Source: Chaetoderma sp. LZ-2023a (lineage: Eukaryota > Mollusca > Caudofoveata > Chaetodermatida > Chaetodermatidae). From it: DNA of 64,000 nt. The stretch spans positions 47,772,260 to 47,836,259 of the forward strand of contig CM067360.1 in assembly GCA_034401795.1 (NCBI GenBank), written 5' to 3'. Position 1 is the first letter of the stretch. Each line of letters starts with the position of its first letter. The notes beneath the pieces were generated by a model. It ran no database searches and had not been told where the DNA came from. It was given only the letters and a program-made list of their open reading frames with translations. The position numbers and the translations under genes are program-made. Of this stretch, positions 1 to 64,000 are shown piece after piece.

Positions 1-13
1 TTTGACCATTAAA

Positions 14-236
14 GGGGCTTACCACTCGGGGCTGAATGACTGATGTCAAAATTTTAAATCTTCAAATTAAGTTAAAAGATGAAGTGTTTTAATTTTTCAA
101 CAAATTTGGTGGAAGATGGTGGGTGCTATCGTAGACACCAACAACGTCCACCAATATTGTTCAAACATGTACACCAGTTTCTTTGCTATTAACACAGTAA
201 AAGATAGAATAGTGACATCAGAGTGGTAAGGGTTAA
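14..236. repeat. Palindromic MITE, family 3 (long imperfect hairpin)
   Basis: The two halves are roughly inverted: a GGTGGAAGATGGTG segment in the left half pairs with CACCAACAACGTCCACC-type sequence in the right half, and GACATCAGAGTGGTAAGG at the right end mirrors CTTACCACTC at the left. The same design recurs near 1,003, 35,627 and 46,698. No coding capacity is visible, so this is a non-autonomous foldback or MITE. Confidence 0.65.
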
Positions 237-1002
237 AACTGTTTTTCAAGACATAACTATTTAGCCATCAACAATCAGATGAGATTTTTATTGATGTGAA
301 GAGTATTCTGTTGAATATTTTAATACTAAATTGCCTGCGACCCATTACTGCATATCGCAACAACAAGATAAATTAGTTTCAAAATATTCAACAGTTTACC
401 TGTATAATTGTTTTGTAATCGAGACACATAAATTTTAGGGGCTAAATTGTTAAGGCACATGATCTAGTTGACTTGAACAGATTTTAAAATATGTATAATT
501 TTTCATTAAAATCTTATAATTCAACGCTTCCTGGTTCTATTTAACGAGTCTCAACTGTACTACATCACATTATTATAGAGTATAAATTTGAATGAACATT
601 TACAGTGATGGTCAACGCTCCATCGACCATATAGCTAAGTGTCGTCTTGAAAACTGGGACGAAATTCTCTCTGCAATAAGTTGCATTCCTAAAACCTCAT
701 TATTTAATGATTATTTCTACATAGATAAATCACAGTGACTTGTTCAAATAACTCATCAGCATTTAAACTCCTCAGCGTATTTCTTTATTATTGTCCATGG
801 TGGAAGGATCCACACTTTGCCTGTCACCAGTTCCTGATGCTTTGATTTGATTTATCACCATTAATTGTTGTGTGATGTTCACTAACATTAAATTCAGAAT
901 AAATGTTTTCATCATTTAGGAAGCGTACTGGCAAATTTATTTAATTACTTGTCACTGTTCAGGATAATATCACTCAGTCAAATCTTTATACTGGCTATAT
1001 TT
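237..1002. other. AT-rich non-coding stretch
   Basis: I see no coding ORF, RNA gene or long repeat here. A fragment of the 91-bp palindrome family (AAAATATTCAACAG) lies near 395. Confidence 0.4.
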
Positions 1003-1134
1003 AACCATTACCACTTTGTCAAAATTTTTGATTTTCAATAAATTTGGTGGAAGATGGTGCTGTCGTTGAAAAATGTACACCAGTTTCTTGCAGCAGGAAA
1101 AGATAGAATATTGACATCAGAGCGGTAAGGGTTA
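1003..1134. repeat. Palindromic MITE, family 3 (shortened copy)
   Basis: It shares TTTGGTGGAAGATGGTG, the TGTACACCAGTTTCTT segment and the GACATCAGAGCGGTAAGG end with the copy at 14-236. The middle of the hairpin is shorter. Confidence 0.6.
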
Positions 1135-1299
1135 AACTTGTCTCAACACTAAAATCAAAATATCTTGATGTATCAAAGTAACCACACAGAAAACATGATC
1201 AATATCTTGAAATTATTTCAACTATAAGCACTTTCAGCTTTGGAGAGCAACAGCCTCAAATCAGTATCGAAATATTCAACAGGAAACCATTTGACATCC

Positions 1300-1605
1300 C
1301 TGACATCATTGACCCAGCAGATGACATTTACCAATGGAACAATGGTCACAGTAAAAAATGTGGATGAAGAAATGTTGGTGTCGTTGACATTATTTACAAC
1401 GGGAAAAGTACCATTAATCACTCGGGCAGCCATCACAGACACTTGATCAACAGTTCAATTGTCACAATACTGACATTTACCAAAGGGGCAATGGTGAGGT
1501 CACAGTAACAAATTTGGATGCGAAATGCAAGAATATTGTCATGATAGACCAACAAGAAAAGTACCATTAATCAATGGGGGCAGCCATCCCCGACACACCA
1601 TTGAC
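1300..1605. repeat. Two-copy direct repeat, about 170-bp period
   Basis: Segments 1,300-1,441 and 1,470-1,603 share GACATTTACCAA, GGTCACAGTAA, AAAAGTACCATTAATCA and GGCAGCCATC in the same order. Short ORFs on both strands here are by-products of the repeat and resemble no known protein. Confidence 0.55.
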
Positions 1606-1852
1606 ATTTCTGACAAATCTTGTTGTAGTCCATTACCAATTTACGAAACTTGACACAAATTACTTTCCCCAAAGGGTTCAATACTTTAAATGCTTTAAAG
1701 ACCCAGAGTTATGGCCCTTATTTAAAGGCATGGCTACTTCATATTCATAGTGCGAATAGATACTGCCTGAAGGAACATATCTGCTAAATTTGTTTTTAAT
1801 CCATCAACAATTGACAAAACAATGTATTTTACCTAACTATATAACAAATCTG

Positions 1853-2530
1853 TGAAGTTTCATTGGGATCAAATAAGCCCTTGATAAATTAAAAGACCAT
1901 TGGAATACTTTAACATTCTTCTAATTCTGGGGTTATGCAGGATATAAATCATACAAAAACAAACTAAGTTCAAAACCAGTAAAAATAAGGAAAGAACTTG
2001 AAAATCATATTTTTTGTTATGTAGACCAAACGCACCGATGGCATAAAACAAAACTGCAAAGTTTCAATGGGATTGGATAAGTCCTTCATTGCTTAAATGT
2101 CACATGAAAAACTAACATTGTTCTAATTCTTGGCCTACAGTAAGCAGGATATATATCACACAAAAATATTCTAAGCCATGGCCAAAACGCCGGAAAATTA
2201 TTGAACAAATTTGAAAATCGCAATCAATATGATTGACTGTATGCAATGATAGCACAGAATAAATCTGTAAAGTTGTATTGACATCGGACAGATAAGCCAT
2301 TGATGAATTAAATATCCATGGAAAAACTAACATTTACCTAATTCTTGGTGCAAAATAAGCAACGTTCAGACCCCGTAAAAATATGGAACAAATTTGAAAA
2401 TTATTTCAAATATGATGGAGACTAGATGCCATGATGGTATAGATCAAATATGTAAAGTTTCATTAACATTGCATATGTCCTTGATGAATTAAATGTGCAT
2501 TGAAAAATTTTAACATTTACCTAATTCTTG
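1853..2530. repeat. Tandem repeat, about 190-210 bp unit, 3-4 copies
   Basis: Units begin with an AAGTTTCATTGGGAT-like segment near 1,853, 2,057, 2,268 and 2,454. Each continues with a 'TTGATGAATTAAAT' segment, 'AACATTTACCTAATTCTTG' and an ATGGAACAAATTTGAAAAT-like segment. Copies are diverged by point changes and small indels. No protein-like signal is visible. Confidence 0.6.
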
Positions 2531-2599
2531 TCACGCCGGACGTTATTTGGATCGATCGCTATGTTGAGATCCTCCGCTTCACTATGGGATCGACAAAAA

Positions 2600-2690
2600 A
2601 CCTGTCCCTCTTAAAGAACTGTTTGTTTTGAAGAACTATCTTAAAGAACTATTTGTCTTAAAGAACAGATTGTCTTAAAGACCAATGGCA
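2600..2690 (+). repeat. Short TTAAAGAACTGTTTG array upstream of the THAP gene
   Basis: Four to five degenerate units of about 17-20 bp lie 290-380 bp upstream of the THAP start codon. They share their sequence with the long array at 22.1-23.8 kb and the small one near 20.05 kb. Confidence 0.6.
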
Positions 2691-2828
2691 ACAAAGCAAA
2701 ACATATAAAATGTATATAGTCGTCTGTGTTATTTAAAAAAATATATCACAACGAATTCAAAATGATACATATTTACGCCAAAAATTTGCATTTATTTGCA
2801 ATTACAGTTTAGTTTGGAGACTATTAGT

Positions 2829-2862
2829 CACGTGGTTGCTGTGACGTCACATCGAGGAAACA
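2829..2862 (+). promoter_or_regulatory. E-box plus CRE palindrome, putative promoter of THAP gene
   Basis: CACGTG (2,829-2,834) is followed by GTTGCT and GTGACGTCAC (2,841-2,850), a full palindromic CRE/ATF site, then ATCGAGGAAACA. It sits 118 bp upstream of the ATG at 2,980. Almost the same CRE-GAGGAAACA block occurs upstream of the P2X7-like exon 1 at 19,858-19,880 on the other strand. A promoter role is inferred; the motif itself is directly visible. Confidence 0.5.
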
Positions 2863-2979
2863 AAAACAACACACAGCAGGTAGTTGGTGGCCATTCATTG
2901 TCCGGCGATTTCATGAAATTTACTTAAACGTTATTCTAGCGATTGTCTATTCTAATGTAGTTTATTTAAACATAACGCC

Positions 2980-3357
2980 ATGGTGCATTACTGTTGCGCG
3001 TTTAATTGCACAAATAACGGTTGTAATAAGTCTGTTTCATTTCATTTATTCCCGAAAGACGACAAACTTAGAAAAGTGTGGATAGGTAAAATTCGTAGAA
3101 AGAATTTCCTTCCATCGTCATCAAGTAAGGTGTGCTCAGAACATTTCAAACGCAAGTGCTATGTTAAACAAACCGATGAAAACTTTTTGTTGTCTCTAGG
3201 ATTTCAGAACACCAGAAAGAGACAGCTAAAAAAGGACGCCGTGCCAACAATATTTAATTTCAATGTTACACCACCAGTGCCAGTGTGTTCAGAATCAACA
3301 GTTGACCCTCCAACAAAACGTCGGAAGACAGTTGTCCAAAAACTAACTCATCGAAGG
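2980..3357 (+). CDS. THAP zinc-finger exon 1 of a transposase-derived gene
   Basis: This exon encodes about 126 residues opening with an N-terminal THAP domain, a C2CH zinc-binding DNA-binding fold. Visible features are Cys5 or Cys6 and Cys10 in CCAFNC, the conserved Trp near residue 34, Cys-x2-His-Phe (CSEHF) near residue 52, and AVPTIF near residue 87, the motif that closes THAP domains. The ATG is at the correct distance from the first cysteine. A potential splice donor (AGG|GTATGT) ends the exon in phase 0, and the open frame runs only to 3,396 beyond it. Downstream pieces from 4.84 kb match the body of THAP-bearing DDE transposases. The domain is intact although the rest of the gene is broken. 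Whether it is still expressed is unknown. Confidence 0.75.
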
Positions 3358-3387
3358 GTATGTGTTTCATTTAGTATTGATATCAAC

Positions 3388-3525
3388 AACAGTTAAATTT
3401 TCCAATAATTAGAAAATGTAAAATGTAACTGAATAATCATACTGAACAAGTACAATTATTTATTGTACTTGTTCAGTATGATTATTCAGTTCCATTTTAT
3501 AATTATTGGAAAATTTAACTGTTAT
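3388..3525. repeat. Near-perfect palindrome (hairpin) in the THAP intron
   Basis: The centre is near 3,457. CTGAATAATCATACTGAACA and its complement, followed by AGTACAAT/ATTGTACT, give an almost perfect inner stem of over 25 bp. The outer arms AACAGTTAAATTTTCCAATA and its inverse extend it to 138 bp. It starts just inside the putative intron and overlaps the last codons of the unspliced ORF. Confidence 0.75.
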
Positions 3526-3574
3526 TAAACTGTTAAATATTTTGAAAACAATTTGACTGTGAACCATTGCTGCC

Positions 3575-4750
3575 AGCACAACATTTTACCAGGCAAATAA
3601 ACCTCAAAATATTCAACTGGTGGGAGTGGGGTGGGTTGCTAGCACAACAGTTTGGCAAATAAACCTCAAAATATTCAACTGTTGAATATTTTTAAAACTA
3701 ATTTGATTAGAGTCTGTTGCTGACTATCAAGGTGGAGGGAGGGAGTGGGTGGGGTGTGTGTGTATTTTCCCATTTAACTGCAAATTCATTCAAAATAATT
3801 TTTTTAGTTTCTCATAGAAGATGTCCATGTGCAGGCCAAGACTATTTTGAAATTTTCCCACTGGAATGACTGGCTCGGTGTGTTAAATCTTCAAAAATAG
3901 TCTTGGTCTGCAAATGGATACTTTTCCAAGACCACTGCAGAAGCCGTTTTTGGCCAGCTCGAATGTTAAAGGGTTAAATGATTAAGAGATTTCTGAAAGA
4001 ACCCAGTTAACAACACAATATCATTTTCATTATCAACCTTATAGACTGGCCATCCGGAAATATAAACTCAAGCTAATCACTTTAAAAGAATCTTGACAAA
4101 GAATATCTAGCGAGTACAGTCAAGGGTGCTCAAGTGACCACCTGTGTTTTGCGGGCCAAAAAATGGCAGTGTGTTAATACAGATTTTTGTATGAACATTT
4201 TTAATATTGGCTATCGGAAGCATAGTATAGTCAGTCATCTTGTCTCATTAACCATTTGGTGCCCAAACCTGCCTTTGTAGTGGTCTTTAGAACTACCCAT
4301 TTGCAGGCCAAGAGAAGATGATAACCGAACCAATCCAGATTAACCCTTGAACTTCCAGTATCTCAATTTCAAGACATCTGTCAGCTGACTGTACAGGAAA
4401 GAAGTTGAATATTTTGAAAGTGATTTCACTGGGACCTGTTGCTGACATAGACAGGAGCAGCTCCCATTGAAATTAGATTCAAAATATTCAACAGAATGTT
4501 CCCTACATCAGAGAATTTGCCATTTCTTACTTGTAAACTTTAAATGGTTAACGCATTGACAAGAGAATTTCTTAGTGTTTCCAAGGTGATCATATTTATT
4601 ATATGTTGTTAAGACCCTTTCAATGATAAAGTAAATTGTCTACAATGTAAAATACATTTTGTTGAATGTTTTGAAATTAATTTAACTGGAAGCAGTTGCT
4701 ACCAACGGAAAGGACTTCCTGTCAAATTGATTTCAAACTATTCAAGTTTT
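3575..4750. repeat. THAP intron filled with MITE fragments
   Basis: The stretch contains pieces of the 91-bp palindrome family (3,585-3,705, 4,400-4,490 and 4,665-4,745) and degraded copies of palindromic MITE family 1 (3,790-3,976 and a half copy at 4,249-4,345). No exon is recognisable between the THAP exon and 4,839. Confidence 0.55.
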
Positions 4751-4838
4751 TCTTGTATGTTTGCCTTGAAGATGAGATACACAGAATTCATCGGCAAGTG
4801 TTAATCACATCTAATATTGTCTTTTTTCACTTTTTCAG

Positions 4839-6862
4839 ACAATCGCTGATTTAATAAAACCTCGTGTAGCCAAGACCTCTACCGAATATCATTTTCAGCA
4901 CACAAAACATTGTCATCAATCCAGAGTATAAATGATGGTGAGCAACTTGCACAAGACAGTCTGTGTGAAAGTGATGCTGCCCTGTCAGTACCAGTTTCTG
5001 TCTGCTTTGCCGACAAAGCTATCCAAGTTGACACTGCCGAGCTACAGCTGTATGCGTCTGGTCTGCTTTGTCCTGTAGTATTTTCATACCAATCTGAAAT
5101 GGCTGCTGTATCTCGTGATATGTTACCTCCAGCATCATGTGCAGCAGCAGCATCAACAGTGTCTACTACTTCAGAATCATCTGCTAGTTTCTCGGCTCCA
5201 GTCATACCAGTAGCAACTTCAACACCATCGAAGAAGTCAGCCACCTTTTCTGCTCCGTCTGCCAACTATCATTCAATATCGCGGATGATGATGATGATTA
5301 TATACCGGATAAACATGATTACACATACAATCCTTCTGATGATAGTGTCGATGAAAGCTGTGAAGAGGATAGTGGCGAATTCTATGCAGCAAACTTCGAA
5401 ACTACTACCCCTGATAAGGAGGAAATTTCTAGTATTCGAGTCATGCCTCTTGAAACTCTTTACATTTTGTATGATCTGTGGTTCTGTGTGCTACAACACC
5501 TCAACACGTATAGTTGGTTCTATGGTCATAATCAAAGGAGTTTGCCTGAATGGACATGACATTTTATGGAATAGCCAGCCTACAGATCGAACCATGCCAT
5601 GGGGTAATTTGCTGGCAGCAGCTTCTATACTCTTGTCAGGACTCTTACCAACAGCCGTCATTCGCATGTTCCGTTTCATAAACATGCCATTTATATCGAC
5701 TCGACATTTCTTTAATTATCAGAAGTTTTATTTTCATCCAGCCATTAAAACAGTGTGGTTACAACATCAACAGATGATATTGGAATCAATTCGTGATCGC
5801 CCTATTAGTGTAGCTGGTGATGCACGGTGAGATTCACCTGGTCACTGTGCCAAGTATGGGAGTTACACACTGATGGAAGTTAATTTGCGGAAGATTGTTT
5901 CTTTCAGCCTTGTTCAATCTAACGAAGTGAAGAATCCTTCATGGATGGAGTTTGAAGGCTTTAAGCGTTGTCTAGCATACATGCAATCACACGGCATGAC
6001 TATAACAAAGATTGTGACAGATCGGAATGTTCAAATCCGTAAGTTTATGTGAACTGAAAGGCCAGAAATAGGTCACTCTATTGACATTTGGCATGTTTCC
6101 AAGGGTTTGAAAAAGAAACTGTGCACACTTTAAAAAAAAAAAGGATTTGAAGCTGCAGCAGACTGGAGTCAGTCAATTTCCAACTTTTTATATTGGATCG
6201 CAGCTAGCAGTAATGAATGTGGTTCTGTTATGCAGGATAAGTGGCTAAGCATCCCTTTTCACATTGCTGACATACACGACAACCACCCAGGTGCAACATT
6301 TCCATCATGTCTTCACCCAAAACCGGAAGGGCCGGACAAAAGAAAGAAGTGGTTAAAATCTGGAAGCAAGTGCCATGAAAAGATTGTGTCAATGTTAACA
6401 TGTAAAAATATATTAAAAGATGTTGCTCAATTTTCAAACGATAGGATAAGCTCCCTCGAGGCCTTCCACTGTGTCATTTTGCACTTCGCCCCTAAAAACA
6501 CTCACTACTGGTTTGAAGGGATGTACTCTAGGCTGTGTTTAGCAACCTTACATTATAATGAGAATAGTGATAGACTACAGGCAACGACATCTGATGGTGG
6601 AAAACGATTTGGGGTGAGGTATAGGAAACAGAATAAGGGGAAAGCCACAGTTTCTCCAATTCTAGAAGAGTGTACCTTTGATTATGTCAAAGAACTTCTA
6701 GAAATCATTAATGATGAGAGACTGAATGCTCCGTCTTTCAGGGAAGTGATTAGGGCTGGGAATGGAAATAGCTTGTTTGTTCCCCCACCATTGACATCAA
6801 TGGTTGAGAACAAACCAGCAAAGGAAGATGCAATTGCTCAACACAAAAGTCGTTTCATTTAA
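4839..6862 (+). pseudogene. Broken THAP-associated DDE transposase body
   Basis: A good acceptor (TTTTTCAG) precedes 4,839. An acidic and Ser/Thr-rich linker lies in changing frames (KAIQVD near 5,027; an Asp run near 5,285). The core begins near 5,425 with RKFLVFESCLLKLF, then NLLAAASILLSG and GDAR-stop-DSPGHCAKYG. LVQSNEV, TDRNVQIRKF, SIDIWHVSKG and, near 6,500, YWFEGMYSRLCLATLHYNEN follow. These match in order the transposase body found with THAP domains in many invertebrates (P/Kolobok-type THAP transposons; exact family uncertain). Lesions are frame changes near 4.9 and 5.3-5.4 kb, TGA at 5,828 where Cys is expected in the DSPGH block, TGA near 6,049, and a stop beside an A-run near 6,131. 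The last 210 codons (6,230-6,862) are open. No terminal inverted repeats were recognised. Confidence 0.7.
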
Positions 6863-7320
6863 TGTGCTGCGTCAGTTTAAATCAATAAGCAACAATGGCT
6901 ACCTGGAGACTACCACTATTATAATGGATTTTGGTACTAGATGATAGTTTGAAAGTACTTTACCTGGAAGCTGTTGGTCTTCTGAGCAGCAATTCAGCTT
7001 CTATAATCAAATTACTTTCAAAATATTCACCAATTTTACCTCTGTGGGCTTCTTTGCAGCTGAAATATAGTAATTTTTGGCAGATGGGCTAGTCATGTGT
7101 CATGATCAGATTGCCATGGATGGTGTGGATGTCAGTAGATGATAGAAAAATATTGTCAACAATTTCTTTGTATAATTCAAGCTTATTTATGCACTGTACA
7201 TGTGATCATTAAAGAGAAGTCTTGAATTGGTGGTTGCCATCATAAAATGATAGATGAGCCAAATATTTTTGAAAATAATTTGCCTAGAAACTACAATCAG
7301 CTAAGCAGGAAATCAAAATA
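6863..7320. other. Non-coding, palindrome-family fragment
   Basis: Positions 6,945-7,045 are a diverged copy of the 91-bp palindrome family (GGAAGCTGTTG ... AAATATTCACC). Nothing else is recognised. Confidence 0.4.
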
Positions 7321-7539
7321 AGGCTTTTTACAGGCACAAAAAAGCTGGTTCCGGTGAATTTGCGATTGTTGATACACGGCGTGCATGTATATCTTTTGTT
7401 GCTATACAGTAATACTGTGGGAGTGCTAAAGATAAAATAAGACCAAATGAAATTCTTGATCTAAGAAATATTCTGATGGATATCCTGAAATTATCGTGGC
7501 TTCCAGTCAAACTAATTTCAAAATATTTAATAGTCTACC

Positions 7540-8740
7540 TAATATTTAACAATTTAACAATCATTTGCGTCATGTGTAGGCTGATGTTACAATCAAAATG
7601 CATAAAGAATGACGTATCAAAAAGAGCGTATAATCCGTCTGATAAGTGTACAAATTGTATCGCATGTGTTTACTATTTAACCATTTAATGACCAAATTTT
7701 CCCAAGAAAATCAAGAAATTTGTTATTGAATATCCATTTTCAGGTCAAGATAAGACTATTTTTTGAAAATTTACCACTAGAATGGCTGGCTCACTTACAG
7801 AGTCTTCTTGACCTGTAAATAGACATTCCTCAAGGTCAATGCAGAGGTGGGATTGGGCCGGCTCCGTCATGAAAGGATTAAGTCTGTTGAATATTTTGAA
7901 AATAATTTGACTGGGTGTCACCTGGTCACTATGGACAAGTGGTCTTATAATACAATAGATGGATCCAATTTGTCACTCAAGTATCTGATGTCATAATCAA
8001 TTACGTCACATGTCGGCTGACATCATAAGCAAAATACATGAGTGACATATCCAGCTGTCACGTGTACGAATTGTATGTCTTTATTTATATCATCTGGTCC
8101 CTATGGACAAGTGGTCTCATAATACAATCGGTTTAGCATTGCTTATGGGTGTCAAACTAGATATCTGTAATATTTTACATGTATAATTTGTATGCGCCAG
8201 TAACGGTTTTCAGTCACATAGCTTTCAAAATACTGACCCAGTGTCACCTGGTCACTATGGACAAGTAGTCTTATAATATAATGGATAGATCCAATCTGTC
8301 ACTCAAGTATCTGACATCATACTCAATTATATTACATGTAGGCTAACGTCACAATTAAAATGCATAAAGAATGACGTATTTAGCTCTGTCATGAAAGTGA
8401 ATAAATCACCTGATAAGTGTACAAATTGTATGTTTTTGATATATTTACTATTTAACCAACATTCTGCTAAATATTTTGAAAATAATTTGACTGGGCAACA
8501 GGACCCAGTCAAATAAGTTTCCAAATACTTAACAGCTTTACCCGTAAAGTTTTACCATGAAAACAGGACTCTTGGAAGTCGGATTCAACATGTATATATT
8601 GTATGAGCTAGTAACGCCTTTCAGTCGCATTGACAAGTTGTCTCGTAACACAATTCGTATACCATATTGGACTAGCTATATCAATAATATTTAACATGTA
8701 TATTTTGTATGAGGCAAGCTGACATTTTTATTTACATTTG
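7540..8740. repeat. Degenerate direct repeats with embedded MITE
   Basis: The block AATGCATAAAGAATGACGTA ... GATAAGTGTACAAATTGTAT occurs at about 7,600-7,665 and 8,350-8,430, and a diverged version lies near 8,000-8,075. CACCTGGTCACTATGGACAA occurs near 7,920 and 8,240, with a shorter variant near 8,090. A family 1 MITE lies at about 7,680-7,881, and a 91-bp-type palindrome at 8,464-8,545. Short ORFs here are not protein-like. Confidence 0.55.
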
Positions 8741-8759
8741 AGCTAGAATTATACGTGCC

Positions 8760-10190
8760 CACTAAAGATAAGTGGTCAGTCTGTGGTTGCAATGAAGAGG
8801 TGTACTTTGGGGCGGAATGGTACTAGAATGCATTCGATGACCAACTGTGACATTTTAACTTATGGTGTAGATCCCCATATAAATGTCCTTAACACATTTG
8901 GTGGAATTCATTGATCTGATCTATATCAATCAACATCCATGTCATAATCGAACTTAGTCATTTCAACTGACACCTCAGTCAAATGACATCACTAATTGTC
9001 AGAGGACTGTCCGGGTAGCGTCAGAAGCATGTAATTTGAAGGCAATACGACATTGCATAATATTTTGCTGAATACATTTGAAAATAATGCCACAGGAAGC
9101 TGTTGTCAAATTATTTTCAAGATATTCACCAAATTAACTTTAGTTTTGCAATGAAATTGAGTTATCGCAGTGGATGGAGTCTAGCTCGCTAAAGTGGATC
9201 CATGAATTACACCTAACAGTTTAGAAGATAGCGTGACTGATATAATGTTTATGATACTTGAACTTTTGATTTTCCCTCAAGACCCCCCCCCCCAAACGTC
9301 ATTTCTCACAGGTTGACAAAATGGCAATAATATTTTGCAAGGACATTCACATTCTTGTATATCTAAATCCAGAATATTGTTCGCTTGGAAACCGGTTACG
9401 AATTGCTGCAATTACGCATGCTGGTAAGACTCTTCGATTGTCTTTGCCTAGGTAGTGATAGATCCATCTAGCAAACTGCCGGTATGATACATATCTGTAT
9501 TTTCTGAAAAAAGCATAGAATGTAATTTATATGTAAATATGTGCTTCTGTGCCAAAATACTGCTAATGTTACTTCGCATACATGAATAAAACAGTTATGA
9601 ATTTAATTTTATTTCGCTTGTACTATTGTGGTCCCAGACTGCTATTTCCACGATGTATGATTTGCTTGCCATGCAGAGGTTATGCTATAATAAGCTAACT
9701 ACAAGATTTCATTTCATTACACATAACAGATAAAAGAAATTCTATTCGATACATTCGCTCAGTGTTGAGAATATTTTGAAACTATTTTGATTGATCGAGC
9801 AATAATTTCTGCTTCAAGATAATCAAGACTCCTGTAAGATATTATAGGGCTGAGGTAAGCGAGGATTTTCAGGAACCGAACCGGTTCACGATACAGATGT
9901 CCAAATCACAAACTGGTTCACGAACCATTTTAATATGTTATTGTATGTGAGAAATTACTCCTAACAGAAAATAACATTTAAAGGCTTTACTGGTTAAATG
10001 GTAGAAAAACACGAACCACAAGTTCTGACGATGACTGTTATAAAAATAATATAAGATTCATAGCCAGCTAAGTTCTATTCATGGGCATATTCGTAAATCA
10101 CACTTAGAAGAGGACGTCAGAGATTGCTTGTCTAATAGCCCTTTCACCGACAGACCCTTGAAAAACAATTCTTTATGATATAAAATTTAC
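8760..10190. other. AT-rich non-coding stretch
   Basis: There are no supported genes. A C11 run lies at 9,283-9,293 and a degraded palindrome at 9,057-9,140. An open + strand segment at about 9,335-9,430 ends at a donor-like GTAAG but resembles no family I recognise. Confidence 0.35.
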
Positions 10191-10281
10191 TGTTGAATAT
10201 TTTGGAATTAATTTGAATGGAAGTTGTTGCTGCCTAAGGCAGCAACAGCTTCTAGTCAAATTAATTCCAAAATATTCAACA
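10191..10281. repeat. 91-bp palindromic MITE
   Basis: The element starts TGTTGAATATTTT and ends AAAATATTCAACA, with centre GCTGCC-TAAGGCAGC. Arms are complementary almost throughout. The same length (91 bp) and design recur at 30,347 and 63,353. Confidence 0.8.
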
Positions 10282-10341
10282 GTTTTCATGGTTCATCTTC
10301 CCTTGGTTTGGATTTTCCGAACCAATGAATGTTCCTTACAG

Positions 10342-10343
<2 letters not shown>

Positions 10344-10418
<75 letters not shown>
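10344..10418. repeat. (TA)n microsatellite
   Basis: About 37 uninterrupted TA dinucleotides. They create a spurious Tyr-Ile ORF. Confidence 0.95.
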
Positions 10419-10420
<2 letters not shown>

Positions 10421-10553
10421 GATGGTGTGAGTTATTGCTCCCATTCAAAACAGGGGCCCAACTTTCCCCCCCTTCACAGGTGTAATCAAATCAAAGATTT
10501 TTCAGGCAAGAACATGATGTGTGGTGTTGAACAATAATGAACCAGCAACTTAC

Positions 10554-10775
10554 TTATGAATAACTTGTGTTCCTGGTCTAGCTCCTGTATTCTCGCAATA
10601 GTAGAAGAAAGCTGTCTCAAGAGAATCTGTGTCTAGGCATACAGAATGAAATCCAGAATGGTGTGTAATGCAGTTGACATTTTGGGTTTCCATTTTTCTC
10701 ACCACAAGTTCTCGAGCCATGCAACAAACTTCCTCAATGCGGGTGACCTGTGCAGGACAGTTTCCACATGTACAC
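10554..10775 (-). CDS. P2X7 C-terminal-like gene, exon 2
   Basis: The 222-nt exon is bounded by an acceptor (TTACGTACAG) and a donor (GTAAGT), with phase-2 introns on both sides. Joined to exon 1 it reads ...NLGW-CTCGNC-PAQV...EEVCC. This is the W-C-x-C-G-x-C...C-C pattern of the intracellular C-terminal (zinc/cysteine-rich ballast) domain of P2X7 receptors and of the many soluble invertebrate proteins carrying it. The exon continues through CITHHSGFHSVCLD and ends ...TQVIH. The next expected exon should carry the PSC-containing segment; it was not found between here and the window start. It may lie outside, be lost, or the gene may be a fragment. No channel domain is visible, so a stand-alone domain protein is likelier than a receptor. 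Confidence 0.65.
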
Positions 10776-10889
10776 CTGTACGTAAATATAGTAGAAACTA
10801 ATGCAATATCTCCAGCATGATTATATAATGGATGGGACAGCTGAGCATTTTGGATGTAGTAGAAGTTACACAGACTCCACACTACTATA

Positions 10890-11376
10890 TTAATTTACAG
10901 GGACAGGCATAAACATTCACAAATTAGCCAAATGCGAGTAAGATTGTAAGCTGGCTAATAAAAAGCATGTCGCACTCTTTGGCTACTAATGCTCTTATTT
11001 TACTGACACAGTCAAACTGGAGTAATCATTTCAACGCTGAGGTCTCAATCTCATTTTAAATCTCCAATTTTGAAGCAACTATGCAAACAAACTTGATTAT
11101 TTTAAATCAATTTTGGTTGGAGCCTGGAAAGTGTTGCTGCATAACAGCTTGCAGTTAAATTATTTTCTAAATAGTCATCAAAATAATACAATTATATATA
11201 TTACATTATTAAGAACTTGTATCGGATCTGCAGTTAGAGCACATTTTATCTAAATGCATCTTCAATGGTGTCCATGGATGGGTCCAATGCAGTGGTACAG
11301 ACGTTCCAGACCCCACCCCACCTAATGGATTCAAATTTGCGCTTGTGAGCCCTTAGCCTCAACCAAATAGCACACC
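10890..11376. other. Intronic AT-rich sequence
   Basis: No gene is seen. A degenerate palindrome fragment (11,090-11,175) resembles the 91-bp family. Confidence 0.35.
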
Positions 11377-11463
11377 TGTTGAATAGTTGGAAAATAATTT
11401 GACTGGAAGCCATTGCTGCCTTAGGAAGCAACAGCTTCCAGTCAAATTATTTTCCAAATTTCT
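11377..11463. repeat. 91-bp family palindrome next to the DIRS insertion
   Basis: TGTTGAATAGTTGGAAAATA pairs with TTATTTTCCAAAT around a GCTGCCTTAGGAAGC-type centre. The distal end has decayed; the DIRS left end lies about 10 bp beyond. Confidence 0.7.
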
Positions 11464-11473
11464 CAGTGTAAAT

Positions 11474-11800
11474 CACCCCACAGACCCCCCTTGCGGGTTG
11501 GTCTGTTGTTTTATTAACCACTATGAAAACATACTTACCGTTCAATCACTACTTGCTAAATCAATTATTTGCATTTTGCTACCAGAAAAAGATTTTTATG
11601 CCTGCATACCCACCTCCCCATGCCTTTTCCTATTCCTAGGGACCCTCAACCAGGCTTCTGGTTGAGTCCCCTCTCCAGCCTATCATCAAGTATAGACTGG
11701 CACCAGTCTATACTCGCCTCATAGTGACGCTTGTCACTATGCGCGCTCGCGCATGCGCATTAGAGCCTGAATAGGAAACAGATTCACTTTTCTAAATTCA
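11474..11800. repeat. DIRS copy 1, left (3') inverted terminal repeat with extension
   Basis: The outer about 65 bp (AACCAACCCGCAAGG-type on the opposite strand) is unique to this end. From about 11,537 to 11,800 it is the reverse complement of 18,830-19,085. It includes the GACTGGCACCAGTC palindrome and a GCGCGCTCGCGCATGCGC GC-rich block. Confidence 0.85.
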
Positions 11801-11867
11801 AGTGCAAAATATTTCAAATCTGATTCTCAAATCTTACCACGCGGGTTGGGGTGGCTGAGGCCGGGTC

Positions 11868-11994
11868 GTAGTGATTGAACGGTAAGTATGTCATAGTGGT
11901 TAATAAAACAACAGACCAACCCGCAAGGGGGGTCTGTGGGGTGTTGTTATTACACCACAAACAGATCCATTACCATTCAATCACTACTTGCTAA
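11868..11994. repeat. DIRS copy 1, internal complementary region
   Basis: Positions 11,868-11,943 are the reverse complement of the left end (11,474-11,549), and 11,943-11,994 that of the right end (19,059-19,110). The region therefore carries the two outer ends fused, as expected if it templates circular-intermediate formation in DIRS replication. Confidence 0.85.
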
Positions 11995-12221
11995 ACCCGT
12001 AGATTTGGTCAGTGCTCCATGTCCCCAGACGGTGGGAGGAGATTTAGAGAATCATTAACACAGGATAAAAATCAAACCAATCTTATCCCAATGTTAATAA
12101 CATAACATAATAGTGCATTTAACTCAATCACACCGTGATTTAACAAATAAGGATAAGTAGAACTTAAAGAACTAAATAAAAACCAAAGAAGACTCTCACC
12201 CTTTTTTACAGACGCACAGTC

Positions 12222-13600
12222 CTAACGAAAATGGTGGGAAGTGCTGGGCATATGGTCTTCGGCTTTTTTAGTTAAAATCGTAATATTACGAAAGAATGAA
12301 GCTGCTGCACTCAAGTCTTTAAGATAAAACGAGGTAAAAGTAGACTCAGATTTCCATCCTGCCACCTGCATGACTTCATCTAATGATGAACCGGCAAAAA
12401 GAGTGAAAGAAGTAGACATGCCCCTAACATCATGGGATTTAATATGAGCGAGATTAATTTGATCCGGAGACGCTATTTCGTAGCAAAGCTTAATCTTCTC
12501 ACAAAGCCATCTGGCAATCGTAGCCTTTGATACTGGCTTAGATAATTCTTCCGCGTAGGAAACCCATAAATGGGAAGGATCTGTTCTTTTAAAATCGGTT
12601 CGCTGTTTATAAGTTCTTAATGCTCTAACCGGACACCAAAGTTTGTCGGAAGGCGAAAAAGACGACAAAGATTTTAAAATAATAGGACTAGCAGGAAAAC
12701 GGTTAGACTGGGTTTTAGATAGAAAATCCATTCTCGGATATAAAACCAAACCGTCACCTGACACTATAAATCTATCCTTTTCTGCAGAAAGAGCATGAAT
12801 CTCTGAATGTCTTCTAGCAGAAGCAGCAGCCACAAGAAAAACTGCTTTAAGAGTTAAAAGCTTAAGACTGATAGACGATATAGGTTCAAAATGGCGACCT
12901 GCCAAGACTTGAAGAACCAAAGCCAGATTCCAGGAAGGTAAAGGCGTAGCAGACGGAGGACGAATATTACCTAGACCTCTAATAAAGCTATTAAGAGTCT
13001 TAGTATCCTTAACCTCGGCATTCAGAAGACAAGGCAGGGAAGATCCAAGCGAAAATCTATATCCCCTGACCGTATTAGCCGACAACTTCAAAGAGTCAAA
13101 CAGATACGATAAAAAATCTAAAACTTGTGGTATAGAAACAGAATCGGGCACGAAACCTTGGTCAGAACACCACTTTCCAAAGATTTTAAGACGACCCTTG
13201 TAAACTCTACGGGTCGATTCTCTTCTGGCCGAATTAATAATTTCCCGAGATATTTTAGAAACCTTATCCTGGAAGCTTTCAGACTCGGGATTCTCCAAAC
13301 GCATAGATTGAAGATTCCTGGACTTGGATGTACACACCGACCTCTTACTTGAGATAGAAGGTCCTGGGATACTGGAAGGAGACGAGGAAAGTCTACCAGA
13401 AGATCCAGAAGGTCCACAAACCAAATCCTCTTGGGCCAAAAGGGAGCTATCCGAAGAATCTCGCAAACTTGGTCCTTGACCTTCTTCAACACCAACGGGA
13501 TCAGAATAGTAGGAGGGAAGGCATAAGCGAACATCCCTGTCCAGGACTGAGACAGGGCATCTACCGCCAGGGCCTGACTGTCTGGAAAAGGAGACATGTA
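12222..13600 (-). CDS. DIRS copy 1 tyrosine recombinase (integrase) ORF, 3' part
   Basis: The C-terminal about 350 residues (from about 13,270) form a DIRS tyrosine recombinase. An N-terminal core-binding part begins at NSARRESTRRVYKGRLK. The first catalytic Arg is in AASARRHSEIHAL. HDVRG gives His-x-x-Arg, AGW the third position, and Tyr is in FTSFYLKDL. It would integrate the circular DNA intermediate. The frame is open to the stop before 12,222 and all catalytic residues are present. Upstream, the same frame stays open across the RNase H region (13.3-13.95 kb) without resembling a protein, so the true N-terminus is uncertain. A +1 insertion near 13,955 joins this frame to the RT frame, giving a misleading 994-codon ORF. 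Confidence 0.85.
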
Positions 13601-13955
13601 AGAGGAGATCTGGGCATTCAGAGAGGTCGCGAACAGATCTACTAGAGGACGATCCATGAGATTGAAAATCGCTCTGACAACCGACTTCTTTAACTGCCAC
13701 TCTGTGTGGGAGAACTTGCTGGGATGTGACAGTTGATCCGCCAGAAAATTCAGACTGCCTGGGACACGAGATGACACTAGAAAAATCTGCCTCTTGCGGC
13801 ACCACAAGAGCAGATTCCACACTTCTAGACAAAGGAGAGAAGACCTTGTACCTCCCTGCCTGTTGATATAAGCTACGACTGTCGAATTGTTCGACCAAAT
13901 TGACACTTTGAGGCCTATCACCAGATCTGACCAAGAAAGGAGAGCCTTCTTGACA
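13118..13955 (-). pseudogene. DIRS copy 1 RNase H and following domain, frameshifted from RT
   Basis: In the frame of the 314-codon ORF one reads SIWSNNSTVVAYINRQGG, HVPGSLNFLADQLS-type residues, VDLFATSLNAQ and YAFPPTIL. This is the RNase H connection and the region after it, which in DIRS elements is often described as a Dam-like methyltransferase domain. Comparison with copy 2 shows one extra base near 13,955 (TGGGCATGTC versus TGGGCTGTC), which disconnects it from the RT. It overlaps the recombinase frame by several hundred bases. Confidence 0.75.
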
Positions 13956-15333
13956 TGCCCACAACTCCAGAACGTTGATGTGGGCTGACGACTCCTCCAG
14001 GGACCAAAGGCCGGAAACTGACAGGGAGTCCCAGACCGCTCCCCAACCCTCCTGAGAAGCATCTGTGAAAATAATTGCTTGAGGAGAGGAATTTACCAGA
14101 GGAACACCCATCAGTAGCAGAGAACGGTCATTCCAGAAATCTAGACGAGGGACCAAATGTTCTCTGATGGGAATCTGATGGTAGATAGAATGGACTGACT
14201 GTTTCCAAAGGGACATCAAATACATCTGAAAGGGCCTTCTCATCATGGACGACCAAGGAACCACCTTCTCTATGCTGACCATCAGACCTATCACTCTTAA
14301 GAGGAATCTTGCTCTTACCCAAGGCGAGGAAGCAAGAATTTCCATGGCCACTGATAAAGCCTCTATCCTTGGCTCTGAGGGAAAGACTAACCCCCTGGCC
14401 AGATTGGAAGAAACGCCTAGATGATTAAAGATTTGCGACGGAACTAGGCTTGATTTCTCTAGATTCAAAATCCACCCTAGATTGCAAGCCAGACTGCAAA
14501 CCTCTGGAAGAATACCTTCGAGAATTGAGGATGACTTTGCTTTTACCAACCAATCGTCTATATAAACATGAAGATGGATAGAACGACGGTGTAAAATTCC
14601 TGCCACGGCTGAAACTATGCAGGTAAAAAGGAAGGGAGCCGTGGTCAGGCCGAAGGGCATGGCGCGAAACTGCCACACCCGATCATTGTAGGCAAACCTC
14701 AGGAACTTTCTGAATACAGGATGAATAAGAACATGGAAGTAAGCGTCCTTTAAATCTATGGAAGACGTCCACATTCCCTGACCCAGACTGGAAATGATCT
14801 GGGAAACCGTCTCCATCTTGAACTTTGGGGTGAGAATGTTCTGATTTAACTTCTTCAGGTTTATGATTGGACGCCAACCTCCTGACTTCTTTGGTACTAA
14901 AAAGATGGTCGAGTAGTAGCCCGGGTCTACTCCCCAACTGGGAACATCCTCTATAGCCCTCTTTACAATCATGGCTTCCAACTCCTCTTCCAAAGCCCTC
15001 AGTTTCTCCGGATTGGAGGGAATTGGAGTCCACACTGGGCAAAAGGAAAGAAGAGGAGGATGACGGATCCATGACGGAGCATAACCCCAACATATCTGGG
15101 ATACTAGCCAGGAGTCCTGAATGAGGGCTTGCCACTTCTCCCAAAACAGAGAAAGGCGCCCTCCTACTGGCACGTTGGGAACGCAGCACTGGACTGCTTG
15201 CTCCAAAGGGGGAGGGAGAAGGGAAGGAATGGGATAAATAAGAGAGATTTGGAACTACCCGGGAACTGTCCAAACCTTCAAACTCTCTTCCCCTGAAAAC
15301 CTCTAGATGAAAAACGTCCTCTGGATCTAGCAC
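13955..15333 (-). CDS. DIRS copy 1 reverse transcriptase domain
   Basis: RT motifs appear in order in the ORF opening at 15,206: LVPKKSGGWRPIINLKKLN, SSIDLKDAYFHV (catalytic Asp about residue 151), AMPFGLTTAPF, and VYIDDW (catalytic Asp pair about residues 217-218; 14,551-14,565). The start of RNase H follows (IIFTDASQEGWGAVW). It would copy the element RNA into DNA. The start codon is unclear; an upstream frame joins the end of gag near 15.3 kb. A +1 insertion near 13,955 breaks it from the rest of RNase H. Confidence 0.85.
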
Positions 15334-18300
15334 GGCGAGAAGGAGTCTGACCTCTCCTCGCCCAAGACGAAGGAGACTGCCTACCTACCGACCTCGAACG
15401 ATGGGAGGAAATGGAGCCGAATCGATCCTCCTCCAAAGATCGATCCCGCTGATCAGATGAGGACAAATTCGAGTTAAGAACGACCCTAGAAGGATAAGCT
15501 CCAAACTGATCAGGTTTGAGACTCTTTCTTCTCGGAGAAGAATTAGGGCTTTTAACCGAAGAAACATCTCTTTTACCGGAAGAATTGGACCACGAAACAT
15601 GAGCCTGAAGCTCCCTAGAGGCCTTCAAGCGCTCAGATTCCGCCCTAATTAAACTAGGAGCTGACTCTCCAAATAGATCAGTCCCGAAAGGAGACGCAAC
15701 CACAAGATTCTGTTTCAACACCTCAGAAATCCTAACCTCAGAAAGCTTTCTAGACCGACGTTTGGAAGTAATAAATCCTAACGACTTACAAACAGAATTA
15801 AGAGAACCCCGGGACAAATCAGCCAAAGAACGAAAGACTGCCACCGGAACTTGTTCACCTCTTTCTTCCGCCTTAAGAACGGCCTCCGACAGCAGAGCAA
15901 GATAATTAGACGATTTAATCTGAGACCTACAAACTGACTCCCATTTAAACAGATCCGAGGAAAAATCCGACTTAGAAACCTCTTTCAGCTGAGATGATAA
16001 AACCTCCTAAGCAGGACGAGACAGCGACTGAGCAGAAGCTACCTTTAAAAAATCCTCCTTGGGAATCTGAACCGGCGAGTCATACTTGGAAACCAGAGAA
16101 AAATCAGAGCTAACCGAGTCAGTAACGAACAAATCTAACATATCTACCACTAAATTGTCAACAGGAAGCACCTGAGGCGAAGAGCGGATCCGAAAGAAGG
16201 AGGGTCCACAGCGAATTCCTCCTTAAGAGTAAGAGAAAGCGAAGAAGCAATCCAACTGTGAGCTATGGACCAGTCTTCCGAAGAGGCCCTAACTGGGCAA
16301 AATCTCTTCAGATCCCTGGCCCTGACTGACCTTGGAGCAGAAGAAATAGAAGACAGAAGAGGAGGAGGAGAATAAGAAGAAGCTAAAAGAATTTAAGAGT
16401 CTCCTGAGACCAAAGAATCACCTGCCCTCGAAAACACAGGAGAGGAAGGCCTACTGACCGAATCATGAAAAGAGGAAGCATGCTTGGACACGGAATCTCT
16501 ACCCACCTCCTGACTAGCCGATGAAGAAGGACGAACCACTAAAGAAGCCGAAAATCTAGAAAGAATAGACAAACGAGCAGACACAAACGAACGATCTAAT
16601 GAAGAATCTCTAACCACTGAAAACAGAGAAAAATCTAACCCTGAATTAACAATTTGAAATTCAAGCTCAGGGGACAGAACCACCGATACAATCGGATCAA
16701 TATGATCAAAAGATGGAGACGGCGCCAGAGAGGAAGGAGGAGATGAAACTGATTGAGCAGAAGCAAAATCCTGATCACACTGAACCTGAGAGGAAGAAGA
16801 ATTAAGAGTAGAATGAAGACGAGCAAATCCCGGAGGAGGAGGAATGGAAGACAAACAGAGGAGAAGAGTTAGAAACATGAGAAGAGAAGTCTTTCGATGA
16901 GAGACAAGAGGAACGGGAAGAATATCTAGAAAAAACTGGATTAACCACAGCATCACGAAAAGAAGAATTCGCATGAGAAGATAACTCCACATCAATGAGC
17001 CTTGCAGGAAGGAAAGAATCATAAATAGAATCTGCCGAATCCTGTAAAAACCTTTGCGAATTTACTGGACCAGAATCAAAGTTCCTAACATCCCCGAATC
17101 TAACTGGGCCTAACGAATCTTGTTCTCTCGTTAAACCGGAAGCTGACTCCCCACCGGAAACGGAAATCGGAATTACATCCAGGTCTGACCGACCCGGAAG
17201 TACACTTCTAATACCGGAAGCAGAAGTAAACTGACTAGTGTCCACCCCGGAATCGGAAACGCCTCTACCGGAATTCGGAAAATAAAAAGAGTCCTCAGAC
17301 TCCGGATATCCGGAATGGCCGGAAGCGCTAAAAGACCCGGAAACGGAAGTAGACACTAGACCTCTAGGACCCGGATGTCCTACATAACCGGAAGACAGAC
17401 CGGAAGTTACCGAAACGGAAGTGGTAACCGGATCTTGCCGACTCGGATCACCACCCAAACCGGAAGTCCTTCCGGAAACGGAAGCTACCGAATCCGGAAC
17501 CGGATCTTGACGACCCGGATGTCTCGCTAAACCGGAAGTCCGGCCGGAAAAAGAATGAGAATCGTAAAACGGAAGTAAACCTGAGTCCAAATGACCCGAG
17601 TCTACCACACCGGAACCGGAACTAGCAAGACTAGGTAACGACCTCCCAGCAATAGGCGCTTTCGAGACTACTTTAACCACCGGAATCACCGTTACATTGG
17701 CATTCTCATAAGGACTAGCCTCATGGACGCCGGTTTAAGCCGACGCCACCACGGCTTGAAGGTTATGCCCGTCACCTTCAAGTCTAACGTGGGTTTTCTG
17801 TGGTGCACCCTCTGAGCACACCTTCAAGAGCTTAGATGCTCTTGTCTTCTGCTTTTTCGGCGATTCCATCACCTGTCTAGAGGTCAGGGGAACCGGCTTC
17901 CCCCATTTGCGGGAACGCCCGCTAGCCTTCGGGCTATCCTCGGAGCTTGACGAGCTCTCCTGCCTTTTTGCCTCTTTTATTGCAGAAGAGACCCTTTCAT
18001 CAAGTGATTTCGTCAAAACGGTGGCGAACGACTCAAACCTAGCAAAGAGCGCCATCACGGCGTCCGAATTTCCCGATGAATTTCCCCCCTCCGTTGCTAC
18101 CGATAACGGAACAGAGGTTGAAGCAAAGGACACCGCCCTTGTCTTGCTAGCAACGGAGGAAGGGGAAGGACGACCAGCGCGCAGCGTTTGTTTCGACAAA
18201 TCTTTAAAGTACAATTTCGCAACCGAAACCGGCTACCCTTTACATATCCCACACATAGCAGTGGTTGTACAGGTCGTACACTTCACGCAAACGTGGCCGG

Positions 18301-18380
18301 CGAACTCAATGGCGTGATGACGATCACATTTCGCTGACGTACATTTAGTCCTATCTGATTTCGCTGACTCCTACAAAACA
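15278..18380 (-). pseudogene. DIRS copy 1 gag-like gene, several stops and frameshifts
   Basis: The N-terminus (18,240-18,350) carries a cysteine cluster (KCTSAKCDRHH, CVKCTTCTTTAMCGICKG) like that of copy 2, but a stop follows where copy 2 has Trp (GICKG-stop versus GVCKGW). A further stop lies near 17,735. The Ser/Gly-rich middle (16,800-17,690) repeats S-V-S-G-x-T-S-G and G-x-P-x-R-x-D-P units. Frames change near 16.8 kb. The C-terminus (15,278-15,844) has SLADLSRGSLNSVCKSLGF and a basic Arg/Ser tail, both shared with copy 2. It probably is the nucleic-acid-binding structural protein; function is inferred from position. Confidence 0.7.
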
Positions 18381-18829
18381 AAAACGTAAAGACCCGGAAG
18401 CATACCGCTCAAACTCTCAAACAAGAGACACCCTCAACTCAGTTCTAACGGCGGGAAAATTCAAATTTCCTTACCAGAAACTTTCAAGGGATTTTAAGAA
18501 AATCCTTATAATGCACTAGAAATAACTTCGTTACAGGCTCTATATATGGACTGGACATTATTAATGATGATGATGATTTAGGATAGGCATAACAATCAAG
18601 ATACCACGAACTAACACGATCTTCACGAAAACCGGTAATATCTCAAATTCGTCTATAAGTATACCATACAAACACAATTATACTTCCTTAGACGTAACTT
18701 AGGGAGGATTGACTTCATATTAGGCATGATATATCCTTAATATAAAGACACAGGTATAGCTATCACAGCGCAAAACACAAAATTTATTTTCAAATATTTT
18801 GGCCAACTATTCTGTTTGCAGAATAATTG
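18381..18829 (-). other. DIRS copy 1 5' leader between terminal repeat and gag
   Basis: Non-coding. Directly before the gag-like frame a pyrimidine tract ending TAG (GTTTTGTTTTGTAG) looks like a splice acceptor. Copy 2 has an equivalent tract. Confidence 0.4.
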
Positions 18830-19110
18830 AAAAGTGCATCTGTTTCCTATTCAGGCTCTAATGCGCATGCGCGAGCGCGCATAGCGACAAGCGTCACTAT
18901 GAGGCGAATATAGACTGGTGCCAGTCTATACTTGATGATAGGCTGGAGAGGGGACTCAACCAGAAGCCTGGTTGAGGGTCCCTAGGAATAGGAAAAGGCA
19001 TGGGGAGGTGGGTATGCAGGCATAAAAATCTTCTGATAGCAAAATGCAAATAATTGATTTAGCAAGTAGTGATTGAACGGTAATGGATGTTTTTGTGGTG
19101 TAATAACAAC
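18830..19110. repeat. DIRS copy 1, right (5') inverted terminal repeat
   Basis: The outer end is GATTGAACGGTAATGGATGT followed by TTTTGTGGTGTAATAACAAC, ending at 19,110. The inner part is the reverse complement of the left repeat, with very few mismatches over the GC-rich block. Confidence 0.85.
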
Positions 19111-19676
19111 TGTTGTCGTATCTGGTGTATTGTGTCGAAAATGCTAAAATTAATTGAGTAAAAAGCAGAAAGCAGAGTAAAGATGCTCATTTATCAATGA
19201 AAATGCAGGAACTTTTTTCTCAGAATTTAATTTTGATAATTTTCTGGGGAGGGGTGTGGCCACAGCCTTACACACTCTCCTCTCTTATTTTTGGCTTGGA
19301 AACCCCAATTTCTTCAGAGCTGGGCACGTCCTTGGCAGAGGCTAATTTTGGTGTGTACATACATAAATACACCATACATTATACAAGAGAATATTACATT
19401 ATTCATTACATACATGCAGATATGGCACAAAAAGGGCTTTATTATGCTCACAGGGGTTTGAATTTTCGTCTACCCATCCCATGGACGAAAATTCAATCAA
19501 TAGCGTGTGTTTTGATAAGCAGCTTGCAGTCAGACTCCGTTTCAGTGTTTGCATCCGTGCAATTTGGTGATAGATGGCAAGGGCGTGTGCTCGTATTTTT
19601 TATATATATTCATACAGATATTGTTTTTACAAATCATTTCCCACAAACTAGGGAAGAAAAAATGATTAAAACTTAC

Positions 19677-19825
19677 CATCCCAGATTTGGATTAGCATTT
19701 TCTAGGCCATTTTCCGATCCCGAATCATTCGCAATACTTCGGAAGCTCTCGCTAGACATACTACTTTCGTCGCTGTCTAGATATGGTTCGAAATTAGACG
19801 GCACAATTTCATCGTTATTAGCCAT
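19677..19825 (-). CDS. P2X7 C-terminal-like gene, exon 1
   Basis: ATG at 19,823-19,825, then 49 codons plus two bases (TG), then donor GTAAGT. The product begins MANNDEIVPSNFEPYLDSDE, is acidic and Ser-rich, and ends NPNLG. The split Trp codon (TG + G) is completed by exon 2 at 10,775 and yields W-C-T-C-G-N-C in frame. The frame and motif agreement across 8.9 kb is strong evidence that both pieces belong to one gene. It is preceded by a CRE palindrome. An overlapping + strand ORF of 213 codons is its antisense shadow. Confidence 0.65.
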
Positions 19826-19857
19826 GTTGACTACGTAGCGCGCAGAGACTGTATCCG

Positions 19858-19893
19858 TGTTTCCTCAATGTGACGTCACGCATATCACGTGAT
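19858..19893 (-). promoter_or_regulatory. CRE palindrome and CACGTG, putative promoter of the P2X7-like gene
   Basis: On the minus strand, TCACGTGA, then GTGACGTCACAT and TGAGGAAACA, lie 33-68 bp upstream of the ATG; GGTTGCTAT lies just upstream. The block matches the THAP-gene promoter at 2,829-2,862 nearly base for base over the CRE-GAGGAAACA part. Confidence 0.5.
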
Positions 19894-20037
19894 CACGTTT
19901 TTTGGCTATAGCAACCGGAAACGCTTATTTTATAACTAACCATGTTTGAAATAAACACGTAAAATATGTTTTTTCTATTTCAAGACGTAGTTTTCATGCG
20001 AATTAGAGATCGTTTTATTAGTGTTTCTATTAGCCTT

Positions 20038-20118
20038 TAAAGAACTGTAACTCTTCAAGAACTGTTTGTTTTAAAGCAGGTTGGTCTTAAAGAGCTGTTT
20101 GTCTTAAAGGTCTTGTGA
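20038..20118 (+). repeat. Short TTAAAGAACTGTTTG array
   Basis: About four units of the array unit that dominates 22.1-23.8 kb. It lies between two CRE palindromes (19.87 and 20.27 kb). Confidence 0.6.
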
Positions 20119-20267
20119 GGACTTGCGGTCGAAAACGAGTTTTAATTAATTTTATGGTCTACTACACTATTTAAACACAATAGCGTCACTTTGGAGTGAG
20201 ACAAATATGTTAGGCAGCCCAAATAACGAGGTTAAATGACGCCTCTATCTGAATCACCACTCTTCTG

Positions 20268-20276
20268 TGACGTCAC
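20268..20276. promoter_or_regulatory. Isolated CRE palindrome TGACGTCAC
   Basis: A full-site CRE in TGACGTCACACCGGGA context. No gene start is recognised next to it. Confidence 0.3.
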
Positions 20277-20299
20277 ACCGGGAACGGCACTGTGAGCTG

Positions 20300-20880
20300 G
20301 GTCAATATTTCTCTGTCTGTAGTACAAAGGTAACATATTTTAAAACGTGCGTTTAACAGGATAGACTTCACCTACCATAACATAAATTATGTCAGGTTGA
20401 AGCTAAGTCTTCAAGAAATAAAAAATCATGGTTTTTAAAAATCTATTATGATATTTACTCATTTTTAATGGTTTCATGGATAGTATATTCGCATAATAAT
20501 AGGCCTATAACTGCAGTATACCATGGGCAATGCTGAAAATCGGCAATATTTCAATGCATGTGACAAATACTCTGTAGTCTAGTAGGCCTAATTGCAAGGA
20601 CTGGGTGTACTTTGTAATATCTGGGATGGATGGATGTGAGCATGATGATCGAGGTGGGTGGGAGAGGTTGACGATGGCTATAATTGTACTATTATTCATA
20701 TCTAAATGTATAGGCTTCAGAGTGCAGCTACAACTATTTCTGAAGATTACGAATGTACAATAAGTGTGTCAGTCGTATGTGAAATTTCATGTAATTGTTT
20801 ACCTATAAGCTTTTGGCAATGTGTTTGTATAATAATAATGTAGAGGCATGTACGGGTCAACACGTACGTTGGTGTGTGTG
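20300..20880. other. AT-rich non-coding stretch
   Basis: Nothing is recognised. Short ORFs here are not protein-like. Confidence 0.35.
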
Positions 20881-20881
20881 T

Positions 20882-20911
<30 letters not shown>
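20882..20911 (+). repeat. Poly-G run of 30 bases
   Basis: An uninterrupted G30, preceded by a short GT-rich tract. It can form a G-quadruplex and is also a likely assembly or sequencing weak point. Confidence 0.9.
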
Positions 20912-20912
<1 letters not shown>

Positions 20913-21182
20913 CATCACGCCTGTGACAACACTATGAACTATATCGTTTTCAAACCAACTTCTTCCATGTATGGAAGTAGCATACACTCATATTTCAATG
21001 TTATGAAAAAGCAAAACTGTAGCGGACGAACAAATTTTAAATAGGTAGGTGAACTGACAGATGTTCAGAGGTCGCTAGCGTATCATCTTTACTTACAGTG
21101 CAGCTCATAAGTAAGTTTAAATGCTTCCAAAGCAAAAACACAAATATGTTAGAACCATATGAACATGATACAAGAAACATTA

Positions 21183-21248
21183 TGTTGAATATTTTGAACA
21201 CAATTTGGGCTGAAATCCAACCCAATTATGTTCAAAATATTCAACAAT
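21183..21248. repeat. Short palindrome of the 91-bp family
   Basis: TGTTGAATATTTTGAACA pairs with TGTTCAAAATATTCAACA around a shortened centre (GGGCTGAAATCCAACCC). It shows that the tips vary while the ends are conserved. Confidence 0.7.
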
Positions 21249-21259
21249 ATATGTTATTT

Positions 21260-21925
21260 AAGTTGTACTATAAGCGTGCGGACGGCAGTGAAAGCCTCGC
21301 TACGCACCTCGACCACTGTCTAAATTGTAAACAAACCGTGTACTGTCGCAAATAGATTAGTTTAGATTACATTTATATTTACCAGACATTTTAGTTAACT
21401 TTAAACACATAACTGGAGTAACTGCTATATTGCAATCATAAATTTATTCACAAGCCTACAAAATGGTAAATTGCGATCGTACGTGCACTGAGCGGTGTAG
21501 GCCTACTTAACTATCATTTAAAAAGTTGTGTACATGCATGCCTATCATCTATGCAAAATCTCTGCAGTCAATCCAGAAAGATAACATATATATGCATTTG
21601 TAGAATTGTATTCCAAGAAGTGTGTGGGTGGGTTTGATTAAATATAGCCTAATTCACGTACACGAAATCCGATTTTACTGTCACCTCTTACAGGCCTATA
21701 TGTTACAATTGTGATGTCAGGAACCATGTCCTTTAAGTTTAATCAACAAAAATATCATCAACTTCGATATTATTGAAACTTTGTGCATCTCGAACAATGT
21801 AGTGTCCCTGTGTGAACAATGAATTGTCAAAGAATAGGTGCATAGGTGCCTAATACGCGCAGCAGTAGAGAGTCTAACTACGCTCCCCGAGATAATAATC
21901 TAGACGAATAGGAATTTGTGTCATC
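21260..21925. other. Non-coding stretch before a CRE
   Basis: No gene supported. Ends at the CRE palindrome GTGACGTCAC at 21,931-21,940. Confidence 0.35.
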
Positions 21926-21930
21926 CCGGT

Positions 21931-21988
21931 GTGACGTCACAACTCTAGCGCGATAGCTAAAAACGTTTGGTTGTCAAGGTGGTTGCTA
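21931..21988. promoter_or_regulatory. CRE palindrome with nearby GGTTGCTAT
   Basis: GTGACGTCAC (21,931-21,940) with GGTGGTTGCTATATGC about 40 bp away, then the TTAAAGAACTG array 180 bp further. The order on the minus strand (array, GTTGCT-type motif, CRE) mirrors the P2X7-like and THAP promoters. No coding exon was recognised to its left. Confidence 0.3.
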
Positions 21989-22117
21989 TATGCTTATCTC
22001 AGCTTTGGCTGGGCCGATTACAAAAATTTAAAAAGCATTTTGTTCTTCTAGTAAAGGAGAATCTGCATTATGATTGTCAAGTTAATCAGAGCGATCGGGT
22101 ATCTAGTCCTCACAACA

Positions 22118-23277
22118 TCTTTAAAGAACTGTCTAAATTAAAGAATCATTTGTTTTAATGAACTAGTTGTCTTAAAAAACTGTTCATCTTAAAGAACTCT
22201 GTGTCTTAAAAAAACTATTTGCATTAAATGACTGTTTGTCTTAAATCAGTGTTTGTCTTAAAGAACTATTTGTATTAAAGAACTGTTTGTCTTAAAGCAC
22301 GGATTGTCATAAAGAATTGTTTAACTTAACGAACTGTCATTCTTAAAGAACTGTTTCTATTAAAGAACTGTTAATCTTCAAGAACTGTTTCTCTTAATGA
22401 ACTTTCAATCTTAAAGAACTATTTGTCTTCAAGAAATACCTGTCTTAAAGAACTGTTAGTCTCAAAAAAACTGTTTATCTTAAATAAGTCTTAAAGAACT
22501 GTGTATCATAGAGAACTCTGTCTTAAAGAACTGTTTTTCTTAAAGAAATGTTTGTTTTAAAGAATTTTTTGTCTTAAAGAACTGTTTGTCTTAAAGAATG
22601 GATTGTCATAAAGAACTGTCAAGCTTAAAGAACTGTTTGTCTTAAAGAATGGATTGTCATAAAGAAATGTCAAGCTTAAAGGATTGTTTAACTTAAAGAA
22701 CTGTTTGTCTTAAAAACTGTTTATCTTAAAGAACTCGTTCTCTTAAAGGACAGTTTGTTTTAAAGAACTGATTGACTTAAAGAACTGTTTATTTTAAAGA
22801 CTCCATGTCTTAAAGAAATTGTATGGTTTAAATGGGTTTTTCATTTAAATAACTGTTTGTCTTAAAGGATTAATTGTATTAAAGACATGTTTGTCTTAAT
22901 GAACTCTCTGTCTTATAGAATTGTCAATCTTAAAGAATGGATTGTCATAAAGAACTGTCAATCTTAACGAACTGTTTGTCTTAAAGAACTGTTAATCTTA
23001 AAGAATGGATTGTCGTAAGGAACTGTTTGCCATCAAGAACTGTTTATCTTAAAGAACTGTTTGTCTTACAGTTTTTGTCTTAAAGAAGTCTTAAAGACCA
23101 GGTTAGCTTAAAGAAATCTGTGTCTCAGAGAACTGTTTGTCTTAAGGAACTTTTTTTTTAAATGACTGTTTGTCTTAAACAAGTGTTTGTCTTATAAGAG
23201 CTGTTTGTCATAAAGAACTGTTTGTCTCAAAGAAGTATTTGTCTTAAAGAACTGATTGTCTTAAAGAAGTGTTTGTA
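22118..23277 (+). repeat. Long degenerate array, unit about 17-20 bp (CTTAAAGAACTGTTTGT)
   Basis: Dozens of units alternate TTAAAGAACTG with TTTGTC, TCAATC, TTATC or GGATTGTCA spacers. Variants such as AATGGATTGTCATAAAG recur, so higher-order copying has occurred. No long frame is open. Confidence 0.85.
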
Positions 23278-23476
23278 TTAACTCTTTAACACTCACATCA
23301 GCCAAAAACGACTTCTGCAGTGGTTTTGAGAAATGTCCATTTAAGGACCTAGAGAAAACTATTTTTTTTAAATTTTAACTGAGCCAGTCATTCAAGTGGT
23401 AATTTTCAATAATAGTTTTATAATAACATTTTCTATGAGAAAATTGAAATTTTCCTGACAAAATTTGAGTGTTAAA
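23278..23476. repeat. Palindromic MITE family 1 inserted in the array
   Basis: It begins TTAACTCTTTAACACTCACA and ends GAGTGTTAAAG, with GCCAGTCATT near the centre. Array units continue on both sides, so it was inserted after the array formed. Confidence 0.7.
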
Positions 23477-23765
23477 GAACTTTTTGTTTTAAAGGCCTGT
23501 TTGTCTTAAAGAACTGTTTGTCTTAAGGAACTGTTTGTTTTAAAAGCCTGTTTGTCTCAGAGAACTGTTTGTCTTAAAGAACTGTCAATCTTAAAGAACT
23601 GTTTGTCTTAAAAAACTGTTTGTTTTAAAGGCCTGTTCGTCTTAAAGAACAGTTTGTCTTAAATAACTGTTTGTTTTAAACAACTGTTTGTCTTAACGAA
23701 CTGTTTGTCTTCAAGAACTGTTTGTCAAAAAGAACTGTCAAGCTGCCTATTTTAAAGAACCGCCG
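23477..23765 (+). repeat. Continuation of the TTAAAGAACTGTTTG array
   Basis: The same units as 22,118-23,277, with a recurrent variant TTTTAAAGGCCTGTTTGTC. Confidence 0.8.
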
Positions 23766-24204
23766 TCTTGATACATCAAAATTTCTATGACAGAAACTTG
23801 CATTATTAACGGAGCTAAAATTCTTGTTCTTCAGATTAATTAAAAAATAGTTTCCAACTGAAGATTTTAGTCTCGCTAGAATAATTTGAGAAGAAAAATG
23901 TTATAAATGATTATCTAAGAATAACTTGCCATAAGGGGATTATTATTGCATAATATTAATGATATATTGTAAAGAAAGCCCCCCTGAAGCTTCTTTCCTA
24001 CATTCTCATCTTGATTACATCAAAATTTAAAAGAACGCAGGTGTCAAGCGAACTTACATGAGCGGATGGACGTCACTCAGAGGATTACATCCGCACAAAG
24101 GAAATGACTTAATCCCTAAGGGTTAATTCTCCCGTCACATGTGAGATACCACAAGCATATTGTAAAATGTCAAATAAACAACTGATCTTTTTCTCTTTTC
24201 GCAC

Positions 24205-24443
24205 ATTAACCAATTCACGATGAAGCCGGCCAAAACCGGCCTCTGTAGTGGTCTTGGTGAATGTCGCTTTGCCGGCCAAGAGCAGACTATTTTTTTTCAT
24301 TTTCCCACTGGAATGACTGGCTCGATAACTGAGCCAGTCATTAGTGGGAAATTTTTAAAAATAATCTTCTCTTGGCCTGCAAATGAATGGTCAATAAGTC
24401 AATATTTTAATTTTTTTAACAAATTTAGTCATTAAAGGGTTAA
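24205..24443. repeat. Palindromic MITE family 1, full-length
   Basis: The representative copy: ends ATTAACC and AAAGGGTTAA; stem CCAAGAGCAGACTATTTTTT with CCACTGGAATGACTGGCTCG, and GATAACTGAGCCAGTCAT closing the hairpin. About 240 bp, no coding capacity. Other copies follow the same plan with tip CTGGCTCGATAACCGAGCCA. Confidence 0.85.
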
Positions 24444-24969
24444 AACTGATCTGACATCATTAAATAAGCAATACTACCCGAGACGAGTAATATAATATCA
24501 AAGCATGTTCAATTTCATGAGCTAATACTTTAACCAGTATTCGGGTAAGATTCCTTTCCTTTGCGGGTGTGAGTGTTTAATAGACAAACAAACAATGTGT
24601 GGATAACACACTTTAACCTTTAAGATTAAAGATTTATAAAAAAAAAAAAGAAAGAAGAAATAGTAAATGTTTATTTACAGGCCAAGAAGTCTATTTTTTT
24701 TAATGTACCACTGAAATGAGAGGCTTACCCGCTATGAAGTGTTTGGCTACAGGAGCCAGTGGCTCACCCTGTTAAATTACCCTGGTTTTTTTACCATGGT
24801 TGGACATGGTTTTAACATGGTCACCCATGGGTGATAAATGGCATCATGATCAAACAATGGTCAACCATTGTCAATAGGATACCGGTAGACCATTGTTGGT
24901 CAACTTTGACCACGGTCTTCCATGGTCAAACTTAATAGCATTAACCATGATCAGCCTGAGCATACAATA

Positions 24970-25312
24970 TTGAGTATGTATTAATATGCCATGAAGATAT
25001 ATAATAATGAGCAAGATTTCTGCATTATGAATGACTATGAAAATCTTGTAGTGGTTGACCTACAGTGGCATTGTTTGATATAAAATTGATACAATCAGTG
25101 TTTATATTAGTATGTTTCTGTGCATATGGCATTTACTATTCAAATTTCAAATGTCATAATAATGATGATTACATAATTTATGGGTAATTTAATAATAAAG
25201 ACTAACTGCAAAAATACATACGTTTATAATTAAAGAGTTGCCTCCCTTAGTAAATAATGTCAACAAGGGTCAAAACATGGTCGACCATGATCAAATGATT
25301 GTTCTCAAATCT
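24970..25312. repeat. Left arm of a large foldback element
   Basis: The reverse complement recurs at 27,587-27,905: ATTTACTATTCAAAT...TGTCATAAT, GAGTTGCCTCCCTTA, and TGATCAAATGATTGTTC have counterparts in inverted order. Together the arms bound a 2.9-kb unit. Confidence 0.7.
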
Positions 25313-27586
25313 TGATTGACCATGGCCAAACAATGGTTAATTAAGGTTATGTAGTTTTCATAAATTTGTTTGATCAGTCAGATTTTACTTTTTTACTATA
25401 TTTGACCATGGTCGATGCATATTATCAGTCAGTAGCATGCTCAAAACAGAGTCGGCCATGGTCAACATTAACCAGTCAGATTTTGACAAATTTCAAGGTT
25501 AACCATGGTCAAATCATGGTTGACCATGATATCATGGTTGACCATGATATCATGGTCCATATTTTGCAGTTGTTAGTGTACTGGCATTCATAACCAGCAA
25601 TCATGGTTTGTATCGCTGTGCATGACAATCTTGCTATCAGTAGAAATGTAGGCAATCCCCTTCCCTTCTCTTTGCCTCTCTTCACCTAGAAGTAACGAGA
25701 AGACATTTTAAATTTCCCATTGCTTTAGTATGGGAGACCTTGGCGGGAAAAAGATCAAAAATGGCCGCCAATCCATTTATCCGACAGTTTCGAAAATAGC
25801 AAATTTAAAATCAGAATACCCAAAAAACTATTTTGGCTTCAAAATCCATCAAATAAAAAATTCAATATAGCCGCCAAACACGCTAGATATTGCTTGGTCA
25901 TTGGTGACCATGTTTTTTTTATGTATCAACTTCCCTCGAACAAACTTTAATGGTTTTTAGGCCCTGATGATATCTTCCAAATTTGGTCAAAATGATCACA
26001 CTGCTACTTATTTTTCATGAGCGATGAATGCCAAAGACTGCTTAAGACGATTTAATTTTTACATGATAAATGAGGTGATGATGGGTGTGTTCAAATACTT
26101 GACTTGTTGAATGTTTATTATGAGATAATGCCCTAAACTCAATTGAGATGAACTTAGTCAAGCATAAATGCTACATAACGCCTGCATGTTGACCAAAGAT
26201 TTTGCATTATACAGCATTTGAATCACTGTTGAGTCATTGTCTATGTTCTTTGCTTTAGCCTACTGAGGTTGAAAATCATGTGCCATGAACGACTTTGAAT
26301 TCTTAAACATTTTTATCACAGAGACAATTATATTTTTGGATAACATTCAATATTTTGTCATGTTCATTCAGCTTTAACCTGTTAGCTATCATATTTGTTC
26401 AAGAAAAATTTCAATGTTCTCTTGGAAAGTGTCTATTAGCAGAGATTATTTTGGAAAATTTACCAATGGAATGGCCGGCTTGCTTATTGAGCCAGTCATT
26501 TCAATGGTATATTTTCAAAGAGACTTGTCTTGGACTGCAAATCAAGATGATTGTGGAAGACATGTTTGGCGGCCTGAGTATTAACGGATTAAACTATATA
26601 TATGGTTACATCAGCTTAAGGGGACCACCTGCTTGTTAAGTGGGCTAAATAAAGATGGTGTTTCATTAAGCCAATTGTGTCTTCTGATCGACCACCTATC
26701 TTAACCCTTCAATAGACAAAAACGCTCTGTGCAGTGGCATTGATATTGTCCACTTGCAGATCAAGAGATGACAGATTTTGAAGATTGACCACTGGAATGA
26801 CTGGATTGATGACCGAGCCAGTGATGAATTTTCAAACATTAGTCTTCTCTTGGCTTTCAAATGTCCATTCACTGCATATTAAATTTAGATTTTCTTGACC
26901 AATCTTGACCATTGTTCTAATTTTCTGCTGACCGTGATCTCACTGTCGACCATGGTAGTTCATGGTTTGACCACGGTCGACCATGAATTTTTATGTTCAC
27001 CTGAGCATAGTCCCATCAAGACCATGTTAAAATGGTCAGTACATCATGATCGGATGACCATGATAAACCATGTCTGACCACGTTTGACATAAATTTCAGA
27101 AGTTTTGTTATCAACCATGATACTGTGGTCACTTGATGGTCAATTCATGTGTAACCGCTTTCTACCTCAATGACTATGATATATCATGATTGACGATGGT
27201 TACTGGAGAATTTCAATGTTATTCATACTGACAGTGATATCATGGTCAGTTCATGATCAGATGTCACCAATATTTTCACCAATTATCAACGTCCATCATT
27301 GACCATGATATATTACGGTCACACATGCATGGTCACTGGAGAATTTCAATGTTATTCATAATGACAGTGATATCATGGTTAGTTCATGGTCAGAGAAGTC
27401 ACTCAACAGTTAAAAAATCTAATAAAAAATAACATATATTACTGAAGAACAATTTTTTAACTTAAGGTCTTAAAATGTTCATAAGCTGCTCTTTAATATT
27501 TTCAGGAACAATTTAAGAACAGTTCTTAAACTTTAAAACTGTGCTTAAAATTACCTTTTTAAAACTGTCTTTGAAAATTTTCAGGA

Positions 27587-27905
27587 ACAATCATCTGACC
27601 ATAGTCGACCGCGTTTTGATCATCGTCAGTGTAATTTAATAAGGGAGGCAACTCTCACTGAAAACATGTCTTTTTCATTTAATGTCTTCAATTATTCTAT
27701 TGCACATAAATTATTTAATCATTATTAATTATGACATTTGAATAGTAAATGTCATATACATATACACACTGACTTCTTGTATAAACTTTATTTCAAACAT
27801 TGCCAATGTTGGTTAAACATTCCAAAATTTTCATAGTGTTATACAGCTAGAAGGTTTGATCAATATTTTATATCGCCATGATTAGTATCGTAGCTCATGA
27901 CAATG
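27587..27905. repeat. Right arm of the large foldback element
   Basis: The inverted counterpart of 24,970-25,312, diverged by substitutions and small indels. Confidence 0.7.
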
Positions 27906-29330
27906 CTTACAATGTCAAATAAAATGGCAATTGGAATCTCAATCTAAAATGGTGGCTACTTCAAGTTAGTTAAGGTATCCATAAGGTAACAAATTGTCTC
28001 AGATTTATTTAACATGCATATATTTTAACACTTTATGGGAACTTTAAGTACCTGTCTTTGTTGACAATCTTTTCATGCTATTCTAAGGCAGTCATTTTTA
28101 ACATGTTATTAATACCACAGAGTAAAACTGCTGAACTCAGTATTTTATTTTATTAATTAATTTCAGATTGATTACATCTAATTTAATTATTATATACACA
28201 GCATAGTTTTACCGTCTTATTGACTATTATGAAAACAAATTGACTGACAGTTGCTTACAGGAATTTGCTACTGCTGTCTAGGATAGCAACAATTCTCAGT
28301 TAAATTGCTTTCAAAATATTCAGTTTAGATTTCCTTCCTGTATTTTGCTACCGTAAATGAAACCCGTTTCTTGGAAATTTAGAATGAAGAGCGGTTACCA
28401 TTACATAATCAATGGCATGCAAATAAAACTGTCATCAGAGAAAATAGGCAACAACATCACCCAATCAAATTAGTTACAAAATATTCACCAGCTTACCTGT
28501 ACAGTTTTCAGGAAATTGATAGTCAGAGCATGGGAGGATCCATCAATCCCAACATGGTGAAGTGTGGGTGGAGCTTAGCTAGAGGTGGGCGGGGCATATC
28601 TAAAACTGGAAAGGTCCATTGATGTTGGTAATGGATTGTATTCTGAATGACTTAATTAATAAGTTCAAGCATACAAAGAAAATATGACAAGTTCTTAGCA
28701 TGCAAGAACTAGCCTCTAAATATTAATTGTGAAACCTTTTGAAAGTAATTTGAACAGAAATTGTTTCTCGAAAATTCAAATATTAAAAAAACAAGAGCTT
28801 ACCTCAATAGTTGCTTTGAAAAATGAGATAATTGAATTTCTAAGATTGATTTAAATCGAAATAAATCTACGTAAATAAGGGGGGAAAACTCCAGGAGGAA
28901 AATAAGCTTTGTACAGTTTCTGCATTTCTTATATGACCAAAAATTCTGTATTGTGCAATCTCCGTTCTCCTTATCAAGCCACGTCTTCAGAGCCAACATA
29001 CAACAGGACCAATTCCAATAACAGATTTGCAGAATTTACGCCAATTTAATGTGCAGCGACATTGCATAATACAGAACATGCCTTCTGATGAAATCATTAT
29101 TAGCGGTGACATTTTAATACAATTTTCGATTAATGTAATAGGAACAAATTGCACTTAAATGTCAAGTTAAAAAGTCTTGAATATTCAATCGATAATCGAG
29201 GCTAGATAAACGCGTAATATTGATAAATTTCATAATTCTTTCCCAAGAAAGTAAATATTGACATATCCATGTCATGTTTCAACAAACAACCTTGAGCAAG
29301 TCTTTCAAGGTCACGATGAGGTGGTTCGTA
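27906..29330. other. AT-rich non-coding stretch
   Basis: Only a diverged 91-bp-type palindrome (about 28,229-28,325) is recognised. Confidence 0.35.
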
Positions 29331-29334
29331 ACCC

Positions 29335-30232
29335 ATTAACACACAAGCAGACAAAAATGGTTTATGAAGTGGTCTTGAAACTTTTTGAGAATTTACCCAA
29401 GTCAGTCATTCCAGCAGTAAATTTTCAAAAATAATCTCTGACTGTAAATGTACCGTACATTTGAACAAAATATATGGGTGAAAGGGGTTAACCCTTTAAT
29501 GGTTAGGCCAGTCAAAACCGGCATTTGTTATGGTTTTGGAGAATGTCCTCTTACAGGTCAAGGATACAATTTTTGAAAATTTACCACTGGAATGATTGGC
29601 TCAATAACTGAGCCAGTTAATAACCGAGCCAGTCATTCCAGTGATCAATTTTCAAAAATTGTATTCTCTTGGCCTATAAATGGGCATTCAATAGACAGAT
29701 ATTAAAATATTTTTTTACGAAATGTGACCATTAAAGGATTAGGGCAGGTTACCGTTATAAATCCAGTATATGAATTGACCTGTATTTAGAAAGCACCTGT
29801 CTTTAGTGATTACTTTTCCCTTTAAGATATGCCTGACTGTAGATGCTAATTATGCTTTTGTTCCTAAAATTATACTACACGTGTATGTCCAATTTCTATG
29901 AAAACATAATGAAAAGCTCACAAATCACACAATGTCACAAATATTGAAGAACATAAAAAAAACCAACAATATTAGCGGTTAGATCACGCTTTTATCAACC
30001 GTTTAATGATAAATCTGGCAAAAAACGGACTCAGCAGTGGTCTTGAGTAATGCCCATTTACTTCCCGACAGGAGACTTTTTTTTTTTCCACTGGAATAAC
30101 TGGCTCAATAACCATGTCAGTCATTCTAGTGTTAAATCTTTTCTTTTAAATAGTCGTTTTGACTGCAGATGTACAATTCAATAAGCAAAGTTTTTATTTT
30201 ATTTTTCATATTTGGCCATTAAGGAGATAAAA
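29335..30232. repeat. Cluster of three family 1 MITEs
   Basis: Copies at about 29,335-29,487 (partial), 29,488-29,740 (full) and 29,995-30,232 (full). The second has a duplicated tip (GAGCCAGTTAATAACCGAGCCAG). Confidence 0.75.
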
Positions 30233-30346
30233 CCAAAACAATACCACCCTCAAAACAATGCGTGATTATCACCTGATAACCTGACAATAACCCTTTCACC
30301 AATAAATTCCCTGTATCTCAATCTCCAGCCAAACAAACAGGAAAGC

Positions 30347-30437
30347 TGTTGAATATTTTGAAATTAATATGACTGGAAGCTGTTGCTGCTTTAAGCAGCA
30401 ACAGCTCCCAGTCAAATTAATGTCAAAATATTCAACA
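30347..30437. repeat. 91-bp palindromic MITE
   Basis: Ends TGTTGAATATTTTG / CAAAATATTCAACA; centre TGCTGCTTTAAGCAGCA. Nearly perfect stem, same length as 10,191-10,281 and 63,353-63,443. Confidence 0.85.
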
Positions 30438-30439
30438 GA

Positions 30440-30980
30440 TTACGTTTTATATCGTAACAAATATACGTTTTTCTGGGATTTGTCGTTGAAATGCTTAATG
30501 TAATTATTGCTGCATATTCAAGTCCTGGACAAGATTACTCACTTACAACTACAAACCATTGATGATAACCCTGAAGCCCTGTCTCCTTCAAAATGGAGAA
30601 ATTTATTAATGAATTCCTGCATCAAAATAAACAATGTCAGGGGAATTGCCAGCTACGAAAACATTTTATAGTCGTTCTCCTGTCCTCATACTACATAGTA
30701 CTAAAAGGATTCTGAGATAATCAAATACAGGAATTCCATTGAAAATACTGTGATGAAGGTGATGAACAGGAAGCCCTTCTGACAATGAATAGTCTATACC
30801 CGCAGAGACAAGAGAAATCAGATTGCAAACCCTTTACACCACCCCAGGCCCCCCCCCCCCCACACATACACGCATGCACACACACACACAACGACAGGCA
30901 GGCAGACAGACAGAGACAGACAGACAGAGACAGCTTATGGGCCGAGGAAAATAAGAAGATTCCTGAGCAGGCAGGCAGGT

Positions 30981-31054
<74 letters not shown>

Positions 31055-31480
31055 ACAGACAGACAGCTTATAGGCCGAGGATAATAAGAAGATTCCTGAG
31101 CACTGCATCAGTCAAGTATAATTCCTCGAACAAGATCAAGCTAGTCACCTAATCTTAGAATAATCCAATTGCACCTTCAGAAAGAGACACAAATCTCTAA
31201 GTAGCTCCCAGTACCTGGCATTATCAAAGATACTAAAGATCCAGGCAATCTGCGTTTGGATCCACATCAAGATTTAGTGAAGGTTTTTCGGAGCCATAGT
31301 GTCATACCAAAGCGTTATATATCAACTTTGAAGCCACCAGAGACCAATGTTGTAATAACAATTGGAGAAAATCTAACTGACATGGATACGCTATGAACAT
31401 CTTAACCTTATTCTGAATACGTAAATTATATATAATAATGCTGTACGCAATCTGATGCACGTTGACACGGCTACAGGCTT
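30440..31480. repeat. Non-coding; (AGGC)n and a flanking duplication
   Basis: A (CAGG)n microsatellite runs 30,969-31,055. The segments at about 30,929-30,968 and 31,064-31,101 (ACAGCTTATRGGCCGAGGA ... AAGATTCCTGAGCA) are a direct duplication flanking it. A C12 run lies near 30,850. Confidence 0.7.
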
Positions 31481-31721
31481 TTAACCCTTTAACACTCATA
31501 TCAACCAAAAATTCCTTCTGCAACGGTCTTGATGAAAAAGCCCATTTGCAGACAAAGTAGACTATTTTTGACAATTTACCACTGGAATGTCTGGCTCGAT
31601 AACCGAGCCAGTCATCCCAGTGATAAATTTTCAAAACTAGTCTTCACATGGTCTGCAAATTGACACTTTCTATGATAAATTTGAAATCTTTCTTGAAGAA
31701 ATTCGAGAGTTAAAGTGTTAA
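31481..31721. repeat. Palindromic MITE family 1, full-length
   Basis: TTAACCCTTTAACACTCATA at one end and TTAAAGTGTTAA at the other. Perfect tip GGCTCGATAACCGAGCC. Confidence 0.85.
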
Positions 31722-31981
31722 ATTCTCATCAATCATGCATCGCTATTGCACACACTGTGACTGACATTGCAATATTGTATGTGTACATATATTGCGTGTG
31801 CCAAGAGATTGCGTGTGCACAGCAGAGATAATCTCTCATTTAGATTTTTAATGGTTTTTTTTATTGATTATTTATTAGGATTTTGATCCTCAATAGCGCG
31901 CTCACATCCGAGGCAGTTATGTTTTTGATTCATTTGTATTCTGAGACACCTAGTTATTATTAGAATTATCGTACATTCCGA

Positions 31982-32458
31982 TTCAATCTTTAATGGTCAA
32001 GTCCGCCAAAAACGGCCTCTGCAGTCATCTTGAGGAATGTCCATTTGCAAGCGAGACGAAGACTATTTTTGAAAATTTATCACAGGAATACTGGACTCGA
32101 TAACCGAGCCAGTTATTTCAATGATAAATTTTCAAAAATTCTATTCTCTTGGCCAGCAAATGGATAATTAATAAGGAAATATTTTGATTTTTATTAACCA
32201 AATTTGATCATTAACCCTTTCATGGTCAAATTTGGTCCAAAAATTTTAAATAATTTTTTATTGAATGTCCATTTACAGGCCAAGAAAATAAATTTTTTGA
32301 AAATTTATCATTGAAATGACTGGCTCGGTTATCGAGCCAGTCATTCCAGTGGTAAATTTTCAAAGATTCTATTCTCTTGGCCTGTAAATGGACACTCCAC
32401 AGGATCATAGCAAAGGCCGGTTTTGGCAGGCATGACCATTAAAGTGTCAAAGGGTTAA
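31982..32458. repeat. Two adjacent family 1 MITEs
   Basis: 31,982-32,213 has tip CTCGATAACCGAG; 32,211-32,458 has the tip reversed (CTCGGTTATCGAG). They abut at a shared ATTAACCCTTT. Confidence 0.8.
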
Positions 32459-32519
32459 TTAAATTTTGAGCATTTGATAAGCTGCATATACAACCTCAAA
32501 AAATGCTAAAAATGCAGGT

Positions 32520-33350
32520 TACTGGGCCACTACAGGGCCACTTGCCAGTATGGACCAATATCAGTAGTGACCACCTCTCAGTATGGACCACGTCACAGCA
32601 TGGACCAACTCTCAGTAGTCAGTACTAGTCACCACCTCAAAGTAGTGACCACGACTTGGTATGGACCACTTATCAGTAGTGACAAGGGAACCTCTACTGA
32701 TTTTCCCCTGGCTCGTTCCAGCCCACATCCGGTAATGTGTCCATGGCCCTGAATAAATAAAAAATCCCAGAAAATATCCAATCTAAACATAAGACTATCC
32801 TAATTATGCGTCTAATGGTGTCATCGGCGATTTCATATAGGAAGACAATATCTATCTGGAACAATTGTCACCTGGTGCCTAAACAGATAAACGAGATATG
32901 CCCGACCACACAAGACACTAATAACGTCTTATAAGAAGAAATTCTAAATATTACGATTCAGTTTTAGTTACTTGGAAAAGGTGTTCGCACAGACAAATTT
33001 ATCACGTCACGTAAACATTTTCAGAATACTAAAGATGTAACTACAGAAAGACACACATTGTTAATAGATTGACCGTAAACTACTAGATCACAACTGATGG
33101 GGACACTCAATAAAAGTTCCCATAAGCTGTCTAACAACAATGACCATATATAAAGCTATAGCAACACTGTAAACAATGAGAGAGCTTGCATGGCTTCCTC
33201 CTATGAAAAAACCAATAACTTCTCCTAGCACTGAGCTAGATTCAGATGATACTTGTCTTCACAAGAGACCACCTGATGTTTAGGTCCACAAGCTTGTGAT
33301 TCTTTAAGACAGGTGGTCAAATCATCTAAGTTAAATCTTAACCCTTTCAC
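32520..33350. other. Non-coding; short CAGTATGGACCA repeats
   Basis: Positions 32,540-32,690 repeat 'TAGTGACCACCTC' and 'AGTATGGACCA' irregularly. The rest is unremarkable. Confidence 0.4.
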
Positions 33351-33510
33351 TGATGAATTCCCCCATATTGCATTTTCAAGGCAACCATACAGGAAAACTG
33401 TTGAATATTTTGAAATTAATTTGACTGGAAGATGTGTCGGTGAAAGTGTTAACTGTAAGACTGCTGCAAATCACCAGACAATAATTTTAATGGGCAATAA
33501 CTCTGGACAA

Positions 33511-33600
33511 GCTGAATATTTTGAAAATAATTTGAGTGAAAATTGTTGGTGGTTTCGCCACCAACAACTTTCAGTCAAATTGTTTTCAAAATATTCAGTA
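33511..33600. repeat. Palindrome of the 91-bp family, alternate tip
   Basis: CTGAATATTTTGAAAATAAT pairs with AATTGTTTTCAAAATATTCAG. The centre GTTGGTGGTTTCGCCACCAAC differs from the common GCTGCC tip. A half copy precedes it at about 33,400-33,440. Confidence 0.75.
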
Positions 33601-34252
33601 TATCCACAGTTAATTGCATAGAAAATGTAATCTGCAGAATTCCGCAGGCAAAAAGTTAATGATTGAGCTACCATCTTCACAGTGGCCCCAAAAAGGCAAT
33701 CCTATCTTATTTGTCATGCATTATCCTAACATTCTTATAATTAGAATTGTCAAGAAAACCTAAATATTTATTTATTAGATGTGCATATGCAGGTCAAGAG
33801 ACTATTTTTGAAAACTTATCACTGGAATGACTGGGTCATTTTATCAAGCCAGTCATTCCAGTTGTTTTCATTTTCAAAAATCGTCTTCTCTTGGTCTGCA
33901 AATGGATATTCCAGAAAGACAACCACAGACACCATTCTTTGGGTTGCCCATTAAAGGCTTAGGATACACCCTGTCTTAATTACCATTCTCTTAGGTGCCC
34001 TTAATGGCCAGGTTAGATAATGAGAATAAAATCTCATAATGTGTGAGGGCCTCATTAGATTAATGGTGGGACTTGCTTACCTGAGGGAGATAAAATAGAT
34101 CATTCATTCATTAGATCGGCTGATTAATTTCGGCCTGCTAATAAACTTACTGATTATACAAGCACTTTTATGACAAAGAGACAAATTGGCGGGAATATTC
34201 ACAGAAATTGTATATATCTCACCTTGAATTAATGAGTTATCTAGTCACACAT

Positions 34253-34689
34253 TAACCCTTTAATAGTGAAATTTGGTCAAGAAAATTTAAATATCTACCG
34301 ATTGCGTGTCCATTTACAGGCGAAGAGAACAAAATTTTTGCAAATTTATCACAGGAATGACTGGCTCGATAACCGAGCCAGTCATTCTAGTGATAAATTT
34401 GCAAAAATTGTATTCTCTTTGCCTGTAAATGGAGCATCCCTAAGACCATAACAGAGGCTGGTTTGGGCCGGTATGACCATTAACCCTTTAACCCTAGAAT
34501 TTGTTAAAGAAAATTTCAATTTAATCTTAGAAAATGTCTATTTGCACACCAAGATAAGACTATTTTTCAAAATTTACCACTGCAATTACTAGCTCGGTTA
34601 TCGAGTCAGTCATTCCAGTGGTAAATTTTCAAAAATAGTCTTCTCTTGCTCAGCTAATGGACATTTCTCAAGACCACTGACGAGGACAG
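34253..34689. repeat. Two family 1 MITEs, second cut by a DIRS fragment
   Basis: 34,253-34,489 is full-length. 34,483-34,689 runs up to AAGACCACTGACGAGGA, where DIRS-derived sequence starts. On the far side (35,030) MITE-like sequence CGGCAGTCATCTTAAGAAAT resumes. Confidence 0.75.
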
Positions 34690-35029
34690 CCACCCCGCAT
34701 GGGAATGATTTGAGAATCTATTCAGGATATATGGCACTTAAATTCAGAAAAGTTAATCTGTTTCCCATTTGGGATCTATTGCGCATGCGCAGGCGCGCTT
34801 AGCGATAGGCGTCACCAAGGAGCGAGTACAGACTGGTGCCAGTCTATACTGAGGCTTATGCTGGGGGTTCCCTCACCAGTAGCCTGGTTAAGGGTATGCA
34901 TGGTGATGATATAGGCATAAGGGTGTATGTAAGCGAGCATAAAAATTTTATTCTGGTAGCTAAATGCAGATATTTGATTTAGCAAGTAGTGATTGAACGG
35001 TCAAGATGTTTTTGTGGTGTAATAACAAC
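34690..35029. mobile_element. Solitary DIRS terminal repeat fragment, chimeric ends
   Basis: It contains the DIRS terminal-repeat core (GCGCATGCGC, GACTGGTGCCAGTCTATACT, TAGCAAGTAGTGATTGAACG). Its inner side (CAGCCACCCCGC ... GATTTGAGAATCTA) matches the sequence inside the left repeats of the two full elements. Its outer end (TTTTTGTGGTGTAATAACAA) is the kind found only at their right ends. No coding sequence remains. Confidence 0.75.
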
Positions 35030-35640
35030 TGCTTCGGCAGTCATCTTAAGAAATATCCATTTGAAGAATAACAGAAAACTATTTTTTTTAATTTACCACT
35101 GGAATGACTGGCTCGATAACCGAACCAGTCTGGCTCGATAACCGAGCCAGTCATTGCAGTGATAAATTTTCTAAAAATAGTCTTCTCTTGCTGCAAATGG
35201 ACATTTTGCACGGGAAAATTGAAATTTTCTTGAACAAATTTTAGGATTAGAGGGTTAAAATTTAAATCTTACTGACCAAATCCGAGGGCTAAAGGGTTAA
35301 GACGGCAACAAATTTCATCAACAGTGGTTTTAAAAAACTATCCATTTGAAGAACAAGAGAAGTTTACTACTGGATTGACTGGCTCGATAAATCAGGCCAG
35401 TCATAATCTAGTAGTAAATTTTCAAAAATAGTCCTCTCTTGGTCTGCAAATGGATAGTTTGCATGGGAAAATTTACATTTTCTTGAAAAATTTTTAGGAT
35501 ACTTTGGTTACTGAGACAGTCATTAGTGGTAAATTTTCAAAAATCATTCTCTTGGACGAAAAACTGGACATCCCTCAAGACCACTACATAGTCCGCTTTT
35601 AGCGGTCTTGACCATTAAAGAGTTAAGTTAACCCTTACTA
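35030..35640. repeat. Family 1 MITE cluster after the DIRS fragment
   Basis: Copies at about 35,030-35,275, 35,300-35,475 and 35,505-35,637 (half). The first carries a duplicated tip (CTGGCTCGATAACCGA twice). Confidence 0.65.
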
Positions 35641-35826
35641 CACTGATGTTAATATTTTATATTTTAATGCGCCAATAGCAAAGAAACTGATGTCCATTTT
35701 TCAACAATTTTGGTGGATGATGTTGCTGTCTACAACAGCACCATCCTCCACCAAATTTGTTGAAAAATGAGCACCAGTTCATCTATTTAAAATTTAAAAT
35801 TTTGACATCAGAGTGGTAAGGGTTAA
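35627..35826. repeat. Palindromic MITE family 3, full-length
   Basis: About 200 bp, ends GTTAACCCTTACTACACTGA and ATCAGAGTGGTAAGGGTTAAC; centre GATGTTGCTGTCTACAACAG followed by CACCATC. CATTTTTCAACAATTTTGGT is complementary to the sequence beyond the centre. Confidence 0.85.
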
Positions 35827-36921
35827 CACAAGAGAGTTTAAGACCTCTGGAGTTGTTTTTGGCTGATATGGGTACTTAGTCAAAACGGTAAAATATAACC
35901 CTACGCTAAAGATTAGTTTTTGGCCAGCTCAGCTATTAAATAAAGGGTTAACAAATCACTGATATGTCAGAGCTTATTGTTTTCACCAATGCATATTTCC
36001 AGTTCATCTGTCTATTGTCTATGACTACACAGTTATCTCCCTTGATGAGTAAGAACTGAGTAACTTACAAATGAATTCTGCTCAAGGCACATAATTACAA
36101 TGGAGCCATAAAAGACTGTAGTAACCACCAAACACACTCCGGTGGTACCATTTACAGAGCAGAGGAATGGCAAAACTCTTGTCTATATTATTCAGAAAAC
36201 TTCCGCCTTCCTCGGGATAATTACAACGCATGCTCACAATGTAATATAAATTATAAACTAGTTTACAACCAGTGTCTTGGAAACTGATATACAATGAACT
36301 GTGAAGGTCGAGTTTATGAAAATGTCAGGCGATTAAATATACAGATATATTCAAAGCAGACACTGAAATGACTACTCACTTTTGCAACAATACAACATAT
36401 TTCCAATATAATTAGTAGACTCACAGTAACCATTAACCCTTTAACCCTGAAATTTGATCAAGAAAATTTAAATTTTCTCATAGAAAGTGTTCAATTGTAA
36501 ACAAAAGACAAGAAAATGAAATGAGAAAGAGAACTCAACTAATTCTGTGCCAACATTTGCGCCTCCATGCCACATGTCATCTCTACATGTGTACTTGTGG
36601 TTGGCGGCCATACTCAATTTCTCATCACCATTTGATAGGTTTCTTCTTCAGACCCTCAGTCAAATGGACTTTTGACATTTCAAACTGATCCAGCAAACTA
36701 GCAGTCATCATCAACAAATCGATTTCAAGATGACCGGTGATCACCGGTGGCAAATTTAGATATTGGATCATCATCCACTACAATAGCTTTCTAATTCTTC
36801 TTCAGATCTAGTCCAAAGAATTGTCAAACTGATCGAGAAATAATAATGGAGGCACTGTCCAGAAACCACTCTATTGGACATTCAAGATTAATGTAGAGGT
36901 CAGTTTTGGCTGGCGTGACCA

Positions 36922-37159
36922 TTAACCCTTTAACCATCAAATGTTTTTAAAAATTTCAAATTTTCTCATAGAAAATGTTAATTTGCAGACCAAGAACAAT
37001 TTTTAAAAAATTTACTACTGGAATAACTGGCTCGATTATCGAGCCAGTCATTCCACTTATAAATTTTCAAAAATAGTTCTCCTATGGTCTGCAAATGGAC
37101 ATTTCTCAAGACCACTGTAGAAGCAATTCTTTGGCAAGCCCGAGTGTTCAATGGTTAAA
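36922..37159. repeat. Palindromic MITE family 1, full-length
   Basis: ATTAACCCTTTAACCATCAA and the closing AATGGTTAA end; tip GGCTCGATTATCGAGCC is self-complementary. Confidence 0.8.
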
Positions 37160-37425
37160 TCACATGTTCTTAAGCAATATAATCTATACTTTGAACTGTT
37201 ATTGCCATGAAATGCATGCATGCAATTGCAGAGGTTATCACAGAATATTGTCAAATGTACAAGGATAATTTCCATTGGATTCCTCTATAACTCAAGTACC
37301 ATTAGAACCAAAAGTGATGGATTATCCCTTGCTAGTTGGGAACTTGAGATATAATGATTACAATCACTGGACAGTTTTTGCTGAGCATGGGTGGGTGGGT
37401 GGGGGGGGGGGGGATAATGCATATG

Positions 37426-37660
37426 TTAACCCTTTGACACTCATATCAGCCAAGAACTCTGTTTGCAGTGGTCTTGAGAAATGTCCATTTGCAGACTGAG
37501 ATTATTTTTGAAAATTTACCACTAGAATGACTGACTCGATTACAGAGACAGTCATTCCAGTGGTAACTTTTCAAAAATAGTCTTCTCTTCGTCTGCAAAT
37601 CAACATTTTATATGAGAAAATATAAATTTTCTTGAACAACTTCGAGGGTTAAAAGGTTAA
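37426..37660. repeat. Palindromic MITE family 1, full-length
   Basis: TTAACCCTTTGACACTCATA to GGGTTAAAAGGTTAA. A G-run (about 37,401-37,413) lies just outside. Confidence 0.8.
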
Positions 37661-38516
37661 ATACACCCCCACATAACCACCTTACATAAATTTGAACGCT
37701 CTGGATTGATTGATACGCACATATTTGCATATGGTCTGTGTCATTTCTCGCGATGCTGTATTTAGCACAATTCCGATGTGGTCTAATTTGAATATACAAC
37801 CGACAGTTGAAACATGAATAAAACGTGCAATGCTGGAATACAAATATCACAATTTTAAGGGAAATTCACAAGACATTTGTTGCGTATGTTCAAATTAATT
37901 TGACTGGAAGCCATTGGTACCAAATGTCAGATTAGCTAGAATATATGAAAGATAATATTTTTTTCACCATAGACAATCATCGGTAGGTCTGTTGAACATT
38001 GCTGAACGGGTCAATCATAGCTATTATCATGATGACTGCTAGAGGAACATTATCCAAGCCAGTGATTCCAAGTGTGGGGAAATGAATCAGCTATTGTCCT
38101 GGACGGCATTCAGATGATGACGATGCCATAGGGTTTTAAACCAATAATCAATTTCATCATAAACAACCACCTTGGGAAGCATCAGGCGCCTTAGAACGGA
38201 CATATTACACAATATGGGTGGTGCTGTAATCATCAACTGTCATACAAAACTTCTTTTTGCCCAAACTTGACAGATTTTGGGAAGTCGAGAAAGCTCCTGG
38301 CATCTTTGGCCTATAATCCTTCATTCCCAAATTAATAAATAACACTTTACCAGTCAAACTGGTGACAACTGGCATTAATGCAGTTGCTTTGAAGAATTTC
38401 CATTTGTAGGCCAAGATTATTTTTGAAAATCTGTCACTGGAATGCCTAACTCGATAACCAGCTAAACACAAAATGTTAATGCTGAAAAAAGTTGCTTACA
38501 AAGATTATAATGGCCT
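37661..38516. other. Non-coding; partial MITE
   Basis: A half family 1 MITE lies at about 38,390-38,470. No gene supported. Confidence 0.35.
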
Positions 38517-38818
38517 AAACCTTTTGATCTTTTGACCCCAATGTCATTGTGTTATGCCATCACATTATAAAATGATTGCGTCCAAGATCGGGTACAGTGT
38601 GATTAACCAAACATGAGATATGGATTGGTAAGTTGAGCTAAACAACCCGTTACGGTTGAAGAAAAAAGGTTTTACCAATCTAACAATAACTTTGGCCTTT
38701 GAACCCAAGGTCATTGTGTCAAGACGTCTAATTTGAAGGAAATACTATTGTGTCCATGGTTGGGTCCAGTATGATAAACCAAACATGAGATAAGACCTGC
38801 TAAGTTTAACTAAACGTA
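38517..38818. repeat. Two-copy direct repeat, about 175-bp period
   Basis: CCAATGTCATTGTGTTATG ... AACCAAACATGAGATATGG (38,540-38,625) recurs in diverged form at 38,710-38,800. It borders the 45-bp satellite. Confidence 0.5.
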
Positions 38819-38825
38819 GATTGAC

Positions 38826-39464
38826 AATGATGATGCCATCGGTGTATCACAATAGCTTGTTTTACTTTGTAATGATGATGCCATCCGTGTATCACAATAG
38901 CTTGGTTTTACTTTGTAATGATGATGCCATCGGTGTATCACAATAGCTTGTTTTACTTTGTAATGATGATGCCATCGGTGTATCACAATAGCTTGTTTTA
39001 CTTTGTAATGATGATGCCATCGGTGTATTACAATAGCTTGGTTTTACTTTGTAATGATGATGCCATCGGTGTATCACAATAGCTTGTTTTACTTTGTAAT
39101 GATGATGCCATCGGTGTATCACAATAGCTTGGTTTTACTTTGTAATGATGATGCCATCGGTGTATCACAATAGCTTGTTTTACTTTGTAATGATGATGCC
39201 ATCGGTGTATCACAATAGCTTGTTTTACTTTGTAATGATGATGCCATCGGTGTATCACAATAGCTTGGTTTTACTTTGTAATGATGATGCCATCGGTGTA
39301 TCACAATAGCTTGTTTTACTTTGTAATGATGATGCCATCGGTGTATCACAATAGCTTGGTTTTACTTTGTAATGATGATGCCATCGGTGTATCACAATAG
39401 CTTGTTTTACTTTGTAATGATGATGCCATCGGTGTATCACAATAGCTTGGTTTTACTTTGTAAT
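38826..39464. repeat. 45/46-bp satellite, 14 units with higher-order pattern
   Basis: Unit AATGATGATGCCATCGGTGT followed by ATCACAATAGCTTG(G)TTTT and ACTTTGT. Short units (45) lack one G present in long units (46). Order from the left: S L S S L S L S S L S L S L. Because 45 keeps frame and 46 shifts it, overlapping minus-strand ORFs arise (repeated HRWHHHYKVK); these are not genes. Confidence 0.9.
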
Positions 39465-39539
39465 ATGAAGCTAAAAAATGCAACAAAGTGATTGCATTGA
39501 ATCAAGTAATGAGATTACCATAAAATAATTACCATCTGC

Positions 39540-40293
39540 TAACAAATAATGATGATATGCTAACAAATAATGATGATATGCTAACAAATAATGACCATGC
39601 TAACAAATAATGGTCATATGCTACCAAATAATGACGATATGCTAACAAATAATGACGATATGCTAACAAATAATGGTCATATGCTAACAAACAATGACCA
39701 TGCTAACAAATAATGGTCATATGCTACCAAATAATGACGATATGCTAACAAATAATGATGATATGCTAACAAATAATGGTCATATGCTAACAAATAATGG
39801 TCATATGCTACCAAATAATGACGATATGCTAACAAATAATGACGATATGCTAACAAATAATGACGATATGCTAACAAACAATGACCATGCTAACAAATAA
39901 TGACGATATGCTACCAAATAATGACGATATGCTAACAAATAATGACGATATGCTAACAAATAATGACGATATGCTAACAAACAATGACCATGCTAACAAA
40001 TAATGGTCATATGCTAACAAATAATGACCTTATGCTAACAAATAATGACGATATGCTAACAAATAATGATGATATGCTAACAAATAATGACGATATGCTA
40101 ACAAACAATGAGCATGCTAACAAATAATGGTCATATGTTAACAAATAATGATCAAATGCTAACACATAATGACCATATGCTAACACATAACGACCATATG
40201 CTAACACATAACGACCATATGCTAACAAATAATGACCATATGCTAACAAATAATGATCATATGCTAACAAATAATGACCATATGCTAACATAA
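39540..40293. repeat. 21-bp satellite (GCTAACAAATAATGACGATAT), about 36 units
   Basis: Units of 21 bp are mixed with 19-bp versions (GCTAACAAATAATGACCAT) and ACCAAATAATG variants. The 19-bp variants recur at spacings of roughly 100-190 bp, hinting at larger copied blocks. Both strands are open in some frames by composition only. Confidence 0.9.
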
Positions 40294-40490
40294 TACCAAA
40301 GTAATCTCATTTTTTCGCATTAAAAATTACGCAGTTTCTTAAAACGAAGGCGTAATGCGATCCACAGACCTACAAACACACACATTCAAAATGATGTTTC
40401 TACCATACTCGTCTGAATCACTCGACCATTCTTATTTGACTTTACAAGAAATCCAAATCTAATGGTACTCTTGAATTAATAAGCATACTT

Positions 40491-40728
40491 CAACCCTTTC
40501 ACGACGAAGCCGGCCAAAACCGGCCTCTGCAGTGTTCTTGTGGAATGTCCATTTGCAGGACAAGAGAAGACAATTTTAGAAAATTTACCACTGTAATGAC
40601 TGGCTTGGTAAGACAGCCAGCCATTCCAACGGTAAATTTTCAAAAATAGTCTTCACTTGGCCTGCAAATGGGCATTCTATAAGGAACTATTCTAATTTTC
40701 TTGAAAAATTTGGTCACTAAAGGGTTAA
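40491..40728. repeat. Palindromic MITE family 1, full-length
   Basis: AACCCTTTCACGACGAAGCC to CACTAAAGGGTTAA; tip GGCTTGGTAAGACAGCC has decayed. Confidence 0.75.
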
Positions 40729-41107
40729 AACAGTCGATAGAATCTTAAATTGGTCGCTGCGGGTTAAGTGTGAAAATACTAAAATTGGTAGCTGCGGGTG
40801 AAGTGTGAAAATACTAGGTCACACTAATCTACATTTGTTACACTAAGTACTATTACCCTAAACCTGCAGTGCGTAACAAATGATGCTTTCGCGCGCATGG
40901 TTTTCAAAATATTATTTTTAATCAGGTTTGTATCTCTTCAACGAATCTGATGTATCTGGTCGGTAGATGTGAAAATGTTAAATTAGTCGGATATGAGAAA
41001 GTACCCCTGTTTAGTAACCAGCCATAATTTTGTACTTATCAAATACATTGAAATGACCTCTAAGATTAACCTTTTAATTCTTAAATCTCTTCAAGAAAAT
41101 TTCAATT

Positions 41108-41888
41108 ATCACATTAAACAAGAGGTTCAAGGGCCTTAATGCTCACCTGGACCATTAGCAATTGAATCATTAGCATTTGAACAGACATAATACTTTCTAT
41201 TCAGCAGTAACAAGACATAAAAAACAAAATTGATAATTCAGAATGATCAATATTTAGTGAGAAATTAATGATGAAAGCTGACCACACAATCAGATTGAAC
41301 CTTAGGTTCCATCCAGCCAATAAAAAATCCAATATGGCCATCAAATCGAAAATTTTGATTGGTCCGTGACAGACATGTTTTATCAAGGATCACGTTCTCT
41401 TGAACAAACTTGAATGACCCTTAGTTATCAATGAAGCCTGATCTTGATTTTGGACAACAAGATGCTGACTGGAACAAGAGGTTAATGAGTAGGGTTTTAA
41501 ACGATTTACAGCCATTTTTCGGAAAATCCAAGATGGCTACCGAACAAATTGACCAATCAAAATTCTGTATACAAGCTCAGAAGCACATGACTCTAGGGTC
41601 CTTCCAGATGAGTTAACTTGAAATCGTTCAAATGGTTAATAAGAAGTAGCATTTTAACTGATTTTCAGAAAATCGAACATAGCCGCCAGAAAAATTGGCC
41701 AATCAAAATTATGTATACAAGTTTTGAAAACTACCAGCCTAGTATTCTTCCAGTCAAGTCTGGTTGAAATTGCTCAAGCATTTAATGAGGAGTCGCATTT
41801 TAAATGATTTTTCAGAAAATTCAAGATGGCCACCAAAAAATTGCAAGTATACAAGTTCTGAATCATACCACTCTAGGGTCCTTCCAAC
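41108..41888. repeat. Composite repeat, left part, split by TIR transposon copy A
   Basis: It starts AGAGGTTCAAGGGCCTTAAT then GCTCACCTGG and carries degenerate about 150-170 bp subunits. Each contains AAAATCCAAGATGGC, GACCAATCAAAATTCTGTAT and ACTCTAGGGTCCTTCCA. It resumes at 44,894. Its right end (45,915, AAGGTGAGCTAAAAA) is roughly inverted to its start. Confidence 0.7.
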
Positions 41889-42019
41889 TGATAGTAGGGC
41901 AGATATGTGAAAAAGATGTTCCATTCTGGCAGAATGCATGAAATTTGGCATATAGGTGGTTTACGGTATCCTGATCATAATTAGATGCGGTGCCACGTGA
42001 TTCTACCAAGGGAACCCAT

Positions 42020-44188
42020 TCAAAATGGCGGATTCAAAATGGCCGCCTTCCCAGCGGAAACACACAGAGACGCTGGGGCATCAGACAGTCTCCTAAATAG
42101 TGACTTGAATAGATCTGAAGTCCTCCAAACTTCCCATGCTGTCTTCTTGCCAATCCCACAAAATGCAGACACAGTGTCACACCCAGAGAAAGCATGCATA
42201 AATAGCAGTCCTTGTGACGCTTCTGCACCCAAAACTGTTGCAATGCCATGAGCTGAGACATAGCGGAAGGTCTTCCCATGGCCAAATGCGACCCAGAGAT
42301 CACACCCATGAAGAAAGTTTGCTGTCCGTATGGCTAGGACTACGACGTCTATCTGTAGCATGAATCATTATTGTTCGATAACCTTGGTGATATGCATGGA
42401 AGGCGTGGAGCAACATTCTACCATCTGCTTCATCTTGCATGCATGGCGCAAGTTGTGAGACGTCATGCTCTGGCCTCATCAGCACGTCTTCCTCACATGT
42501 TGTGATGAGTATCTTTCCTTCTGGTAGCTCGAATGACTCCAATGTATGTGTGAGAAAGGTGAAGAGGCCTGTTTTGTTTTCGTACAACGTTTGATGTCAA
42601 TTGTTCAAGAGTTCGAATGACCCCAGTATTTGTGTCTGAACAATGTTGTGTTAATGAGATTGCTGTCCCATGGAATGCAGTTCGTGCTGATGTGGATGTA
42701 GGATTATGGTCTATGTTATCAAGGTTCCCAGTTGTGAACAGATTACCATGCAAGTTAGTCGGACAAACAACCCCATCCTTTTTAAACATGTCTATAGCCT
42801 TATTTCGTACATCAGTCTAGAGCAGCATGACGCGATCGTAGGATACTGAAAGGCCATGTCTGAAGAATTCATCCCCAAGCTCCCGCTTTCACGTTTTGGC
42901 ATGAATTAGTAGGCCTAGGTAGAGTGGCAATGCTGTTTCACGATCAGGATTATGGCGAGTTCCCATACTGCTTTTACACGCTCTTTTAATGGCATTAAAG
43001 ATGAGTAGCTGGGTCAATGACGACACTACTTCCCCCTTGATAGTTTGGGAATTCTCATTTTGATTATGAATGTTGGTACCGTCCAGTATCATCTGAACTA
43101 AAGTAACAAGTGATTGAGGTAAGTTGTCATACTGGTCAGCATCAAGTGAACCCTTGGAATCATACTTAATCTGAAAAATCTCTTTGCGGACTATTTGAGC
43201 TGCCCTCATCAACGCAATTGCATCACTATCAGAATCATTTTTGGTGGCTAGTAATAGAGCATCGCCTGTCTTTCTTGAATGTGAGAATCACTTCATAGTT
43301 ACTCTTGTTTGACTCCACATTTGGCATTTTCGACAAAATCTTTTCCTTCAACCTGGTAGAGTTAATCCTACTTGGCATAGCACTACCAAGTTGTTCAAGA
43401 CGGCGAGTGTATAATCGTGTTAAATCAGAAAGCTTAAATATGCTGCCAATAGGATTCTCAGAGGCTTAACGATCTTCCATGTATGATATTAGCTCTGCAA
43501 GAGCAACAGAGTCAGGTTTCATATCGTCGGCAATATCAGATTCACTTCTCGAAAGAGATCTATGTCGAGTGTATAGTTTTGTCAAACAAGTCTTGTGGTA
43601 AATAGCATCCAATGCTGTCATGTCTCCAGATGACATTTTAGCAAGAAGTTTTGTATCTCTCAGTTCTGTCACCATTTTGCGTATGTTTTGGTCAAATTTT
43701 GCTGTTGCGGCTCTATGAATGTCATGCTCTATCGGTTGGTCACAGAAAAAGCACAGTGGTTGAGTGGGGTCATTTATACTTGGCATAGTGAAATTAGACC
43801 TCAATCTAGATTTGACTGGTGACCTGAGATCCTCGCTGGATTCTAATTTCGCAATTCTTTTCACGGCGCGATCAACCCGAGTCCGGCTACAGAGATGCCA
43901 ACAAGATTTGTGCCACCTAGCACAGTTTTCTATGAGCGTCTCCACAATTCCAGATCCATCATTCAACCTACATAGATCCAGGTATGGTGGAAGGGCATGG
44001 AGTTGCTGTAGCCTATCAAGGTTATCAGCTAATGACCTATAACTCGTAATCACATTGTCACGATTTGTGTTACTACATGGATCTATGAGATGCTCCGTTG
44101 TGGACTGCTGGCAAATAACACACAGGGACCAGTTCGTGTGTGCTAAATCCACTGTGGGATCAGATGTCAATTTCACTTTCTTTGACAT
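42020..44188 (-). pseudogene. Copy A gene: Cys/His N-region and PIN/XPG-like nuclease, broken
   Basis: The open start MSKKVKLTSDPTVDL runs 240 codons (44,188-43,466). It includes CVICQQ...HLIDPC, HKSCWHLC and CFFCDQPIEHDIH, Cys/His groups that could bind zinc. It ends at a stop where copy B has Asn-Gln (MEDR-stop versus MEDNQ). Further frames continue: KEIFQIKYDSKGSLDADQYD (43.2 kb), FTTGNLDNIDHNPTSTSA-like and FHGTAISLTQH (42.7 kb), DEADGRMLLHAFHAY (42.4 kb), LHGCDLWVAFGHGKTF and HAFSGCDTVSAF (42.2 kb). The acidic EAD, DTD-position and GCDT residues follow the PIN/FEN/XPG nuclease pattern; the central Asp motif reads IDVVVL here. The C-terminal Cys cluster present in copy B is deleted. Function as a transposase is inferred from lying between terminal repeats. 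Confidence 0.75.
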
Positions 44189-44527
44189 ATTGACTTGAAT
44201 GCGAGAATATAATAGACTATTGTCTCTGTTTATAAGCAGAGCACAATACGCGTGTGCGTGATTGCTATGCAGCTATGTATTCTCCTGATATATTTAAATA
44301 GTCAGTGAGAGGTTAGGAAACTACAATAATTATATGGAAATCCGCAACGAAATAATGCTTGGCGAAGCGAGGGGCTGGCATACAATTACTTTTACTGGAG
44401 AAAACGTGTAGACCAATTGTTTTGAGTAGCAAAAACTTGTTTCTAAAATGTTCCGCCCGGAATGTGTGTACAAACGTTTAGCAATAATACCCACTAATTT
44501 ACAAATGTTACAACAACGATGACGATG

Positions 44528-44547
44528 ACCACAACAACAACAACAAC

Positions 44548-44584
<37 letters not shown>

Positions 44585-44586
44585 TA
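44528..44586. repeat. (AAC)n(AAT)n microsatellite at inner edge of a terminal repeat
   Basis: ACAACAACAACAACAATAAT continuing as (AAT)n. The complementary tract occurs at the same position in copy B (56,876-56,940), so it belongs to the element. Confidence 0.85.
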
Positions 44587-44893
44587 TTTTTCAGCATGTT
44601 TATCTATTTAGAGTATTGTAGTAGGTAAAATCATAACCAGTGACCCAAGAAACCCTTAATTTGACATCAATTCCAGCCCTCTACTCCATCTAGAACTTGA
44701 GCAATGCAGATTTTCCGCGGGGAAGGCGGTCATTTTGAATCCGCCATTTTGAATGAGTTCCCTTGGTAGAACCACGTGGCACTGCATCTAATTATGTTCA
44801 GCATACCTTAAACCACCTATATGCCAAATTGCATGCTTTCTGTCAGAATGGAACATCTTACCTCAAATTTGTTACATATCCAACCCACTATGA

Positions 44894-45926
44894 GTTTGCT
44901 TGAAATTGGCCAAGTGGTTAATGAGGAGTAGGCTTTTAAATGATTAAAGAAATTTTCAGAAAATCCAAGATGACCACCAGAAAAATTAACCAATCAAAAT
45001 TCTGGATACATGCTCTGAAACATACCAGCCTAGTACCCTTTCAGCCAAGACTGGTTGAAATTCCCAAAGCAGTTAATGAGGAGTAGCATTTTATATGATT
45101 TCCCACCATTTTTTTTAATATTCAAGATGGTGGGCGAAAAAATAGAGAAATCAAAATTCTGTATATAAGTTCTGAACCATAAGATCCTTCCAGCCAAATT
45201 TGTTTGAAATCCGTCAAAGCATAAATGAGATGCGCTTTAAACGACATCCTGCCATTTTTTTTAACATTTAAGGTGGCCGAAAAACTAGACCAATCAAAAT
45301 TTTGTATAGCAGTTCTGAAGCCTACCACCATAGGATCCTTCCAACCAAATTTGGTTGAAATCCGCCAAAGCATAAATGAGGAGATGCGTTTTAAACGATT
45401 TTGCACCATTTTTAAAAATATTCCAGATGGTCAGTGAAAAAATACACCAATTAAAATTCTGTATACAAGTTTTGAAGCATACCCATCTAGGGTCCTCCCA
45501 ACCGAGTTTGCTTGAAATCGGCCAAGTGGTTAATGAGCAGGCTTTTAATTGATTTCCAGAAATTTTCTGAAAATCCAAGATGGCTGCAGGACTTATTGAC
45601 CAATCAGAATTCTCATTATAAGTGTTGAAGTCTACCAGGATAGAATTAGTCCACACAAGTTTCATTGAAGTTGGGCCATTTATATTGGAGGAGTAGCATT
45701 CTAAATGATTTTCAGAAATTTTTTGGAAAATCCAAGATGACCACCAGAAAAATTGACCAATCAAAATCCTGTATAGAAGTTCTGGAGCCTACCACCATTT
45801 TCCTTCCAAATTTGATTGAAATCTGTCAAAGCATAAATGAGGAGATGCGATTTGATGGACGGACGGACGGCGGACGGATGACCGCCATGGCATAATCTCA
45901 CTCTGGGCCGAAGGTGAGCTAAAAAA
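44894..45926. repeat. Composite repeat, right part
   Basis: Six or more diverged subunits of about 150-170 bp (CCAAGATGGCTGCAGGACTT, AATTGACCAATCAAAATCCT, GAAATCCGCCAAAGCATAAA). The end is GGACGGACGGCGGACGGATG, then GGCCGAAGGTGAGCTAAAAA. ORFs within are repeat artefacts. Confidence 0.7.
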
Positions 45927-45929
45927 TGA

Positions 45930-46110
45930 AAATATCCATTTTCAGACCAAGAGAAGACTATTATTGAAATATTATCTCCTGAATGCCTGGCTCAGTTATT
46001 GAGCCAGTCATTCCAGTGGCAAATTTTCAAACATTCTTCTCTTGGTCTACAAATGGGCATTTCTCAAGATGACTACAGAAGCCATTTTTTTATCTGGCTT
46101 GAAGGTTAAA
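45930..46110. repeat. Palindromic MITE family 1, partial
   Basis: Tip GGCTCAGTTATTGAGCC with arms CAGACCAAGAGAAGACTATT and its inverse; outer ends decayed. Confidence 0.65.
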
Positions 46111-46502
46111 GGTTACGGTTTGCATATAGACCATGCACCTAAACAGAACAATCAGGGTAACATTAATATTAACCAGCCTCATATTCTATCATTACTCCTC
46201 TGGCAGCTATCTTCGGCCATCAAAGACAATGATTGAATATACTGAGCATAAAGAAAGTAATTTGGATTCATTTATCTCATGGCTAACCGTATCTGCAGCA
46301 GACATCACATCTTTCTGATGACATTGTGGCAATATGTCACGTTTTTATGTGCGTGGAGATCAATAACACTCGCATAAGTGCTCTAACAAGTATTGTAACT
46401 GAATTCTCATGAAACCTAATGTTCTCATAAATCAATAAAATACAAGAACCTTTTAAAAAGATAGTTTGTACTATTTGCTACTTTATGAGTACTAAGTAAA
46501 AT

Positions 46503-46903
46503 TGCAGAAACCATTTAACTCTTAAATTTCTTTAAAGAAATTTTCATTTTCTCATAGAAAATGTCCATTTGCAGATCAAGAGGATCAATTTTTAAAATGT
46601 ATCACTAGAATGCCTAGCAGTGATAAATCTTCAAAACTAATCTTCTCCTGGACATTTCTCTGGACCACTGCAGAAGCTGTTTTTGGCCAGTTTGAGTGTT
46701 AACCCTTGCCACTCTGATGTAAATATTCTATCTTTCATTGTGTCAATATCACAGAAACTGGTGTACATTTTTCAACAATATAGGTGGAAGATGTTGCTGT
46801 TTATGACAGCACCATCTCCCATCAAATTTGTTGAAAAATGAACACCAGTTCATCTTTTAATTTAATTTGAAAATTTTTTTGACACCAGAGTGGTAGGGGT
46901 TAA
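46503..46903. repeat. Family 1 MITE abutting a family 3 MITE
   Basis: Family 1 covers about 46,503-46,703 (half of the hairpin tip is lost). Family 3 covers 46,698-46,903 (GTTAACCCTTGCCACTCTGA to GTGGTAGGGGTTAA). They share the GTTAACCC junction. Confidence 0.7.
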
Positions 46904-46981
46904 AGGCTAGTTTACCATTGTCCTCATATTTCAATCTATTGGATGCACTACCAGGAAATTCCCATAAAAAATAAAGCATCC

Positions 46982-47417
46982 CCTGCTAGCTTGGTCACTC
47001 AGTGTCCACTGCTAGCTTGGTCATTCAGTGTCCACTGCTAGCTTGGTCATTCAGTGTCCACTGCTAGCTTGGTCATTCAGTGTCCACTGCTAGCTTGGTC
47101 ATTCAGTGTCCACTGCTAGTTTGGTCATTCAGTGTCCACTGCTAGTTTGGTCATTCAGTCTCCACTGCTAGTTTGGTCATTCAGTCTCCACTCCTAGCTT
47201 GGTCATTCAGTGTCCACTGCTAGCGCAGTCATTCAGTGTCCACTGCTAGCTTGGTCATTCAGTGTCCACTGCTAGTTTGGTCATTCAGTGTCCACTGCTA
47301 GTTTGGTCATTCAGTGTCCACTGCTAGCTTGGTCATTCAGTCTCCACTGCTAGCTTGGTCATTCAGTGTCCACTGCTAGCGCAGTCATTCAGTGTCCACT
47401 GCTAGTGCGGTCATTGC
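46982..47417. repeat. 26-bp satellite, about 16-17 units
   Basis: Unit CCACTGCTAGCTTGGTCATT + CAGTGT. Variants include TTTGG and GCGCAG in place of CTTGG; the GCGCAG variant recurs 156 bp (six units) apart, at 47,221 and 47,377. Confidence 0.9.
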
Positions 47418-47717
47418 CAAGCATTTTGAACAGTCAACACGTGCCCACTCAATTTGTTCGCAGAGGCGAATAATCTGGGGTGGGGATGGGATTCCCTTCA
47501 TCTATATCATGTCATCATTACTAAATATCAAACTCATCAAAAATGAATGACTGGACGCTTACTTTGATTTGCAGGTTTTGATTTCCTGATTCCTGGCTTG
47601 TTAACATTTTAACGGCAAAGAGCATTGAAGGGACAGATAACTCTGATAGGGTTAAACAGTATTTTACAGTTACCTTCCTTGAGATGAGTAGAATAAACAA
47701 TACAAATACTGCATAGA
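47418..47717. other. Non-coding stretch
   Basis: Nothing recognised between the 26-bp satellite and the GT tract. Confidence 0.35.
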
Positions 47718-47776
47718 TCTGTGTGCATGTGTGCATGCGAGTGTGTGCGCACGCGCAGGTGTGTGCGTGCATGCAC

Positions 47777-47820
<44 letters not shown>

Positions 47821-47905
47821 ATCATAAACATGGTGTGTGTATGCATGTGCGTATGCATGTGCGTATGCGTGTGTGTCTGTGCGTGCGTGCATGTGCATCC
47901 ATGCG
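47718..47905. repeat. (GT)n-rich microsatellite
   Basis: A pure GT core at about 47,779-47,819, flanked by GTGCAT and GTGCG variants. All overlapping ORFs (Cys/Val- and His/Thr-rich) are compositional. Confidence 0.9.
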
Positions 47906-48309
47906 TTAGTGCACGCACGTTCGGTGCATGCATATCCAGTTCTACAGCTCATCACTCCAATAGAGCATGTTTCCAGAAGTCTGGAAGGGCCAAAAGATCA
48001 CTTTCTATTTCCTTACACACTATGAATCTATGATCTAATTCCTTTAAAATGCAATCAATTTGATATATATACGGAAGTGTTTTTTTCAATCATTTCATGG
48101 AAATTAGCATAATAATGAGCGACTTATGGACAATTCATATAGCTAATTTTAATGGATTTATGATGGTTTGCGGCAGAATCGAACAGAAGATAATTCAGCT
48201 TTACATGCTTTCTCATCCTAATTTATTTTATTTTATTGAGAACCATAGTGATTGATCTTTGATGCACGCCTCACATTCCGAAAATTAAGTAGCAATATCA
48301 TTGCCACAA
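47906..48309. other. AT-rich non-coding stretch
   Basis: No gene or repeat recognised; ends at the DIRS copy 2 left boundary. Confidence 0.35.
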
Positions 48310-48640
48310 AACCCCCAACAGACCCCCCTTTAGTGGGTTGGTCTGTAGTTTTATTAACCACTATAAAAACATACTTACCGTTCAATCACTACTTGCTAAA
48401 TCAAATATCTGCATTTAGCTATCAGAATAAAGTTTTTATTCTTGCCTATACACTCCCTAATGCCTATACCATCACCATGTAGACCCTCCACCAGGCTTCT
48501 GGTAGAGGGACCCCCTGCATTAGCCTTACAATAGACTGGCACCAGTCTATACTCACTCCTTGGTGACGCTTGTCACTAAGCACGCTCGCGCATGCGCAGT
48601 AGGTCCCACTTGTGAAATCTGAATCACTTTTCTAAATTTA
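48310..48640. repeat. DIRS copy 2, left (3') inverted terminal repeat with extension
   Basis: The outer part (AACCCCCAACAGACCCCCCT onward) is unique to this end. From about 48,384 it is the reverse complement of 55,895-56,150. Confidence 0.85.
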
Positions 48641-48702
48641 AGTGCTGTACATCCAGCCTAGATTCTCAAATCAATACCCAGCGGGGTGGCTGAGACCGGG
48701 TC

Positions 48703-48835
48703 GTAGTGATTGAACGGTAAGTATGTTTTTATAGTGGTTAATAAAACTACAGACCAACCCACTAAAGGGGGGTCTGTTGGGGGTTGTTATTACACCACAA
48801 AAACATCCATTACCGTTCAATCACTACTTGCTAAA
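48703..48835. repeat. DIRS copy 2, internal complementary region
   Basis: 48,703-48,785 complements the left end and 48,783-48,835 the right end, sharing GTT (AAC) at the join. Confidence 0.85.
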
Positions 48836-49061
48836 CCCGTAGATTTGGTCAGTGCCCCACTACGAAACTTTGGTGGGAGGTGATTTGAGAATCCATAAGC
48901 AAGGATAAAAATCAAACCAAACATAACCAAATGTTAATAACATAACATAATGGTGCATCCTAATCAATCACACAGTGATTAACAACCAAATAAAACTTTA
49001 AACATAGATTTAAAACAAAAACCAAGGAACAACTCTCACCATTCTCCGCAGACGCACGGTC

Positions 49062-50090
49062 CTAACGAAAATGGTGGGATGTGCTTGGTAAATGGTCTTC
49101 AGCCTTCTTGGTTAAAATAGTAATGTTCCTAAAGAAAGATGCCGCTGCGCTTTGGTCTTTCAAATAAAAAGAGGTAAAAGTAGACTCAGATTTCCATCCT
49201 GCAACTTGCATAACTTCGTCTACAGGAGAGCCAGCAAACAGAGCAAGAGGTAGCCATCCCTCTAACATCATGAGCCTTAATGTGAGAGAGATTGATTTGC
49301 TCAGGAGAAGCAATCTCATAGCATAGTTGAATGGTGTCACAAATCCATCTAGCGATGGATGCTTTAGAGACCGGTCTGGCTACCCCTTCCGCGTAGGGAA
49401 CCCATAAGTGAGACGGATCGGATCTTTTAAAATCGGTACGACGCTTATAAGCCGTAAGAGCTCTGACTGGACACCAAAATCTGTCAGACGGAGAAAACGA
49501 AGATAAGGATTTAAAAATAATCGGCTTAGCTGGATAATGGTTTGATTGTGTCTTAGACAAAAAATCCCTTCTAGGATATAATACCAAACCGTCCCCAGCT
49601 TCAATAAATCTATCCTTTTCAGCGGAAAATGCATGGATCTCAGATCGTCTTCTAGCAGAAGCCGCCGCTACTAGAAAAACCGCCTTAAACGTTAAAAGCT
49701 TTAAGCTAATCGAGGCGATGGGTTCAAAATGATGCCCTGCCAAAACCTGAAGAATCAGCGCCAAGTTCCAGGAAGGTAACGGTTTAGCAATAGGAGGCCG
49801 AATATTACCTAAACCTCTGATGAACCCATTCAGCACCTTAGTATCCTTAACATCCGCATTTAACAAACAAGGAAGAGAAGATGCTAAGGAAAATCTATAT
49901 CCTCTAACAGTGTTAGCAGTCAGATGAAGAGAATCGAACAGATAAGATAAAAAATCTAACACTTGCGATATAGAAACAGAATCGGGCACGAGATCATAAT
50001 TTGAGCACCATTCTCCGAATATCTTAAGTCGACCCTTGTAAACTCTTCGGGTCGACTCCCTCCTGGCCGAATTAATAATTTCCTGAGACC
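49062..50090 (-). pseudogene. DIRS copy 2 tyrosine recombinase, frameshifted C-terminus
   Basis: From NSARRESTRRVYKGRLKIF through AASARRRSEIHAF and HIKAHDVRGMATS the frame is that of the 970-codon ORF. The frame is lost near 49,242. The rest (LFAGSPVDEVMQVAGWKSES, then FTSFYLKDQ with the nucleophilic Tyr) lies in another frame and runs to the stop before 49,062. Catalytic residues are preserved in sequence but not in one frame, so this copy cannot make a full enzyme without correction. Confidence 0.85.
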
Positions 50091-50382
50091 TTGCAGAAAA
50101 TTTATTCTCCGTGACCGAGCACTCGATATTCTCCAAACACACAGACTGAAGATTCCTGGGTTTGGATGAAGGCACGTTCCCCTTACTTGGGATAACAGAT
50201 CTGGGGACACTGGCAACAGACGTGGGAAGTCTACTAGAAGATCGAGAAGGTCTACGAACCAGATCCTTTTTGGCCAAAATCTCGCTATCAACAAAATCTC
50301 GCATACTTGATCCTTGACTTTCTTCAGAACCAAGGGAAGCAGGATAGTCGGAGGGAACGCATACGCGAAGATTCCTGTCCAG
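49956..50382 (-). pseudogene. DIRS copy 2 tail of the RNase H/MT-like region, out of frame
   Basis: GIFAYAFPPTILLPLVLKKV, IARFWPKRIWFVDLLDLLVD and LLPVSPDLLSQ match copy 1's in-frame tail. Alignment with copy 1 shows an 11-nt deletion just upstream (GTAGATGCCCTGTCTCAGTC versus GTGGACGTCC), which throws it out of the RT frame. It overlaps the recombinase frame. Confidence 0.75.
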
Positions 50383-52098
50383 GACGTCCACCGCCAACGC
50401 CTGATCGTCCGGAAAAGGAGACATGAAAGAGGAGATCTGGGCATTCAGAGAGGTCGCGAACAGGTCTACATGGGGACGATCCAGGAGGTTGAAGATCGCT
50501 TTGACAACCGACCACTTTAACTGCCACTCTGTGTGGGCGAATTTGGAAGGACGAGACAACTGATCCGCCAGAAAATTCAGACATCCTGGGACATGGGAGG
50601 ACACCAGGAAAATCTGCTTCATACGACACCACATGAGGAGATTCCACACCTCCAAACAAAGGCGAGACGACTTCGTGCCTCCCTGCTTGTTGATATACGA
50701 GACTACTGTTGAATTGTCTGATCGAATCGAGATCTTGAGGCCCTGCACTTGATCCGACCAAGCAAGGAGAGTCTTCTTGACAGCCCACAATTCCAGAATG
50801 TTGATGTGGGCTGATGACTCCTCTAGGGACCACAGGCCTGAGACCGAAAGGGAACCCCAGACCGCTCCCCATCCCTCCTGGGAAGCGTCTGTAAAGATGA
50901 TCGCTTGAGGAGAAGACTTGACCAGAGGAACACCCATCATCAGCAGAGAGCGATCCTTCCAAAAATCTAGGTGGGGCCTTAAATGCTCTCTGACCGGGAT
51001 CTGATGGTACACTGAATGGGTCGACTGTTTCCACAGGGACATTAGATACATTTGGAAAGGTCTCCTCATCAGCGCCGCCCACGGAATGATGTTCTCGACG
51101 CTGACCATCAAGCCAATCACCCGGAGAAAGAATATTGCTCTGACCACAGTAGAGGATGCCAGAATTTCCATGGCTACTAGGATGGCTTCTACTCTTACCT
51201 CTGAAGGGAAGACTAAGCCTTGACCTAGGTCGAAAGCCACACCTAGGTGGGTGAAAACCTGAGATAGGACCAAAGATGATTTTTCTAGATTTATAACCCA
51301 TCCTAGACTGGAAGCCAGACTGCAGACCTCTGGAATGATGCTTGCCAGAATTGAGGCATATTCTGCTTTTAGCAACCAATCGTCTATGTAAACGTGAAGG
51401 GGAATAGAACGACTGTGCAGAAAACCTGCCACTGCTGACACTAGGTGGGTGAAGAAGAAAGGGGCCGTGGTCTGGCCGAACGGCATGACTCTGAATTGCC
51501 ATACCCTGCCCTTGAACGCGAATCTCATGAATTTTCTGAATGGAGGGTGGATGAGAATGTGAAAGTAGGCGTCCTTGAGATCTATGGACGCTGTCCACAT
51601 GCCTGGACTCAGACTGGCGATAATCTGAGATACCGTCTCCATCTTGAATTTTGGGGTGGATATATGCAGATTTAATCTCTTCAGATTGATGATTGGACGC
51701 CATCCACCTGATTTCTTGGGGACTAGAAATAGAGTTGAGTAGAATCCCGGGTCTACTCTCCAACATGGAACCTCTTCTATAGCCTTCTTCAACAGCATTG
51801 ACTCCAATTTGTCTTCCAGGGCTCCCAACTTCTCCAGATTGGATGGACCTGGAGTCGATTTGGGCTGGTAAGATAGAGGAGGAGGCAGATCTATCCAAGA
51901 CGGTGCATAACCCCAGCGGATTTGATCTAACAGCCAGGAGTCCTGCGCGAGGGCGTGCCAAGTCTCCCAGAACAGAGACAAGCGCCCTCCTACTGGCACG
52001 CTGGGAAGAAGGGATTGCACCGATAGATCCAAAGGTGGTAGAAGAGGAGGAAGGACTGGTAAATGAGAACGGGAAAGGCCTGCCCGGGCTGAGGCCAC
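50382..52098 (-). CDS. DIRS copy 2 reverse transcriptase and RNase H
   Basis: A single open frame. RT motifs: LVPKKSGGWRPIINLKRLN, ASIDLKDAYFHILIH, VMPFGQTTAPF and VYIDDW (catalytic Asps about residues 239-240). RNase H follows: IIFTDASQEGWGAVW, SSAHINILELWAVKKTL, SIRSDNSTVVSYINKQGG, then VDLFATSLNAQISSF. It would copy element RNA and degrade the template. A second frame of 545 codons (50,324-51,961) is open over the whole domain; it is the upstream continuation of the recombinase frame seen in copy 1, not a separate recognisable protein. Confidence 0.9.
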
Positions 52099-52102
52099 CC
52101 CT

Positions 52103-53291
52103 TCAAACCTGTCTAGGTTGAAAACCTCTAGAGGAGCGTCCTCTAGAACTAGACCTGGAACCGCGAGAGAAAAATTGACCCCTTCTCACCTGAGGAGGGG
52201 CTTGACGAACCTGGGCTCTAGGTCTATGTGAGGAAATGGATTTAAAACGATCCTCCTCCACAGATCTGGAATGGGAAGGAGAGGACCGATTAGAGTTCGT
52301 AAAAACCCTTGACGGATAAGCCCCATATTCATCCGGCCTAAGACTCTTCCTCCTGGGAGAGGAGGAGGGACTCTTCACCGCAGAAGTCTCTTTTTACTGA
52401 CGGCCTCAAAATAGAAATCTGATCCCGCAGATCCTTAGCTGATCTAAGACGATCAGACTCCGCCCTAAGGATCGAGGTAGAATTCTGACCGAAAATATCT
52501 GATCCGAAAGGCGGAGCAGATATCAGGTTACTACTGAGGGAATCCGAAATATTCACTCAGCAAGCTTCCTTAACCTTCTCTTAGAGGTGATGAAACCTAG
52601 TGAACGGCAAACTGAATTCAACGAACCTCTTGACAGGTCAGCTAACGAACAAAATATCTCCGGAGGAATCTGACCCCCTTTCTCCTGAGTTTTGAGCATA
52701 GCCTCTGAAAGAAGGGCCAAAAAGTTTGCTGATTTCAACTGAGCCCGACAGACAGACTCCCATCTAAAAAGGTCTGACAAAGATTCTTCCTTAGCCGCTT
52801 CCTTCAGATGCGATGAAAGAACATCCCATGTCGGACCATTAAGAGATTGAGTAGAAGCCAATCTAATGTAATCATCTTTCGGAACCTGAACTGGAGCATC
52901 TACCTTGGGAGTAAGAGAAAAATCTTTCAGTTGGACATCGTTAATGTAAAAATCTAACATGTCTACTACCAAGTTATCTACCGGAAGAACAGAAGGAACA
53001 TTAGCTGAAGAGTCTGAAGATGACAGCGCAGAACCAAACGACGGAGGATCAATCGAAAATTCATCCTGAAGAGGAAGAGATAGAGACGAAGCTATCCATT
53101 GATGAGCCCTAGACCAGTCATCTGGTGAGGCCCTCTCATGATAGAACCTCTTCAGATCCCTGGCCCTGACTGATCTTTGAGTAGCCTTGACAGAAAGGTG
53201 AGACGGAGAAGAAGAAGAAGGAGGACAGATGTCCGAATCTAGCGAAACAGAAGAATCAACGATCCTCAGAGAGGAAGGAGAAGCTAAAGCT
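52103..53291 (-). pseudogene. DIRS copy 2 gag C-terminal part, frame changes
   Basis: Frames 52,553-52,972, 52,338-52,556 and 52,103-52,378 carry successive parts: WDVLSSHLKEAAKEESLSDL, SLADLSRGSLNSVCRSLGF and a basic Arg/Ser tail (SSRGRSSRGFQPRQV). The corresponding region of copy 1 (15,278-16,330) shows the same order. The tail could bind RNA. Confidence 0.65.
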
Positions 53292-55439
53292 CTAGAAGGA
53301 GCGTCCGAGAGTGTCCAATGTCAACGGAGACTGATAAGAAGAACCAACAACACGGGCCTCAGGCTGACTAGAACTGAAAAAATAAGGATCCAACTCACTA
53401 GCTGAAAATCTGGACAAAATTGAAAATCTAGCTGAAATAACAGATCGGTGAAGAGAGGGATCGCGGCTTACTGAAAACAAGGAAAAATCTAAGCCCGAAT
53501 CAACTATCTGGAACTCTAATTCTGGAGACAGAACAACCGAAACAATAGGATCCAAATGATCAAACTCCGGAGAAGATGAAGAATAAGAAGGCAAAGTAGG
53601 AACAGACGGATCAGAAGAAGGTATGTGAGACACCGCAGAATAATTCTGATGAAGGGAAGCCGGAATATGAAGAAAACCTGGAGGCGGAGATATAGATGAT
53701 GGATGAAAAAGAGAAGACGAATTTGAAACATGAGAAGACGAAAAATCCCTAGCAGACAAGCCAGATACAGACGAAGAGGACGGATGACTACTACTCTTCT
53801 GAGAACCTGCTTGAGAGAACAAGGAAGGAGATGAAGAACGAGAGAGAGAGAGAGATACTACCTCACGAAAGGAATGATGACCAAAATCCGACGCCGAAAC
53901 AGACTGAGCACTAGAAGAACGATCAGAATAATGTCTATCAAAAACGGGAGGACCGGCGCGAAAATAACTAGAATCGGAATTAACAGACCCATTACTGGAC
54001 TGGGAATCTGAGTTATTCGGAAGCTCATAACTTGATGCGCAAACAGAAGTTCCAGCCGGGACTGAAACACCGAGACCGGAAATAGAACGCTTCATATCTC
54101 CTAAGCCGGAAGTAGAAAAACTGTCACCAGAAGCGGAAACAGAAAACCCCGAAACGGAACCGGAAGTCGCTTGCAAGGACGGGTCAAAACGACCCGGACA
54201 TGCATAAGTTGAACCGGAAGTGTCTACACCACCCCCGGAACCGGAATTAACCGAAACTGGCCCGGAAAAGGAGGATGTATGCAACAACGGATCCAACTGA
54301 CTCGGATAAGCATAATTCCCACCGGAAGTAGCCACACTACTACCGGAAGAAGAGCCTGACAATCCGGACACTGAACGGTGCATAGACGGGTCCAACAGAC
54401 CCGGATGCACATTCTTCCTACCGGAAGTAGCAGCACTACTACCGGAAGTGGAAGTCGACGAACTGGAAACGGAAGACGACATATGATGCACCGCCGGGTC
54501 CAACAGACCCGGAACTACATTCTTCCTCCCGGAACCGGAAACTCTATAGCCGGACACTGATGAACCGGAAACGGATGTTGACGCATAAGCCCTATTCTCA
54601 TGAGTCACCGGATGTTCAGCCGGGCCAGAAACAATCACGGTGCTCATTTCCGGATGCCCGGTAAAACCAGAAGACATTCCGGACAGCAAACCCGCTTGCC
54701 CGGACAAGCCAGGAGCATAGACGGGTGCTTCTTTAGAGGCGATCGGCGATCTTACCACCTTCCTGGCAATCGGTATCACTGTGAAACGGACCTTAGCTTG
54801 AGGTGACAAATCGGAAGCTTCCGCCCCCAATACCACCGCTTGAGAATTAAGCTGGTCCTCAAGTCTAACATGGTCTTTGACCTGGCTCCTACCGGAGGAT
54901 GCTTTACCAGGTTTCTTTCTTGTCTCGCCGGACTTTCCTTTGGGAGACTTGATTTGATGCCTTGATGTTAAGGAAACCGGCTTTCCCCACTTACGAGATC
55001 GAGACTGGGGGCTAAATTCGGAGTCTGACGACTCCTCTTTAGCGGCCTTAATAGCAGATGTAATACGCTCGTCTAAAGATTTCGTCAATACGTTTGCAAA
55101 GGATTCAAATCTGGCGAATAATGCCATAACCGGATCTGTGATAGAGGAGCTGCCCCTCTCCATTGTTGAAACCGACGTATTAATAGAGGTGGAAGCAGAT
55201 GCTACTGCTTTAGGACCTTCAACAACGGAGGGAGAGCGACCTGAGGGCAACGCAGGCTTAACCACAAAGTCCTTGAAAAACGCTTTAGATACAACCAATG
55301 GCCAACCCTTGCACACTCCACACATTTTTAAAGGGGTGCAGGTGGTACACCTCAGGCAAACATGTCCCGCATAATCCTTAGCGTGAACCCGATCACACTT
55401 ATTCGACGCACACTTTATTTTCTCAGAAGATAATGACAC
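53292..55439 (-). CDS. DIRS copy 2 gag-like protein, N-terminal 715 codons
   Basis: The N-terminus has a zinc-finger-like cluster (CASNKCDRVH, HVCLRCTTCTPLKMCGVCKG). A helical/Ser-rich segment with DPVMALFARFESFANVLTKS follows. A repetitive Ser/Gly region (about residues 270-480) then has repeats G-R-K-N-V-x-P-G-L-L-D-P, Y-A-Y-P-S-Q-L-D-P and Y-A-C-P-G-R-F-D-P, each ending in a Ser run. The C-terminal part has IVSVVLSPELEFQIVDSGLD, found also in copy 1. The frame opens at GTG, not ATG, right after an acceptor-like tract (ATTTTTTATAG), so the true start may be in an upstream exon. It is probably the structural gag; no known capsid fold is recognised. Confidence 0.7.
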   Translation of the reverse strand: MSLSSEKIKCASNKCDRVHAKDYAGHVCLRCTTCTPLKMCGVCKGWPLVVSKAFFKDFVVKPALPSGRSPSVVEGPKAVASASTSINTSVSTMERGSSSITDPVMALFARFESFANVLTKSLDERITSAIKAAKEESSDSEFSPQSRSRKWGKPVSLTSRHQIKSPKGKSGETRKKPGKASSGRSQVKDHVRLEDQLNSQAVVLGAEASDLSPQAKVRFTVIPIARKVVRSPIASKEAPVYAPGLSGQAGLLSGMSSGFTGHPEMSTVIVSGPAEHPVTHENRAYASTSVSGSSVSGYRVSGSGRKNVVPGLLDPAVHHMSSSVSSSSTSTSGSSAATSGRKNVHPGLLDPSMHRSVSGLSGSSSGSSVATSGGNYAYPSQLDPLLHTSSFSGPVSVNSGSGGGVDTSGSTYACPGRFDPSLQATSGSVSGFSVSASGDSFSTSGLGDMKRSISGLGVSVPAGTSVCASSYELPNNSDSQSSNGSVNSDSSYFRAGPPVFDRHYSDRSSSAQSVSASDFGHHSFREVVSLSLSRSSSPSLFSQAGSQKSSSHPSSSSVSGLSARDFSSSHVSNSSSLFHPSSISPPPGFLHIPASLHQNYSAVSHIPSSDPSVPTLPSYSSSSPEFDHLDPIVSVVLSPELEFQIVDSGLDFSLFSVSRDPSLHRSVISARFSILSRFSASELDPYFFSSSQPEARVVGSSYQSPLTLDTLGRSF

Positions 55440-55894
55440 TTCCTATAAAAAATAAGAAATGATGCGAAATAAAGCAACTAGCTTTGAGAAAACCTGAGAA
55501 ATCACAGAGGCTACCACTTGGGCGATTTTAATAAAGTGCCTGAGGAAAGAATCAGTAAAGATTCTGATTAATGTTTGAGAGCACTAGGACCTACGTTACT
55601 AGGAGTGGTACTGGCTATTATTATTATTACATGGCACTCTTGATGGTATATAATAGGCATGGTTACTCTAACCTCGAAAACGGGAGTAGTGACACGAAAA
55701 CTGGTAACTCCAAACGTTAGAGTTACAAACACCTCTAAAACACCATGATATATAAGTTAAACATAACTTAGGAAGAATAGACTTCATGGTAGGCATTCCT
55801 GAGTCAACCTTGTGATAACTGGAAAGTTTCTAGTTAGCAAGCTAAAACTTTTATATCGATTTGATAGCTGACAGTACTGTATAGCCAGCAGAAT
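55440..55894 (-). other. DIRS copy 2 5' leader
   Basis: Non-coding, between the terminal repeat and gag. An acceptor-like tract (ATTTTTTATAG) lies at its 3' edge. Confidence 0.4.
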
Positions 55895-56180
55895 ATTTGA
55901 AAAGTGATTCAGTTTTCACAAGTGGGACCTACTGCGCATGCGCGAGCGTGTTTAGTGACAAGCGTCACCAAGGAGTGAGTACAGACTGGTGCCAGTCTAT
56001 TGTAAGGCTAATGCAGGGGGTCCCTCTACCAGAAGCCTGGTGGAGGGTCTACATGATGGTATAGGCATTAGGGAGTGTATAGGCAAGAATAAAAACTTTA
56101 TTCTGATAGCTAAATGCAGATATTTGATTTAGCAAGTAGTGATTGAACGGTAATGGATGTTTTTGTGGTGTAATAACAAC
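55895..56180. repeat. DIRS copy 2, right (5') inverted terminal repeat
   Basis: Ends GTGGTGTAATAACAAC at 56,180. Core GCGCATGCGCGAGCG and GACTGGTGCCAGTC match the left repeat in inverse. Confidence 0.85.
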
Positions 56181-56404
56181 TAGTATCACTTTAGCAATGG
56201 TGATAAACGTTGGTACATGTAGGTAAAGATTTATCAGATTCTGTAAGACTATTGTATTCCGCCTGTAGATTCATTAAATTCAATTAAAATCAACAATTTT
56301 GGAAAATTTGTTGACACATCTACTTAGACATTAGGAGTTATCTCCCTTGTCTCATATGACCAATAAAGCATTAACTCATTGAAAACAACAAATATACTGG
56401 CTTA

Positions 56405-56573
56405 ACACATTAGCATCTCTAGCTAGCCATAAATGTTCAATTGCAGACTAAGAAAACACTATTTTAGAAAATTGACCACTGGAATGACTGGCTCAACAAC
56501 CGAGGTCGAGCCAGTCATTGCAGTGGTACATTTTCAAATATAATCTTGGTCTGTAAATCGACATTTTCTCTGA
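56405..56573. repeat. Family 1 MITE interrupted by TIR transposon copy B
   Basis: The MITE stem and tip (ACTGGCTCAACAACCGAGGTCGAGCC is an altered tip) run to GACATTTTCTCTGA. After copy B the sequence resumes with AGATTGAAATTCTTTT, resembling the expected MITE continuation (GAAAATTGAAATTTT). Confidence 0.65.
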
Positions 56574-56875
56574 TAGTGGGCCGGATATGTAACAAATTTG
56601 AGGTAAGATGTTCCATTCTGGCAGAAAGCATGAAATTTGGCGTATAGGTGGTTTAAGGTATGCTGAACGTAATTAGATGCAGTGCCACGTGATTCTACCA
56701 AGGGAACCCATTCAAAATGGCGGATTCAAAATGGCCGCCTTCCCAGCAGAAAATCTGCATTACTCAAGTTCTAGATGGAGTAGAGGGCTGGAATTGATGT
56801 CAAATTAAGGGTTTCTTGGGTCACTGGTTATGATTTTACCCATTACAATACTCTAAATAGATAAACATGCTGAAA

Positions 56876-56879
56876 AATA

Positions 56880-56910
<31 letters not shown>

Positions 56911-56940
56911 GTTGTTGTTGCTGTTGTTGTTGTTGTTGTG
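56876..56940. repeat. (ATT)n(GTT)n microsatellite inside copy B
   Basis: The inverse of the tract in copy A at 44,528-44,586; diverged slightly (GTTGCTGTTG). Confidence 0.85.
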
Positions 56941-57286
56941 GTCATGGTTGTCGTCGTCGTTGTAACATTTGTAAATTAGTAGTATTATTGCTAAACGTTT
57001 GTACACACATGTTCCGGGCGGAACATTTTAGAAACAAGTTTTCGCTACTCAAAACAATTGGTCTACACGTTTTCTCCAATAAAAGTAATTGTATGCCAGC
57101 CCCTCGCTTTACCCAAGCATTATTTCGTTGCGGATTTCCATATAATTATTGTAGTTTCCTAAACTCACACTGACTATTTAAATATATCAGGAGAATACAT
57201 AGCTGCATAGCAATCACGCACACGCGTATTGTGCTCTGCTTATAGACAGAGACAATAGCGTATTATATTCTCGCATTCAAGTCAAT

Positions 57287-59491
57287 ATGTCAAAGAAAGT
57301 GAAATTGACATCTGATCCCACAGTGGATTTAGCACACACGAACTGGTCCCTGTGTGTTATTTGCCAGCAGTCCACAACGGAGCATCTCATAGATCCATGT
57401 AGTAACACAAATCGTGACAATGTGATTATGAGTTATAGGTCATTAGCTGATAACCTTGATAGGCTACAGCAACTCCATGCCCTTCCACCATACCTGGATC
57501 TATGTAGGTTGAATGATGGATCTGGAATTGCGGAGACGCTCATAGAAAACTGTGCTAGGTGAAACAAATCTTGTTGGCATCTCTGTAGCCGGACTCGGGT
57601 TGATCGCGCCGTGAAAAGAAATGCGAAATTAGAATCCGGCGAGGATCTCAGGTCACCAGTCAAATCTAGATTGAGGTATAATTTCACTATGCCAAGTATA
57701 AATGACCCCACTCAACCACTGTGACCAACCGATAGAGCATGACATTCATAGAGCCTCAACAGCAAAATTTGACCAAAACATACGCAAAATGGTGACAGGA
57801 CTGAGAGATACTAAGCTTCTTGCTAAAATGTCATCTGGAGACATGACAGCATTGGATGCCATTTTCCACAAGACTAGTTTGACAAAACTATACACACGAC
57901 ATAGATCTCTTTCGAGAAGTAAATCTGATATTGCTGACGATATGAAAACTGACTCTGTTGCTCTTGCAGAGCTAATATCATACATGGAAGATAATCAAGC
58001 CTCTGAGCATCCTATTGGCAACATATTTAAGCTTTCTGATTTAACACGATTATACACTCGCCGTCTTGAACAACTTGGTAGTGCTATGCCAAGTAGGATT
58101 AACGTTACCAGGTTGAAGGAAAAGATCTTGTCGAAAATGCCAAATGTGGAGTCAAACAAGAGTAACTATGAAGTGATTCTCACATTCAAGAAAGACATAG
58201 GCGATGCTCTATTACTAGCCACCAAAAATGATTCTGATAGTGACGCAATTGCGTTTATGAGGGCAGCTCAAATAGTCCGCAAGGAGATTTTTCAGATTAA
58301 GTATGATTGCAAGGGTTCACTTGATGCTGACCAGTATGACAACTTACCTCAATCACTTGTTACTTTAGTTCAGATGATACTTGGCGGTACCAACATTCAT
58401 AATCAAAATGAGAATTCCCAAACTATCAAAGGGGGAAGTGTCGTCATTGACCCAGCTCATCTTTAATGCCATTAAAAGAGCGTGTAAAAGCAGTATGGGA
58501 ACTCGCCATAATCCTGATCGTGAAACAGCATTGCCACACTACCTAGGCCTACTAATTCATTCCAAAACGCGAAAGCGGGAGCTTGTGGATAAACTCTTCA
58601 GACATGGACTTTCAGTATCCTACATGTGAGGAAAACGTGCTGATGAGGTCAGAGCATGACATCTCACAACTCGCGTCATGCATGCAAGATGAAGCAGATT
58701 GTAGAATGTTGCTCCACGCCTTCCATGCATATCACCAAGGTTATTGAACAATAATGATTCATGCTACAGATACAGACGTCGTAGTCCTAGCCATACAGAC
58801 ATTAAACTTTCTTCATGGGTGTGATCTCTGGGTCGCATTTGGCCATGGGAAGACCTTCCGCTATGTATCAGCTCATAGCATTGCAATAGTTTTGGGTGCA
58901 GAAGCATCACAAGGACTGCTATTTATGCATGCTTTCTCTGGGTGTGACACTGTGTCTGCATTTTGTGGGACTGGCAAGAAGACAGCATGGGAAGTTTGGA
59001 GGACTTCAGATCGATTCAAGTCAATATTTAGGAGACTGTCTGATGCCCCAGCGTCTCTGTGTGACAATGACATGGAAACGCTGGAGAGGGTTGTCGTACT
59101 ACTGTACAAACGCACATCACCATTGTCAAAGGTTAATGAGGCACGAAAACGGCTTTTCGCATTTGGCAACAGGCAGCTAGAAAACATTCCTCCGACCAGT
59201 GCAGCTCTGCTGCAACACACCAAACATGCTGCATTCCAGGCAGGTCATCTTTGGGGCCAATCACTCCATGCAAATGCAAAAACGTCATCGCCAGCTGACT
59301 GGGGTTGGGTCAGAGATGGAGACACTTGGTCACCGCAATGGAGTTTGCTTGCAGACGCATCTAAGGCATGCCGGGAACTCGTGAAATGTGCTTGCAAAAG
59401 TAATTGCACTGACAGAAGCAAATGCTATAAATCCAACTTACCTTGTACACAGTTGTGCTCATGCGGTGCACAGTGCGTGTGCCATCTGTGA
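57287..59491 (+). pseudogene. Copy B gene: PIN/XPG-like nuclease with C-terminal CXC cluster, broken
   Basis: It starts MSKKVKLTSDPTVDLAHTNW. A TGA near 57,560 replaces the Trp of copy A (ARWHKSCWHL). An 11-nt deletion near 57,720 removes CFFC. Frames continue 57,702-58,466 and 58,381-58,629, then a deletion of about 340 nt relative to copy A removes the DNIDHNP region. The last part (58,754-59,491, 245 codons) is open: IHATDTDVVVLAIQTLNFLH, WVAFGHGKTFRYVSAH, HAFSGCDTVSAFCGTGKKTA, then CACKSNCTDRSKCYKSNLPC followed by TQLCSCGAQCVC. Together with an upstream EAD (DEADCRMLLH), the acidic residues fit a PIN/FEN/XPG nuclease core, and the end resembles a CXC (tesmin/TSO1-like) zinc cluster. A tether or DNA-binding role for the cluster is inferred. 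Confidence 0.8.
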
Positions 59492-59987
59492 ATCATGATT
59501 CAACAATCAACAGCATCATGTATAGCCTTGCATACTCTAATAGGATAATTGAACGTATCTATAATGACCATTACTTGGTTCGATATTAAGATGTCAAGTA
59601 ATTTAAACTATTTCTAGATGCTATATTGCTTTTGTTCTCAAGAGATCTTAAAGAGCCACCGTCTTTTGACATCAAACACAGGTGGTCACTATGGAAGGAT
59701 TGATATTTACATATTTAGATTATTGTAGTGAGTAAAATTATAACGATTGACCCATGAAACCCCTAATTTGACATTAATCTCATCTATCTACTCCATCTAG
59801 AGCTTGAGTAATGCAAATTTTCCGCTGGGAAGGCAGCCATTTTAAATCTGCCATTTTGAATGGGGGCCGTTGGTAGAATCACGTGGCACCGCATCTAATT
59901 ATGATCAGGATACCTTAAACCACCTATATGCCAAATTTCATGCTTTCTGCCAGAATGGAACATCTTTTTCACATATCTGCCCTACTA

Positions 59988-60390
59988 TGAAGATTGAAAT
60001 TCTTTTCGACTTACCCGATACATGTGATATGTATCCTGCTCTGTCTATGATGGACGAATGAGGGTGTAAGTCTGGAAACGCTGAATATTCAACTATTCAC
60101 TTGAACTTATAGCTATTAAACCTAGATTTCATTCTAATATACATGTTTAAATAGCAGATATTTACCAGATACTGTGCCAAAACTGTTAATATGTTGATTA
60201 CTTTGAGAACAATCTGAATGAACATAGTTGGCCCAGCAGGCAGCAACAACTATTAGTGAGTTTTACAAAAAATTTTCCGAAAATATTAAATACGTTTCAT
60301 AATTAGCTGTAAATTTAAACCAAGTTTTAAAATATTAAATAGGTTAATAAATAGGTAACTATCCATGGGAAACATATTATATATAACATA
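59988..60390. other. Non-coding stretch with a partial palindrome
   Basis: Begins with MITE remnants; a diverged 91-bp-family copy lies near 60,185-60,290. Confidence 0.35.
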
Positions 60391-60615
60391 TTAACCTTTA
60401 ACACTCATATCAGCCAAAAACGGCTTCTGCAGTGGTCTTGATAAATGTACATTTGCATACCAAGACTATTTTTGAAAGTTTACCACTGGAATGACTGGCT
60501 CGATAACCGAGCCAGTCATTCTAGTGGTAAATTTTCAAAAACAGTCTTCTCTTGGTCTGAAATGGACATTTTATATGAGAAAATTGAAATTTTCCTGAAT
60601 AAATTCGAGGGTTAA
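60391..60615. repeat. Palindromic MITE family 1, full-length
   Basis: Perfect tip GACTGGCTCGATAACCGAGC and long arms (ACCAAGACTATTTTTGAAAG). Ends TTAACCTTTAACACTCATAT and GAGGGTTAAAG. Confidence 0.85.
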
Positions 60616-60834
60616 AGGCATTCAATATCTAACATCCACCAGTCATAGTAGCATATACAAATTTAGCTTTTAATGATGGCTTGTTTGGTGATAGGACAGG
60701 TAGCTGTGGTGCATACGAGATGACACAGGTACTCGTACAATAGGTGATACTAAAGATGTTCCGCTTTGCAAACTAAATAGAATGATAGCTTGTTTACTGT
60801 ATGTTCTATATAATATCAAACTGTTCAAAACGGT

Positions 60835-61480
60835 CAAATTTGGTCAAGAAAGGCAAAATATATCTGCTTATTGAATGACCATTTGGAGATCAAGAGAACA
60901 ATTTTTGAAATTTTAGCACTCTGGCTCAATAAACCGTGCTTTATGGCAGTAATAAAATTTGTAAGATATTCTTCTCTTGGCCTGCAAACGGACATTAACC
61001 CTTTAATACTCATGCGGGCCAAAAACGGATCCTGTAGTTCTCTTCAGAAATGTCCATTTGCTGTCGAAGAAGACTATATTTAAAAAATTTACCACTGGAA
61101 TGACTGATTCGATAACCGAGCCAGTCATTCTAGTGGTAAATTTTCAAAAACTAGTCTTCTCTTGGTCTGAAAATTTACATTTTCTATGAGGAAATTGAAA
61201 CAATCTTGAACAAAGTTCAGGGTTAAAGGGTTAACATCTTGCTTTTCTTGACCATTAACAGACTATTAACCCTTTGACCCTCACATCAGCCAAAAACAGC
61301 TTCTACAATGGTCTTGAGAAATGCTCATTTGCATAGCAAGAAAATACTATTTTTGAAATTTTACGACTGGAATGACTGGCTCAATAACCGAGCCAGTCAT
61401 TCCAGTGGTAAATTTCCAAAAAATAGTCTTCTCTTGGTCTGAAAAATTGAGGAAATTGAAACATTCTAGCTTAACATCCT
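60835..61480. repeat. Run of three family 1 MITEs
   Basis: Copies at about 60,835-61,000 (tip decayed), 60,995-61,233 (full) and 61,266-61,473. The last two have the tip GATAACCGAGCCAGTCATTC or close variants. Confidence 0.8.
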
Positions 61481-62090
61481 GATTTTCTTTCACGACCATT
61501 ATTAAATTCTATGCCTCTCACCTGAATTGGGAGGTGTCACGCTGACTTGAGATGATGCTCTCTCTGCAAATGACTGTAATCACACTACCTAACAATTAAT
61601 CACTCACTGACCATCCCCTACCTCATTACTAATTGACCAACATGTCAATATATATATGAAGGTCATCCATAAGCAATAATTAATAATTAATTCATCCCAG
61701 CAGGTCAATCAGCAGCGTCTCCATATATGGCAATTAATTCGTCGAAACATACAGGTGAGTTTTAAAAATATTTGTACTATATATATATATATATATGATG
61801 ATTTTTTATGAATTTGACTGTAACCTGTTGCTGTTATAGGCAACAATAACATTCATTCAGGCAAATCATTTTCAAAAATATCTAATAGGGTTGATAGTTT
61901 GTTGCGTGAAAGCCCTGCTCTGAAAGACTCCAGGTAGAAACAGGTCAATTAAGATAATGTCATCAATCAAGCAGAACCAGTGACATGTCACAATGTTTGA
62001 ACAAATACCTGGTGCATACCTGGACAGTACCTAAACAAGAATAATTGCCATAATACACACAGCAACCAGGTCTATTATTAACATGTTCAT
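61481..62090. other. Non-coding; short (TA)n and palindrome fragment
   Basis: A (TA)n of about 10 units lies near 61,777-61,796. A 91-bp-type palindrome fragment lies at about 61,800-61,890. Confidence 0.4.
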
Positions 62091-62094
62091 GGTC

Positions 62095-62765
62095 ACTACA
62101 GCGGCTAAGACCGGCCGTTTGTAGTCGGCTTGATAAATGTCAATTTACAAGCCAAGAAACAGATATTTTTGAAAATTCACCACTGGAATGACTGGCTCGT
62201 TCAACGAGCCAGTCATTCCAGTGGTAAATTTTACAAAATAGCCTACTCTTGGTCTGCGAATGGACAGTTATTGAGCGAAAATTTCTGGGCAAACCTTTAC
62301 CATTAAAGGGTTAAAATCAAATAACTAGTGAAAATAACTAATGCAGATTGAACTAGAGGGCATAATAATTAATTCAATGGTCAACATTGGACAAGAAGAG
62401 CAAGTCACTGCTTAGTCATGCAGTGATCAGATGTAGGCCCCGTGAATTTTTTTTTAAATTTACAAAATACAGGCCTCTCAAGCATCGCAGTAGCTGAAAT
62501 AAACAATCATAACTTTGATAACACAATCACCATTCACCTTTTCATGGTCAAGATTAGTCAAGAAAAATGATACATTTGCTTATTTAATGTCAATTTACTG
62601 ACCAAGAGAAGCGCATTTTTGTAAGTTTACCACTGGAGTGCTTGGCCCGGTTATCAAGCCAGGCATTCGTGGTGAACTAAAAAAGGTTTTCTCTTGGCCT
62701 GCATATTGACATTCCGCAAGACCAATACAGGTCAGTTTTTGGCAGGTATGACCACTAAAGTTTTT
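62095..62765. repeat. Two family 1 MITEs
   Basis: About 62,095-62,313 (tip GGCTCGTTCAACGAGCC, self-complementary) and 62,530-62,765 (tip GGCCCGGTTATCAAGCC). Confidence 0.75.
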
Positions 62766-63352
62766 AAAATAAGTATGAACAACCGATATTATTTGAACGG
62801 ACAGTGTTGAATATTATTGATGGTATAAGTCGCACAAACGACAACACACAATGTAATGATTAGGCAATTGTTCTTGAAACGTCATGACCTCAAACTCCAT
62901 CCACATCCTTCACACAAAATGAGTTCACGAGAAAATTGCAATTAGTAACATGATTTTCGCTCATTAAGGATGATGTACCCATTCAATCGATCAATGTTAT
63001 TTTTGTAAGCGCATACAATTGCAATTACGACAATTGATGGAGTAACATGAGAACCACATATTGCATTGTGCACAGGTATAGCTACCAGGGCCGATCTACC
63101 CGTTCGCTAACTAGCCAAATGCTAGTAAAATTGAGATCTGGCTAATAAAGTGCAGGATTGGTGAAATATGTGGCTAATGATTAAAATTGTATTATTTAGA
63201 TACATAATTTCTAAGTAGAAAATTATTACCATTAACTTCTTAGAACTTTAAGATTAATATTTATGTAACTAGTAATTAATTTATGTTTTATTGTGACAAA
63301 ATAAACACTGAAATCCTAATATCGCAGATAAAAAGCTCCCATATACACCAGC
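62766..63352. other. AT-rich non-coding stretch
   Basis: Nothing recognised. Confidence 0.35.
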
Positions 63353-63443
63353 TGTTGAATATTTTGAAACTAATTTGGCTGGAAGCTGTTGCTGCCTTAG
63401 GCAGCAACAGTTTCCAGGCAAATTAGTTTCAAAATATTCAACA
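63353..63443. repeat. 91-bp palindromic MITE, near perfect
   Basis: TGTTGAATATTTTGAAACTA ... centre GCTGCCTTAGGCAGC ... TAGTTTCAAAATATTCAACA. Only a few unpaired bases. Confidence 0.9.
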
Positions 63444-63617
63444 TAATCTTGTATCTAGTATGTAGCGTTCATTTGAAAGGGCTACCCAGTGGTGATGGAT
63501 CGTGTACACATTGGAAAACACTGGCTACAATAGTTAAGATTTGGATAAGAAAAAGGGTAGTTGGATAATCTATTAACTAATAATTTGTGAAAGCCAAGTC
63601 TGTCCCTGGCTTTGCTA

Positions 63618-63620
<3 letters not shown>

Positions 63621-63660
<40 letters not shown>

Positions 63661-63741
63661 TTTAGTGCCAAATTTTGGTCCTTCATCAGGTGGTTACATG
63701 TGGCAGGTTCGACTATATATATATATATATATTATATATAC
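63621..63741. repeat. Two (TA)n microsatellites
   Basis: 63,621-63,656 and about 63,713-63,741, separated by about 56 bp. Confidence 0.9.
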
Positions 63742-63750
63742 ATGTATGGT

Positions 63751-64000
63751 CTACTGCTGCAACACTGCATCCCATGACCCCGTGACAACTGGTCTAGAAG
63801 TTCAGCAGACTACTTCTGCAACACTGCATTCCATGACCCCGTGACAACTGGTCTAGAAATTTAGCAGACTACTGCTGCAACACTGCATCCCATGAACCCG
63901 GGACAACTGGTCTAGAAATTCAGCAGACTACTTCTGCAACACTGCATACCATGACCCCGGGACAACTGGTCTAGAAGTTCAGCATACTACTGCTGCAACA
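63751..64000. repeat. 59-bp satellite, at least 4.2 units, runs off the window
   Basis: Unit CTACTGCTGCAACACTGCAT ... CCATGACCCCGTGACAACTG ... GTCTAGAAGTTCAGCAGA. Starts at 63,751, 63,810 and so on every 59 bp. Alternating CTACTGCTGC and CTACTTCTGC variants suggest a two-unit (118 bp) higher order. Confidence 0.9.

Follow-up and report, generated by a model that had tools for sequence, protein, structure and literature searches.

The 64,000-nucleotide window, the whole stretch of DNA analysed (contig CM067360.1 of Chaetoderma sp. LZ-2023a), contains two copies of one transposon, A and B, which lie in opposite orientations and are best explained as dead derivatives, each with internal deletions, of a cut-and-paste DNA transposon 5.7 kb long. 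Copy A was defined by its ends, its flanks and two deletions relative to the 5.7-kb copies present elsewhere in the genome, and copy B by its ends, its flanks and its deletion. The features are as follows.

41889..41891, copy A target-site duplication TGA, left
41892..44890, copy A, internally deleted transposon, 2,999 bp, gene on the minus strand
41892..42060, plus strand, copy A left inverted repeat, 169 bp, shortened by deletion 2
42060..42061, copy A deletion 2 junction, ~0.76 kb gone (gene end with CXC tail, and inner inverted repeat)
42065..42576, minus strand, copy A second half of FEN/XPG-like nuclease, frameshifted
42576..42577, copy A deletion 1 junction, ~2.0 kb gone (central domain plus acidic motifs one and two of the nuclease)
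42535..44272, minus strand, copy A N-terminal gene part by tblastn, two CxxC...HxxC modules followed by a helical region
44712..44890, minus strand, copy A right inverted repeat, comprising the part matched by the left arm (44712-44859) and the terminal 31 bp
44891..44893, copy A target-site duplication TGA, right
56571..56573, copy B 3-bp target-site duplication, left (exact)
56574..59987, copy B, internally deleted transposon, 3,414 bp, gene on the plus strand
56574..56868, plus strand, copy B inverted repeat, 295 bp
57203..58623, plus strand, copy B N-terminal part of the broken gene
58622..58623, copy B deletion junction, ~2.3 kb gone (position within a few bases)
58622..59476, plus strand, copy B second half of FEN/XPG-like nuclease and CXC tail
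59703..59987, minus strand, copy B other inverted repeat, 285 bp
59988..59990, copy B 3-bp target-site duplication, right (exact)

Copy A begins with TAGTAGGG (from 41892) and finishes with CCCACTA (to 44890), and the two end patterns have chance expectations of 0.01 and 0.00 within the window. The span 41889..44893 given in a preliminary description of this DNA is copy A together with both of its duplications. Exact 3-bp repeats flank A and B. Inverted ends of about 290 bp had also been proposed; this is correct for copy B, where 264 bp of the 295-bp arm align at 88% identity, but not for copy A, where 148 bp are matched at 93% and the left arm is short because the second deletion cut into it.

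Copy A lies within an imperfect tandem array with units of ~146-157 bp (41487-45850) that extends to both sides of it, and further tandem repeats nearby, at 40000-40295 and 46979-47405, have units of 21 bp and 26 bp. The window also carries two retrotransposon copies on the minus strand, at 12222-15254 and 49186-52185, identified by their reverse transcriptases (RVT_1, E 2.6e-22 and 1.1e-17). The first of these is possibly DIRS-like, and displayed a weak match, under the curated cut-off, to the tyrosine recombinase N-terminal domain.

Both copies of the transposon share one gene, as had been described, but only as remnants with broken frames and ~2.0-2.3 kb of the middle gone; the largest stop-to-stop pieces are of 268 amino acids in A and of 254 and 247 amino acids in B. 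The N-terminal part in copy A matched the open 608-amino-acid N-terminal frame of another copy, L028, with 95% and 86% identity (tblastn). In the coordinates of the full-length copy L032, copy A is without ~2317-4312 and ~4829-5589, which takes out the entire central domain of the protein, the LDG and VWD motifs of the nuclease and then the tail, and copy B is without ~2055-4388, which takes out the central domain, LDG and VWD. The EAD, DTD and GCD acidic residues are in place in both copies: A has them on the minus strand (EAD 42431-42425, DxD/DTD ~42355-42349 across a frameshift, GCD 42178), B on the plus strand (EAD 58691-58697, DTD 58769-58775, GCD 58946). Only these three motifs had been recognized previously because the deletions removed LDG and VWD. 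The C-terminal CXC cluster reported for copy B was located at 59372-59476, and is absent from copy A.

The host genome, of 2.44 Gb, was found to contain at least 120 matching pieces in a DNA search (40 of 1,615 candidates scored) and at least 75 matches in a protein search with a 603-amino-acid frame as query (73 of 16,605 candidates scored). The L-numbered loci are stretches fetched around part of these matches. An element was counted where a script found both ends within the fetched stretch, one-ended copies being left out, and the 26 end pairs so obtained were reduced to 24 distinct elements by dropping L041, whose flanks mirror those of L039, and the L024 pair, in which a rearrangement of the copy led to one right end being paired with another. 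An exact 3-bp duplication flanks 17 of the 24, where shuffled pairings average 1.5 (18 of 26 against 1.6 expected before the two were dropped), and the 3-bp target duplication first proposed from the window was thus borne out across many insertions. An exact 4-bp duplication was found for L003 and L033, no pair of the 24 elements matched at any length from 5 to 12 bp, and five elements (L009, L017, L018, L027 and L032) have neither a 3- nor a 4-bp exact duplication, L009 showing CAA on both sides once one terminal base is shifted. One further element over the mismatch limit of the script and outside the 24, L019, has AGG on both sides by eye.

The loci were picked because they resemble copy A or the C-terminal portion of the gene, and the proportions of full-length and deleted copies therefore differ from the genome's own: seven of the 24, the reference L032 included, lie within ~100 bp of full length (5,639-5,811 bp), and alignment to L032, to which the elements are 92.8-95.3% identical, located deletions of more than 1 kb in 16. 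The remaining one of the 24, L045, lacks ~0.57 kb relative to L032. No two elements have both breakpoints in common, and the same left breakpoint, within 8 bp, is seen in L011, L015, L020 and L021. L039 and L041, which lie ~283 kb apart on contig C11, represent one insertion with mirrored flanks, and this points to an inverted segmental duplication. L024 is a full-length copy with an additional inverted right terminus (3649-3741), which lies 92 bp inside the left end and whose 12 flanking bases are identical to those at the true right end.

The full-length protein was read from the reading frames of single copies, the longest open frames used for the window family being an N-terminal one of 608 amino acids (L028), a middle one of 961 (L045) and a C-terminal one of 603 (L024). 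The gene occupies element positions ~634 to 5226 of L032, or ~1,500 codons, with frame breaks in that copy. The protein begins with a pair of CxxC...HxxC modules, recognized from the sequence, and another conserved stretch. The central domain follows (in L032, D at 2699 and at 3182, with DQ.HEQ at 3329-3341), and after it the nuclease motifs LDG (4043), VWD (4184), EAD (4457-4463), DxD (4535-4541, the first D reading C in L032) and GCD (4712), and a CXC tail that ends at 5226.

Related families were sought in the same genome with an approximate consensus of the C-terminal region. This returned 114 rows with 49-60% identity, mostly over the full query length, which take in the window family as well as families that resemble the query more closely. 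An identical 813-amino-acid stop-free frame is present in 18 of these rows (L050 and 17 more), and 12 of the 18 share one E-value. This suggests recent spread, although some of the rows are on small contigs and may be duplicates; the family looks young and is possibly active. Three relatives with long open frames were read, L048 (1,249 amino acids open), L049 (1,147) and L050 (813), and these are 37-52% identical to the window-family rows by domain, with similar values across the central domain, linker, nuclease and tail. In an alignment of selected long open frames, in which decayed copies are under-represented, the central domain retains its D, D and E in 5/5, 10/10 and 10/10 of the rows with a residue there, and the nuclease retains LDG (10/10), VWD (8/8), EAD (8/8 and 8/8), DTD (9/9 and 8/9) and GCD (9/9). 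A further E (TEN) is present in only 8/10 rows.

A FEN1/EXO1/XPG-type nuclease fold for the C-terminal third of the protein is well supported by the predicted structure, the nuclease region of which matched the PIN/5'-nuclease fold. The 5'-nuclease superfamily is characterized by acidic residues in the order D, D, E-x-D/E, D-x-D, D. The same order (LDG, VWD, EAD, DTD, GCD) is found in L048, L049, L050 and most window-family rows, and is incomplete in A and B. The PIN/FEN/XPG reading that had been made from the core alone thus agrees with the fold comparison and with the order of acids in divergent families of the genome. The likeness to the FEN1/EXO1/XPG/GEN1 superfamily is one of fold and motif order, at ~10% identity in structural alignments, and the element differs from those enzymes in that the putative nuclease is one part of a larger protein, encoded by a transposon and ending in a CXC tail.

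The AcademH/AcademX paper is reportedly that of Kojima in 2020, and the nuclease type in Academ is named XPG. According to passages of PMC10045372, AcademX and AcademH belong to one superfamily, Academ, with duplications of 3-4 bp in AcademX and 9-10 bp in AcademH, a difference tied to nuclease versus helicase. Academ is listed among the superfamilies with a DDD/E transposase in part of PMC9587614, and PMC10294476 puts the mean length of 100 curated bivalve Academ elements, identified with DDE/D profiles, at 5,565 bp. The present family has duplications of 3 bp (17/24) or 4 bp (2/24), a predicted nuclease by fold and motifs, seven full-length copies near 5.6 kb, and a central domain with conserved D, D and E, for which there was no fold or family match. 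A helicase, a feature of AcademH, was found neither in Pfam and NCBIfam searches to E 10 with frames that jointly cover nearly the whole protein nor by Pfam in L048-L050, and a 9- or 10-bp duplication was seen in 0/24 elements with two mismatches allowed. Inferring from the 3-4-bp duplication, the nuclease, the ~5.6-kb length and the lack of a recognized helicase, we therefore place the element with AcademX, the nuclease branch of Academ, which was compared through its description. The link to Academ made in the preliminary description agrees in every trait that could be compared in this way. The helicase that it missed was not found here either, as expected of AcademX as opposed to AcademH, and its suspicion that the protein was too short, perhaps marking a distinct family, is not supported, since full-length copies of 5.64-5.81 kb encode ~1,500 amino acids. 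The element fits a group of transposons described before and not a new one, and we rate it as an ordinary family that the window shows in two damaged copies. Kolobok lineages (KolobokE, KolobokD and KolobokP) likewise combine a DDD/E transposase with an accessory nuclease but, in the portion of PMC9587614 that treats them, have TTAA 4-bp duplications and nucleases that are lambda-exonuclease-like, DEDDh or His-Me finger. A separate superfamily, similar to AcademX in its nuclease and in the length of its duplications but unrelated to it by descent, could be entertained given that Academ proteins were compared by description, but is unlikely when the nuclease without a recognized helicase, the short duplications and the length all fit what those excerpts say of AcademX and Academ.

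The element had been described as carrying a nuclease instead of a recognizable DDE transposase. The absence of a transposase is not supported, as the middle of the gene is lost in both window copies and the full-length protein has a further conserved D...D...E domain. The observation named beforehand as refuting that description, a DDE domain in the intact element, was made at motif level only, with no match in fold or family. No part of the protein could be assigned to a credible family when single proteins and alignments were searched against Pfam, NCBIfam and PDB sequences, and the few weak rows, such as CAF1 (E 0.031) and HflX (E 0.031), look like chance. AlphaFold returned a pLDDT of 41 for the central domain alone (341 residues of L049), and VIA-align gave no transposase or RNase H-fold row over the model residues it covered, 538-898, with the central domain outside. 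A scan of IMG/VR and GTDB contigs by short exact peptide patterns confirmed no relatives. We infer that the separate, conserved central part is probably the transposase.

It could be that transposition is catalysed by the FEN/XPG-type nuclease itself, with no DDE transposase and a central domain that is structural or DNA-binding. The longer copies do have all the expected acidic motifs in a fold that matches 5'-nucleases, and the central domain is the part with neither a family match nor a confident model. However, to our knowledge FEN-type enzymes are metal-dependent flap nucleases and exonucleases, not strand transferases, and the central domain keeps its D, D and E with conservation equal to that of the nuclease. 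The listing of Academ with the DDD/E superfamilies, in the part of PMC9587614 cited above, also speaks against this reading, which we regard as improbable. A variant in which a FEN1/EXO1-type 5'-nuclease cuts the DNA, no RNase H-type transposase takes part and the central D/D/E belongs to an undescribed fold is considered quite unlikely. The reading of A and B as short elements that are autonomous, with half a nuclease as sole enzyme, is almost certainly wrong, for although both have both ends and duplications, each has private deletion breakpoints within a longer gene, broken frames and no first two acidic motifs, and full-length copies contradict it.

The data are probably best explained jointly by deleted AcademX-type copies, a division of labour within one protein and an origin of the deletions in gap repair. 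An intact 5.7-kb element would encode one protein of ~1,500 amino acids, in which, most probably, DNA or chromatin is bound by the Cys/His modules at the N-terminus and by the CXC tail, the D/D/E domain in the middle excises the element and joins it to the target with a 3-bp stagger, and the C-terminal FEN1/EXO1/XPG-type nuclease trims flaps or processes junctions where the element is excised or integrated. Intact ends with private internal losses are the pattern left after interrupted gap repair of excision, as known for P and hAT elements. Copies A and B probably arose in this way, when repair of an excision gap stopped early and left the ends and part of the gene. In the portions of the literature covered by a search, no published experiments on the fusion of a flap-nuclease-like domain with a transposase candidate were found, and no account of how the Academ protein works.

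The idea of a nuclease instead of a transposase arose because the window copies are internally deleted, and such copies are a trap when transposons are classified by single insertions. The relatives L048, L049 and L050, with their long open frames, offer a way to test what a flap-nuclease-like domain does when it is joined to a candidate transposase.
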